Shown here: piece by piece, positions 1 through 64,000 of the stretch
Layout of the letters: every line of letters starts with the position of its first letter
How positions within the stretch are numbered: position 1 is the first letter of the stretch
Assembly: GCA_001630475.1 (NCBI GenBank)
Contig: KV419411.1
Location: 468,010 to 532,009, forward strand
Length of the DNA: 64,000 nt
Reading direction: 5' to 3'
Origin: Sistotremastrum niveocremeum HHB9708
Taxonomy: Eukaryota > Basidiomycota > Agaricomycetes > Sistotremastrales > Sistotremastraceae
Notes under the pieces: generated by a model
Databases searched by the model: none
The model's input: the letters and a program-made list of their open reading frames with translations, nothing else
What the model was told of the DNA's origin: nothing
Translations under genes and position numbers: made by a program

Positions 1-1008
1 AACTAGTGGTTGCACTAATGATACAGGCTGAGGGCTTGACAACGGTGGGAGATCTAGATGTTCAAAAAGGATTAGTCACGCTGCTCGAACGAAGAGAATA
101 GCAGATAAAAATAAGGTTTGGAAAAGGAACGCTTAACGTACGATATGGTTCAATCTCGAGAAAAGGTTTGGTTTCTGGAGTAGGGACTGTACCGGTAGGG
201 GCCCTGGAATTTTGTGGTAATGTACGGCGTACGGATTTGTGAGCTCTGAGTTTTATGGAAAGGATTACTAAGACCACGATTGCGATGAGCAATGCCGTAG
301 ATAATGACGCGGCGAGAATAATTTTAACTTTGCCATCTGAGCTATTGGGCATGATTGCAGATGCAGGTGACGATTTAGCGGACGAGGGCACCGGTGTGGT
401 ACTCGAAGAGTGCGTCGAAGGGAGAGGGCTTGAGGTCGCTTGAATAGCGGAGAAGACAAAATGATCCAAACAGAGCGAAAGACCTTCCAACCGGTTGTGG
501 ATGACAACGGTATGCTTTGCAGGAGTCGTTGAAACTATTCCTTGAAACAAGGGAGAACGTTTGTGCTGGAAAGGGCCTCGTGGGAAATACAACCATTGGC
601 CGAAATCGGTGATATTGCCACGTTTTATTGTGGCTACAAGGGTTGGGGATGTGGTTATGGTTCCTGTTGGTAAAGCAGACGCGGGGAGTGATATATTGCC
701 GAAAAGGCTATAAGAGACTCCTGAAATATGCACAGCCGCTCTCTCAATGACCGAAAACACGAAGGAAGCTATAGATATCACATACCCTCGAAGGTGAAGG
801 TGGCATTAGAGCCCGTACTCGTCGAACACATCGAACTTCCATTCGATCGCCATTCATCCGGAGGGAGAAAGGTGATGAGACTAGATTGGGCTTCGACCGT
901 CGTAGTAGCGGGAGTTCCCATTATTCTTCCTTCAGAGGTGATCCAGAAAGTTTCAATCAAGTGTGATACAAGGAGTATACTCCAGGCTGGACAGGAATGG
1001 GATGTCAA
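1..1008 (-). CDS. Single-pass membrane protein with extracellular beta-sandwich-like domain (partial, runs off left edge)
   Basis: Exons by eye: 1008..786, 738..142 and 53..1, with introns of 47 and 88 nt (GTATGT...AG and GTACGT...TAG). The first roughly 150 residues resemble the extracellular module common in Agaricomycete one-helix proteins: a segment ending NATFTFE is spliced onto AAVHISGVSYSLFGNIS. A Ser/Thr/Pro-rich stalk follows, then a clear membrane helix (VKIILAASLSTALLIAIVVL) and a basic, proline-rich cytoplasmic tail. The tail is still open at base 1, so the C-terminus lies outside the window. No catalytic motif is visible. The architecture is like wall-sensor proteins, but that role is inference. 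I see no cleavable signal peptide at the chosen start, so an upstream exon may be missing. Confidence 0.65.
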
Positions 1009-1702
1009 GAGCTGAAGCTCGTTCTGCGAGCTAGGGTTTCATAGAAGGATGATCCTCCGCCTTTTTATCATCGACGTACGAGCGAGCAACGATCAAATGT
1101 CAGAAACAGTGGCATAGAAGTGCATAATGCGCAGCGCCGCCGCCGCCGCCGGCTCAGAAGTGCCATTGATCATCAATCACCTCTGTGACGCGCCGCCGCT
1201 CTTCAGTCTAGCCGAGCCATAAAATAATTCAACAGCCTGAGAGCCGAAAGGCAGCATTAAAAGGAAGACCCGACCTACTATGCATGCAGAGAAGATCAGA
1301 AGAACATTCCTATCGTGTAAACAAGGCGGCTGACTGTTCTTTCCTCACAACAAGACTGATCCAGAGTGATACCATGTCGACGGTCAGGCCACCAAGATTG
1401 ATGCCGTTTGGGAGGAGCATCGTAGTGCTTAAATATAGGCTGAGCTATATATCAGAGCAGTCCGGGCCCGGCGTCGCAAGAGACAGCGAGAAAGGCAATG
1501 CTGAACAGGATGCATGACGAGGGGCACAACACCACTGCTGTGGTGTACGTGACTTCTGCGATGCGTGTCATCCATATATCTTGCGGTTGAAAACTAAGTT
1601 TAAAGGATTTCATGGACGTTATGTCTCAGGAGCTTGTGCACCAGGCAAAAGCAGGCAAAAAGCCGTGAATTCGTAAAGAAAGAGCGTTCCGGACTCCGAC
1701 AA
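1009..1702. other. Intergenic region with a short GCC microsatellite
   Basis: No gene is supported between the divergent membrane-protein gene and dynactin p62. A short (GCC)n run lies near 1137-1152. The small open frames here have no recognisable motif. The stretch presumably holds both promoters. Confidence 0.5.
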
Positions 1703-3676
1703 ATGGCCTGCTCAGTCCTCTTCCACTGCCCTTGCCTTAACCCACCAACTGACCCACCGCCACCACCCTCACAAGCATCGAGTTCGACGTCGAATCATCC
1801 ATTACACACCCTTTTCTTCTGCGAAGAGTGCGACGCCATACGTTGCGATCGATGTGTCTCAGTCGAAGTCAGCGCGTACCATTGTCCGAACTGTCTGTTC
1901 GAGGTGCCGAGTGCTAGTGTCAGAGCAGAAAAGAACAGGTGCGATAACAAAAGATGCATCCAGCTCGTATTCTGAAGAGACGCGTAGATGTGCGAGAAAT
2001 TGCTTCCAATGTCCAAGATGCACCAACACACTCTCAGTCGTCCCGTCTGATCCGCCTGGTCTGACATGGGACACGCAGTCAAGCAGTATATCTCTGGGAG
2101 CCATCAACGAGCCACCGTTTCTTCTTTTCTGCAATTTCTGTCGTTGGGATTCATCCGAGCTGGGAATCAAGTTCGATAAGCCGACTGGTCTTGCCGGTAT
2201 GCAACAAAGTTATCACTGAGAATTCGAGAACTCATGAGAGCACAGCTCAGCTTCAGAGACACGAAGATTCAGCTCCAGAGATGCTGGAGTTTGAGCGTCT
2301 CAAAGAACACTTCGCGACCTACCTGAGAGCCCAACAATCCTCCTCTGCCACATCACAACAATCTCAACCTCACCATCGATCGCACCACACATCTCTGACA
2401 GTTGCCACCGCGGCTGCATCATCCGCTCTAGCTCGCGACATACCCGGCGTGTCTAAGCATCGTCGAAAGGACAAAGATCGAGGGGCAGGAATAGATAAGG
2501 AAGAATTGCCTATCTACAAGAGTCGCATCGAGAGTGCCAGCCTTGGCACATTGGGATTAGGTGCCGATGAAGAAGACGTCGAATTTTTGAAGAAATTGGA
2601 TACGGAGAATGGTATTGAGGATGTGGCTCGATTAGAGCAGCGGTGGACGGGCAGTTGGCAGGGGAGCATCCACTCACGGTACATTCATCCTTCTAATCTG
2701 TGGACTCTGCTTAATCTTTATCAGGGACCTGAGACCGCTACGGATGCCACTACATTCTAAGAAGTCGAAACGATGTCCAGTCTGTCGACATATCCTCATC
2801 AAACCCGAACAAAAGACCCAATCAGTTCGCTATAAAATCAAATTGGTGGCAGCGAACTACCTTCCCTCCATCGTCCCTCTCTTCCCATCGCTTACCCCAC
2901 AAGGTCTAACGGCAGCTCAGAAGAAGGCTCTATCGACGAAAGGCTCGACAATGAGTGTTGACGAAGGCATCGATCATCCTTTAGTGTCTATGCACGCCGG
3001 ACGAACGTACCCCTTCCAATTAGCGTTTACCAATCCCCTCTATGATCCTATTCATGTCAAACTGTCTGTCCAACGACAATCTCTTCCATCCACTTCATCT
3101 TCGGGTACGACAGACTCAGGCTCGACGAAGAAGGTTCCCCCCAACTTCGCGATCAATCTTCCCACATCTTCGTTCCCAATATCTGCCTACGCAGAAGCCT
3201 GGGAATATGAAGACGAAGACGAAGAGGAGATGTTATTGGATGATGAAGCGCTCGCTATTGGAGGCTCGGGCATCTCATCCTCAAATAATACTGGCAGCAG
3301 AAAAGGCAAAGGTGGAAGTTCGAGCGCGAATATAGGCGTGATCGAGAGAAAGGCCAATGTCACGGTCGTTGGTGGAGAGGTGGTCGTAGGGAAAGAAGGG
3401 AGGGGCGACGTCAAGGTAAGATTCACTCCGCCTCAGCTCGTTCTACCACTGATGATGCATCTCTAGTTCAACATGATGGTCTCTTACACTTATCGATCTG
3501 ACGAACCCTCTCAAACTACCAGCATTAAAGGAGAGGGAAAGACGAGGACCGCTGCGAGTGAAATGAAGACATTTTCGTTTTGGGTCGTCGTTCATTTGGG
3601 TGGTATCATTGTTAGGGATAGAGAGAAAGATAGAGACCGAGAAAGAGGGAGCGAAGAAAATCCCAGAGAAGGGTAG
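1703..3676 (+). CDS. Dynactin subunit 4 (p62)
   Basis: Exons 1703..1938, 1988..2196, 2246..2678, 2725..3415 and 3467..3676 (introns 46-51 nt) give 592 aa. p62 sits at the pointed end of the dynactin complex, the cofactor of cytoplasmic dynein, and helps in cargo and cortex attachment. The N-terminus carries the family's Cys-pair, RING-like zinc region: FHCPC, FCEECDAIRCDRC, YHCPNCLFEVPSASVRAEKNR spliced to CARNCFQCPRC, then FCNFC. Downstream come the family blocks SAPEMLEFERLKEHF, then PLHSKKSKRCPVCRHIL followed by IKLVAANYLPSIVPLFP, and a C-terminal beta-rich part. Length fits fungal homologues. An acidic stretch near EDEDEEEMLLDDE and a low-complexity Ser/Gly segment precede the last exon. 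The last residues are highly charged. Confidence 0.93.
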
Positions 3677-4628
3677 AGTTTGAGTGATTTCTAGCTATAT
3701 CAAGTTCCTCATCTCAAATCACCAGTATGCTATGATTTGGCTTTGATCCGCAGTTCCCCTTTCTGTGACGTGTATTGCATAGCGAACCTCAGATCAACTT
3801 GCTTGAAATCCAAAAAAGTCTGGGACCAAGCATCCCGATTTCGAACTCCGCCCGCACCTCTGCGGCAGGCTGCCACAACCTTAGTAGCGACTGCAAAATA
3901 TTCAATTCCTCTCGTTGTCAACACATAGCCTGCCTGTTCGGTCCGCGCCTGCTTTCTTCGGTTATTGAGCAAGTTTATTTCTATCTTCTCTATCTGTTCT
4001 TCCCTTCATCGGCAGCGGATACAGTAACCCCAAGATAACGTCGACGGCTGGGACGGGCATCTCCTCATCACAATCTCTGGGGGAAGATTCTGACCTGATC
4101 AATACAACGGCAACAGGGATTCTAGTGACTTAAACCGAGAATCACCGAACGATATCTCAGTGGCCTCTCCCATTTCAGCCTCCATTCCCACCGGCTTTCA
4201 GTAAGAACGCCGAAAAAGGGGTGCCGAAAGCTGTAGATTCCTCCTGATTGCGGTTCGTTCTTCCACCATACCCTATGATGGTCAGCGGAAATGAAGATCC
4301 TTTGTACCGGTAAACGACTCGAAAAGAATGGCACAGTCGACGACAGCCAAGAACAATACAATGCCAACATCGATGGGTTCTATCACGGAGGATAACCTTT
4401 AGGCGTATTGATCTGGTTTGAACTGCCAATGCTCTGAATGGACCGAGCGTATTATCGATGGCTCAAGGGAAAACCCCCTGAATGTGTTGGGCTTCGAACA
4501 ATACAGATAGGCAACCTGACCATGCCGACATCAGCCGAGTCATCAACGAACTAGACAAGTAATCGAATTGAAGCTCTGCCGATCAGATGTGTATGCGCTT
4601 ATCAGCATGGGTTCCTAGACTCGTCGTC
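3677..4628. other. Intergenic region, no gene seen
   Basis: The first few hundred bases are probably the 3' UTR of dynactin p62. The open frames here are short and match no family I know. Confidence 0.45.
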
Positions 4629-4634
4629 TATAAA
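4629..4634 (+). promoter_or_regulatory. TATA box of the small secreted peptide gene
   Basis: TATAAA lies 79 bp upstream of the ATG at 4708. A similar spacing recurs in front of several other secreted or inducible genes of this window. Confidence 0.55.
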
Positions 4635-4707
4635 TCTCGCGCTCTGAGAGCAAGACTTCCCTCACAACCTGAGCACATCTAATCCCCGAAACCTTGCAAC
4701 GCTTACG

Positions 4708-4955
4708 ATGCGCACTTTCTTCTACTTGCTTGCTTTTATGCCCTGGATTTCGAACTATGCTATAGCGTCCTCAGGCACTGAGCAGGTCAATCTCCCCGGC
4801 GCCGGCAAAGTCGCAGCTACTGGCAACGGCACCAGTTCTAGCAGTGCCATTGCCGGAAAGGTCACCTGTCCTGAATTTGGGGTGAGTTTCACAGATCATT
4901 CATGCTTATACCAAATATTGAGGTGATACAGTATTGTTATGAAGGTTTTAAGTGA
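4708..4955 (+). CDS. Very small secreted protein (65 aa)
   Basis: Two exons, 4708..4881 and 4932..4955, with a 50-nt GTGAGT...ACAG intron, encode 65 aa. Residues 1-20 (MRTFFYLLAFMPWISNYAIA) form a good signal peptide. A Gly/Ser/Thr-rich linker follows and the protein ends CPEFGYCYEGFK, with only two cysteines six residues apart. The second exon codes just seven residues and would be missed by ORF-based gene finding. A TATA box is correctly placed upstream. The function is unknown. Candidates are a small secreted effector or a secreted signalling peptide; I recognise no family. Confidence 0.6.
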
Positions 4956-7900
4956 GCAGCTCATACATCCGCCGTTACTGCCGCGTGCCGACGCCGTGCC
5001 GTGTGTGGCATCCAAAGTACCTGTCACACTCTTATAATATCTATCTATTGTCATCTTAAGTGTCCATATACGGGCATAATCTTAAGTACATCTTCATTGT
5101 CGCCAGATCCCCGAGATCAATCGCGATCACCGCGATGATCCAAATCATCCTCTTGACAACGACTCCAACAGTGTTGTGAGATCCCGATCCATCCACTGGA
5201 TTAACTTTAAGGGTGTTGGCTACCAGTAGACCATGGAGGTAGAGTGCTCTTCAAATGTATAAATCATTCTCTAGTCGCCACGATGAAAGCTGGAGTAGGC
5301 CTAGGGGCATTACGCGACCAATGTGCAAGACAGTGCCAAGACTGCAAGTGCAATACTAGAAAAGTGTCGATTGTGGTCCGTTCGAACTTCGAAGCGTCGC
5401 GCGGATACGACACTCGAAGAGTTGCGGTCAAAGAAGAACACTGTAAGGAGCAGATGCTGTAGACGCTTCTGATAGGCCCAACTTGTGACTTGTCTGGATG
5501 GCCGGATGTGAAACGGTTTGATTTTTGAACTCGGAGGGGAAGGCAGAGAATGTTAACAGGGACAACTTGCGCCATTGACAGGAGCGCGTGACGTGCGATG
5601 CGAATCCCCGATGTGTTCACATTGTTCGGCGGGGTTCTCGGAGACCTAGGCCTTCTGAGCAGTACGAATTGCGTGGTGCAGCGTCCATTTCCTGCCGACA
5701 ATACAACACTTGTAGCTTAAACGAGCTCTGAAACATCAGAGAAGCTCTCAGAGTCATTCTTTCACCAGTAGAATTGCTCCAAGATGCCAGTGAGTTCCCT
5801 ATTGATGCGGAAAGACCTTGCAATTTCACAAAGGGCGGGTGCAAAAAGTCAATCACAGCCATTCCGGCAGCAGAAAGTCAACGCCACCTGGCATTCAGAT
5901 TGGCAATGCAAGGAGTCTCACAAATACAACCACTCCCCTCCGTTGAAGTCAATCGGGATCTTTCAGAGAAATCTTCCCATAGCGCGATCAGGTCTTGAGC
6001 GGTATCCCTGTATTATTTGACGGACAACTAGTTTACAGATTGAACGCTGTTGGGTATGGATTTGTTCTTGACTGGCTTAACGAGAAAAGCAACGAAGCGC
6101 GAGATTCACTCAAGTCGAATAGAGTCACAACACTCAGTACTCCACTCTAGGGGGGTCGAGAACACGATGATTCATGCTTGTGCTTGAAGAACGATTTTGA
6201 GATTCTTGCGGTGCACTGGCGGCTAACCCTAACAAACATCCCCACGTTCAAATTGGAGGAAGAAATCTTGGGAGTCATCGACACGAGTTTGCGGGACCGA
6301 GTGCGGAGACTGATCACGAAGGAGATCTTGAAGAAGATCTTCAGGTTGAACAAGAAGGAGACTGATTACGAAGAAGATCTTGAGGTCGAACAAGCACGAA
6401 CCGCCGATCCTGAGTATTCGTCAAGTAGCTCGTTTCAAGTTGATGCAAACACGTGTCATGCGGACTCCAGATAAGCTGGGACGATTCGAGACGGATCCTC
6501 CAAGGCGCCAGACGCCAATATATGTCAAGACTTAAAAGGGGGCAGAGGACTCAGGATAGCAAGGTCGAAGAGGCTGATATCTTATTTCAGTTGAAATCAG
6601 AGTGCGAGGGGTATTGGCACACCTTTAAGATCAAGAACCCAGCAGCCATCGGTTCAGGGATTGTAGGCGAGACAGCAGGAGATGGGCGATAGCCTTGGAA
6701 AGGCTGTCCATAGCGTGTCCGAGATGCGTAGCGGACTCGCTGGTACTTGCTGATATTCCGAACTCTTCATTGCTCCTGCATTTGGCCGTGAATCGGATGA
6801 AAGCGAAAGAACACCTGACTTACCAGTAAGGTCATCCCGACGATCCAGGATCGCTGAAGATTGCCAGAAAGTCAGGGAGAGGAGTCAGAGATCTCAATAC
6901 TATCAATAGAACAGGACGGCGTGGCTTTCATCGCACAACAGCACCGAGTTCTCTCGAATCAAGACCTCTTTGAGCTCAAAAAATCATCTCCGACAGGTTC
7001 AGCACTGGATCATAATGGGTTCTTGACGAAGAAAGAGCTGAAAGACAGTGACGTCGCGTCAGCGTCATCGACAAGGAGCGGAAAGGGTGACACAGCAAAG
7101 TAGTGGAGTTGGTATGGATGGGATGATGTTTACGCAGGTTCTCCTAGGAATGAACGTCAGGCAGATCAAGAATAAAGAGACTTCGAAATCAGAGACGTAC
7201 CAAAGAAGAGTGCAGATCCCAGACTCAGCCGAAGAAATTTAGACGGAGGCCCTCTATTCAACCCTTATGATGACGATGTGGACGATGAGTATGGTGCACA
7301 ACGACTCGCTCGGCGCCACGACGGCTGCGGCGAGCGGAGAGACCAGCCAGGGAAGGGGCCTCCCAAAGAACTGCCTGCAAACGCTCCACCTGCTCCAGGA
7401 AGTGGCGCTCCTGCGTGTGCGAGGCCTCAAGGGCGAATTGGAAGAAGAGATGAGGTATATTTTGATCTTAAGAGGAAATTCGATTCATACCTCCATGGAA
7501 CGGCGATTCTGACACGCTGGTGCCATGGATGCGTACAATTAGTTCTCTGGGAACAAGATCAGCATTGATCGTCGTTGAATTAGGGAGACACGTACCGTAT
7601 TCACTCATCGGAGGTGCTGAGATGTGGTCCTTCGTGAAGCGGTGAATATACGTTTGGCCGCATAGGGCGCTTGGGGCACTTCAAGAGATACGGTATGCGC
7701 GTACCGTATGGATCGTGATTGGTTGGGCAGAGGAGTAGGGCGAGGAGCCATACTCAGAACGAGGGCATGCGAAACAAACGCTAAGCGGGTATGATCTTCG
7801 GGGAGCAGAACTGTTGACACTGCTATTCTGCTTAAACGACTCGGACGTGATCATGGAACTCATAAATAGCGCACCTGCTAACTAGACCCGCAATTGGACT

Positions 7901-9793
7901 TCACAGCTTTGTACGAGCTTCGACAATTCCAACCGTGACTCAAGTTCCAAGATTGTTTGGTGCGCAAAAATCAAGGGTTTTATCGAAGATATGAGGCTCA
8001 GGTTGCGGCAGGTGAGGCGAACGAGAGAACAGATAGACCGGCTTATCCAAAGAAACAGTCATCATTGCCATGTTCTCAGCAACAAGTCAGAGCGCACCTG
8101 ATAGGCCAATCGCCCGATCTCCTCAAACCTCAATGCCCTCGCGATGACTGCAACGTGTCTTCAGGACTTCGTCCCGAAAGATTGGGTGCTTGACGTGCAA
8201 AGATGGGTGCAGGGGCCATTGTGACAAGGGTTTTAAAGACGCCAGGGAAGAGGAGAAGACGCTAAGAGTGAACCAGACATCAGTTAGCGGAGAAGATATG
8301 GTAGCGCAGATGCTCACGACGCCTTGTATTACTCAGGTTTTCTGACAGGGACAGCGTCGGAGCGCAAGTGTCAAAGATCGAGATGCATGACGTCGACGAT
8401 GAGAAACTTGATGGGGATTGCCCAAGGTGTGCCGAAGACGACTGGAGCTAGTGAAGTGGACACGACGGAGAGACGGAGAGGGGATGGGGGTGCTCCGGCC
8501 TGAACGCCGAAAGACCGAAACCTACAGAAAATCAACCAAGAATAATCAAGCAATCGATTTGGCCCGCAGAGGCAATATTTCTCGGAAGTGGACTGGCAAT
8601 CCTTTACTGCATTTGATTTCTTGGAAGCCGTCTAAGCAGGGGTCGCACGGAGGAGAGTGCTTGCGGGCGGTTGCAACGGACTACTGCTAATGATCTTAAT
8701 CGACAGATCTGAACAGCGGCAACGGTAGAGTCGGGCTCTGGCATCACTCTTATATCAGAAGCGGCGTACAGGAAAGTATCGAAGGATGCGATAAAGTTTC
8801 ATGCCAACGAAAAGAAGAAACTGACCTTGAATTCGCCGAGACCGGACCAAATTGAAAAACGCAATTTCGAGACGACGAATGAACGAAGAAGGAAGTGCTA
8901 TCCAGTAGATCAGTAAAATTAGATGTCATAGTTCGAGTTTGAAAAAGCAGCGAGCCGCACCGGGACAACGACGAAAGAAGAAGGCCCTGCTGGCTGAGAG
9001 CGAGGTCCGAGGTGCGAGCACTAGAGGTGTAGTACAGGAGACTCCAATCTGGTTAGGAGGAGGAATCTGCATGGGAGATTGCTGTGAAGCTAAATCGCCC
9101 ATCCTGAAGGCAAGAGGTTGACCTTGAGCCGTACTTGTGCCCTCTTGGGAATGGGCACGAGCTTGATCGAGCGACAAAAGGAATTGTTGGTGAAGAAGAG
9201 GTTCCGGCGGATTTGCAAGGTGACGAAGAAGAGAATCGTGGTTCAGAAGGGCGAGGTCTTGGGGAAAGCATGGATGTATTTTGATCTGAATGGATCAATG
9301 CATCCAGATCAAAAACTTGAGGCAGCTCAGAAGCGTGCACACGCGATGAACTCGATGACAGGGCCAATGAAGACGACAGACTCTCAAGAGACCAACTTGC
9401 CAGGAGAAGAACTCGTTCATGGAGTACCAGTAGCAATGACTGCGGAAACGCGAGGGGACCGCACGAAGAAAGAAGAACTGCTCACAGCAGTCGATGCAGT
9501 ACTGATTTGGCGAGGAGATAAAGGGCAACGGATGCAAGCGCATGTTTCTGCCCGTGTACACGGGAATGCCGAAGCCATGCATGGTCAGGTAAAGGTTGGC
9601 ATCTTATTCAACCTGGACATGACGATATGTAATTACATGAGATGAAAGGTCCAGCAATGAGTATTAATGAAGTGTAGTGAATGTCAAGAGAGTACAGATT
9701 AAACAACATAGATTATGAGATGGGGAGGCGTGCGACCGTAATAGATTCGAATTGATTTGAATTGAAACTTGATACATTGAGCAACACAAGCTA
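4956..9793. other. Purine-rich gene desert, possibly decayed coding DNA
   Basis: Nearly 4.8 kb without a gene I can support. Many short open frames occur on both strands, and the + strand is markedly A/G-rich from about 5.8 to 9.6 kb (GAAG, GAGA, AAGAAG runs). The recognised genes here tend to be pyrimidine-rich on their coding strand, so the bias would hint at old coding on the minus strand, but no domain emerged there. Cysteine-pair fragments appear near 5.32, 5.60 and 8.19 kb on the + strand. One of them, GCLTCKDGCRGHCDKG around 8187, superficially resembles half of a Zn2Cys6 finger. None connects into a gene model. Confidence 0.4.
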
Positions 9794-12700
9794 CTAGTTG
9801 ACTTCACTCTCGAGGCGGGACAGTTCAGAGTTGGGATGACTAGGATCATATGGCTTGGAGGCGGTGTTGGGTTCTTCTCCGAAAGGGACGAGGCCGTACC
9901 ATCTACACCAGCGATTGCAACGGTGTTCTACGGGGAAACGTTCGTGCGCAGCGCTGACGTTCCCGGCCGCGAAGAGGTTGGCACCTAGGGATCTGTAGAT
10001 ATGGTGTTGGGTCAGCTTACAAAAGTCTCCAGACAAAGAAATGAACGCTTACGCGTTGGTCATGACTTGGGCGTCGGTCAACAAGTCACCAGCACCTAAT
10101 TGAACAGCTGATCAGAAGGGATCAGACCGCCAACGAGGCAAATAAAATATTTACCTTGAAGGTCCGACACGTATAAGAGACCCTTAGTCTTATTAAAAGT
10201 GATGTGTTGCTGACAGACAAGCTGGTCGGCAATCTCAGTTTCGGCAGCATTCAGGCCAGGACATGGTAGAGCGCTGCCGTTGTTGATGTACTTTACGAAC
10301 CGAGTGTTGGAGGTGTCGATAACTTCCTCCAAAATGAAGTGCTGCGTCCTCTCGGTATTAGCAATGGCGAGGGCGAAATTGACGAAACGGAGGTTGGCGA
10401 GAGGGGCGGGAGGAGGATGGGTATGGGCACGTCGCTGCATAAGGCTCCTGCCATGATCATGGATGGCTCGAGCCCAGACCATGGTGGTGATTTCGCCTTG
10501 AGATTCGGGAATTTCGTTCTCCGGTAGAAGTCGGAGGGCTTCACCTTGTTGGAATTGGCGGGCATGGAAACGTTTGACGGCAACTTTGGCCTGGCCATGT
10601 ATGTGTTGCCCGAGTGTGTTATATGGGTTGGCGAAGAGTGAATGAGCGCCGACGACAGTGCTGCGGGCAAATCGGGTAGTGAGTTGTCCAAGGTAGCACG
10701 TCTTGAATGATCCGGGGGAACCAAGGATGTGCTTGTCATTCCACCGTAAGTGGCAGTTGATTGGGGATCCCTCCGAGAGCTCGAATGCTGGTTGGGTGAG
10801 TGTCTGCAACTGCTGCCACGTGAAAGGGGCGTATTCTTGCAAATTAACCACACAGAATTTGTCCCCTGGCGGTCATGATGGGGTCAGAACTTTTCATAAG
10901 TTCTATAAGAAGGGGATGGATTTACCTTTTTGACCCTGGCCTCGGGTTTGAAGGCCGAGAGCATTACGCAAGCCATCTCCAGCGTCGTCCTCGGCGAGAA
11001 GACCTTCATTCGACGACGATGGCAGAGGGCCAGTGGGGGAGTGGACCTGAGGACTTTGTGATGGCGAGGGATGGAGGGTAGAGCCAGCATAGGAACGGCC
11101 GGACGGGGTCACAGCTGACTTAGTGGGGATGTGTGGTGAAGGGTGGGAGGTCGTGATTTCCTTGGATGGAATCACGGGCGTCGTTTGATTCGGCAGGAAT
11201 AGCGGATTGGATTCGGACTGAGCGTTCCGAGATTGGGAAGGAGTAGACTGATGCGTTTTGGACGGGGGCGTGGGAGTCGCAGCGTCGGGTTTGGGCTGAG
11301 GTTCTCGGGAGGGTTGGAAAAGAGGAGGAGGACCTGGGGATGATGCGGGGTGTTCAGAAACGAGAGGAGCAGGAGCGGCATGGAGAGCAGTTGGGTTCGG
11401 CTTGCGTCGTTTGGAGGGTCGAGGTTCTTCGGTTGGCTGCAGGAGCTCTTCGTCCGAGTGAACTTGGTCCAGGCGACGGCGAGGAGCCTGGGCTTCGAGC
11501 TGTTTGAATTAAAGGTGAATGGCTCTTTTGGTTGCATAAGAAAGAAGTGTCCGTACCTCTTGATCGCGCTTCATTTCTAGAAGTCGATCGTTCTCCTGCT
11601 CAGTCAGACAGAGCACGATGGTGGGAGACTTCCGGGCAGGGACTTTCTTCTGGCCCTTCTTTCTCTCCACAACTACTCCATACACTGCTAAAGGCGCAGT
11701 CCCATTCTCAGACTCCTCGTATGCCATATCCACATAGCCGTCAGTGATGTCCCGCAAAGATAGTTCGGCGTCGACCATTTCGCAGCCAAAATGAGTCCGA
11801 AAAGACTTGGAATATTTTCGTACGAGAATGGCACGTAGTTCGTCGCAGGTGGAGTTGACTGGGATACTAGTGAAAGTGTCTTTCATGTTCTGGGGCCTCG
11901 TAAGCGCAACTGTGACATATAATGCGACAAACTCTGACTTACGGAAAGGATCTGTGGCTTTTTCGAAGAGGCCCCATTTTTCAAGTAGGCGACTCCGGCA
12001 GTGATCTGGATCTTCGCACTGGAGGCGACAGACGCGCGAGGTGGAGGTGGTGGCATGGCGGCTGGGATGGGATCGAGACGGGCTTCAGCGATCTTGGCAT
12101 TCCGCGTCTCTCGATATTGCAGGTGGTTAGCTGTGTAGCCTGCCACACGAGCGTGAGCGGAGGATTGGGCTGCAGGAAAGATTCCAGGTGGAAATGGATA
12201 TGGATATCCCGGAGGGATCGCATGGGGATGATAAAATTGACCGTACTGAGCTGGATAGGCGGGATAGGGATTGGGTGCGACAAGAGCAGGGGTGGGGGTG
12301 AGAGCAGATTGGGCAGAGACTTTCCGAACAGGGACATTTTCGCCTGTAGATAACGAAAGGAGTGTGAGGAATTTGTGTTTCGGGCGATAACGTGAGGACT
12401 GACCACGCTGAGCGGCGTTGACGTTGACACGGATGTCCTCGACGTTGGCTCCTAGGTATAAGAGTGAGTCGTGGTGCCAGAGATTGCCGAGAGATGGGTA
12501 GTTACCTCCTGATACTGCTGAATCCTGTCGCAGAGTTCGCCTGACGTTCTGGCGATTCTTGGCGTCCTGGTAGCAATCCAAGCAGACTGAGCGATAATTG
12601 GGTACCACATCAGTTTTTGGCGCCGCGACAGGAGGAGGGGCCGATGTAGGATTTGCAGTTTGGGGGTCATTCGGAGCGCGAGGTTTCAGAATGTTGACCA

Positions 12701-12806
12701 GCTTGACATCTTTGGCCTTGACGACCTTGTGGCAGCGTTGACACTCCACAGAGACATCTTGAGGGTCGGTCATGTCGGTGACATCGAGGACGGAGGGTGC
12801 TGACAT
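9794..12806 (-). CDS. Alpha-type (atypical) protein kinase
   Basis: Exons 12806..12506, 12451..12404, 12343..11943, 11889..11557, 11499..10926, 10865..10155, 10095..10053 and 9992..9794 give 869 aa. Alpha-kinases (eEF2 kinase and myosin heavy chain kinase family) phosphorylate Ser/Thr and are unrelated in sequence to ordinary kinases. The N-terminus has two Cys pairs (CQRCHKVVK, CLDC), a Pro/Tyr-rich middle and a low-complexity Ser/Pro linker. The catalytic domain lies in the last third: VAVKRFHARQF (likely ATP-binding lysine), FILEEVIDT, FVKYINNG, HITFNKTKGLLYVSDLQG spliced to AGDLLTDAQVMTN. It closes with HRCNRWCRWYGL, the C-terminal zinc-binding Cys motif of the family. Mushroom genomes often hold expanded alpha-kinase sets. 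The substrate is not predictable. The first two introns are multiples of three, so retention would not break the frame by length alone. Confidence 0.85.
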
Positions 12807-13600
12807 GACGGAGTGATGGATGTACTGGGGCAGTTGCAAGTTGGATGGCGATGTAGTGAATGTGGTGAAGGAAATGGGGGGAAATTTGGGGGCGAGTGGG
12901 TCGAGGGAGGTCGATATGTGTTATGCGATGAAGGACATGGCACAAAATTTTCTCCAAGTTTGATGTGGCAGAGATGCTCAAGGAGATGCTCATTCGTTGT
13001 GGGTGGCCTGCAAATCATCGGCATAAGCGAGGACCGGGGACAGAAACGGGCTCATTTGGGGATGGCAACGGGTGGCAAAGGATTGTCAAACAAGTCGATT
13101 TCATGCGGAACGAGGTGAAGCCTGAATAATGGCCGTTGATTGAGATCGATTGAGCTCGAGCCTTGAAGGGACACGTTGTTCGGTTACACTAGCCGAGCTC
13201 CCGGAGAATGCCGGTCGTGCCAGCCTGAGCCTTGAAGCCACCTCTAGATCTGCTCGCCACGATTAATGTATTACCGGAGCAAATCTGATTTGGAATCTCA
13301 TTTCGATCCAAAATTCGCAGAGACCGTGAGTCATCTTGAACAATTGCATCTTGATCTCGTGAATATTGATGTCTCAGAGGACGCGTCATGGGTTGGCCTA
13401 AAATGGCAGAAAGACAGTCCAGGTACCTTTGGACCAGACAACGACTGTGTGGCTTGTTGGTCGACAAAGCAATAGGAGGGACAATAGGATGACGGCGCAC
13501 CGCAAAGGATTGTGCTCGTACTGGATTTGTCCAAGTCCCTCCAAGTCTATCTGTCCCAACTGTATCAACCATCGCTCTCAGGCCATACGCGCTCAAATCC
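12807..13600. other. Intergenic region, no gene seen
   Basis: It contains the divergent upstream regions of the alpha-kinase and the integrase gene. No motif or repeat stands out. Confidence 0.4.
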
Positions 13601-15452
13601 ATGCCTCGTGAGCCCAATGAGCCCCGGAGACGTCAGCCGAATCAACACAAACCTCGACGTGAGTGTTATGCGTACTTCGTGTATGAGGACTAATTCAAGT
13701 TATCCTACAGCGAGCGACGCGCTCATGGAACTGATACTGCCGGATATTCTGGAGAGTCATCGATTGAATATACCTGATACTGAAGCCCGGCGTGATCTCC
13801 TTGAGGACTTTCCAGAGCTTGAGAACTGTGCTTTCAGGTGAGTTGGCACTTGGATTTCGAAGTCCCAACCCATCGTGGACCTCCCCTTGCGTAGCATCTT
13901 CACTTTCCGGAAAATCAAGAAAGACCTGGACTTGATTGGGACCCGGGGGCAAGCACATACTGTGGAAAGTATCGATGCGGCTATCAGCCGCATACGGCGA
14001 CACTTTCCAGATATCGGTTTTCGTGATCTGAAGAGGCACCTCAATCTCGACGAAGCCATGAAGGTACCCATGTGAGTGACCAGCTTTCCGACATATATTC
14101 TTCCAATCTGGATGGGATTAGGCGAGTGATCAAGGAGTGGTGTCGAGCGGTTGAGCCGGGTCGGATCGCTCAGAGAAAGAACAATCGCCTGAAGCGGCGC
14201 AGGTTCTGGTGTGCTGGTGTCCATGACTTATGGTGCGTCGATCAGAACGACAAGTTCATGAGATATGGACTCCGACTGCACGTCGGCGTTGACCCATTCT
14301 CTGGCTACATACTGTGGCTGAGAGTGTGGTGGACGAACAAGAATCCAATCTTGATTGCGAGATACTTCTTCGATGCGGTGGCCGAACATGGAGGTGTGTC
14401 AGCTTTCCTAGGATGTTATTCAATATTCGGGAGCTGACGATTTCGACCATGCAGTCATACCAATGATCACGCAAAGTGACCCGGGCACGGAAAACTATGG
14501 CATCGCCAAAGCTCAGACTCTCATGCGACATACTCTCGACCCGACTCTCGAAGGTACACTCCAGCATCGGTTCATGCGAGATCATCAGAATGTCAAGCCC
14601 GAAATTGTTTGGTCTCAAATGTCCCGCCGGTTTACTCAGGGCATGAAGAACACTCTTGATATCGGTCACAACGGTCAATTATACCAAAACATGGATGTGT
14701 CGCAACAGTAAGTTTCCTATGTCTGTCATTCCACGGTTCTGAAGTTCCTTGTAGGATGATGTATCGTTGGCTGGTATTCCCTCTCATGCAGGCCGAACTA
14801 GATCAGTGGCGCATGCTCATCAATGACTCCAAGAAAGAGCCCAACAAGAAGAGTCTCCTCCCCCAAGGTATTCCGTCACGAATCTTTCGGAAACCACAAA
14901 AGTATAATGGTTTGAACTTCGGCGTACGTGCGCTTTTCGATTCCAATAGTCCCTTAATCTGATGTTCCCCAGATTAATGTCGATGACGAGACCTATCAAA
15001 TGGCCGTCAACCAAATCTCTCCTCCTGAGGACCCGGTTTTCCAATGTGTCCCCCCTGCTTTTGCTGCTAAGGCCGTGGAGTTGGCGACGACGTTGCCACC
15101 AGGCTCGTTCCCAGTCCATCGCGAGAATGTTTGGGAGACTTTTGCGGCCATGATGGACGCCTACACCCACTGGCAAGCCCGTGCCCCTGCGGACCAGACG
15201 CTTGGAATGCGGACAGCGCTCAATGAACGACGCGCCTTTGAGGACGCTCAAGTGGAGGTGCCTTTGGATCCCGAATTGATGCCCGCTTGGGGTCGGCAAA
15301 TCATGGATCTTCGAGATGGTCTTCCCTACCTCGATGAAGACGGTCGTGCCGTCTTTCTCAGAGAAATTGAGCCTCCGTTACCTCAATCTCTGTACGTGCA
15401 GCCAGACTTACAGCTCTCTGCGGGAGCGTGGGAGGAGTTTGTTGACGAGTGA
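13601..15452 (+). mobile_element. Stand-alone integrase-core gene, apparently whole
   Basis: The gene looks intact: ATG at 13601, six short introns (about 47-61 nt) with normal GT-AG borders, and a stop at 15450-15452, for 511 aa. An alpha-helical N-terminal part precedes a retroviral-type integrase core (rve superfamily). The core has WCVDQNDKF (first catalytic Asp near residue 161), ITQSDPGTEN (second Asp near 220) and VKPEIVWSQ (likely Glu near 261). The motif set with WCVDQND, GVDPFSGYILWL and TNKNP is characteristic of an intron-bearing integrase family found as dispersed single genes in Agaricomycetes. No LTR, polymerase or capsid gene is attached. It may be a cut-and-paste element's integrase or a domesticated copy. 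Broken relatives lie just downstream. Confidence 0.75.
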
Positions 15453-15571
15453 TACTTCATCGTTGGACTTGTGTTTTGTTCAATAAGTTGAAACTGCTCT
15501 GGTAATAGCTTGCCTAATGAAATACATAACAAACGCACTAGTATATTCGATCCAAAGCATGGTCGACTCCC

Positions 15572-15621
15572 GTATGTAAACTTGTATTCGCGTCTCGTGT
15601 CTAGAATACAAGTTTACATAC
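15572..15621. repeat. Perfect 18-bp inverted repeat (hairpin) 3' of the integrase gene
   Basis: GTATGTAAACTTGTATTC at 15572..15589 is perfectly repeated in inverse at 15604..15621, separated by a 14-base loop. It starts 120 bp past the integrase stop. It could be part of an element end, or a small hairpin affecting 3'-end formation. Confidence 0.7.
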
Positions 15622-15879
15622 CATTCCTGTGATGCATTCTCAGAGCCTCATTCATTGACGTCACTGAATATGCACGGCAATTCATCATCCTGTCATATTG
15701 AAGCCCTTTTGCACCACCGATTGTCGTCTAGGCCACGCACCTTTCCGCCGATTTGAATCCAATCTCGTTTCAAGACAATAGCCTGCAAATAAGCGCCCGC
15801 ACCCCTCCTCTTTCCCCACTACCGACTCTGAGCCACCCTCAATCTCTGCAACGCGTTCGCCACATAAATGCATCCTTTA

Positions 15880-17140
15880 TCAAGGCCTTGTCGCCGTTCT
15901 GCCTTTCCCAAGCAACATGCCAAGCCTCCGACACTCCAGACCACAGGCGATTGAGGCGCTTTATCGCACTATCGTCAGACACCCTCTTGACCGTTCACTC
16001 GCCCTGATGCACCATGTTCGTAGTGAAGAGAGAGTTCTAGACTTCACACTGTGAGTCATCCGCCATCAACAGTCCTTCACACCTTCAGTCATCTCAATGG
16101 CATGCAGCGAAGAGATAGACTACGTCCTCGCACGTATCCGTCGTAACCTATCCCGGCTCACACGTCAAAATCCCGTCCCACCCGTGCACCAACCTGCCCA
16201 GAATGTGAATCAACGGTGGATCTCTGACATTACACTGCTGTCCCACCGGCATCACCTCTCCCTTTCCTACGGTCTGGACGAGTTTTCTGGGAGGATTCTG
16301 TGGCATGACGTGCATGTGAACTGGGATTACGATACCCCTGCACGCTCAATGTTGGAATACATTGCAGGAATGGGCAGTAAGTCTATTCTCTGAACTCCTC
16401 TTAACCTTCAAAGATCTCACTCGATCCCGACATCAGTGGCCCCTTTGGAATATCACTGTACCTCCGATCCCAGCCTCGCCATCAACGCACTTGCATTCCA
16501 CTCTGTTCAGCAGCATTTTCCCGCTGACGTTCGTCCTCTGGCCCAATTTCACTGGATCCCACCCTTCCATAATCCTCGCCATGAAAATACTCACTCACAT
16601 CTCCGCCACGCTCTTTTGGAGCCCATTCGTGAGGATCTAGACACCACCCCCATCATCCAACTTCATCCGGCATTTGAGAGTCTTCCGGACGACCTCAACG
16701 CTCATGATGGATCGCGTTATGGGTAAGTGCACCTACTCCGCATCCGTCAGTCCTCATCCACTTACATTTCCTCAGCGATGTTCTATTGGGATATCTAAGT
16801 GCACATGCCCAAGCCCAAGTCTCTGCCCGAGTCCGTGAGTGGAATTGTCAGCTCCCTCCTGCCTCAGCACTGCCCTTCCCCGTCGCTCCTCCGACGGTCA
16901 TTTTCGACCAACCACACCGCTTCGGAATCATGAACGGAGGCGTACGTGATCATCGCTTCCTTAAGCCCCACTATACCAATTAAATTCCCGCTTTTCAGGT
17001 GGATGTTAATCGAGACAACATCCGCAACCTTCTGCCGCGTCAACATCTTACTCACCCAAGCCAGGCCATGCTCCTGAAGCGTGTTCAAACACGAGCTCAG
17101 ACCTGGTGCGATCGCCATCGTGTCCCGTGGCCTAGATGAG
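15880..17140 (+). pseudogene. Fossil copy of the integrase-core gene (copy 2)
   Basis: Same orientation and family as the whole copy at 13601. It shows the same order of blocks: a linker with paired prolines, WISDITLL at the first catalytic Asp region, LDEFSGRILW, CTSDPSLA at the second Asp region, and a C-terminal part containing IFDQPHRFGIMNGG. The catalytic surroundings have drifted far from the whole copy, so it is an old duplicate. It looks broken in a few places. No terminal repeats were seen. Confidence 0.55.
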
Positions 17141-17689
17141 AACTTGAAGGAAACCAAATTCACCTCACGGCCAGACTACGATGGAACACTTCGACGTTGG
17201 TGTCTTTGTCCCATGTCCTTTTCCAAATCAGGTAGTACGCGATAATCTTCCCATTCCATTTCTTGAATATCTCTTTGAACCCCAAAATGCAATACCAATT
17301 ACTCCATGCTGCTTCCAAAATTATGTTCTTTGTATGTCGCGATCGAAAAATCAACGTATCATACTATAACTTCGATATAACTTCGAGAACTCAGGAGAAT
17401 CGACGAGATGTAATCCCTGATCCGCTCTCCCACGCCCCAACTTGATCCGGCTGATGCACTGTAAGCCACAGTCCTTCATCGTTGTCTCTCCAGGAGCCAC
17501 AGGCCCACCATCCATGCCACCTTACCCTTCGAGCACAATGGCTCTTCAATCTTTCCGTGTGGAAACAGTTCCTTAGCCGCCTCGCACTCTGCCACAATCC
17601 CAACCACGCCTTTTTGCCAATATAAACCGTCACTCATCACCCCTCGTCTTCCCAACCCTCCCTCGCTCGCCAATACCCAAGATCACTCA

Positions 17690-18300
17690 TCGTCCCAGAG
17701 CATTCAGAGCATCCATGAACATGAGTACTCCACGCCTCACCCTCCCCGACACCCATTTCACCCAAAATGTTGCGACGACTCCCCGCCTCCCGCTCATCCA
17801 TGTCCAGGAAATATTGCAAGCTAACTATGGCATAGCTGTGTCCATGTAAGCATCTCCCTCTCCTACTTTATGACGACGCACTCATCCTCTTTCTTCGTCA
17901 TCAATAGCGCTGACCTCGCACGGCTCGTTACCTATGCCATCCGCGTCCAATTACAGCCAAACCCTCGCCTCCAGGCTCCTCGCACCCCCCCTCTATACCT
18001 ACCGAGATACGAGATCAGTATGGTGAACGACTTGTGGTGGATGGACCAAAACGACAAATACGCGTCCTTCCCATTTCGAAACCGGACTCCTCTCCAACGT
18101 CTCGAGCACACCGCATACTTGCTCTTGCTCACCCGGATACAGCACGTTGCGCGTCTCTCCAGGACCATGCAAGCTGAACAACTCCTCCCTTTACTTGAAT
18201 CTTCGTGATAGATAGTTCAATCAACGCTGTCCACTTTCCACCCCTATTCAAGTTAGAACTCTACTCATAGCATATTTGAGTGCACACGCCAATACAGTAC
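17690..18300 (+). pseudogene. Fossil copy of the integrase-core gene (copy 3, partial)
   Basis: The segment carries an N-terminal-like stretch and the block ISMVNDLWWMDQNDKY, which matches HDLWCVDQNDKF of the whole copy. After that the similarity fades. It is broken, with several interruptions, and truncated. The bases around 20.1-20.7 kb may be the far end of the same copy, separated from it by drift and by the MITE at 19404. Confidence 0.45.
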
Positions 18301-19395
18301 CACCTTTGACCCGATCAGTTTTGCCACGCAATGAACTATCTACCTCTCTGTCCAATCTGAGCACACACTGTTGTAGAATGCGACAATGTCGAGCAATCGA
18401 TTCTCCCTCACACGACCACCCGCTCGCCTGTTACCGACCTCTACATCTGTCTCTACATCTGTCTCTCCATCTATAGCGAGCCTCGGACTAACTATGAACA
18501 GCATGAACTGATTTTGAGCTCTCCCTAGGCAACTCATCCAGTGAGAGCCCCCTGAAGTCGCTTCGGAAAGCTTAATCAGAAGAGCGCTCACATCGATTGG
18601 ACTGAGTGATCCGAGTCATACCCACCAACCTCAATTCTCTGGGCCATTTGCTCTCCCCTTCGTCGATAATGTAGCGTCAGATATCAACGCTGAGTATTTT
18701 TGGAATCTCATGTATTATTCGCTGCCATATCTGATGTGTATTTGAGTCATCTACGAACGCGCCTCGAAACTGCCTAGTCAAAGCAAGGTACGCAAGCCTC
18801 ACGCTAACGTCACCACGGGCGCCTATTTTCGACGTGATCACGTTCATTTTACCATCATCTGCTATACGACGCCAATTTGCTTCTCCCTCATCTCATCCAC
18901 CAATGCCAGCTCTCTTACTCAGTGATTGCGCTCGATAATCACCCTCTGGAACATCAAGCTAGCCTCGTCTCGACAGGAATGCCAGCGTTTCGACTTCGCC
19001 AGTGTCGGCTTCAGCGGAAACACGCTTGTAAAACGAGGCTGGCCGAGAGGAATTAGGAGAGAAGTCGAGGACGGGGTTTGAGTTGTCAAGGAGTCTGAGC
19101 GATTGGATAGGAATACGGCATGAGGCATGAGGCAAAGGAAAATGGCACGACCCATCGTACGCTCGATCGAGTCTCAAATTCCACTCGAATTTCGTATACC
19201 AAGCAAGCTATTGAGCTATGTAGCATATCACAACTTTGATCCCCTCTGCACGCTACCTACACGTCTCCCAATCCATATAACGTGTACGCTTCATCCTCGT
19301 TCCTCGCTTGATCCCTACATCTTGCTTTCCTGGACTCAACCGGTCTACGTTCCCCTCCTCTCGACTCTAGTCTCATTCCATTCGACTAAGGGTCC
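18301..19395. other. Decayed spacer, probably remains of the integrase copies
   Basis: Pyrimidine-rich on the + strand like the integrase fossils, but without any block I can align. No host gene is supported. Confidence 0.3.
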
Positions 19396-19403
19396 TTACA
19401 CAT

Positions 19404-19919
19404 TAGAGTTTGAAAGTCCGGTTGCGACTGGACTTTTTCACTTTTTGCCCGTGACTGGTAACTGCCGGTCCGGTTGCCTGTCAAAATTTTGCATGACTGG
19501 CAACTGCAACCGGTTGCAGGGTCCAGCAACCAGTCACAAAAAGACCAGTTGCCTGACCAGTCATGGCCAGCAACTGAGGTCACAACTGGTGTAAACCAGT
19601 ATTTTAATCAATTATATATTGTTTTTGAGTCTTATTAGTGGCAATATAGTGTCTATTATCACATAGGAACACTATATTGTACCATATTTGATGAATACAT
19701 GACCATAAATGGTCACTTGACACCCAAAATACCTTTGGTGTACCCTTTCCCAGGGCCCTTAAGGGTCCTCAGTTGCGACCACGGTTGCGACTGGTCATGA
19801 CTGCAGTTGCCAGTTGCCTGAATTTCAGAAATCCAGATGACCGGCAACTGCAGTCCAGTCACGACCTCACCACGACCTGCGGTTGCCTGCAGTCACATGG
19901 ACTGGACTTTCAAACACTA
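19404..19919 (+). mobile_element. hAT-type MITE, family A, copy 1 (516 bp)
   Basis: The element begins TAGAGTTTGAAAG and ends CTTTCAAACACTA, a 13-bp terminal inverted repeat with one mismatch. It is flanked by a perfect 8-bp target-site duplication, TTACACAT (19396..19403 and 19920..19927). An 8-bp duplication with TAG...CTA ends is the signature of hAT transposons. The interior is non-coding: an AT-rich centre flanked by many copies of the short words AACTGG, CAACTG and CCAGTC, which look like subterminal transposase-binding repeats. A second 516-bp copy lies inverted at 40921..41436. Confidence 0.9.
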
Positions 19920-20139
19920 TTACACATACTACAGCAGACATGGGATATTCCGCCCGAATGGACTGAATTAATCATCCATTGTACCTTGTTCACCATCAAT
20001 GTCTCAATCACTCCACTCTTTGCGCCACCATTGCTTTTCGATCGCGGGAACCTAAGCAACACCTCCAGCCGCTGCACAAGATCGACTAATCCGACTCTAT
20101 CCTTCACCTAACGCCATGCTTCTTTCTCTCATTGGGCCA

Positions 20140-20700
20140 TCTTATCTTGACCGCAGCTCCTCAGCCCTCGCCAGTCATCAGAAGTCCCGCCTCTTTGAAA
20201 GGGACTCGAACAATCTGGATGTTGCGCAAAGCAGAGACATTGAACGTCTTAATAGAGAGGTCTGGTACGAGGTTGAGTGAGTCTCCGTCCCGAATGCCTG
20301 GCTAACACTCCTTGATATATGGTGGTTCCGAGTGCCAGTTCCTGAGGACTCGGCCTGGGAAGCCCAGTCATTCCACCTGTCTCACGCCTCTTACGCTCAG
20401 TCCATGCCGCTTTCCAAATCAACATAAAATGGGAGACATGTACGACCTGCTCCAATCATTGATATCTTCTCCCAACAATCTCTTGCAATGCTCAACGCCA
20501 AGAGACGTGCTCCGGGTGCCGTCTACTCCAGCTGTACCTAGGCAAGTACAATCCTGGACTCCATATCTCACTTTGAACATGATTAAATACTCTATACAGC
20601 ATATATTAAGGAACGTCTCTTCTTTCTCTACGCCCCCGCTTGTGGCACAGTACACTTATTTGGAATTACCATCCGAATACATCTTTGCGCTGTAGTCCGC
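20140..20700 (+). pseudogene. Possible distal fragment of an integrase-core fossil
   Basis: A weak resemblance to the C-terminal part of the whole integrase (a block ending IERLNREVWYEV against HRENVWETF). It is broken. The assignment rests mainly on strand, position and base composition. Confidence 0.25.
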
Positions 20701-20759
20701 GGTGAGTCCTGCGCATCCTGACTTTCCATACATCTCCTGCTTCGTCTCGAGGTTTTTAA

Positions 20760-22290
20760 GGGGTCAAAGTTCAAGTGGGTATTCGCCGATCGGTCTCTGC
20801 GAAGTCCAAATCAGTGTTTCCTTTGGATCATCGCATCGAGAGCGAAAACCGATCTGCGACATCGTTGCCAATCAGAAACCGCAATGACATTCCTTTGACC
20901 ACACAAGCTTCGACGGTGAACGTAACCGGTCCTTCGTCACCTGGGCCCCAAAGCGGAATACTCGTGAATCCGCAGACTTGAGATTGGCCAGTCACTTCGA
21001 CCAGGTTGATCTTACGGCCTTGTTTCCTCTTTGGTGAGCTTGCGATTCTTGATGTGACCCTTTCTGATCAGTGTGATGTTCACTCCATAATCTGTCATAC
21101 ATGCGGTCTTGTTTTCACCGTAGTCCATCAAATGTCCGTCCGCTTACCCGCTCTTTCGTCCTGACTTTGGAGTCTTCGCACCCAGAAAAGAGGACCCAGG
21201 CGGTCAGCACTGAAGCGCTCGGAGGCCAATAACATTAAGAAAAGGGTATGAATGATGGATCCTGAACTCCGTGTGTTGTACCGTCGCCATAGCATCTGAA
21301 TGAATATCTTCAAAGTTTTCTGGGTTTTCTGACCTCAATCCCCCCTGTGCAGACAGAACTCGCCTCGAGAGGTCCCCACGGGTGAGATCTACATTTCGAG
21401 ACACTCTAGAAAATGGTTTTGAAAAACGTCTTCATCCTCGGAGACCACTTCGTAGTCAGATACCTCAAATCGTGAGACGCTACATCCATGACATCATCGT
21501 CCGATGCGTCCTCGTAATAAAGACTCGTAATGGAGATCGTCATACTCGTCCTGAGCTCCTTCGTGATTCCCATCGGTCGTAGCCGCGTTTACTCTCGCGT
21601 GAAGACCTCCTGGGCCGAGGGCACTCGTGCAGTCATTATCCCAATGCTTGGGATTCCGCAGTCTCGACACGGACGATCAAGATTGACAGTTCCACTTGGT
21701 GTCGGATTCTCAGCCCGGGTTGCTGGAGGAGTTCGATTTGCCAGTGGGCAAGGTTGAGTTGCTGGACTACCGGTGTGTGTTGTATGGTCCGATCGTTAGT
21801 CAGATACTTTCTGATCTCAGATTCCTCTGTAGCTTGTTGATTCAGCGCGATACTGGCAGAACGATGCGGAGTCGAAGTTGCTGGCACTACGCGACTGAAG
21901 CTTGCCTCTCTCGGCGGTTCTCCTTCTCTCAAGAACTCAGGTATGGAGAACGATTCCGGATATCGACCTGTGTTTGCTAAACCAAGGGGTTGTCCCAACC
22001 TGTTTTCAAGGGCTTCCACGGCGGGATTTCTTCCAAATTGCTGCTGCAGAGCCTGAAACGTTTCATAAGTTGGGGATGGTTGAGGTTGAGCAGAGAGAGA
22101 TGGTGTGTTCAAGTCCGGGTGAGTCGACGACTTTCCCCTGTGAAATTTGTTGACCGATTCTACTCCTCCTGTGCACGTACATCCGCCTTCGGTCTCTCGA
22201 AACGTGTGACATCACCGTTTGTTTCTTCTTCGAACGATCCGGCAAACTGGATGGGCGAGCAGTCGGTCTAAGGGTTGGTTCAGTCACCGC
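20760..22290 (-). mobile_element. Ty3/gypsy-like retrotransposon fossil (gag-protease part)
   Basis: The minus strand carries a Gln/Pro-rich gag-like stretch (beginning MNTPSLSAQPQPSPTYETF). Further on is a retroviral-type aspartic-protease region with the block VTFTVEACVVKGMSLRFLIG followed by NDV, matching the family pattern EAYVV-GM-VPILLG-D. Reverse transcriptase, RNase H, integrase and LTRs were not found next to it, so this is a truncated, broken relic with several interruptions. It lies opposite in strand to the integrase copies and appears to be independent of them. Confidence 0.5.
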
Positions 22291-24698
22291 CTTGACGAAG
22301 ACAGTCGCATCTCTAACAACTGTCTTTCCTTTCTCAGTGCCTCTGCTTCAGCTATTGTGTTCCGTAACCTTAGTCTAGCGCTGCAAATTAGATTCGGTTA
22401 CCTTGCTAGGTGCCACCGACATCAGTCTTCCACCGTCTGAGTTCCTCGCAATCCGCTCATGGTTCTTCATGTCATAATGCACACAACGTAATCTTAGGAA
22501 CCTGGTGACGTTGTTTGTCAAGAATAATGCTTAAGAATACTACCGGAATTTCGAACTCGTTAGCGTCCTATAGCCCTGTATGACTGTGGGTCTCATCTCC
22601 GCAGAATGGAATATCTGGATACTCAACCCCGTTCGCCTAGAGAGGGGGCTGCGCTTCGCCCCGATCTCTTGTAACATATCCAGGCCGCGATCGTAAGCGC
22701 TGCTGTCTATCCAATGGAAATTTTACCTTTCATGCTAAACGGGGTTCCTTCTAGAGACTGCTGGCTATAATCGAACAAACGGTTCCAGGACTGCCTTTGA
22801 ATTTGCGTCGTTTGGCTGTGAGGAGCTTCAGGTGTGTATGTCAATCCATTTCAAGCCAAATCCAGAGCCCTGAGCCTACGACTTTCTAGTTCAGGTATAG
22901 GGGCTCAATCGCGGATAGTTCTCGCCGTGTCGAAACATCCACGTCCAACCACATGGATCGCAGCAAACCCCTCAAATCTTTCAGCATCTGCAATGACAGC
23001 TCTGGGTGCTTTGAGATCGGATACCGTTAAGATGTCGCTTCCGGGATTCAATCATGTGATGTCTCGTATGAGATTCTGAGTCTGAGATATGGCTCTGAAT
23101 CGCTGACATAACTCTTTTTGTATCTTATTTTGCTCCCTAAGAATCACAAATAGCAAGTAGAATGGCCAACAGTTGTGAGCGCGAGTACTGAGTCTCTACC
23201 CTGCATTCTCCCATTCAACACATCCATGACTAACTAGAATGAACTATGCAGAATGAACTACGCTTCAAAGATATTGTTCTTCCACGGCTTTGACAACGGC
23301 TCAAGAACAGAGCGCACATCACAGTCACCCTCGGCGAATGTCTTGGGAAGAGCCCGTATAATAAGGATGGAACGACGCATCGCACTACAGTGCATTGGGG
23401 AACCGATTCCGGCTCTCCTGTCTTCCCGAGATTATCGGATGCTAGTACGGTCTTGATTTCCGCGATGAATCCCTCTGAAATATTCTGCATTTGCTGAACG
23501 ACCTAAAAGCACATCGTCATCGAAAAGCCCGAGTGTCCGGCGCGCGCTCATTTTCACCGTCATCACGGTCATTCTGCAGTACGACCTAATGGCCTCTACA
23601 CATCCAACTATGACTAGACTAGACTCGACCATTCAATGGTGACTCTCACCGCTTGTCTGTTGCCTCAAACCTCTGCTGCCGGTACACCGACATGCTGAGA
23701 CACGGGAAACGATGATATGGCACCACAGTGCTCACGCGATCACGTTGGGATCAACTCAAACAATCTTATTTGATTACGCGCCTCTGCCGAGTATCTGAAT
23801 CTGAGATGCGGATATTTGAAATAGTTTATTGTGGTCACGTCACGCTCGGCACCGGCGGTAAACGTCTACAACCGAGCGGAGTTGGGCACGACGCGAGCTG
23901 CTCACTTAAAACCTTCATAATTGTACGTCTGACCTGCAATGCGGAGGTGTGTGCTATATTTTGGCCTGATGCTCAGTTCACTTCCCTAAACCGTTTTGTT
24001 AGGGTGCAGATGCATTACGGAGATCGGGGTATGTGTCCGTGATTAGCTTTCTAAGTCTCCAGTTGACTATGGGGGAGAGCGTGTTGTGACAATGGCAAAA
24101 AAATGTTGCTCAAGATCAAGTTTGTGTTGATATGCCGCTATTAAATCGATATTTGTTGTGACTCTCTCCTTGCGCACATGTGGCTTCTGGAGTAAGAATC
24201 CAGTTTCACCTAATTCAAGAAACCACGGGTGTTGATGTCTCCAGCGCCGTTGACGGGATTGTCGACCAATTTTGGAGCCGAGTTTCGAACTTCAGCCAAT
24301 ATTAATGGCATCAGTGACAGTGACGGTTGAATTTAATTGCTAATGACCATTTCAAGGTCAACGTCGGAGTTAATAGTCATAATATAGGAGAGAGTTGACC
24401 ATTCATGCATTTGACATCTAACACTTGTTCCAAGACTGGAATATTTAAAATCAACGCAGCTGCCAGCCGGACGAGCTGCCGGGCCGCTAGCCGCTGAGCA
24501 CAATTTTCATGCATTTTATGCCTGTGCCTGTTGGCATACCACTCTGCGCTCATAAATCACAAGCAGTGATTTGGCCCGCCTCTTAATCATTCTCGACGAC
24601 GACCCGGACAGATGATGAACATCACGAGCTGGCCTAATATCATGGACGAGAGGCATTCCACGGGATGACCTGTTGATCGCGCAATCGCAGGTGATCCC
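22291..24698. other. Gene-poor region, no gene supported
   Basis: A minus-strand stretch around 22.83-23.08 kb reads as plausible old coding sequence (containing SDLKAPRAVIADAERFEGFA) but is interrupted and unrecognised. The rest, up to the first oxygenase promoter, shows no motif. The last 400 bases are AT-rich and probably regulatory. Confidence 0.35.
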
Positions 24699-24704
24699 TA
24701 TAAA
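24699..24704 (+). promoter_or_regulatory. TATA box of oxygenase gene 1
   Basis: TATAAA lies 66 bp upstream of the ATG at 24765. The sequence context (CCCTATAAAA) is almost the same as in front of oxygenase gene 2, suggesting a shared core promoter. Confidence 0.6.
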
Positions 24705-24764
24705 ATCCAGAACCCATGACAATCCGGGCGTGCGTATCTAATCGTCTTGCACTATCACAGCGTC

Positions 24765-26136
24765 ATGACCAGCTCGACTTTCCAGAGTATACCCATTCTC
24801 GACTACTCCTTATCGCAGGGGCCACAAAAGCCTCTCTTCCTGAACCAGCTCCGCCACGCTATCATCAATGTTGGATTTCTATACCTCAAGAACCATTCTG
24901 TCCCGGCTTCATTGGTCGAAGAGGTCAAGGCCTACACCCCAAAGTTCTTTGAGCTACCTCAAGCGACGAAGGACAAATTACGGATGGCGAATTCACAGCA
25001 TTTCCTAGGCTATTCACGGCTGGCGGCTGAGATAACAAAGGGAGAGGTGGATCAGCGGGAGCAAATTGATATCGGGACAGAGTTCGAATGCAGATATAAA
25101 GAAGGTGATCTTATTTTCACGAAACTATGGGGGAGATCTCAGGTACGCATTCACTGTCGGTTTGATACCGAATGTGTTCCTGATTGTCATCGTAGTGGCC
25201 CGATGAAGCAGATCTTCAGGGATTCAGAGCCGTGGTCACTGAATATTTCGATTCGGTGGCTACGCTCAGTTATCGCTTCCTCGAGCTACTTTCCGAATCG
25301 TTAGGTCTGGCTCCAGATGCGTTGAATGCCTTCCTGAGAGACCCGGTGGACCTATGTCATCGCGGGAAGCTTGTCAAATACCCTGCAATACTTCCCGGAT
25401 CATCAGATCAGGGAGTCGGTCCTCATTTTGACGCTGGGTTTCTCACATTCGTGCGTAGTAAACCGTTTCAGCATGGTCATACGAAGCCCAAAGCTCATCA
25501 TGGTTCTCCTATAGCTTCTTCAAGTCACAGATCAGCCTGGGCTACAAGTCCAGAATCATAAAGGAGAATGGATCGCTACTTCCCCGATTGATGGCACATT
25601 TGTCGTGAACATCGGCAAAGGTTCTGCTTCTCATTCTTCCCGGTTCTCAAACACCTTCCTTACACTTGTTACGCAGGACTCGAAGCAGTCACTCGGAACG
25701 TGGCACTCGCGACCTCTCATCGAGTGTTATCGCCGCCCGTCGGCTCTGGACCAAGATATTCGATCCCCTTCTTCCAAGCCATTAGTCAACATGTCCGACT
25801 ATCCGACTATCATCTAGATTGTATGTCTCTCTTGCAAACATGAAAATTCATATTTGGGTCTGATCGGAATCTCAGTTCCTCCAGACGTCATCGAATTGCG
25901 GAGCGCCCGTGGAGACACACATGTCGATTGTAAGTGATTAATTTCCCCTGTGTGTCTTGGGTGATTCTTGACTTCTCTTAGCTGTCAACTATTCCGAGTT
26001 CAAGACCGATTACGCGGGTTTGGCGAACCTCATTGGTCGAGTGAAGAGTCATCCCGACGTTGCTGAACGACATTATCCGGAACTCTTCAAGAAATATTAT
26101 CCCAATGGCATGCCTTTGAAGGCATCAGCTTATTGA
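24765..26136 (+). CDS. Fe(II)/2-oxoglutarate-dependent oxygenase, tandem copy 1
   Basis: Exons 24765..25142, 25196..25450, 25515..25620, 25677..25820, 25876..25929 and 25982..26136 give 363 aa. The fold is that of the isopenicillin N synthase-like family: an N-terminal cap (PILDYSLSQGPQKPLFLNQL, then INVGFLYLKNHSV) and a C-terminal jelly-roll. The iron triad is complete: H203-x-D205 in GPHFDAGF and H261 in LATSH. R273-x-S275 (GPRYS) should bind 2-oxoglutarate. Such enzymes hydroxylate or desaturate small molecules in secondary metabolism, and the substrate cannot be told. I chose the ATG at 24765 because copies 2 and 3 align from the same point. Copies 2 and 3 lie downstream with the same exon order and almost the same exon lengths. 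Confidence 0.88.
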
Positions 26137-27874
26137 TGTTGCTGGTGTGCACGATATGGATGTAGTGCGCCATTCGTTGATGGGCGATATAATCTAGTTG
26201 CTCAACTGCCGTCGTAGTCTCATGGTCTATGACATTCAATTATGACATGACAGTGTTTGTATTTGTTGTTTGTATTCTAATTCATTGTTACGTCTTGTTT
26301 GTCGCGCGCGCCTCTTCCTTCCTTCCCATTGTTTTCTCCTGCAACGCCCCTATGATCGCCCGCATAGCCCTCTCAGCAGTCTTGTTAAGTCATTAGGAAA
26401 GCTGCGCGTCATCTTGGCGTAGGAATCCACACGGGTTACATACTAAGATAGACCAGCACGAACCCTTCCCTCGCAAAATCGTTCACTTTCATGCGGACCC
26501 TCCGAACGGGCTTTCTTTTTTGTATGTGAATTCGATCAAAAGCAGACCATGTCAGGAGATTTTCTCATGGTGGATGGATGCCTGCAGCTTATGACTTCAT
26601 CGGTACTGAACAAGTAGTAGTGTCACCTAGGTTAGACATGCCCGTCTGCAACTTCCAGCGCTCAGCGCTCAGGGACCAGGAACTTCGAACGCTGCTCGAT
26701 CATTCTATAAGTGGAGGGGTTCTGCGCCGCCGATCACTCAAGGAGATGACAGGGTTCTGCGATGATGTCTCCTTTACTATCAAGGGTTCCATCCGTGCAA
26801 AATGGTATAAAAGGAAATGAACAATTCCTTTTCGTGGGTCGTGTTCGGTGCTATAAGGAAGGTTTCTATTGCTGTTCTCGGGGTGCCTTCTTAAGAAACA
26901 TTGACTAAAACGTTCCATTCCATGCAACAAACTACTTCGGGATCTCGTCTTATGACAAGGCGGTTGAAAAGTATTGCATGAGTCGTACGCGTTGCCTCGA
27001 ACTCTCGTCAGCACGGCTACGGATAAATACGCCTCCCTTCCATGCCTCCTTTCTCATTTAGATGTTCGGTCCATGGTTGTTTCCGCCATCTATCAACTGA
27101 CCAGGAGTCGGTATTAGCAGAGGAGTCTCTAACGCAAAGATCTTAATATCCATTTCCCTGAAGATCGGTCCATGTGTGTCATTGACGGTCATTGGCTTCA
27201 CACAGACTCGGTTTTCAGTGTAAAATGACGCGCACGAATGCAGAGGCATTGCGATATGGAGTAAACCTTGCAAATCGCACTTCTTGTATAAGGGGGTAGC
27301 CCCTCAATGATGCCACGGGCCGCACCTCTGGTTATGCCCACCTCTAACGCCGTTTTTCGAGTTTCTCAAGAGTTTCGGAACCAACGGGCGATCTACAGCG
27401 TGGTACGGTGCTCTTCGCTTGACATTACCAACTTGGCGATGGGACTGACTATCTAGCCACTAAGGAAAACCAATCTCCGCAAGTAAGTACGTGCACCCCT
27501 GTATAGGGCCAGAGCCCCGGGATTCAAGCGGAAGTGAGCGGGTCTCACTGTTCATCTTCGCAGTAACTAGCTCGAGGCCCCTGTCGTGGCCCCTTGGTCA
27601 ACGTCAGCCGAAACTTCCGAAAGAAACAAATTGAGGTAATATATAGCGCTACGCTCGAAGAAACATCTTTGGTTGAGGAGACCAAAATAACAACAAGATT
27701 TATCCTTTTGTGAAGCGGGCGGTTCAAGACTGACATGCGTTGTAGCTCAATGGGTCACAAGCTTAGCCACTCGTAGCCAAAACGTTGTCCCTGTGTCACG
27801 GACATTTCCCCGTAACCGAAATGCTCGCTAGGTGGGCTCATACGTTGACACTCACTCAGGAGACAGATTTCCCC
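26137..27874. other. Spacer between oxygenase genes 1 and 2
   Basis: No gene is supported in 1.7 kb. A minus-strand open frame at 27058..27273 looks somewhat coding-like but has no recognisable family. Transposon debris is possible. Confidence 0.35.
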
Positions 27875-27880
27875 TATAAA
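27875..27880 (+). promoter_or_regulatory. TATA box of oxygenase gene 2
   Basis: TATAAA within CCCCTATAAAAACC, 71 bp upstream of the ATG at 27946. It closely resembles the box of gene 1. Confidence 0.6.
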
Positions 27881-27945
27881 AACCGACGAACAAAGTCCTA
27901 GAAAGCATTCAGAGAACCTACCTCGTTAACCCTCGATTCTCTATT

Positions 27946-29290
27946 ATGGCCGCTTTCCACACCATCCCCGTCATTGATTACTCCCTGTCGCAAGGCCCTC
28001 AGAAACAGTTGTTCCTCAGTCAACTGCGACACGCGATCATCAACGTCGGCTTCCTGCAACTCAAGAACTCCACCGTCCCCTCCTCTCTCATCGCTCGTGT
28101 CAAAGCTCGTGCCCCTGAATTCTTTGATTTGCCCCAATCAAAGAAAGACCAAATTAACATTGCCAACTCTCCCCACTTTATGGGTTATTCCGGCTTTGCG
28201 ACCGAAGTAACTAAAGGGAAAGCAGATCAACGCGAACAATTCGATCTATGCATCTCACCTCCTTGTCAATACCGTGAAGGTGATCCTATCTATAAGAAAC
28301 TCTGGGGCCCGGCTCAGGTACGTACAACATTTCTCAGGAATGTACAGACCCACATTTGACAAATTTTCAGTGGCCCGACGAAGCGGACCTCCCTGGTTTC
28401 CGAGATCTCATGACAGAGTACTACGGCGAATTGCTGAAGCTCAGCGCTAACTTCATGAGATTGCTTTGTGAATCCCTGGGCCTACCTCCGAATGCTTTCG
28501 ACCCCTTTTTGGGAGACCCGAGTCAGATTTCTCACCGTGGCAAGATAGCAAAATACCATGCCATTGCTCCAGGGTCGTCTAATCAAGGCGTTGGTGCGCA
28601 TTATGACCCTGATTTTCTCAATATCGTAAGTAATATATGGCTTGAGAATGGAAGACCTAATAAATCCACTTTAGCTGCTGCAAGTCACCGATCAAGGCGG
28701 TCTTCAAGCCCAGAACCACAAAGGCGAGTGGATTCCAGTGCCGCCGCTCAAGGACACTTTCGTCATCAACATCGGGAGAGGTCTGTCTTCTCGATTTTAT
28801 GTCGGGAAATGAGCTCATTGATTTCTTTAGGGCTTGAAGCCGTTACGAAGAATGTCGCCTTAGCGACTTCGCATCGAGCCCTGTCACCTCCTAAAGGTAC
28901 CGGACCTCGGTATTCGATGCCATTCTCTCAGGGACTCAGGCAAGAAATCAAGCTATCGGATTATGATCTAGATTGTGAGTACTTCTGATAGATGTTTTTA
29001 CCCTTGACTGATCACGATTTTATAAAGTTCCTCGAGAAATTCTTGCCTTACGCGACACCCGGAATGATGGACGTGCTGATCGTCAGTTTTTCGTTGTTCA
29101 TCGTGCTCTTCAATCTGACTCGTCCTCCACAGCTGCCAGTTATTATGAGTTCGAGACCGAATGCGGCGGCATGGCTAACCTTGTTGGGAGGGTCAAAAGT
29201 CATCCGGAGGTCGCTGTGAGACATTATCCGGAGCTCTTCGCCAAATATTTCCCAGACGGTATGCCTGCGAAAGGCTCATCGCCGTACTGA
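27946..29290 (+). CDS. Fe(II)/2-oxoglutarate-dependent oxygenase, tandem copy 2
   Basis: Exons 27946..28317, 28371..28625, 28675..28780, 28831..28974, 29028..29081 and 29133..29290 give 362 aa. Exons 2-5 have exactly the same lengths as in copy 1 (255, 106, 144 and 54 nt) and all five introns sit at the same places and phases, so the genes share a recent ancestor. The active site is intact: H201-x-D203 (GAHYDPDF), H259 (LATSH) and R271-x-S273 (GPRYS). Residues around the HxD motif and the 100-125 region (CISPPCQYREGD here) differ between copies, which may mean different substrates. The C-terminus ends PAKGSSPY instead of the KASAY or QASAY of the others. Confidence 0.88.
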
Positions 29291-31382
29291 ACTTCTCCTC
29301 GTTGTCATCCCTTTCTTGGCTACTTACATGGCACATATGGTTTTTCAAAGTCCACGCATAATACACGTAGACATCTCGAGCCGGAATACGAAATCGGAAG
29401 TCCGATCAGCAAGGCCCAGAAATGTTCGGCAAATACCGATCGCTTTGAGTGCTAACACGTTCGCACTAATGAATTGGTGGGATGATCAAACCTTCTAAGG
29501 AGACCTGAGCCTGCGAACCAAGTGACCCGAAGTCACTCCGATTTTGCTGTCTATCAGACAAAAGCTCGACCACCGACTTGAATTTATTGATAAGCCGAAG
29601 CGACCTCAACTCGCTCGACATGCCACACATCTTCCACGAACGTCAATGCCATGATGCACAAAAGAGGAGAGGTGCATATACAGAGTCTTTATCACACTGT
29701 TGTCAACGCCTGAGAAGGCAGATCCTGCATCATGGGCGCCTGAGTGGCGACAGGGACGCCGGCGCCCCGGTCCCTGGGCAGTCTTCTGCGCGGAGTGAGC
29801 CAAAACTGCGTAGGACGTTGACAGTTGCATATCTCGAAGCAGCGATGAACCTTTCACCCAGATTCTTCGAGGCCACATAAGTCCATGGTAACTACAATTT
29901 GTAACTTTCGTTTACAAACAGACACATATATCGAGTTGATTTGGATTTTTGCATGCGAGCTTGGGAGTTCAAGTCTGAACCTGGGTCGCTTTATGTTGGA
30001 TTGAATGGATGTATCTTTAAGTGCGTACATTCAGCATTGCTCGGCCAATGGGTCCAGTGAAACGTCTGCCACTCGGCATCCAGTTGATGGCGTCGATGGG
30101 GAGGCGTCCGGGGTTCGTGAGCGCTTTGAAGACAGTAGGCGCACGGAAATCTTATCAAGCCGCCACTCCATTACGGATGAGCCTCCTAGTCCTAACGAAG
30201 CCGACTCCCCGACCTTTGTGTCTGAATTTTGAACCTCTGAGAAGGTTCTGTAGCTGCCGTGGATTGAAACAGCTTCTGTGCCTGCTGTACATGTGGCTCT
30301 TTCAATATCTATGACCGTACTTGATGCATGATTGACACGGGGTATAGCCAATAATGTCCGCCAAAACACTGGGTTTGATTGTTTCGGGAAAAAGCTAAGC
30401 AGCGGCCGTACATTAATATCAATAATCGCTGTTTCGAACGTAAGTCAATCGGTATTCTTTTGACGCTTCAAATCGTCCTGTTGTTGTGGAAGCCCAGCGC
30501 ATAGCGTCAAATAAGCCACGTCTATCGTCCAGGAAACCACCAGCATGCTGAAAAGATCGCCGAGACGTAGCGGTCGACGCACGCTGTGGACATACGATTT
30601 TCGAGACTTGGTCACAGAAGCCTTAGTGGACAAACAAAGTCTTGAGATATCTGAAGATCTAGTGGACTCCCGGTGCTGTCAACGTCTTAGGAAACGCCGG
30701 ATTTTATCGGCTCCATCGCAAATCTTTTAAACCCGCTGTCAAAGAAGGAGATCTCCAGGAAGACAATTATCAGTCTCCCAGTGAAACCTTCTGGAGTTCG
30801 TTTCCGCTTTTGTTTGCGGCTACTCGTGCGGCTGAGTCTTGCAGCCTCTTGCTGACAATATCTTACGTGTATTTTTCGCAATTAGCTCAGGAGAACCGCG
30901 GAAGCCAAGTTCCGGGGTCATGTTCAAACCTTTGATCTGCTGACCCTGCTTGAACGTACTGAGCGAACTCACTTACCTTGAGTGAGCTCTGCCTGCCTGC
31001 AAGCATCGGAGTCTGCGCGGAGTTGCGGATCAGACAGGACCGAACAGCATCGCATAGCAGATCATGCATCATGCTGTAATAGCAGCCGACCCCAGATTGC
31101 TTACTCGCTTGCGACGTGTTGGGGTTCGCTCTGGCCTTCACAGTAAACGCTCTTGAAGCTGTCTCCGCGTCATCTGAATGAGAAGTTTGGAGGCCCCCTT
31201 ACCCAGACAGAACCGCCAATCGATCATCCCGAAGCCCGTTCTTATGGATATCTGTCCTTGCCGATTTCCTGGTCTCACGCCCCACAATCTTAGCGCTCGC
31301 TCTTGGTACTAATACGCCTCAAGCTGGGCGAATATGTCCACAGTAAAGGAATCTCCTCGTACACCTCCCCCTCGTCGATCTA
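29291..31382. other. Spacer between oxygenase genes 2 and 3
   Basis: About 2.1 kb with no supported gene. A minus-strand stretch near 30.3-30.45 kb (containing FPKQSNPVFWRTLLAIPRVN) reads as decayed coding sequence of unknown origin. No clean TATA box was seen before oxygenase gene 3. Confidence 0.35.
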
Positions 31383-32752
31383 ATGCCTGCTTCTTTCCAA
31401 AGCATTCCAGTTCTCGACTACTCGCTTGCGCTCGGTCCAGAGAAACCTGTATTCCTCAGCCAACTGCGCCATGCTCTTATGAACGTCGGATTCCTTTATC
31501 TGACCAACACATCCGTACCGAACTCTCTTGTTGATCAAGTACGAGAGATGTCCCCCAAATTTTTCGACCTGTCGCAGGAAAAGAAGGATGCGCTGGGCAT
31601 GGTCCACTCACCTCATTTCATGGGGTATTCGCGATTTGCGACTCAAATGACCAAAGGCATCGTTGATCAGCGGGAACAATTCGAATTCTGTGTCCCGTAC
31701 GAATGTCGATGGAAAGAGGGAGACCCTTTGTACATGCGGGTGTGGGGCCCATGCCAGGTAATTATTATTCTGTTACGTGTCCAACACATGATTTGGTTTC
31801 TTATCTTTTCATTTAGTGGCCCGCCGAAGAGGATGTACCTAACTTTCAGCATGTCTTCACGGAATACGGCCTCGCGATCTCAAGGCTCAGCACTCACTTC
31901 TTAGAGCTGATCTGCGAGTCAGTAGGACTTGCCCCTAATGCGCTCGACCCCTTCCTCAAAGATACTGTCGAGCCATGCCATCGTGGAAAGATTGCCAAGT
32001 ATCCCGACACGGTGCCAGGCTCTGATTCCGATAATGGTGTCGCTCCGCATTTTGACCCTGATTTTCTCACTTTTGTAAGCTCGGACCTCGCGGCCCCTAT
32101 CTTCTCGAACTCATGGTGTTTGTGATTGTTTTAGCTGATGCAAGTCACGGATCAACCGGGCCTGCAAGTACAGAATCAGGATGGAGACTGGATTCCCGCA
32201 CCTCCTATTCCCTACAGCTGGGTTGTCAATATTGGTCGAGGTACGTTTCTCAAAAACATTCAGAAGCCGTTGATCGACTCAAAGAATTATCCTAGCGCTC
32301 AATACTGTTACCAAGAATGTTGTATTGGCGACGTCTCACAAAGCCCTCTTGCCTCCACCGGGAACTGGCGCTCGCTACTCCATTCCTTTCTTGCAAGGTC
32401 TGAACCCGCACATCAGACTCTCGGATTATGAATTGGATTGTAAGTGATCACAACGGCTCGACAGTATTTCATCTGAGCTGTTAATCCTTTCAGTCCCTCC
32501 TGAGATCATTGCCTTGAGAGATGCTCGCGACGGCAACAATATTGATTGTGAGTTATTTGAAGCTGGGTCCTGCGATTGTGCTTGATAAACATATTAGCCG
32601 CGAACTACGCCGAGTTCGAGACCAGCTGTGCCGGAGAGGCGAACCTAGTAGGACGAGTTAAGACACACCCGGAAGTTGCTGAGAGGTTTTATCCGGAATA
32701 CTTTGCCAAGTATTTCCCAAATGGCATGCCTGTTCAGGCCTCTGCTTATTAA
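31383..32752 (+). CDS. Fe(II)/2-oxoglutarate-dependent oxygenase, tandem copy 3
   Basis: Exons 31383..31757, 31817..32074, 32135..32240, 32296..32439, 32494..32547 and 32598..32752 give 363 aa. The intron positions are those of copies 1 and 2. The iron and co-substrate residues are conserved: H203-x-D205 (APHFDPDF), H261 (LATSH) and R273-x-S275 (GARYS). Exon 2 is one codon longer than in the other copies. The stretch after the second His is LLPPPGTG here, against SPPVGSG and SPPKGTG. Unlike its relatives it has no obvious TATA box at about -70, so its expression may differ. The enzyme class is clear; the substrate is unknown. Confidence 0.88.
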
Positions 32753-34823
32753 ATCCTTCGTCCCTTCGTTGATTTCTTGCTTGATTTGTTTCTTGGATTT
32801 TCGCTCATACATACATCGTGTATCGTGGAAAAGAAGGCGTGTCGAATCTTAGGAGTAGGAATAACTTGATATAGAGCCGTCTGTACCTCGATCGCAGTTC
32901 AACTACTATATTCATCTTAAGCGCCCATTCGCTATTTGTCCGGGCCGTCTTGCCGGCGCGGCTAAGTATTCGACCGTGAGACATCCGACTCCGAAAGCCA
33001 TCGCCGGCCGGGCTGCTGTCGACCAAACGAATAGCCTGCCAGTCAACGTTCCCCAGGAGCCTGAGTGTCTCAATACCAACACTGATTTGTTGTCTGACTA
33101 CTTTTCCAAGACGTGGTCAAGAGGTCGACATCGATGGCTCACCGATGTCAACGATGCCAGTATTCCCAGGTGCGCTGTCGGTGACTCGTTGTCCATTCTG
33201 TGTCAGAACCGTTCTGAACGACAACATGCAGATTCATCAGCTTCGCGAACATAAGGAGCAGCTGCTCTATATGTCATACGTCCGAATAGGCGCATCATAT
33301 AGTCGAGAAGCAGGTTTTGGACGTAGCGGGTGCGTTCGGTATGAGCGGCCTGCTTTCATATCGTTTCCGAGTCTGGTTCTAACGCCTGACAGGCCTGACC
33401 TTCCTAAACTATAGATATGACCAAACGATTTATACAACTCTTATGCGCTGAACATATTGGCTGAAATTGACTCCTTGCTGGATACATGAGGCCGAACGAT
33501 CCGCTTTCGCTTTCGCCTTCGTATGTGGCCCGTCATCTTCGTATTCTCTTCTTCGCCCTTCTTTGCTTCGTATCTCATACGCGGTGTTTTTGGACAAATA
33601 TGTCTCCGATTTTGTTCGGTCGATGGCCTTGCCTTTCGTGCCGTGGCGCCCCTCAACGGAGCACTGGGTTTCGACCGCGTTGTGGATTGATGATCGGTCT
33701 GATATGAACTGTCAAAGCAACAATGCGAAAAGGGACCCTTCAAGAGAACCCCGCTCTTCCCATCATCGATCTGCTCGTGGCTCACGGTTTTCCAAATGTC
33801 TACGGCTCCACTGCTGTCCTACTCGCTTCGGCGATTGGAAATATGTTGTAATGTGGCTATGATCCTAGGACAGCACAATCAAATGCAAAAGTCAGTTCAT
33901 TTCGTGTCTCTGCAACTATCTCTCGTTGTGCCAACCTTCAGGCCTGCATACGAGGACAGGCTTCGTAACGAGGACGCTCTCGGCCCTACCAACAGCTCAG
34001 ATATCGATAGACCAGGAGCGTGCTGTGATCTCGGCGACTATTCTTTCACCAGAAGCATGTAGCCTAAGCCTATAGGCCGCCGCGCCTGATGTTCCAGGGG
34101 ATCTCTGCACTACAGATCGCGAAGTGTCAAGGCAGTGGACACTAGTGGGCAGATACGGTTTTCGCCATGTTGTGTCTGGTATAATCACTTTCAATGCTTT
34201 CCGGTTCTGCGATCATGTCCTTGGGCCGGGCACGCTAGACGACGTATACGGCGGTGTAAAGATTTGCAGATATACTCGAAGTCCCGCAGCTATTCTCAAT
34301 TATGGTCTCACACCCCTCCCTCTTGTCGATCTGCACTTCGCCCATAGTATCATACACCATCCACCATCATTACGCAATGCCCAATTGTACATCTGTCCTT
34401 ATGATTATTCGTCGACATTTCATCACACAATATTTCGGGCCTACAAACCTTCAGATTGCATTGTCCTAGCTGGCCTTCGTCATTGATATTGACAACATCT
34501 CCACTCGGCCTGTTGTAGATAATTTTATCTCCAGCTTCCCATACTGAATAAATATAGCTAGTTCAACTCATCTCCATGTTGAGGAGCGGCTTTGTTCTAA
34601 CAATATTTCTCGGCATCGACATGAGGCGGGTGTCTCGCTCGACGATCGGCCGCGCGCGGCTGTCTCTGCACCGCCCGCACGATATCTTGTCCCGTTCCTG
34701 ACCTTAGTCTCCATGCCCTCACCGCGTCGCCTGACTTTTAGCATTCTTTCCACTTTCTAATCTCGCAGCAAGCTAACCTAATCGCAATCACGGACTTTCA
34801 AGAATCGGAATAGAAATAATCAA
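32753..34823. other. Gene-poor region with possible remnants
   Basis: Two fragments read as old coding sequence: a C2H2-like stretch near 33178 (CPFC...H...H) and an ankyrin-like stretch near 33750. Neither forms a gene. The remainder up to the surface-protein gene shows nothing recognisable. Confidence 0.35.
33743..33850 (+). pseudogene. Possible ankyrin-repeat remnant
   Basis: The frame reads PIIDLLVAHGFPNVYGSTAV then LLASAIGNM, which fits the ankyrin consensus (LLxxGA-x-G-TaLxxAxxxGN). Only about one repeat is visible and the reading frame closes straight after it, so this is at best a relic of a host ankyrin protein. Confidence 0.3.
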
Positions 34824-36246
34824 ATGTGCTGGCCATCCACTCCAGCTCGCGTGCTCTTTACGGTCTCATTATTCCTGAGCTTGAGCTCATCGTCGTCATG
34901 CGAGACATTGCATGACAAGCTACTACATCATGGGCGGTCCAGTGAACGAGAGGCGCGAATGTCGAGGAGGTCGAATGTGCCCTCGGATGGTTTCTACGTT
35001 CCCGCGGCCAACGGCGGCTCACAGCTTACAGTGCGTTCATTGTCTTCTAGTTCATTCTTTTGAACTAACCACATTGAAACATTTGTAGATCGTTGAAGAT
35101 ACCTTCCCAGCCGGCCTGGGCGAGCCAATCAATGTCATCATTTCTGCCAAGTCGGACTCGGCGGTATTGAAAGACCAGCCCAATGACGGAGGATTAAGAA
35201 ATTATTTCCAGTGAGTATCTTACTGACTGTCTACTTCCTTCGTATGTCTCATGTACTATACCCAGGTCTATTGGATTCTCTGGTGAATGTTTGGGTCAGC
35301 ATGAGGGTGACGATCAGCAGGCTGATTTAGGAGACGGTCATGGTGCTCGTGAGTTCTGAAACCTCCATGCCACATTATACAATGTCTAACTGTCCTCATC
35401 CCAGTGAACGAGACTGCAGTCATTAGATGGGACTACGGCGATCCTTCGCTAGGAACGTGTAAAGAGACCATCAACGGTGGCAACCACTTCCGATACTGGA
35501 TCCAAAACGGACCCAAAGCCAACAGTGGGGCTATCTTCCTTGCGTACGTGGACACCTCTCCCTCCTTCCTTGCATTCCTCTGACATCCCCTCAGCGTGTC
35601 GTACGAGTTACCCGTTGCCCAGAATCATGACATCATTTTCAATGGATACAATCTGGCACGCGATCAGCTCGTTGGAAATGCCACTAATCAAACAACATCG
35701 CCTCCCACATTATCATTCGCATCACCTCTTCCTCCGCCTCCTCCGTCATCCACGACATCTTCATCGATATCCTCGACGAATTCGTCTGTCTCATCAGCGA
35801 CGTTATCGTCGAATTCAACATTATCCGCCACATCGACAATAACCACTTTATCTACGACCTCGACCACCACAACATCATCGTCGACCGTAACCTCACCTCT
35901 TACATCACCAACAGTCGCAACCTATCTCCCTACCTTCACAGGGCGCTCGAATGCGACAGGATACATCTACGAGACGACAGCCACGTATCTGACTGGTTTA
36001 CTACCAAATACTTCAGACGGCATCAACCATTTCCAGTCCGTTGCTAATTCAAGTGGCGGGATCAATGCTGTCGACGGATTGGTTGCTCTTCTCGAGGTTC
36101 ATATATTGAGTGCACCGGCGGGAGCAAATCTAAAAAGCGCAGCGGCTGCCCTAACAACCCCGAGACGGTTCTTACAACTCTTCCTGAGATCAAACATACT
36201 GCTTTCTATTCTCATTTATGCAACCAATGGACTCGGACTAATTTAG
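34824..36246 (+). CDS. Predicted GPI-anchored cell-surface protein
   Basis: Exons 34824..35030, 35089..35210, 35266..35348, 35405..35543 and 35595..36246 give 331 aa. A signal peptide (ending near SLSSSSS) is followed by a conserved-looking domain. That domain contains LTIVEDTFPAGLGEPINVII, IGFSGECLGQ, TAVIRWDYGDPSLGTC and GGNHFRYWIQNGP. From about residue 148 to 222 the chain is almost only Ser, Thr and Pro, a likely O-mannosylated stalk. A short second domain follows, and the protein ends in a hydrophobic tail (ILLSILIYATNGLGLI) without charged residues after it, as expected for a GPI-attachment signal. I recognise no named family. The architecture suggests a wall-linked surface protein. 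It converges on the DUF6535 gene, with stop codons about 175 bp apart. Confidence 0.75.
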
Positions 36247-36420
36247 TACGAACTCATTAGAGCAGGATACTCATAGATCTTTATTCACCGGGCATTATAT
36301 TACGGGGTCTGGATTCTCCGAATAGATTCATCAGCACAATCAAATTGACCTAGCAATGTTAGTATCAGACTGTGCTGAGCTCTATCGCTCGGGGTAGGCC
36401 ATATTGCTGCACCGTTGGAT

Positions 36421-39400
36421 CTAGACGACGCTGCCGGGTGTGTGAGGACGGTCCAATGCACTATCGTGTACAGGCATCCGCTGAGGCGATCCAGAAGCAA
36501 CTGGATCGGGGTTCACAGCGTCGTGAACGCGACGCGATCTGCTACCCATGACAACGACATTCGGGCCATAAATCACTATATTTGGTTCCTCAGAGGTGGC
36601 GACGTCGAGTTGATCCGGCTCTCCAACAATGGCTGGATGAAAATTTGAGTTAGCCAGAGTCGTCATGTATATCTGGATTACATACCGATATTGGGGCTGG
36701 CGATGGATGGAGGTGGAGGTGGAGGTGGAGGTGGAGCGGCAGGCGGTGACGGTGGTGGAGGAGGCGGGTTTCCTCCGTCATTTCGCGGTGACTCGGCTAC
36801 TTGGGGGTCTGTTTCGGGGGATTGGGCAAGCTTATCGGAACGGATCTGTATGATCTTCAGAGCTGATTCAACCTCGGACGACATGGAGTCGAAATCGGCG
36901 GCGTCCTGCCAATCATCCCCAGAAGAGCGAACATCGTCCATACCTAATTCCGCGCATCTGGTAAGAAAGGCCAGAGCGACATCGTCCACTTGATCGGACG
37001 ATCCCGCAGAAAACCACCGGAGATAGTATGCCATGGTTTTGAGCTCAACGGAGCTCGGTATTAATGGGTCGCGGTAAGGCGTAGAGGGTGTATAAGAGTT
37101 TGGAGGGCGGGAGGGGTTCTGAGGTATGGATCTGTGGAGTATGGATGTCAAAGACTTCCATTTCAAGAGCGACGTGTCGACAAGCGAATTTTCAGGCTTG
37201 GCTCGGTCGATAGCAATTCTCAGTCCCTCGAGTAGGTTTAACAGAACGAAGGCTGCTCTTCTCGTAGATCTCCATTCGTGAGACTCGAAGTCTGATACAT
37301 CGACCCAGTCGTTTGTAGCTTCGAGCAATGGAGCAAAGTCCTGGAGGAGTGCCATAGGCTCCAATGCATTCTTTAGTATTATCTTGATTGTGGAGCCTAT
37401 GTTAGTCAGTATGCTCTGATACTGTGGGCGTCGGCCTAAAGGGCGCGGTTCCTTAGCAGAACGCTGGATATATTCGTGCATCTGCCTTTTGGCCCGATCT
37501 CCAGGGGCTTCTCTCGGCTTGCGCCTGGCGTATGTCCAAAGCTTGGATATCAAAGACCTTATACCGTGGCCTTCAGATGCTTCCAGAAAATAATCCCAAA
37601 AGTAAAACCAGTTTGTAAGACCCTCAAGTCGCTTATTCCGGGACGGCACCTCCTTGTGGGCCCAAAAGGTCGTCACAACACAAGAGAATACCAGTGAAGC
37701 TAGAGGTAGGCCCTCTAGAACAGAAAACTGGTCATTCTCAGGAAGCGACTTCCACGCTAGAACGGAACCGAGAAAAGTGGGTAAGATCCTAGCGTCCACC
37801 TTTAGGTCATGAGGTCCGCAGTTACTTAGACCACGTGCCACATCATCAGACAACGGACGCTCGCTAGTTAGACTGTCGGATTGGATAGGGGTCGAAATGT
37901 GTATCAGCGCGCGAAACGCGGCCAGGCCCACATCAGGCGACTGTTCCGAATATTCTTCTTGAATCTGAAATAGGACTCTGACCAGCACCGTCTCCGGCGC
38001 TGAATCATTGTCACTCCTTGGTGACCTAACCATTTGAGCGATCCCTCGCAAGACCAACATTTTGACTTTGGGAGAAGTGTCATGTCTCAGTATTTGGATC
38101 AGGGCCGGGTCCAGATCTGGCGTCAACCTCTGGTCACCATAGACCAGAAATTTCAGACACTCAACAAAGACTGGAGCTGCACGTTCAAGGGATTTAACAT
38201 CGTCACAACCAGAGATTATCTCAGTGAGATGCTCCGCGGCCACTGGTGGAGTTGGTTCATGGCTAGGATCAAGCTCGCTGCCACGAACCTTGTATCGTAT
38301 CCAGTTGGACAAGGTAGTGTCGAACGGGGACTCGTCCGAGAAAGTGGCATGTAAAGTGAGGATGACGATGAGTGCGGCGACGAATAGCGACAATGCGGTG
38401 CCTATGATTGCACTCGAGAGCAGGAGCCGACCCGGAGTTTGAAAATGTGTATTCCACAACTGGAACAGAAGACCGCTCAAAAACACGATAATGGCAAGAA
38501 CGGTTGCCCAGTTGACGACGTCAAGGGTGGGGAGTATGAGCTGCCTACACAGCTCATCGCGGAGCTGAAGCCGTCTGACTTTGTCAACCAATTTGGTGGC
38601 CAGGCCGTCGGGCACCACGGGCAGGTCTGGCATCTGGATGCGAGTGAAGACCGTCAGCCCAGCGCACAGTATCTGTAACGACTTAGATAGGACGCAAGAA
38701 GCAGATTATGGATGCACTTACGCTAATCACGAGAGAAGTGTACCAAAACCAGGCCGAAATCTCGTCTGATGGCGCTGGCTTGAATGCCTCCAAGAGAACG
38801 ACATCCGGTACTTGGAAGTGGTTCAGGGACGCGATTTGGATCAAGATGTTCGTAAGGTTGAGCAAAAGTTGATCGTTATGTTGGTTGGGAAGTTCGCTGA
38901 GGTTTTGAGAGGTAGGGATGAGAACGGCTGTTACGATGGCAGAGAATAATCCCAGCTGTCGAAAGTCACATCAGCGAAATCTTGACATCATCCCAAGAAA
39001 TTCGCTGACAAAGATCAAGGTAGTATCCAAGCTATCACTCCAAGCCTTGACTTCCTCTCCAAGTTTCCGCAAGGCAAGTTCTAAGATGGCTGCCCACCCA
39101 TAGTCGTCATCCCATTCCCGCGTCACAACCTTAGTATCTTCAGGTGGACCTAAGCGGCGATCTATCGAACCGAGCAACTTGATTTGCTCTTCTAGTAATT
39201 GTCGCATTAGTCGCGATTCTGGGCAATCATGAATTAGTATTCCGGGACCATCGATGGATCCTACCGTTGTGAGTCGTGCTATCCGTTGCACTGTCGTCCA
39301 TCGGAATGTCCAGCACTGAAGCAAGTGGTGACGGTAGCTCGAGGTGCCTGAGCTTAGTTCCGTTAGTCTCTCAAGACGACTGTCCAGAGGAGACGGCTCT

Positions 39401-39444
39401 GGAGGTGAATCGACCCTCTTTGCAGACCGACTCGTGATAAGCAT
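36421..39444 (-). CDS. DUF6535-type multi-pass membrane protein
   Basis: Exons 39444..39010, 38955..38722, 38672..36686 and 36632..36421 give 955 aa. The N-terminal third carries the pattern of the Agaricomycete DUF6535 family: W(S)DSLDTTLIF spliced onto LGLFSAIVTAVLIPTSQNL, then WFWYTSLVISI, with further membrane helices around VVNWATVLAIIVFLSGLLF and LLLSSAIIGTALSLFVAALI. The long C-terminal part looks like an alpha-helical solenoid. Near its end is a polyproline tract, a run of nine prolines just before SIASPNI. The family is often present in many copies per mushroom genome and its function is unknown. The first intron starts GTCAGC, which is acceptable. An upstream 5' exon cannot be excluded. 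Confidence 0.75.
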
Positions 39445-39812
39445 TCTCAGTCGTTACCATACTAGTAGGGCAACTTCAGCTTGTGCATTTTTGGTTACAT
39501 TGCCGGCGCCAGAAGGCTTATCTTACTCTGCTCCGTCTCGATCCTGAGAAATATAGCAATGGTATCATGCAGGTCCAGGGGAAGGCACTCAATGGCATCA
39601 CTGGCAGCCTGAGCCTGACTCAGGAGCGCAGCCTGGCACAGCCGCAGGCATGACCAAACTCAGCTACCGATATCTCCGACTCGGAAATGCATCGTCTGAG
39701 TCGCTTGCTGATGTCTCTGTGAAATTTGTGCTACTGAAACTATATCTCAATCTTCAGTCTTAATGTGCCTCACAGTGTACATGCTGCTCAAATAGGTCAA
39801 AATCACCGTTTC
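39445..39812. other. Short intergenic stretch left of the nested transposons
   Basis: Nothing recognisable. It is presumably the promoter side of the DUF6535 gene. Confidence 0.4.
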
Positions 39813-40218
39813 TATGGTGGGCCGATTGGGGATTAATTACAAGTATGCAAATTACATTTTCACTTGCATACAAGCAACCAAGAATGTTGAAAACCAAGTT
39901 TGCGTAGTTGGGGAACATCAAAAGATGGTTCGCGAGATTTTGCGAGTTTGAAAATGTGTTTGAGGACCTCAATTATATTAGTGAACAAGTATGCAAAGTC
40001 GCATGAATGCAAGACCGCGAGACTGAGCGGGACGGCTTGCCGGCAAGGTGATCAGGATTCAGGACACAGAGTTTTCCCTCCGTGATGGCAGGAAAGGGTC
40101 CGTACGCCTTGTTTGAATACACTTCAACGGGCTCGCGAAGGATTCGCATGAAACTCCGCAGTGTCGATTGACCCAATTGGGAAAGGTACGGTGCCGAAGC
40201 GTAGCGTTCTGCGTGAAT

Positions 40219-40724
40219 TAAGGATGTTAAACAAGTATACCTTGCGGGTATGGGTACCTGCGCAAAATCTCAGAATCCATACCTGCATCTGCTGGGTATT
40301 TTGAAGCGGGTACCCAATACCTGTGCAGGTATACCTACAGGTATTATAATTTATAATATATCTCCTATTTTTAAAACATTTTTTTCAGGTTGTTTGAGCA
40401 GTTTGGAGTCACAAATAATTTTGGGTTTCCCAAAACCTGTGGGTAAGACAGGTACCTGCCCCAAAAATTTGCCCAAAACCAATACCCGCATCTGCCAGGT
40501 ATTGGTAGAGGCAGGTATGATGGGTATGGGTACCTGTTCTTGGCGGGTACCTGCGGCAGGTACCCGGGTATACAATACTCCTTCAGAAAAAATTAGGCCA
40601 GGTTTTATAGCCTAAATAGCATAAGTAGCCTATTTTTTGGCTATTTTTCTGCGAAATAGCTGAAAAATAGCAAGAAATGGCAGAAATAGCAGCTAATTTT
40701 TTCTGAAGTCATCTAACATCCTTA
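40219..40724 (+). mobile_element. hAT-type MITE, family B (506 bp)
   Basis: Ends TAAGGATGTTA and TAACATCCTTA, a perfect 11-bp terminal inverted repeat, with an exact 8-bp target-site duplication GCGTGAAT (40211..40218 and 40725..40732). It is unrelated in sequence to family A. The interior carries six copies of the palindrome GGTACC (near 40253, 40309, 40451, 40529, 40546 and 40559) with frequent GGTATAC variants, as expected of subterminal transposase-binding sites. It is non-coding. Confidence 0.88.
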
Positions 40725-40920
40725 GCGTGAATGCATGAATGCCTGAATGCTAGCTCAAAAATCTTGTCAGAATTGACTCATCAAACACGCAAATTTGTGC
40801 TGAACCATGCACGCAATTACATTTTTGGCTTCTGCAACTATTCATTCTGACAACTTCGCATTTTTGGATTTGAAGAGATGGTAAGATTGCATTCTGCCAG
40901 ATTGACCTCTCATTTACTGC

Positions 40921-41436
40921 TAGAGTTCAAAGGTCCAGTCCACGTGACTGCAGGCAACTGCAGGTCGTGGTGGGGTTGTGACTGGACTGCAGTTGCCAGT
41001 CATCCAGATTTCTGAAAATCAGGCAACTGGCAACTGCAGTCATGACCAGTCGCAACCGTGGTCATGACTGAGGACCCTGAGGGGCCCTGGGAAAGGGTAT
41101 ACACAGGGTATTTTGGGTGTCAAGTGGGTATTTATGGGCATATATTCATCATATATTGTATTATATAGTGTTCCTATGTGTTACTAGACACTATATGACC
41201 ACTAATAAGACCCAAAAGTAATACATAATTGAATAAAATAATGATATAGACCAGTTGTGACCTCAGGTCGTGGCCATGACCGGTCAGGCAACTGGTCTTT
41301 TTGGCAACTGGTTGCTGGACCGCAACTGCAGTCCTGTTGCCAGTTGCCCAAAATTTTGGCAGGCAACCGGACCGGCAGTTGCCAGTCACAGGCAAAAACG
41401 GAAAAAGTCCAGTCGTGACCGGACTTTAAAACCCTA
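40921..41436 (-). mobile_element. hAT-type MITE, family A, copy 2 (516 bp)
   Basis: The inverse of the element at 19404, of exactly the same length. Its ends are TAGAGTTCAAAGG and CCGGACTTTAAAACCCTA. A perfect 8-bp target-site duplication TTTACTGC flanks it (40913..40920 and 41437..41444). The same internal words (CAACTGG, CCAGTC, GGGCCCTGGGAAAGGGT) occur in the same order. The ends have drifted more than those of copy 1, which may mean an older insertion. Confidence 0.9.
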
Positions 41437-41701
41437 TTTACTGCCAAAAAACTCAAAAATGCGACCTAATAATAAATCCCCAATCGGCCCACCATACATT
41501 TCACCGTTCTGCACTGGCAGATCCGTCTCGTGTGTTGCTGGATTCTGATTTAGCTGTCAAACAGCAGTAGTGCCAGTATACGCATGATTATGTATAGATC
41601 CAGCAACATCCAGAACTTTCTATGCATGTAATATCAGGAGCGTGAGAGGCTGGCTGATACAAGGGTCTAGGGGATCGACATCTGAGTATATATAAATGTA
41701 T

Positions 41702-43153
<1,452 letters not shown>

Positions 43154-43231
43154 GGCTTTTATGGACGTGAAAGAGGAGTGAAGTCGGAGGACACTGCGAG
43201 TGCTGGAGAAAACCTACGCCAGGGAGGCAGC

Positions 43232-43239
43232 TTTATATA
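43232..43239 (-). promoter_or_regulatory. TATA box of the manganese peroxidase gene
   Basis: TATATAAA on the minus strand, about 80 bp upstream of the ATG at 43153, in the usual place for inducible secreted peroxidases. Confidence 0.6.
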
Positions 43240-44600
43240 CACCTCTGGGTGGTAGACATCATTGGGATGGAAATATCGATCTCTGAAACGACGTTGTCAG
43301 CTGCAAAGCAGCAAAATTAGCTACAGAATTCCCAGTACTAGACAAGAATTAGGGCTGATGAGTGTCATTGAGCTCCACGAGCGATCCAGTGCCAGAAATT
43401 TCAGCAACGCTCATCGGGCATTGTTTGCTCTGTATCCAATAAGATTGCTTGCGTTCACGCGACAAGTGCGACCCGATGAGAAGCTGAGCCCTCCAGTCAT
43501 GCTGGCACTTGCAAGACCAATTTGTGTGAGAGTGATCGGTCTGAGCGCAACATGGAACCAGATGTCAGCGAGCGGGAGACATACCGACGGTGCCTATCAA
43601 TTGACCCCGGCGATTGCTTCTGGGTGCGAGAAAGGAGTCAATGACTGGGTATGCGAAATGACCACCCACATACGCGTCATCCGAATACTCGTGTTGGTTG
43701 GTATTTTTGAAGATTAGAAATGCATACGGTGGAGTACCAAATATAGTCACTAACGACACCATAAATAGATCATTTCTGACTGACTGATGGAGCGCAGCAC
43801 GTCGGCTACTGGAGGTTTTCCGACGGTGCCTTTTAGAGATGAAAGTGAGCTTTGATCATTCCAACACGAGGTGAGGTGAAACACAACATGGACTTTCCGG
43901 CACTCGTCATGTTCTGCATTCAACACATCTCACTCCCGACGGCGTTCTCGCATTTACCGAAGCGAGGGATTGGATGCGTGAGAACTGCGCTGTTCGTAAA
44001 CACCAGATAAAAACCTGAAGCTGGCGTCAAGGATCTGTGATGTCGAGCAAATATGTGATCATCATTTTCGGAAAGCAGAGATTCCACTAGTTTTGCACAT
44101 AGGACAAGCTGGCTTTCCGTAGGAGTCTAGATCCTAAGATCGAGAAGTTGAAGTTCGAATTGCCAAAAAAGGAACTCCGATTCGGCCGAAGAAGAGTCAC
44201 ACTGTGACACGCTATCTGCGTGACCTCCCAAGGCCAAAACTACTTGCGATCTTTCTGTGCAAGAGAGATTAACGCTGACTGAATGATTCCAGTCATATGC
44301 ATGCTCCCCGTATGAGGGCATTTAGTTTAGAGATACGATACACGTACATGCAAGAAGTTACATGAATAATACTACATAGATTACCTAACGCTATCGGACT
44401 CTTTGCCCCAAACAACGGAGACGACTTGTCAGTATGTAGGGCACAATCGGTCGGACCGAACCCCAGAGTGATTGCGAGATAAGGTGAGTGTCGTCTTCAC
44501 TAATGAAGTTGTTGGTAATTCATATGTACGATGAGCCAGCATACCGAGATGATTGGCGCTGTAGGCCCTTCTAGAAGAGAAGACACTTGTATCTAGACAA
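43240..44600. other. Upstream region of the peroxidase; no gene seen
   Basis: About 1.4 kb without a supported gene. A + strand frame at 43262..43717 has no recognisable motif. Peroxidase control elements would be expected in the first several hundred bases, but I did not identify a convincing set. Confidence 0.4.
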
Positions 44601-47595
44601 TTCAGAATAGAGCATCGACAATCTTCCAGAAAAATCCATCGGGCCTCCGGCGTTCGATGACCGGGACAGTACCATTATTCCATGGCATGTCTTTCCGCCG
44701 GACCATCTTAGAACGATAGACCAGTTTATAGCCGAATATGCAAAGAAGGAAGAATGGCTATAATAAAGAACAAGATGTCTGTGAGAGTTAGAAGTTATAG
44801 ATGGAAGAGTTCTCGTACAATCGGGAGATACGATGAGATAAATGTGGGAACGAAGGGACCGATATCCGGGTCGAGAATTGGTGGACCGTCAGTTGGTTCT
44901 TCCGCTGAACGCAGATTATGAGTTAAAAACATACATGCAACCAGATAAACGACAGACCTATCCTCCAAGGGAAGCTTTTTTGTGTGAACACATACCAGCC
45001 ATTGGCGAACATGATCCCTACGCAGGAAAGGAACGCGTACCAAGCCGGCTTTATATTACGTCAGCCACGAGCCCAGTCGAATGAAGTGTAACTTACAATT
45101 GGCTGCCAATTATGGTACCATCGTCTGTTGGAATATAGAACCGGGTGATTATGTTTGAATTCTGGATCTGTCTCCTCCTGTAGTTTTCGGCCGTAGAAAA
45201 ACCTGTAGGGAGGAAATGTCGTGAGACCGGGCAGATAATAAAAAAGAACAATATTGACCGACCGTAGGTATGTGAACATCATGCCAACCCATGATAGGAG
45301 AGATGCCGCCGCGGTCATTGAAGACAGCCATTTGAAAACCTGCCAAGCATTGAGTCGAGTACACGCAAGAATATATATCAACCGTACATCATTGGCTTTC
45401 GTCGTCACGGTTGGATCGTTGGAACTGGGTACAGACAAAAACGCCAGAAGGCCGACCAGGAACGACACCAGTACCGAAAAATACGGCACTCGAACATCCA
45501 TTCTTCCCAATCTCCATCTTGGAGTTTTCCGGAGAAATCCGGGTGCCTGACCACATTCGGCAAGAAAGAAAAGGAATCTGCTCGACATGTAGATATCGGA
45601 AGTGCCAGCGGACCAGGCGGATATCGCAAATGCAATGGTCAGGAAATTCTTGAGAGTGTTTCCGAATCCGGCGTCTTCGACGGCGATGATGAAAGGTGAC
45701 GATGAAGTGATGTTTGCGTTGTACGGTTGGGATACGCCGTTCATTGTGCAGTTCTTATCTGTGGAATCATGAGCAGAGGGAGATAGGGAGATAGTAGATT
45801 GTGATTTACTTGGCTGAGGTGGTCCGAGACGGCAGTCATCGGAACGAACGATAAGTCCCGCAGCAAATACAGCGCCGACATAGAACAGAAATCTAGAAAA
45901 TTGATGAGTTGAGCCACCAAGAAGGCACGAGTTAAGTCACATTCTTATCCAGACCCTTTTGACAGCTCGTGGAATATTCTAGGATGACCATCTTCAACAC
46001 AGGTAATGCAATTTTTTTGATCAGACCTTACAGCACGTGGATTGATGACCTATGGTTGATTAGACAAGCACATCCAACACGAAGACGGCACTTACTTCTC
46101 CAGCAGCGATGGCAGCTACCTCAGTCCCGAAGAAAGAGAAACAAGCCTAATCAATCATATTCAATGACGCCACTACATGCAGCATTTCGAGACGTACCTG
46201 CATAATTACGGTCCACAATCCCAAAAAATCGCCCCATGAGCTAGGTTTGATATCCCGATAACTCACAAAAGGTCCCGGCTTCATCCATCGACTCAAGCCA
46301 ATCATACTGAGGTCATCGCTTTATCATCAATTTGACGAAGTCAAGGTGGGGAATATTTACCCCTCCTTGCCTCTCCCGAGATCGATGACAAGGCTTAAAA
46401 CAATCAATCCACATATAAGGAGGACTTTGAATAGGGACAAGAAGAATTCGACTTCGCCAAATACTCTTGCGCCGAGGCAGTTGACGAAGGTTGATACTCC
46501 CAGCAGTACCGAGACGGAGATGTATAATCGGCTGCTTTGACTAAAGATATATCAATAAAAGTTAGTGGTGCACGAATGAGACTCACTTGATGCCGGGGAA
46601 ATTTTGGAGAATGATAGCTGCCGCTGATAATTCAGCTGGAAGAATCACGGACCTACAGTGCCGTATAAGTCAAAACAGAAATGCAACCACCGAGTAAAGC
46701 ATAGCCTACCAGTTATACCTGACGAAGACTCAGCCGTCATTCAATCAATTGGATGGGGAAGAGTCTACCAGGCGTTCCATCCTTTCAATTAGTGTGAATA
46801 TTACTCAACTTGAGTCAAAATTCATCGTAGAGAACTCACCAAGAGCAAATCCCAAAGCCGGGTCAACATAAAGACACGCAAGTCCAACCGGTCCCCCCAC
46901 GTTAGGTCTAGATTATATCAGCGGAATTGTCATATCCTCGAGGACAAATATCACTTACAACCATGCTACCATCTCTCCAATAGATATCACAACTGACCAA
47001 ACTATACTCCCGGTGATGAGGTAAGCCTGCCCACGTCATCAGAACTGACACAACTGCTATAGCGGCTTGCAAGGATGCTCACAATCAATGCTCCGATCGG
47101 TCCTGCATGTCGCAGGGAATTACTGACGCCGATGAAGACCCCAGTTCTGCAGCGCAGTCAGCTCGAAGATAGAAATACAGTATGGGAGCCCTAACCCTAT
47201 GACACCGCCTGTTCCGTTTGAGCCCCATTGTCAACAAGTCCAAGAGAGCCAAGACTGACCAACTGAGATGACGCTGACTTAGGGATTGGTGAATCACTCG
47301 TGATAGGAATGTTTCGGACAGGAACGCACCATGTCTACAATAAAGATTAGACTTGCATGAGACAAGGAAAGATGGTAAACCCGTACCTTCGTGAAATTTG
47401 TGGAGGTAGCTTTTCACCGATACGTCTCCACAAGCCTTGATGTCGATGAACTCGTGGAGGTACTTCTTCCAGCCTTTGCGCTCGTCCACGCCTTGGACTT
47501 GTAGAGCCGATATCAGGCAATGGGATGTTTTCTGGAGTCGTCGGTGTGCCTAGTAAACGATTCGTGGAATCACTTGAGAAAATTCTGTGATGCAT
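44601..47595 (-). CDS. Amino acid permease (APC superfamily), many short exons
   Basis: A plasma-membrane amino acid importer of the fungal permease family. From the N-terminus: a hydrophilic tail starting at 47595, LSQRHLSW, IGTGVFIGVSNSLRHAGPIG, ITGSIVWSVVISIGEMVAWL, PNVGGPVGLACLYVDPALGF, GWNAWYNW, SVILPAELSAAAIILQNFPG, and VRVPYFSVLVSFLVGLLAF. The most telling block, SAWSAGTSDIYMSSRFLFFL, is a family hallmark. The last exons read NGWYVFTQKSFPWR and FFLLCIFGYKLVYRS and end KIVDALF at 44601. I count more than ten exons. One junction near 47.2 kb, in the first membrane helix, does not join cleanly: the best in-frame splice (GTTGGT donor) leaves the helix about six residues short. The family is certain; the exact 5' structure is not. 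Confidence 0.8.
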
Positions 47596-48893
47596 GTTGG
47601 ATGGGTTGTGAGGATTTTGGGTACTTTGAGAGCGTGAAAAGGGTCCAAAGAATGAGTAGAAAAATTGCCAGCAATTTTGGCCGGGGAGGCGAAACGCTGG
47701 GAGATGATGGGCGGTCTTGATGTGGAGAACGAGGCCCGGATATCGTCTAGGCGTCTTGATTCGTACACAGTGCTCATATCACACAGCGCATGTTGACTGA
47801 GCTGAGAGTACTAGTAGCAGTACTGGCTTATCGTGAACGGATACAATCCCGAGGACCGGCTGAGTTTCGGCGTCAAACATGCTCACCGCGTCGCGACGCG
47901 TTCAGGTTCGTCTTCAACGTATTCAACCTCGACAGGTCCTGAACCCGAAATCTACGCGTCTTCAGTGATCTTAGAAACTGAAGCTCTGAATTTTCTGAAT
48001 ATTGTCTCAGAATTCCATTTTTCGGGTAATCAATGAATTTGGGCCTCCTCTAAACGTTCTGGCTCTGCTCATCTTTGCAATTTCAGACCTAACACTGCGA
48101 ACACTTTGGTTCGGTTCAAAAAGTCGAAGCACGGGTAGACGCCTATCAGTTTTTTCCCCAACATAATCCACCGACGGTCGCGAGGCGTTGTGTCAGCGCG
48201 GAAGTACCACCTGGCCGTGCCTCAGTTTATCATGGAACTGGACGTAGCACATTCTCAGGATAACCAAATTCTGGATGAGTGGCCTTAATATTTTATCAAA
48301 GCCATGACTTTGGAGTTGGTGTGATTGACGTCTCGGTCAATCAACATATCACATTGTATAGGTTTCCGAGTGAGTCTCTAATCCTCTTGTAGTAACATTG
48401 TAGTTCTGAACCCAATCGCCAGTGAGCCATTGAAATAAACCTGACCACAGCCGTTGCGGAGGCCCCCATGACTGCGCATAGACCGCAGTTCCCATGCCGA
48501 AATTTATCAAGCTTGGCGTTCATGTCGATCTCTAGGCACGGCTTTTTATAGCACATATGTAAGCTTGCGAGTCTTTCTGATTGGGCATGTCGCTGAGCCA
48601 CAACAGATCAATCATATGCTACAGAATATCGGCTTTTCCACTAGCAAATGACGTCCAAAGCGCTTTCGTACAGCCCTGCGTAGCGCGGTCAAAGATGAGC
48701 GCAGTCCACACGACGACCTGGTCCCCAATACGGCGTACCACTCTCCTGGTCGACCCGTGGAATATCTCGACGTTGTCGTACGACGAACACAAATGAGAAA
48801 CAGCCGCCAAGCCCCACATTCAAACTCCGCCGCCGTATATAACCCAAAGGCCACCTCCGCTGTGCACGCAGTTCAGCTCGCCTCTCCTCGACC
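47596..48893. other. Intergenic region, divergent promoters
   Basis: It separates the permease (minus) from the F-box-like gene (plus). The small open frames have no recognisable content. Confidence 0.4.
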
Positions 48894-49969
48894 ATGGTCA
48901 TTGTTCTAGACGAAAAGCTACCTCCGCCGCCGCCCTATCAACCAGCTGATCCTTCTCCGAGAACGAGTCCTCAACCGCCGCCTTTCAATCGTGGCCCTCA
49001 GCCTCGCGCGACCTTCGCTGACTTACCGCCACATATTCTACTTCATATTGTCCATTCGTGCTTTCCGAGCTCGTTAGGAGGGCCTAGTTCGGGTTTGTTT
49101 AGACCTACGGGAGGCGTTGTGAGCGATAGTGATGGCGGTGCAGTCGAGCAGGCACGGAAGGTCCTATACTGGATGGCAGTCTGTCTGAGACTGGTCAATC
49201 GTCAGATGTATACCGGTGAGAGCAGAAGTTCCCAGTATCTAGTGCTCGACGCTAACTCACTGAACGTGTAGCCTGTATGAATGTGCTACGCTCTACATAT
49301 CTCCCCTCCTATACATCAATGGTTCGACCGCCCTACACCTCCGACCCTTTCCCCATGTCCGCATCCTCTGATCCTGGACCCAATGGATCACCTCTCAATT
49401 CAATCCAACGAGAGACTGCCGTTCTCGATCTATACCTCTCAGCCAAAGCCCGCGAGGATCTCTGGCTCGACGATACAGAGCTCCATCTCGAACGAGAAGA
49501 GACGTTCAAAGACTTATTCGACCTCAACCAAGTGCGTCTTCACACCTTCCGCCTCCAACTTCTCTTCTAATGTACACTTTTACAGCCCCGCGCACGCATC
49601 GAAGACCTCGTCCGATATTATGGAGCAAGATCAGGCGTCATCTCATCATTCACTCCAAACCCCTCATCACCTACATCACCCACCGACCCTTCATCCGCGT
49701 CCGCATCTCATTCATCACATCCCCCAAGTCCAAGTGGTTCATCCGCTCCACCACAACCCTCCAACCCAGGCATACCGTTTTCGTCCCTCTCAATCTCCTT
49801 CTCCCCTCGCCGCGTGGCTCTCCTATACGCATCATCGTCGCAGCCAGGACGGAAGAGGACAATCGCAGAGGCGGATCGAGCGAGAGATGAGAAGCTGGAA
49901 CATGTTGCGAAAAGATTGGTCAAAATATTGGAAAGAGAACGAGAGAGGAAGGGTATGCTGGGTGGGTAG
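48894..49969 (+). CDS. Conserved basidiomycete protein with F-box-like N-terminus
   Basis: Exons 48894..49215, 49272..49531 and 49586..49969 give 321 aa. After a proline-rich start, ATFADLPPHILLHIVHSCFP looks like an F-box helix. Then come YWMAVCLRLVNRQMYTACMN, VLRSTYLPSYTSMVRPPYTS and a charged stretch DDTELHLEREETFKDLFDLN. A Ser/Pro-rich loop is followed by a second conserved-looking part (FSSLSISFSPRRVALLY) and a basic helix (KRLVKILERERERKG). I recall this architecture as a single-copy basidiomycete protein of unknown role. If the F-box is real it could recruit targets to an SCF ubiquitin ligase, which is inference. Confidence 0.7.
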
Positions 49970-50327
49970 ATGTTACATTACTTGCCTTGATGGGACTATT
50001 CCTGGGTTTCTTGGTTCTCCTTGTATCACTACTGTAACTGTACTTGTAATGTGTCGTGGCAGAACCCCATATACGTCGATCCTGACACATGGTTATCTTA
50101 TCGTGTGTCGTTTGCGGCTAAGACATCATCCAACTCCACGCTGCTTGCGCCTGCAGCGGCAAGCAAAATTGTTCCATCCAAATTCAATGAATTTATTCTG
50201 ATCAATCCGCAACGCGTGTTCTGTACAAGTAATATTCCGTCTGCTTTTTTCTCCTTCTCTTCAGCTCTTTAGTATTTAGTACATCAATTCAAAACGACAT
50301 GAATTATGAATTCCGCCAATCGTCCAT

Positions 50328-52625
50328 TCAACAGATACCGTGAGTCTTTCCGTGCTTTCCCTGGAGAGAATGCTTCTCGTGACGGCCGTGATGTCCATGT
50401 CCGTGCCTATCATCATCCGAAATCAGCGCTGCGATCTTCAACGACTTCATGCTCGAAGCATAACCCGTCCCCCAAGTATCAATAAAATGAATATGTGAAT
50501 GTTCTTCATCACTTGCGTCTTCGCCACGCAAATTCGAACTTGAATGTGCTTTGGAAGCAATAGAAAGATCGGAAGAAGGAGAAGTGGAATCGGAAGGAGA
50601 AGGATAAGGAAGAAGAGGAAGAGGAGGGAATATGAATGAGAGATAGGGAAGAATGAAATTTAATCCGATCGCTCGGAAAGTTAAGAATAAAAGAGCGTGG
50701 ATGACGTGAAGAATGGGAGAAAAGATTGAATGTGAACTAGAGATCAGAGCGGGAACGTACTTTCCGGTAGACTTGCTGGATTTTCCGGGGTTGTGTGCGT
50801 GTCTGGCACGGGGCTGAACGGCCTGCTTGAGGTGCTCGATGACCTCCGGAGGAGTCTGGTCAAGGAACTTGACAGCCTGCGAACGTACGCGAATCAGCAG
50901 TCGTAAATAACGAAGCACAGAAGGCATACCTCGTTGAGATCACGAAGGAAAGTCTCACAACGGTGACGACTGAAGTCCTCACGGACGACAACACGGAGCA
51001 ATTTCAAAGACTCGGTATGAGGAGCCATAGTATAGGCCGGAACAATCCAACCTCGGCTTCTCAGGTGCCTTGCAATCGCGAATTCTACATCGCAGAGCGC
51101 TCAATTAGTTCCTGAAAGAAGTGACGTCATGGAAGGTATGACGAACCGTCGTAGTGTTCCTTGTTCTTCAACCTCCAGGCAACGAGAGGCAATCCGTCGC
51201 CTCCTTTCTTGCTCATGATGACGAACTTCTGTCCGCCCTGAACGCCCGCGACAGCGTCGGCGAGGAAATCAGCGGTCTTGGTTAGGTTAGTCATAATTGC
51301 ACGATATCCGGATTTTCCAAGACGAAGAAGCTGGTAGTCTGTGGAAGGAGACGTTACAGAGCACGAATGTGGGAGTAAATGAACCGCATACATTGACCAA
51401 TGACTTGAACGGCTGATTTGGAGAAGTTGAGAGTGAAGGAGACTTGAGGTGAGCCGAGGTAGTTGACGGTGAAGAGGATCTCTTCGGGGAGGAACTTCTT
51501 TTCACGCCAAAGAGCCCATCCAACACCAGCGTAGGCAAGGCTGTAAAGCTGCACCTTAGTCTCGAGACCAGAGCAAAGAATATGACATCACGAACCCGTA
51601 TTTGTGTCCAGAGACATTGATGGAGCAAACGAGAGGGACACGGAAATCCCACTCAAGCTGAGGGTTAACGAAAGGAGCGACAAATCCACCCGAAGCAGCA
51701 TCAACGTGGATATGGACGTCAAGTCCCTCCTTCTCATTCTTAGCCGCAAGAAGATCATTCAAAGTCTTCACATCTTCATACTCGCTGTCAAAAGGCTGAA
51801 TAAGCGCTCATATCTACGCGACGCGTAATCGTAGGGATCTCACCCAGTATATGTGCTACCGAGGATGGCGCAGACCATGATTGTGTTCTCGTCGACGAGA
51901 TCAACGGCTTCTTTGGGATCGATGATGTAGCGATCGGGTGTGCAGTACCAGTAACGCTCTTCGACCTCGAGGTAGCGGGCGGCTTTCTCCCAGCAGACCT
52001 GGACAGCGGCGTTCATGACGAGATTGGGTTTGTCCCAGGGCTTTCCAGCAGCCTTGCGGGCATCTAAGATAGTAGCGTTGATAATCTGAATATTTCAAAT
52101 ATATTATGACGACTCACTTTGCCATCTTCTCTTGGCCGCCAAGACACTGAGGATGATAGCTTCGCTAGAGCCGATCGTGCTGACGCCGAGTGCTTCGGCA
52201 TTGGGATCATTGAGAGGAGCATTGAAGAGACGTGCGATCATGTTGACGCAACGAGTCTCGATTTCACCGCAAGCAGGATACTCCTCGACATCGATGAAGT
52301 TCTTGCTCAAGTTTTCCACCATGAGCTTCTCAGCCTCTTCTTCCATGTACGTCGTCTAGTCAAAGATCAACCAACGATCTCGTACAAGAAGGAGACAGCA
52401 CAGACCACGAACGACGCCAAGTTGAGAGCGGGTGTACCATCCATCAACAGCTCGTCGTGGACGAAACGAGCAGCGACACGGGCAGGCATTTCATCTTCTG
52501 CCATTTCGAATCTAGGGATGTCTGCAACAGCCAGGGCAGAGCCATAGACACTAGTGCACGCCGAGAGAGCCTTGAGGAACGTGTTTTAACGTAGAAATGG
52601 GGTAAGACTCACGTCGTCGAGACAT
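50328..52625 (-). CDS. Glutamate decarboxylase (PLP-dependent)
   Basis: Exons 52625..52613, 52521..52406, 52355..52118, 52063..51844, 51784..51596, 51540..51392, 51338..51147, 51084..50930, 50876..50761 and 50406..50328 give 488 aa. It converts glutamate to GABA, the first step of the GABA shunt. Family blocks in order: [74 protein letters not shown] and INVSGHKYG with the PLP lysine K257, then [11 protein letters not shown]. The C-terminus is His/Gly/Lys-rich ([20 protein letters not shown]). The last intron is unusually long (354 nt) and stop-free in frame; see findings. The first coding exon has only 13 nt. Confidence 0.92.
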
Positions 52626-53347
52626 GTTGATCATGGCCGGGCTCGTGCTCGTTGAGACGATGCTCGGATGGGACGGTGGACAGACTCATTGCCGGGTACG
52701 ATGAGGGTGGATGGGTGGAGGTGATGGAGCAGGAAGAAAAGGGGAACTGGGGTCTGATGGGCCTTTTTATAAATATCGATTATTTCGGCGTCGCACGCGC
52801 ATATACGTCCTCCCTGACGTCGCTGAGCCAGGAATACATCGCCTCGTTACTAGGGCATGTTCTGAGCTCGCTCTTATAATATTTCCTTTGGCTATTATAC
52901 TCTAATTAAGAACAGTCACTGCGCACGCTGTATCCAGCTCTTCGCTGCGTCTCGAAATAAACCAGAATAAGAGCCTCATCGCCTCGGTTGCCTTTCTGGC
53001 TTCGGTTCATTGTGATCGGATACGGAAGCAGGGACGAGGGCTGTGCAGGGCATTCGGTCGTATTCAACGGTATTGGAAGAACGTGACGCTGGAGACACTC
53101 TTATATCCCCCATTGGTCTTTGTATTGCGACGCGACAGCACTACATATCAAGAAACGCGACGGCAATGACGAGTTCAGACCAGACGCGCCCGACGCTGAC
53201 AACGCTAAACCGCCCAGCGAACCAAAATAAGCACCTGAAGCCTACCTCCGAGCGACTCTAATGCGGGGAGACCGATCAAGTACCCGTCGCTAAAGCGTCG
53301 AAGCAAGCCTGGGCAAATCGAGTAACCCGGAGTCAGCCAGCAAAGGC
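52626..53347. other. Upstream region of glutamate decarboxylase; no gene seen
   Basis: About 0.7 kb between two minus-strand genes. Short open frames only. It should contain the glutamate decarboxylase promoter and the eIF3i 3' end. Confidence 0.4.
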
Positions 53348-54770
53348 CTAGTCGATAGGCTCGATATCGCCGTACGGCTTCGCTCTGAAGTACGACTCGT
53401 CGAAATGATGCACTCGGACGAACCCATCTTCGCCTCCCGACGCGTAACTCTTCCCAGATGGATGAACCGCCAATCTGTAGGAGCAACACACACGGTCAGG
53501 ACCATCGTCAGGCTCTACGGATCTGAATCGGGGGTACACACGTGTTTATAGGGCCAAAGTGTCCCTTGACGCGCCCAAGTTCCTCCTCGAATATTTTATG
53601 CCAGAAACGTGTCTCAAACTTGCCCTGGCGAGCTGAGGTCGTCGTGACATTCATCGCTTCCTGACCACCACCGATAAGAACCTGCAAAGATAAGGTTTTA
53701 ATATGGGCACTTCAAACTTCCGGGATGACGACAAGCAACGCACGAATGGCCGAGTCGGGGCGATAGCAGCGCTATTAAGAGGCGTTTCCGTGGGATATGT
53801 TTTGAGCACGACCAAGGTCCGGCTGTCATGTAACTGAAACGCAACACGATGAGCTCCGGACCGCAATTCGAAAGGACAGCACGTACTCTGGCAGTTTTGT
53901 CCTTGCTACTCGTGACGAAATATGACCGGTCAGGACTTAATTGCAGGTCCGTGACAACATCGCTGTGGGCTCGCTGGTTGCCCTTGATCTCATCTCCAGT
54001 CTTCGCGTCGTACAATGCCACCTTCCCTGACTCATGACCAGTGATAATAGTGGATGTATCCAGACCGAATGCGCAAACAGTAGCCTTTGAGGCTATAGGA
54101 TGAAACATCGATATAGGTTCTTTCGATTCTGCCAGTCGCACAATAAGAATTAAGCACGAGTTTCGGCCAGACGAAGAATTAGAAAAACGCACGATTCGTC
54201 CCATTTCCACTTCGGTTGATCTCAAACACTCGAATTGCACCTTGATGTCCCATCCGCTGCTCTGTGATACACACAATCTGATCTCCATCCTCACTAAACG
54301 CCACACGCTTCACAGCCGTAGGAAATTCCCATTGGAAAAGCTCTTTGCCCGTTGAGACAGACCACAGTCGAAGAGTGTTATCAGCAGACCCAGTGATGAA
54401 AAATCGTGATTCGTCTATTCAACCCATGACAAGAATTAGCATGAGTGGGGCAATGAGTGGGTGTGGATTATGTGCTCACAGTCGACGTCGATTGACCATA
54501 CTGACCCGTTATGGCCATCGTATGTTCCTAACCGCTCGCCATTTTGTGAATACCAGACGTTGACTCGAAGATCTTTTGAAGCGGTAAAGAGAAGGTCGCC
54601 CTCCTTGTTGTACTTGATCTGAGTGAGCGATCGCTCGTGTCCTGTTTATGAGCTTTAACATCATTGATATCGCTCTAAATTCAGCAAGAGTGACCTTGGA
54701 GTAAGATGGGACGCTATTCAGTCAGATTAAGTGAGAATCAATCGGTAGAATATGCTTGAAGACGTACCAT
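53348..54770 (-). CDS. TIF34: Translation initiation factor eIF3 subunit i (WD40 protein)
   Basis: Exons 54770..54768, 54713..54695, 54641..54480, 54414..54193, 54128..53887, 53833..53744, 53681..53542 and 53474..53348 give 334 aa, the usual size of eIF3i. It belongs to the eIF3 complex on the 40S subunit. WD40 repeats follow one another: [20 protein letters not shown] at the start, [79 protein letters not shown] and [20 protein letters not shown]. The C-terminus, DIEPID, is close to the conserved eukaryotic end. The start codon is alone on its exon: an intron with GTACGT begins straight after the ATG, and exon 2 has only 19 nt. Confidence 0.93.
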
Positions 54771-56426
54771 GAAGTCAACAGGCCTTGGGAAAATAAAGTT
54801 TTGGTCGGAGTTTCAAATCTTGCCTTGACTCGGGCGACGTGGCCGAGGGCCGCCAGACGGCTTGCCTCCTGCTGCGACAGCTGCGACGCCATCGTCGTAC
54901 CAACTGCTCTTCCTGAACATGGTTACGTTTTTCTAGGCGAGTGTGTGGCTGGTCTATACTACTCTATCTCAACTCGTTGTCTCCGTGGCCGGGCCCGTCG
55001 TTCTCTTCTGGATGTCTGGGTCGATGCGACGATGGTGCTCACGAGCTCTTTCAATATGGACTATACGGCATCCATGTCCCTTTGCGGCGGATCCTTTGCT
55101 AATTCGCTGCGCACCGTCTAAATCGGAGGCTCTGGCTCACAAGCATTGATTGAAGTTTTGGCATAGCCACAGAATTGGTCCATTCTGATTAATACCTGAT
55201 TATGAGTCTTTGACAGCAGTCTTCTAGAACAGCTTCACTTGTGAACGCTGCTTTTCAATTTTATCAGGCCGACTCTCCTGTCCTATGTCTCGCATCATGA
55301 ACGCCTTCCAGATCTTCTGATTCTCAGCTGCTGACTAATCTTCGGTCTTCTCGTCTGCGAAAGAATGTGCTTCCGCCGTGCCACATTGCCAGTAGCCTCA
55401 CCGCAAAACATTCTAGAGATTGGACATTTCCTCGGCTCATATTATCTCACTTGCGACTGAAGTTGCCGCTCCCGAGTCGGCCCCAGAACGCTCCTCAGGC
55501 TCTTCATTGTACCGATCAAAATATTCCGAATTGCAATCACAACTCAAGACCAATTTATCCCACTGATGGTCCGTCTAAAAGCCACAGTCTGATCCGAAAT
55601 TCGCTGTGTCTCCCGATATCTTGCTCGATGGACTCTGTTTATCTTCGAACTTTGGAGAATAGCAAGACGACAAATTGCACGGCAACCGCAAAAGAATGAT
55701 CACTATTCGTTACTGACAAATGTTCGGACAGTTCAAATTTCAACCCACCTCTGAGTCGTTGAAATAGACGGATGAGATTCAATATTTTGAGTGCCGAGCG
55801 ATGCAACGTGGTTAGAAGTCTTCGTCAACGCCGCTTGGAGCTACACATTGATGCAGGTTGATGTTCAGAAACAGCAGATCATGGGACTTTCCCCAGCAGG
55901 TCCATGTGCGAAGCCATCAGCAAACTCTCACCGACGCCTTCAGACGTATCTCGTCAAGATTCAATATTCGAACGACATACTTTCCGCAATTTATGATTGG
56001 TCGCGCTTGTGGAATTCGCGTAGATAAGATTGATGAGACGACGTCGCGCTACACTTTCATCACAGCCAGCGGGTCAGAAGCACACTAGTTCAGAATTGGG
56101 TATCAGGTTCTCATGACCACCGCCTCCGCACAGCCCGCGCCGCTGTTAATCTGCTCCCCTTGGAAGTTGCATCGACATGTTGGGCATTGCGGCATTCCTC
56201 CTCCATCTCCGTCACCGCAGATCTGGTTAGTCTTACTCTATACAGAGTCAAAGGGCTCGCGTGTCGTGATTCTGTCCGGAGCACCTCGAATAGTATGGCA
56301 TCCGCGGGGATTCTGGCTTCTGCGAGGAGCGTTTTGATGGGGACTGCTATGTGGCCTATATATGAGTGTCTTTCGATGTCCACGATGCCATGGGTCCAAT
56401 GCTACTAGGCCTCCCCTCATGCACAC
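54771..56426. other. Intergenic region, no gene supported
   Basis: 1.65 kb between eIF3i and the seven-helix protein. A minus-strand frame at 56111..56383 (containing GHIAVPIKTLLAEARIPADA) looks coding-like but has no start context, partner exon or known family. Confidence 0.35.
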
Positions 56427-57777
56427 ATGCACCTCAGCGGATTGATATTTGCTCGGTCTGAGGACTCGCCTGACAACTTGAACTCTTTGTCCTTACCATC
56501 ACATGTCATTGAAGCTTCTTTATATGGTATCTTTCTCGTCTTGAGCAGCATTTCCATGCGTATTTAATATATTTCCTTCCAGGCTGCGAGGTTGCACTTT
56601 TCGCTCTTACTGTCTCGGTCCTCCGGTACGAGCGACGGAAAAATTCGAAGAACCCGGAATATGTCCAGAACCCCATGCATACGTATCTGCTGCCTATAAC
56701 GGCTACTCTAATGCTATTACTTTCCACAATCCATCTGATCCTCAACGATAACATTGTGTCTTCCCCCAATGAACAAAGTCTCCGGCGTTCGATAAATGAA
56801 GAAGTTCTGAAACTGTTTACCGGGAAAAAGAGTCTTCCGACGGACGTTATGTACGCGCTTCAGAGTTTACTTGGAGATTCGTTCATTGTGCGTCTCTCCG
56901 GCCTCCGAACTCACCGTGAATGAGTACTCATTCGAGTGTGATTTAGGTGTATCGATGCTGGATTTTTTGGAATCGAAGCGGTCGGGTCATTCTGCCACTT
57001 TTGTTTCTTCTATTTTCTTTGATCGGTTTGTTGCGTCCGCTGTTAAGTGGGATCTTTATTGACTTTGAGTCAGCACTGACGGCCATTGCTTTGATTATGC
57101 ACTCGTATTCCGAGTTTTCGGGAATCTATTTCACATTGGTTCTCCCCGCATGTTCTTTGGTTTGCAATACCACCTGTAGTGGTAGGTCGTTGCCCGAAGC
57201 ATCTGTTGCTTGGCTTGACTTGCCGAAATCTAGGTTCCATGGCGTTCAAAGTCTGGAGAACTCAAAGAAGAACCCAAATTTCTTTGTGGCCGGCTTTGAT
57301 GGTTATCGTCGAGTAAGATTACTTTATCGTTTGTCTCAAGAGTCAAGACATGCCTAACCTAACAGCTAGAACCGGGTTGATCTATAATCTATCGCTAATT
57401 ACGATTATCGTCTTAGCTCTCACAGGCTCTACGAAGGCGTTTACTGCTTTGTATATTTCTGTATGTCGGCGACTTCTGTTCCTCTCTGGACGCCGTCATG
57501 CTGAGAATCTTATTTTCAGATGACACCGTTGATCGGTATCATATTCAACTTGTCAATCATCCACATCGCCCTTGCAAAGAGGAAAACCTACCAGAACACC
57601 CCCGAACAGCCTAGTCCGTCCTCCGAAGCAATTATAGTCCGCACCGATGCCTCTGTGCAATCATCCGTTCTTGATATCTCCGAAGCATCGAGCTCGCCAT
57701 ATTTAGAGACTTTCGAAAAACCTACCGTTCTTTCGGATGTTATAGTTAGAGATTGGACCGGTATTAAAGCAGTTTAA
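56427..57777 (+). CDS. Seven-helix membrane protein of an Agaricomycete-specific family
   Basis: Exons 56427..56526, 56583..56887, 56947..57181, 57234..57312, 57370..57460 and 57520..57777 give 355 aa. The helices include EVALFALTVSVLRYER, LLPITATLMLLLSTIHLIL, LPLLFLLFSLIG, FTLVLPACSLVCNT, ITIIVLALTGSTKAF and MTPLIGIIFNLSIIHIAL. The block LGDSFIVYRCWIFWNRSGRV is the family's recognisable loop (YRCY-W--N). The C-terminal tail is hydrophilic and Ser-rich. The family is abundant in mushroom genomes and functionally uncharacterised. A 48-nt GTTTGT...CAG stretch inside exon 3 (from about 57024) could be a further intron; as it is a multiple of three both versions stay in frame. Confidence 0.7.
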
Positions 57778-57897
57778 ACGTGATGCAGACATTGGACATC
57801 GATTGACAATTTTGACATACTAAAAGCTCGGACTTTTCATACATTTGGACACGTCATTATTTGTGTTGTTACATCTGCGCAACGAACTTCATCACAC

Positions 57898-60264
57898 CTA
57901 AAGCTCGTTGTCGTCGCGGAGGTGGCCACCGGGCTTTCCATGAGTGATGTCGTGCAAGATTTGATATCCGCCGTATTGAGCGAGTTTGCTGCGGCCTTTG
58001 TAGTGAGTCGCGGCGCCACGTGCCACGCTGACTCTCAACCCGCCGATTGCTTCCGGTCCTACTTGCACTCCGCGAGTCTGTTCGCAAAGTTATTCCAAGT
58101 GTTCTAATGGAAAGGAAATTCAAGGAACTCACGACGGATATCTTCCAGCTCAGATGTTCGGTCAAATATGCTTCGACCACGTCAGGGGAGTGATAGTACG
58201 TCGGGAACGAACTCTTCTGCTTCTTGTCTTCCGCAGCAAATCGGCGGAACAAGTGGCTTGTGAGATGAATTTGACCCTTCGAGAGCGCCTTGCGAGTCTC
58301 CTGGCTTTGACAATTCGCACAACCCTCCGGCCCGCCGACTGCTCTGGATGACGCGACGAAATTGTAGATCTGGCCGACTTTATGTCCTTCGAGGAAGAAG
58401 TGGATAGTAAAGCTTTGACCACCCAAAGCGAACCTTATATATTCGTAAGATCTTTGAGCTTCTGATATTGACTGTCAAATGCGTACCTCTCGTATCGAAC
58501 GTTGACGATATAGTCAGGAATGTCCTGCGATAATTTGCTCGAGGGTAACTTATAAAGTTCCCCATTGGAGACAGGATCAGAATAGAGGTCCTTGACCTGT
58601 TTCCTGACGTCCTCGAGATATTGAGCTTTGTTGTCGTACTTCGAGCCGATCAACCACGGCTGCAATTCAGGATAGGAGTACCCAAGCTTGATCCAACCCC
58701 TGATCAGGTCGGAGTTGTAGGTACTGCCGTTCGCATCGTAGTGGAATGGTGCGAGAGGGGTCTGAGGGGTCACGACGGTTCCGGGAGGCGTAGACCAATT
58801 TCCATCTCTATCGGGGAGCTGCTCATCCGAGTCATCGAACCAGCTCTTGTCGTTCAGCGTTTGCCAGATGGCAAACTGACGATCGATGTTGCTGCGTTTT
58901 TCGATGAATATTCGCCAGAAGCACGAAAGCAAGAGTGATTGGACGTACCAATGGTGAAGCCAGAAGATGGGGTCGAAAGCAGCAACGGCGATATCGCACA
59001 TATGTCCGCCGTCATTATTTCCCAATCCGGCGCCACCGACCCAATTGTGGACGTTACTAGTTTCTCGAGTGAGAAAAAGCCCCATCCGAAGAAAAAAAAC
59101 TCACTTGTGGATATCCTCACAGGACAGGTAGTCGGGTGGATTTTTCAACGTTCGGGTATAGGCGGTCGTCGCGAAAGCATCGTAAGAGGAGAAATAATTC
59201 TGAGAGAAAAGACGGTAGACGGCTTCCCCAAGAGAATCCGTGTATTGATGCTTCGATGAACTCTCGTACCACTGCGTAGCACGTAGATTGATAACTACTT
59301 GATCGTTGTCTTGATACCCGTTGACCCACTCGTCGTGAGTTCGTGGAGTGTCGGGGAGGGGACACCTGCTCGTCGCTTTGGCAAGATCGAACTAGAAGAT
59401 GCTCAAGTCAATTCATCTAGGGCAAGAGAGAAATCACAAACCGGCGCGCCTCCCGATGCAGTGATACCATATTTTCCCATAGGTTCCGGGGTTCGGAAAG
59501 TATACAGAGGGTTCGTGATGGGCCAGACGCCAGCGGGAGTGAGGACGGGAATAGTTTCAAGACGGACGATCCAAGGAACGTTGTAATTGACGGGCTCTTG
59601 GGGGTTTTGAGAATTATTCTTTTTGGCAGCCCAATCCCAGTATGGAAGACGCCAAGCTTTGGCCTGTTCGATCAAGTCCCCTTGCTCCTCGGGAGGAAAA
59701 TACGGTATCACAACTTGGATCATGATCTCGTAGAGGCGTTGCTACAGCGAAAAGACGCATATATGACGCTCATATTTCCAGACGAAGGGAATTACGCCTG
59801 CTTACCTCGACGAGGAGAACGTACGGACGATGCCAGCAGGGGAAAAGGATACTGCCGTGAGTGCAGTACCCGAATCCAGCAGATTGGGACTCTGTTTGCT
59901 CGTCCCAAGGCACCAAAGGCTGCCCATGAATTCCTACAAAATCTTTCAGGGAAAGTGAGAGAGCAGAGAAAGTAAAATATAGACCAGCGATTTGGAAATA
60001 TCCGAGTTTGTCTTGAGTATCCAAGGCTTCGAAGTACGAGAGTGCGAGCAAAAACAAGCTGAGCTGGGTGAAGTTGGATAAATCGGCGGCCCATGCGTCA
60101 ATTTCTTGACGGAGAGGAGTAGAGCCATCGGCCCCAATGTCCTGTTGAATACCAGTTATGGGATAAGTACCCGCGGAAGCTGGAGGCGGCGCGGGCTCGG
60201 CAGCCGTGTTGGTCGGCCAAGGGGGCCAAAGAGGCAATCCAGTTGTAGCAGTGGATGCAGACAT
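57898..60264 (-). CDS. Tyrosinase (type-3 copper polyphenol oxidase)
   Basis: Exons 60264..59985, 59933..59806, 59741..59442, 59391..59105, 59056..58949, 58891..58487, 58433..58133 and 58077..57898 give 662 aa. It hydroxylates monophenols and oxidises diphenols to quinones, as in melanin formation and fruit-body browning. Copper site A: H96 (GIHGQP), H119 in GYCTHG with C117 as the thioether Cys, and H128 (PCWHRPY). Copper site B: H331 and H335 in HNNVHNWVGG, and the LHH pair at 366-367 in FDPIFWLHHCNIDRQF. The latent-enzyme C-terminal domain is present, from about residue 490 to the end, finishing HDITHGKPGGHLRDDNEL. There is no signal peptide, as is usual for mushroom tyrosinases. A TATA box lies about 60 bp upstream. 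Confidence 0.93.
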
Positions 60265-60322
60265 ATTGTGAGGGGACGGTGGCGGTTGCGAGCCTGTCCT
60301 CTTCTCAAGAATTCAGATCCTC

Positions 60323-60328
60323 TTTATA
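60323..60328 (-). promoter_or_regulatory. TATA box of the tyrosinase gene
   Basis: TATAAA on the minus strand, about 60 bp upstream of the ATG at 60264. Confidence 0.55.
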
Positions 60329-61767
60329 TCACTCAACTTCGTGCTACGACCTCAGACGCTGTACCAAGAACGTGCACAAGATAACCGCGAGAAGCCTTTC
60401 ATACTCGCTTTCAGGAGAAGAAGCTACCCTCGTTTTCAATCAAGTTCGTGGAGTCTGAATAGAAACCATAAACGAGGACGGCACCTTGAACTTTCCGACC
60501 AAATCAACACAATACCAAATTGGCAGATTGTCAAGTGCCTCAGGCGTGTGACTCACTTGGCTCGAAATCAGGAACAGACTATGGACCTTTTGGCATGATA
60601 AGCCAATACGACGGGCTTGCAGGTCTCATGAATCTTATGGGTCCAGAAATTCTGCAAACACTGACGCGCACAATGCAACGAAATCTATCAGTCTCGGGAC
60701 CAAATTCTCATGGGTCGAGGGCTAAAAGATCTGGACTGCTAGATATCGAAGTGATAGATGAAGCTTCCAGACCAGAACTCTGATTTACGAGTGCCTTTCG
60801 TGAGAGCCATCAGAATTCATCACATTCACGTTCATGGTCAACTGACTTTTGTTTCCGTCACTCGGCATCGAAGTCAACCAGGGATCATTGTGCGGCATAG
60901 AACGATTTGGGGGTCATCTGACCCCATCCCACAAAAGCAGCGACCTTGAGTGCAGCCCGAAAGATATATCTCAGGAAAATATGAATGATAGAAGTCCTCA
61001 GCGTTGACATGGAACTGAAATTGGGATATCAGCGGCTTTGTCAATAAAAATATTATTTCTGTTATCGGCCAGTACATTGGAATCCTAATATGACCCACCG
61101 GCAACTTGATTGATGTGCGTGACTCCTAAGGAGCCAATTTACCGGTACAGGTGTTCACAGAGGCACATGAAGTGATCGAGCCACGGAAAATCGCGCAAGC
61201 AAGTTCGTTATCAGTAAGATCCGAACATCGTGTTCACCACGTTTGATGAACACAAGGAATGAATCGATGCAGCCTAGAATCCTAAGAACCTGATGGGAGT
61301 ACTACTAGTAGAAGCAAGAGTAGAAGTTTGGCGCTCCGCAAACCACTTTCCCGAATTCCGAACTAGATTGAATGGTTGAATGGGAGCGAAATTCTCTTGT
61401 ATTTGTTGTAGGATATTGTAACGGGGTCCTTGCTCATAAGAAGTGAACATCCCACGTATCATCTAAGGCGAAGGCTCTCGATAATTTCATCTTGGTTAGC
61501 AATCACATAAGCATGCGTTTTTTCGAACTTTCACTCGTCAAGTGGTCATCATTCGGAAGTCCAGATAAAAGCGATCGGTGGCCCAGAGTTTAGGAGAATA
61601 TTCGACAACAATTGATGAATTCACATTTACACAAGATTTCTCGCACTATCAAGACGATAACACTGGATGCAGAGGTACCTCTGGTCGTAGACGGTTAAGT
61701 GAGGCCCTGAATGAAAGCAACAGTCAGCGATATTCCCGAGATAATAGAGTCGGACTCACGCGTACGT
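60329..61767. other. Intergenic region, no gene seen
   Basis: Upstream of tyrosinase and downstream of the small lectin-like gene. The short open frames have no motif, and there are no repeats. Confidence 0.4.
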
Positions 61768-62393
61768 TCAAGCCTTCTTGGTGACAACTCTGACAATGCA
61801 GTCATCATAAGACTTATCAGCGCCATCCTCGGAGGTAAACTGGATAGACGCGGACCCATCAGAACAAACAACCCTCATGATGAAGAATTAAACTTGTATG
61901 ACTTACAATTCCGATGATAGTATTGGCGTCAAGGTCAATCTAATGGATTTGGTGCCTGTGATTCTCGTGTTGATTCGACAGAATAAAACATGGCTTACCT
62001 TAATAGGACCAACGACAGAAGAGTTCTTCCAGGTGTCATCCTTGCCGTCGGTGCTGTGTTGGATGGCCACATAGATATATCTGTCGGTTGTGGCGTTCTT
62101 TGCAAAGCTCCAGGTTTTGATAGAGCTGTCACTTTTGGTAGACATCGCATCTTGGGTTCCGTTATCTTTACCGCCGCCAACAAACTCGTGGTCCTCGTCT
62201 TCGGTAGAGCTCGCACTCGCTTGGTGTTTGAGATAAACCCAAACTCGCTGGTGCCAAGCAGCCATTGCGGTCTGAGAGATGAATTCAGTCACTGAGCGTC
62301 AAGAAATAATATGCTACTTACGCATGTTACATCAACGCTGTATCCGGCTTTGATGGTGAAGGCTCCGACTTCTACACGATCCTCGTCGCCCAT
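61768..62393 (-). CDS. Small beta-rich protein with lectin-like acidic motif (149 aa)
   Basis: Exons 62393..62322, 62271..61999, 61939..61907 and 61839..61768 give 149 aa. There is no signal peptide and no membrane segment. Alternating hydrophobic strands suggest a beta-sandwich: RVEVGAFTIKAGYSVDVTC, HQRVWVYLKH, DRYIYVAIQHS. Near the end is SEDGADKSYDDCIVRVV, which resembles the EDGTDNDYND-IVVL calcium-site motif of calcium-mediated lectins (the PA-IIL-like fold). Two of the acidic positions are replaced here (Lys-Ser), so calcium binding is doubtful. Cytoplasmic lectins are a common fruit-body defence class in mushrooms, but this identification is only a resemblance. Confidence 0.6.
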
Positions 62394-62469
62394 GATCTTC
62401 AGTAGATGTGCAGTGGTGGTTATAGGTTTGTGGGTTAAGTTGAATGCTTATGCAACAAACCTGTCACAG

Positions 62470-62476
62470 TTATATA
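62470..62476 (-). promoter_or_regulatory. TATA box of the small lectin-like gene
   Basis: TATATAA on the minus strand, 77 bp upstream of the ATG at 62393. Confidence 0.55.
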
Positions 62477-64000
62477 TGTATTTCCACTTGGGCAAGCACC
62501 CTGCAGTGCCTCAAGAAACTTAGGTTGGTGAACGAGAATAGATGAGGAGGGTCGCGGAGACAAGCTATTTCCGGGGCAGTCGCATGGAGTACGAAGTTTT
62601 TTTCACAGCATCCGTCCATCGACGTGATAGGGGGCGCTTCCATAGAATTGGACAGCAGTTCACATTCATTCACAAGTAACGTCCATAAGACGCACTGCAG
62701 CCTTGAGGCGTTGTAGATGTCCTGATCGAATGAGAACGTGATGGATATTCTGTGTGGTTGGAAGTGTAGATAATGCTTTTCGCATTCGATCGATGGCGGG
62801 GCGTATCAGCATATGGTCATATGAGATCGTAGAAGAGACAACCCTCGTCCTGGTCAAGGGAAGACACACAGCAGCACGTTCTGTGAATCGATGTACCGAA
62901 GTCGTTTGTATGATACTGTTAACAGTGGCATGTGATGGAGTGGACATTGGACGCTCAAGAACCAAAGTTTACGTGGTTTCAGCGGCGCAGAGACTTCATG
63001 AGAGGACATTATGGGCCAAGTGTATTCATTCAGATCCAGAATTGAAGCCCCATGAGCCCGTCGAGGTGGACGTCTGTTGCTGTGATCGAGCCCTGGATCT
63101 GCACCGGCATTCTGATTGAAGGCCGGGGAAGTCGGCTCGATCCACACGATGCACGGAGCCATTCTCTCTCCACTGGGTAAATTCTCAGCTGCGGGGTCAT
63201 CTTTTCCAATACATCGAACCTTTCGCAGCTTGATTCAGAAAAAAGATGCGCAGCGTAAGTAAATTTGGATTAATGTACAGGATTCTCGTACGTAAAAATC
63301 CAGGGTCTCCCCTCAACTCCAGATGGAGCCACTCCGCAGCAATGCTGCGAGAAAAATCTGAGCACTGTCTCAGTCGAAGAGCCGCGACGTCGACGGAAGA
63401 GGAGTGGAAAAGGTGAACGCAAAACATGCAGTTCGGGTTGAGGTGTGAGCAAACACGGCCAAATATTAATAAGCCAATACAATCGATATCGATGTCCGCG
63501 CCGACGGCTTGCAATTGGCCAACTGCCAGCCACTGTATCTGAGCACCTCATTTTCACTATACGATGAATCACTCTTGACAAATGTGATTTCTGTGTCTCA
63601 TTCAAGTGGCTATGCATTTGACCAGATGATCTCTTGTCGTCCATTTCTTCATAGATCTTCGTCGGAGTTCTACCTGGAATCCGGTAATCACTCTAGTTCC
63701 CAATGATCGTTCTAGGGTTCACTTAAGCTGGTTCTAGAAACGGGGTCAAGATGTCTGCGGTCGCCGTTTACAGCCCGACGAATCGCAAAAACAGAGCACG
63801 GCGGCGAGGGAGCCCATCGAGCTGGATGTTCACATGCAGATTCGTGCTGTAGCGGTCCCGGTACGTGGCACTGCATAACTCGAGTGATCCACATTCGAGA
63901 CTTTGCTCAGCAAGGCTACTTCTTGCCGAAGACGGATGTCGGGGCTATGATGTCTACTCAGAAGGTCGGTTAAACCAATCCAGCTCAGGTTCGTAGGTTC
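62477..64000. other. Right end, no gene supported
   Basis: Open frames such as 62754..63119 (+) and 62854..63162 (-) overlap each other and neither shows a domain. The window ends before any further recognisable gene. Confidence 0.35.

Follow-up and report, generated by a model that had tools for sequence, protein, structure and literature searches.

A spliced integrase gene of Sistotremastrum niveocremeum within a probable IS3EU-like transposon that also carries an alpha-kinase gene

Here, we report that an intron-bearing integrase-type gene of Sistotremastrum niveocremeum (gene A) lies in a large element with paired ends and target duplications, of which a second copy sits elsewhere in the genome. 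Judged from its sequence, gene A is likely the transposase of this 19-kb element, a probable IS3EU-like transposon by analogy with published IS3EU descriptions. A puzzling spliced integrase gene thereby becomes part of a mobile element, and the exact ends make mobility directly testable.

The DNA analysed was a stretch of 64,000 nucleotides (the window) of S. niveocremeum HHB9708 (GCA_001630475.1, contig KV419411.1, positions 468,010 to 532,009, forward strand); its features are given in Table 1. The terminal inverted repeats of the element match at 25/25 bases in both copies, and its termini, TATG..CATA, carry the TA..TA pattern. The second copy (C5:709795-727474, 17,680 bp) has the same ends and is ~83% identical to the window copy. 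It is flanked by the duplication GCCCC, versus ATTGT in the window, so that perfect inverted repeats and 5-bp target duplications are present in 2/2 copies. No similarity was found between the flanks of the two copies, which places them at unrelated sites. A whole-genome search with 21 bases of the terminal repeat (up to 3 mismatches allowed) gave four matches, all exact, which are the two pairs of both copies. As there are just two copies and they are ~83% identical, no recent burst is indicated. When the C5 flanks were joined across the element, 399 codons stood before the junction, as many as the 1200 bases used allow, against only 27 beyond it; the window flanks joined in the same way gave no long reading frame. 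The first-pass annotation had proposed looking for terminal repeats at the flanks of several copies, and had named random decay with no element ends as the finding that would speak against it; the repeats were found, and the window/C5 pair does not show such decay.

Table 1. Positions of the element and its parts in the window
Feature	Position	Strand	Exons	Basis or remark
Whole transposon, 18,982 bp	4938..23919			Paired ends and duplications; second copy on C5
Left target duplication, ATTGT	4933..4937			5 bp flanking element
Left terminal inverted repeat, 25 bp	4938..4962	+		TATGAAGG
Alpha-kinase gene, 887 aa	9794..12806	-	12806-12404, 12343-11943, 11889-11557, 11499-10926, 10865-10155, 10095-10053, 9992-9794	Modelled exons, Pfam match, dN/dS
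Intergenic stretch, kinase gene to A	12807..13600			94% identical between copies
Gene A, DDE integrase-type transposase (likely), 511 aa	13601..15452	+	13601-13658, 13711-13837, 13895-14071, 14122-14393, 14455-14707, 14755-14923, 14973-15452	Splice model, Pfam match, dN/dS
Gene B, integrase-derived protein, 331 aa	15917..17139	+	15917-16050, 16108-16376, 16437-16722, 16776-16941, 16999-17139 (five)	Homology to A, dN/dS
Gene C, short frame, 143 aa	17715..18208	+	17715-17845, 17908-18208 (two)	Motif resembling surroundings of A's first aspartate
Later insertion, 516-bp dispersed repeat	19404..19919			8-bp duplication TTACACAT; absent from C5 copy
Right terminal inverted repeat, 25 bp	23895..23919	-		CCTTCATA; exact inverted copy of left
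Right target duplication, ATTGT	23920..23924			5 bp flanking element

Gene A was described in the first-pass annotation as a complete frame with six normal introns and all catalytic acidic positions, and both points were borne out. The six introns are GT-AG and 47-61 nt long, residues 155-322 match Pfam PF24764 (rva_4; E 1.8e-12), and the acidic residues D161, D220, and E261 are invariant across the 4 A-like cores aligned. Between the two copies, dN/dS is 0.07 (54 synonymous and 15 nonsynonymous changes), where any such comparison of the copies pools selection that preceded the last insertion with selection that followed it. A PDB sequence search with the protein gave a single match (E 0.3, not meaningful), and 0 of 82 pattern matches to A among IMG/VR viral contigs were confirmed as relatives. 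A literature search returned no paper on the integrase family of A in basidiomycetes, and none on its domestication in fungi; in a broader search, "integrase core domain" appeared in none among the matches listed. The position of gene A within an 18,982-bp element with paired ends had gone unnoticed in the first-pass annotation.

The alpha-kinase gene (Pfam PF02816, E 1.6e-13) is on the minus strand and forms a divergent pair with A. Its splice sites are present and its frame is open in both copies, with a dN/dS of 0.22 overall and 0.097 for the kinase part (from a model that still included one 60-nt intron). The stretch between the two genes may be a promoter region common to them.

Downstream of A, at least two relatives in the same orientation had been noted, correctly, and called dead sisters of A; they are genes B and C of Table 1. 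For gene B this does not hold: it is open in both copies with identical exon lengths and a dN/dS of 0.13. It is homologous to A, with 2/4 of its introns matching introns of A in alignment column and in phase, and the catalytic glutamate is not kept in the C5 copy. Gene B is probably a non-cutting integrase copy kept intact by selection, which suggests that a transposon can retain a probably non-catalytic transposase copy under strong selection. It diverges far more between the copies than the neighbouring genes do, and exchange between lineages would explain this. Gene C is open in both copies but under no significant constraint between them (dN/dS 0.76), and is probably a decaying fragment. 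The remaining ~4.9 kb at the left and 5.7 kb at the right of the element held no convincingly constrained frame in the comparison of the two copies.

Across the genome, alpha-kinase matches lie near 4/5 A-like loci, including two that are separate from the element pair, and near 0/20 other rva_4 loci (by coordinates); 7 of the 11 places with alpha-kinase matches are at no A-like or rva_4 locus. At two diverged A-like loci (C55 and C5:373k), the kinase is oriented in the same direction as A, unlike in the window element. A B-like gene lies beside the A-like gene at C55, and its first aspartate is replaced by glycine.

According to the portions available of a report on TET-bearing IS3EU families of fungi (PMC12730594), these pair a transposase with an alpha-kinase in opposite orientations. 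The rust-fungus IS3EU described there resemble the window element in the integrase-type DDE transposase, the oppositely oriented alpha-kinase, and the TA..TA ends, which a survey (PMC10045372, excerpted) likewise gives for IS3EU. As far as the same report describes them, rust IS3EU have 6-bp duplications, repeats of >30 bp, ends of the form TAYGG..CCRTA, and a TET/JBP gene, whereas the window element has a 5-bp duplication, 25-bp repeats (TATGAAGG..CCTTCATA), and two extra integrase-derived genes. No PF12851 match (TET/JBP) was found in the genome, and no control genome gave a match either. The element differs from described IS3EU in its 5-bp duplication, large size, and extra integrase paralogs. 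It adds a further fungal example of the transposase/alpha-kinase pairing reported for rust IS3EU, and the part that the kinase plays in transposition becomes testable. In the survey excerpts (PMC10045372), IS481EU and IS3EU/GingerRoot are eukaryotic groups related to bacterial IS481 and IS3, with duplications of ~4, 15 or 25 bp in IS481EU and of 6 bp (for IS3EU, usually) in IS3EU and GingerRoot, against 5 bp here; A matches a transposase model of IS481, though weakly (E 1.5e-4, well short of the model cut-off).

Styx of Zymoseptoria (PMC10853768, in the sections available) is also a fungal multi-gene element with inverted repeats and, per its authors, an IS3EU-related transposase. Unlike the window element, it is 7.9 kb at full length, has 6-bp duplications, and was observed in new insertions; those sections give it two genus-specific genes and do not mention an alpha-kinase. 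Starships, as summarized in part, are likewise large fungal mobile elements with other genes aboard, but they use a tyrosine recombinase and belong to Pezizomycotina, whereas the window element has a DDE-type integrase. GIN1/GIN2 (PMC2836005) and Imagin (PMC12863088) are, in the abridged accounts consulted, intron-bearing integrase-like genes under selection, as A is; they are Ginger1-derived host genes, whereas A still lies within complete ends. Intron-bearing integrase genes like A can pass wrongly for domesticated host genes.

We consider it likely that the element is a transposon moved by A, with B as partner or regulator and the kinase as control. Protein A would bind the 25-bp ends and catalyse insertion with a 5-bp stagger. 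As a shorter paralog of A that does not keep the third catalytic acid, B could serve as a non-cutting partner in the end complex or as a regulator, and the alpha-kinase might control transposition by phosphorylating A, B, or a host factor. Purifying selection would mostly be selection for mobility along element lineages, and the element may still be mobile at present, with its genes expressed. A more specific version, possible yet on balance doubtful, has a two-part transposase in which A cuts and joins and B is a structural or targeting subunit, the alpha-kinase acts as an on/off switch, the gene pair at C55 is an older case of the same arrangement, and the 5-bp stagger sets the element apart as a separate lineage next to IS3EU. 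The first-pass annotation had given two readings: an element with nothing but an integrase that can still move, or a protein retained by the host. The mobile-element part of the former is supported by the perfect ends and the target duplications in 2/2 copies at unrelated sites; an integrase-only element was rejected, as one pair of ends encloses the kinase gene and B as well.

Host domestication, in which the integrase genes and the kinase of an old transposon were retained for a host function in both copies, would fit the strong purifying selection seen in A, in B, and in the alpha-kinase gene, the copy number of two, and the lack of a recent burst. We regard it as unlikely: a retained host gene has no need of the perfect ends or the 5-bp duplications that both copies keep at their unrelated sites, and 50 end bases unchanged at 17% divergence have a chance of ~1e-4 (sites treated as independent). 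The purifying selection expected under domestication was found in A; it links transposon copies at different sites with intact ends and therefore does not demonstrate domestication. Nor is domestication needed, given an element with complete ends whose genes A, alpha-kinase, and B are open and constrained in both copies. A simple segmental duplication, in which a region of 13-19 kb happened to contain integrase genes, would account for the ~13.5 kb over which C18 and C5 are similar and collinear, but the similarity begins exactly at the inverted repeat, the partner repeat closes the other side, and a 5-bp match at both copies by chance has a probability of ~1e-6. Unless the paired ends and target duplications are coincidences, this explanation can be dropped, and we give it almost no weight. 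An equally improbable candidate is a Polinton/Maverick-like or viral element of 15-20 kb, suggested by the size, the integrase-type enzyme, and the inverted repeats; the ends are only 25 bp long, a kinase gene is carried, and the IMG/VR search confirmed no relative of A. Polymerase and capsid families had no Pfam match in a selection of window ORFs scanned exon by exon, and no reverse transcriptase was found among the ORFs scanned. The ends are inverted repeats and not LTRs, and the earlier statement that polymerase and capsid genes are missing stands for this selection.

Further inverted ends (14 bp or longer and accompanied by direct duplications) were sought in the window and at other rva_4 loci, mostly within ~3 kb on each side. 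The joined stretches of C5:373k, C55, and C38 gave none. One other 14-bp pair with a 5-bp duplication (window 45160-63041) was of a size expected by chance, and the remaining pairs, apart from the element's own ends, belong to a dispersed repeat that is present in inverted copies (in the window and L052). The 516-bp repeat inserted in the window copy is not part of the ancestral element.

When the genome that holds the window (34.7 Mb, 111 contigs) was searched, genes A, B and C (a 511-aa integrase gene and two integrase-derived frames downstream of it) turned up again on contig C5, with their order unchanged. The left edge of the shared sequence is sharp and is followed by ~130 bases with one mismatch between copies; 24 bases of this edge recur exactly, inverted, at 23918-23895, and the next base extends them to a 25-bp terminal inverted repeat (TATGAAGGTTTTAAGTGAGCAGCTC). 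The window copy is flanked just outside these repeats by a 5-bp duplication (ATTGT), and the C5 copy by a different one (GCCCC); the flanks of the two copies share no BLASTN similarity. The first-pass annotation had suggested looking for terminal repeats common to several genomic copies, and the same 25-bp inverted ends were indeed found on both. With 21 end bases and up to 3 mismatches, four occurrences were found genome-wide, all exact and all belonging to the two copies' end pairs (control with the backward sequence, one match per strand). The copies are 83% identical over 17,012 aligned positions; for the window's right half (44-64 kb), no comparable copy exists in the rest of the genome. 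A segmental duplication, our first reading of the C5 similarity, was displaced by the sharp left edge, the inverted ends and the 5-bp duplications. The C5 copy follows at least 399 open codons (G000:C5:708595-709794), to which the joined empty site adds only 27, and insertion of this copy into a host gene is therefore possible.

Features of the element, its second copy and the rest of the window (window coordinates unless a contig is named)
Feature	Position	Strand	Description
Terminal inverted repeats	4938-4962 and 23895-23919		25 bp, TATGAAGGTTTTAAGTGAGCAGCTC
Alpha-kinase gene	9794-12806	minus	Pfam alpha-kinase domain (E 1.6e-13), aligned to positions 71-185 of the 185-position profile
Gene A	13601-15452		511 aa, six GT-AG introns of 47-61 nt
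Gene B	15917-17139		331 aa, five exons
Gene C	17715-18208		143 aa, two exons
C5 copy of the element	C5:709795-727474		17,680 bp, same 25-bp ends
516-bp dispersed repeat	19404-19919 and 40921-41436		ends TAG(A/T)GTTTGAAAGTCC
DIOX_N (2-oxoglutarate dioxygenase) frames	24720-32076		three related frames in tandem
Fungal peroxidase extension domain	41818-42303	minus	E 9.9e-30
Tyrosinase-domain exons	57869-60312	minus	matches at 58435-59100 and 59770-60312

Gene A had been annotated as a complete spliced integrase frame with all catalytic acidic positions and with relatives downstream, and each of these points held: the frame is whole, D161, D220 and E261 are present (40 residues separate the last two), and two relatives, B and C, were found. 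Residues 155-322 match Pfam PF24764 rva_4 (Integrase core domain; E 1.8e-12), and the D, D, E set is invariant in all four cores aligned from A-like loci, the genomic relatives of gene A. Exon lengths and splice sites are identical in the window and C5 copies, between which 54 synonymous and 15 nonsynonymous changes were counted (dN/dS 0.07; binomial chance if neutral, 5e-23), with 35 and 2, respectively, in residues 1-345. Selection that acted before the last insertion looks the same in such ratios as selection after it, and the constraint therefore does not establish present activity.

Gene B is homologous to A (BLASTP of the two with composition correction off, E 1.8e-6 across residues 154-356 of A; hhalign probability 82%, E 1.1e-5), and searched alone gave no Pfam match. 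Two of its four introns share alignment column and phase with the fourth and sixth introns of A; another agrees in phase with the fifth but is seven columns off, and the last is beyond the aligned region. Likeness of C to A is limited to ~25 residues round the first motif. Between copies, the 331 codons of B carry no indel and have identical exon lengths (dN/dS 0.13, dN 0.14, dS 1.09; binomial chance if neutral, 6e-29); C, at 0.76, is indistinguishable from neutral. At A's catalytic columns, window B has D85, D145 and E184. Judged from sequence, the catalytic set is not retained among B proteins while the frame is, because alanine replaces the glutamate in the C5 copy and glycine the first aspartate in a B-like stretch near the A-like gene on C55 (frames read by eye).

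Identity between copies in 200-base steps is mosaic, at 94 to 99% over the kinase domain (9801-10600), 96 to 98% at 13001-13800, 93 to 94% over most of C and 54 to 78% at 16001-17600, which takes in most of B and sequence beyond it, with B still open. Because dS is ~1 in B against 0.18 in A, these values suggest exchange between element lineages at B, or else a diversifying history at 16001-17600. Frames listed outside the named genes gave ratios of ~0.4 or more, or few changes, and may be under weak constraint.

The alpha-kinase gene has a dN/dS of 0.22 between copies (binomial chance if neutral, 1e-24), calculated from a 907-codon model with one 60-nt intron still inside, and 0.097 in its kinase part, on only 12 changes. 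Reading the 60-nt stretch as an intron, which is possible in both copies alongside other splice choices, removes the sole stop of the C5 copy. The alpha-kinase cut-off was passed at no fewer than 11 genomic places (one gene may give two). Five A-like loci were counted (C18, the window's copy; C5:718k; C38; C5:373k; C55), leaving out weaker matches on C32, C36 and C9 and rva_4 loci on C16, C13, C40 and C23. An alpha-kinase place lies within ~6 kb of four of the five, and two of these neighbours (C5:366.7k and C55:112.9k) are independent of the element copies; at any one locus, an alpha-kinase place within 8 kb would arise by chance with a probability of ~0.005. The fifth locus, on C38, is ~0.8 kb from a contig end, and none of the alpha-kinase places listed is on that contig. 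By coordinates, none of the 20 other rva_4 loci has an alpha-kinase place within 10 kb, and seven of the 11 places are at neither kind of locus. A piece of the window kinase had no tblastn match in the compared locus stretches, outside which the C5:366.7k and C55:112.9k domains lie. At C55 and C5:373k the kinase is oriented as A is, opposite to the window arrangement; this and the seven places away from all these loci speak against a simple picture.

For this element, ends, duplications, two sites, and open and constrained genes are established. Gene A would be its transposase, B may serve as a non-cutting partner or regulator, and the kinase could regulate the transposition process. The kinase gene and A may use the stretch between them (94% identical between copies) as a common promoter region.

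IS3EU transposons have TA..TA ends and usually 6-bp duplications (PMC10045372). Styx carries a transposase that its authors link to IS3EU; it is 7.9 kb long, contains four coding sequences, makes 6-bp duplications and was seen to insert anew in a pedigree (PMC10853768). Our element resembles IS3EU in transposase/kinase pairing (PMC12730594) and TA..TA ends (PMC10045372), but differs in its 5-bp duplication (both copies), larger size, and extra genes B and C. It is therefore probably IS3EU-like, and we stop short of assigning it to IS3EU as proven. In searches of openly readable papers, we saw no report of an element of this sort with a transposase paralog that is constrained yet catalytically altered.

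A tree built from 20 short core sequences separates the A-like and B rows from the 14 others (support, 96/96) and places B with the window's A (86/79); with 84 columns and a long B branch, it is weak. Of the other 20 rva_4 loci, 15 (one in part) entered the pairwise comparison, and no recent burst was seen among them, since the closest pairs are only 85% (L057/L058, over 4.5 kb) and 81% (L006/L062, over 2.7 kb) identical. The segment shared by L057 (C4:795500-801500) and L058 (C64:82000-88000), found partly also at C26 (L056, ~70% identity), holds an integrase gene of the canonical rva_4 type with a long frame next to it on the opposite strand, and is perhaps another multi-gene element; no ends were found within the sequence examined. 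L029 (C32:23392-26598) and L031 (C9:88165-91509) represent another diverged integrase-like family (motif WSLDGHDKL), which matches A mainly C-terminally and is absent from the PF24764 places.

Elsewhere in the window, the DIOX_N tandem begins ~0.8 kb right of the element, and a DUF6535 match is sub-threshold. Taken with the peroxidase extension domain, the tyrosinase matches and the shortness of the introns, this match would point to an agaricomycete. The 516-bp repeat, presumably a short non-autonomous hAT-type element, has 8-bp duplications (TTACACAT at its first place and about TTTACTGC at its second) and at least 39 near full-length places elsewhere in the genome (39 of 261 candidates scored).
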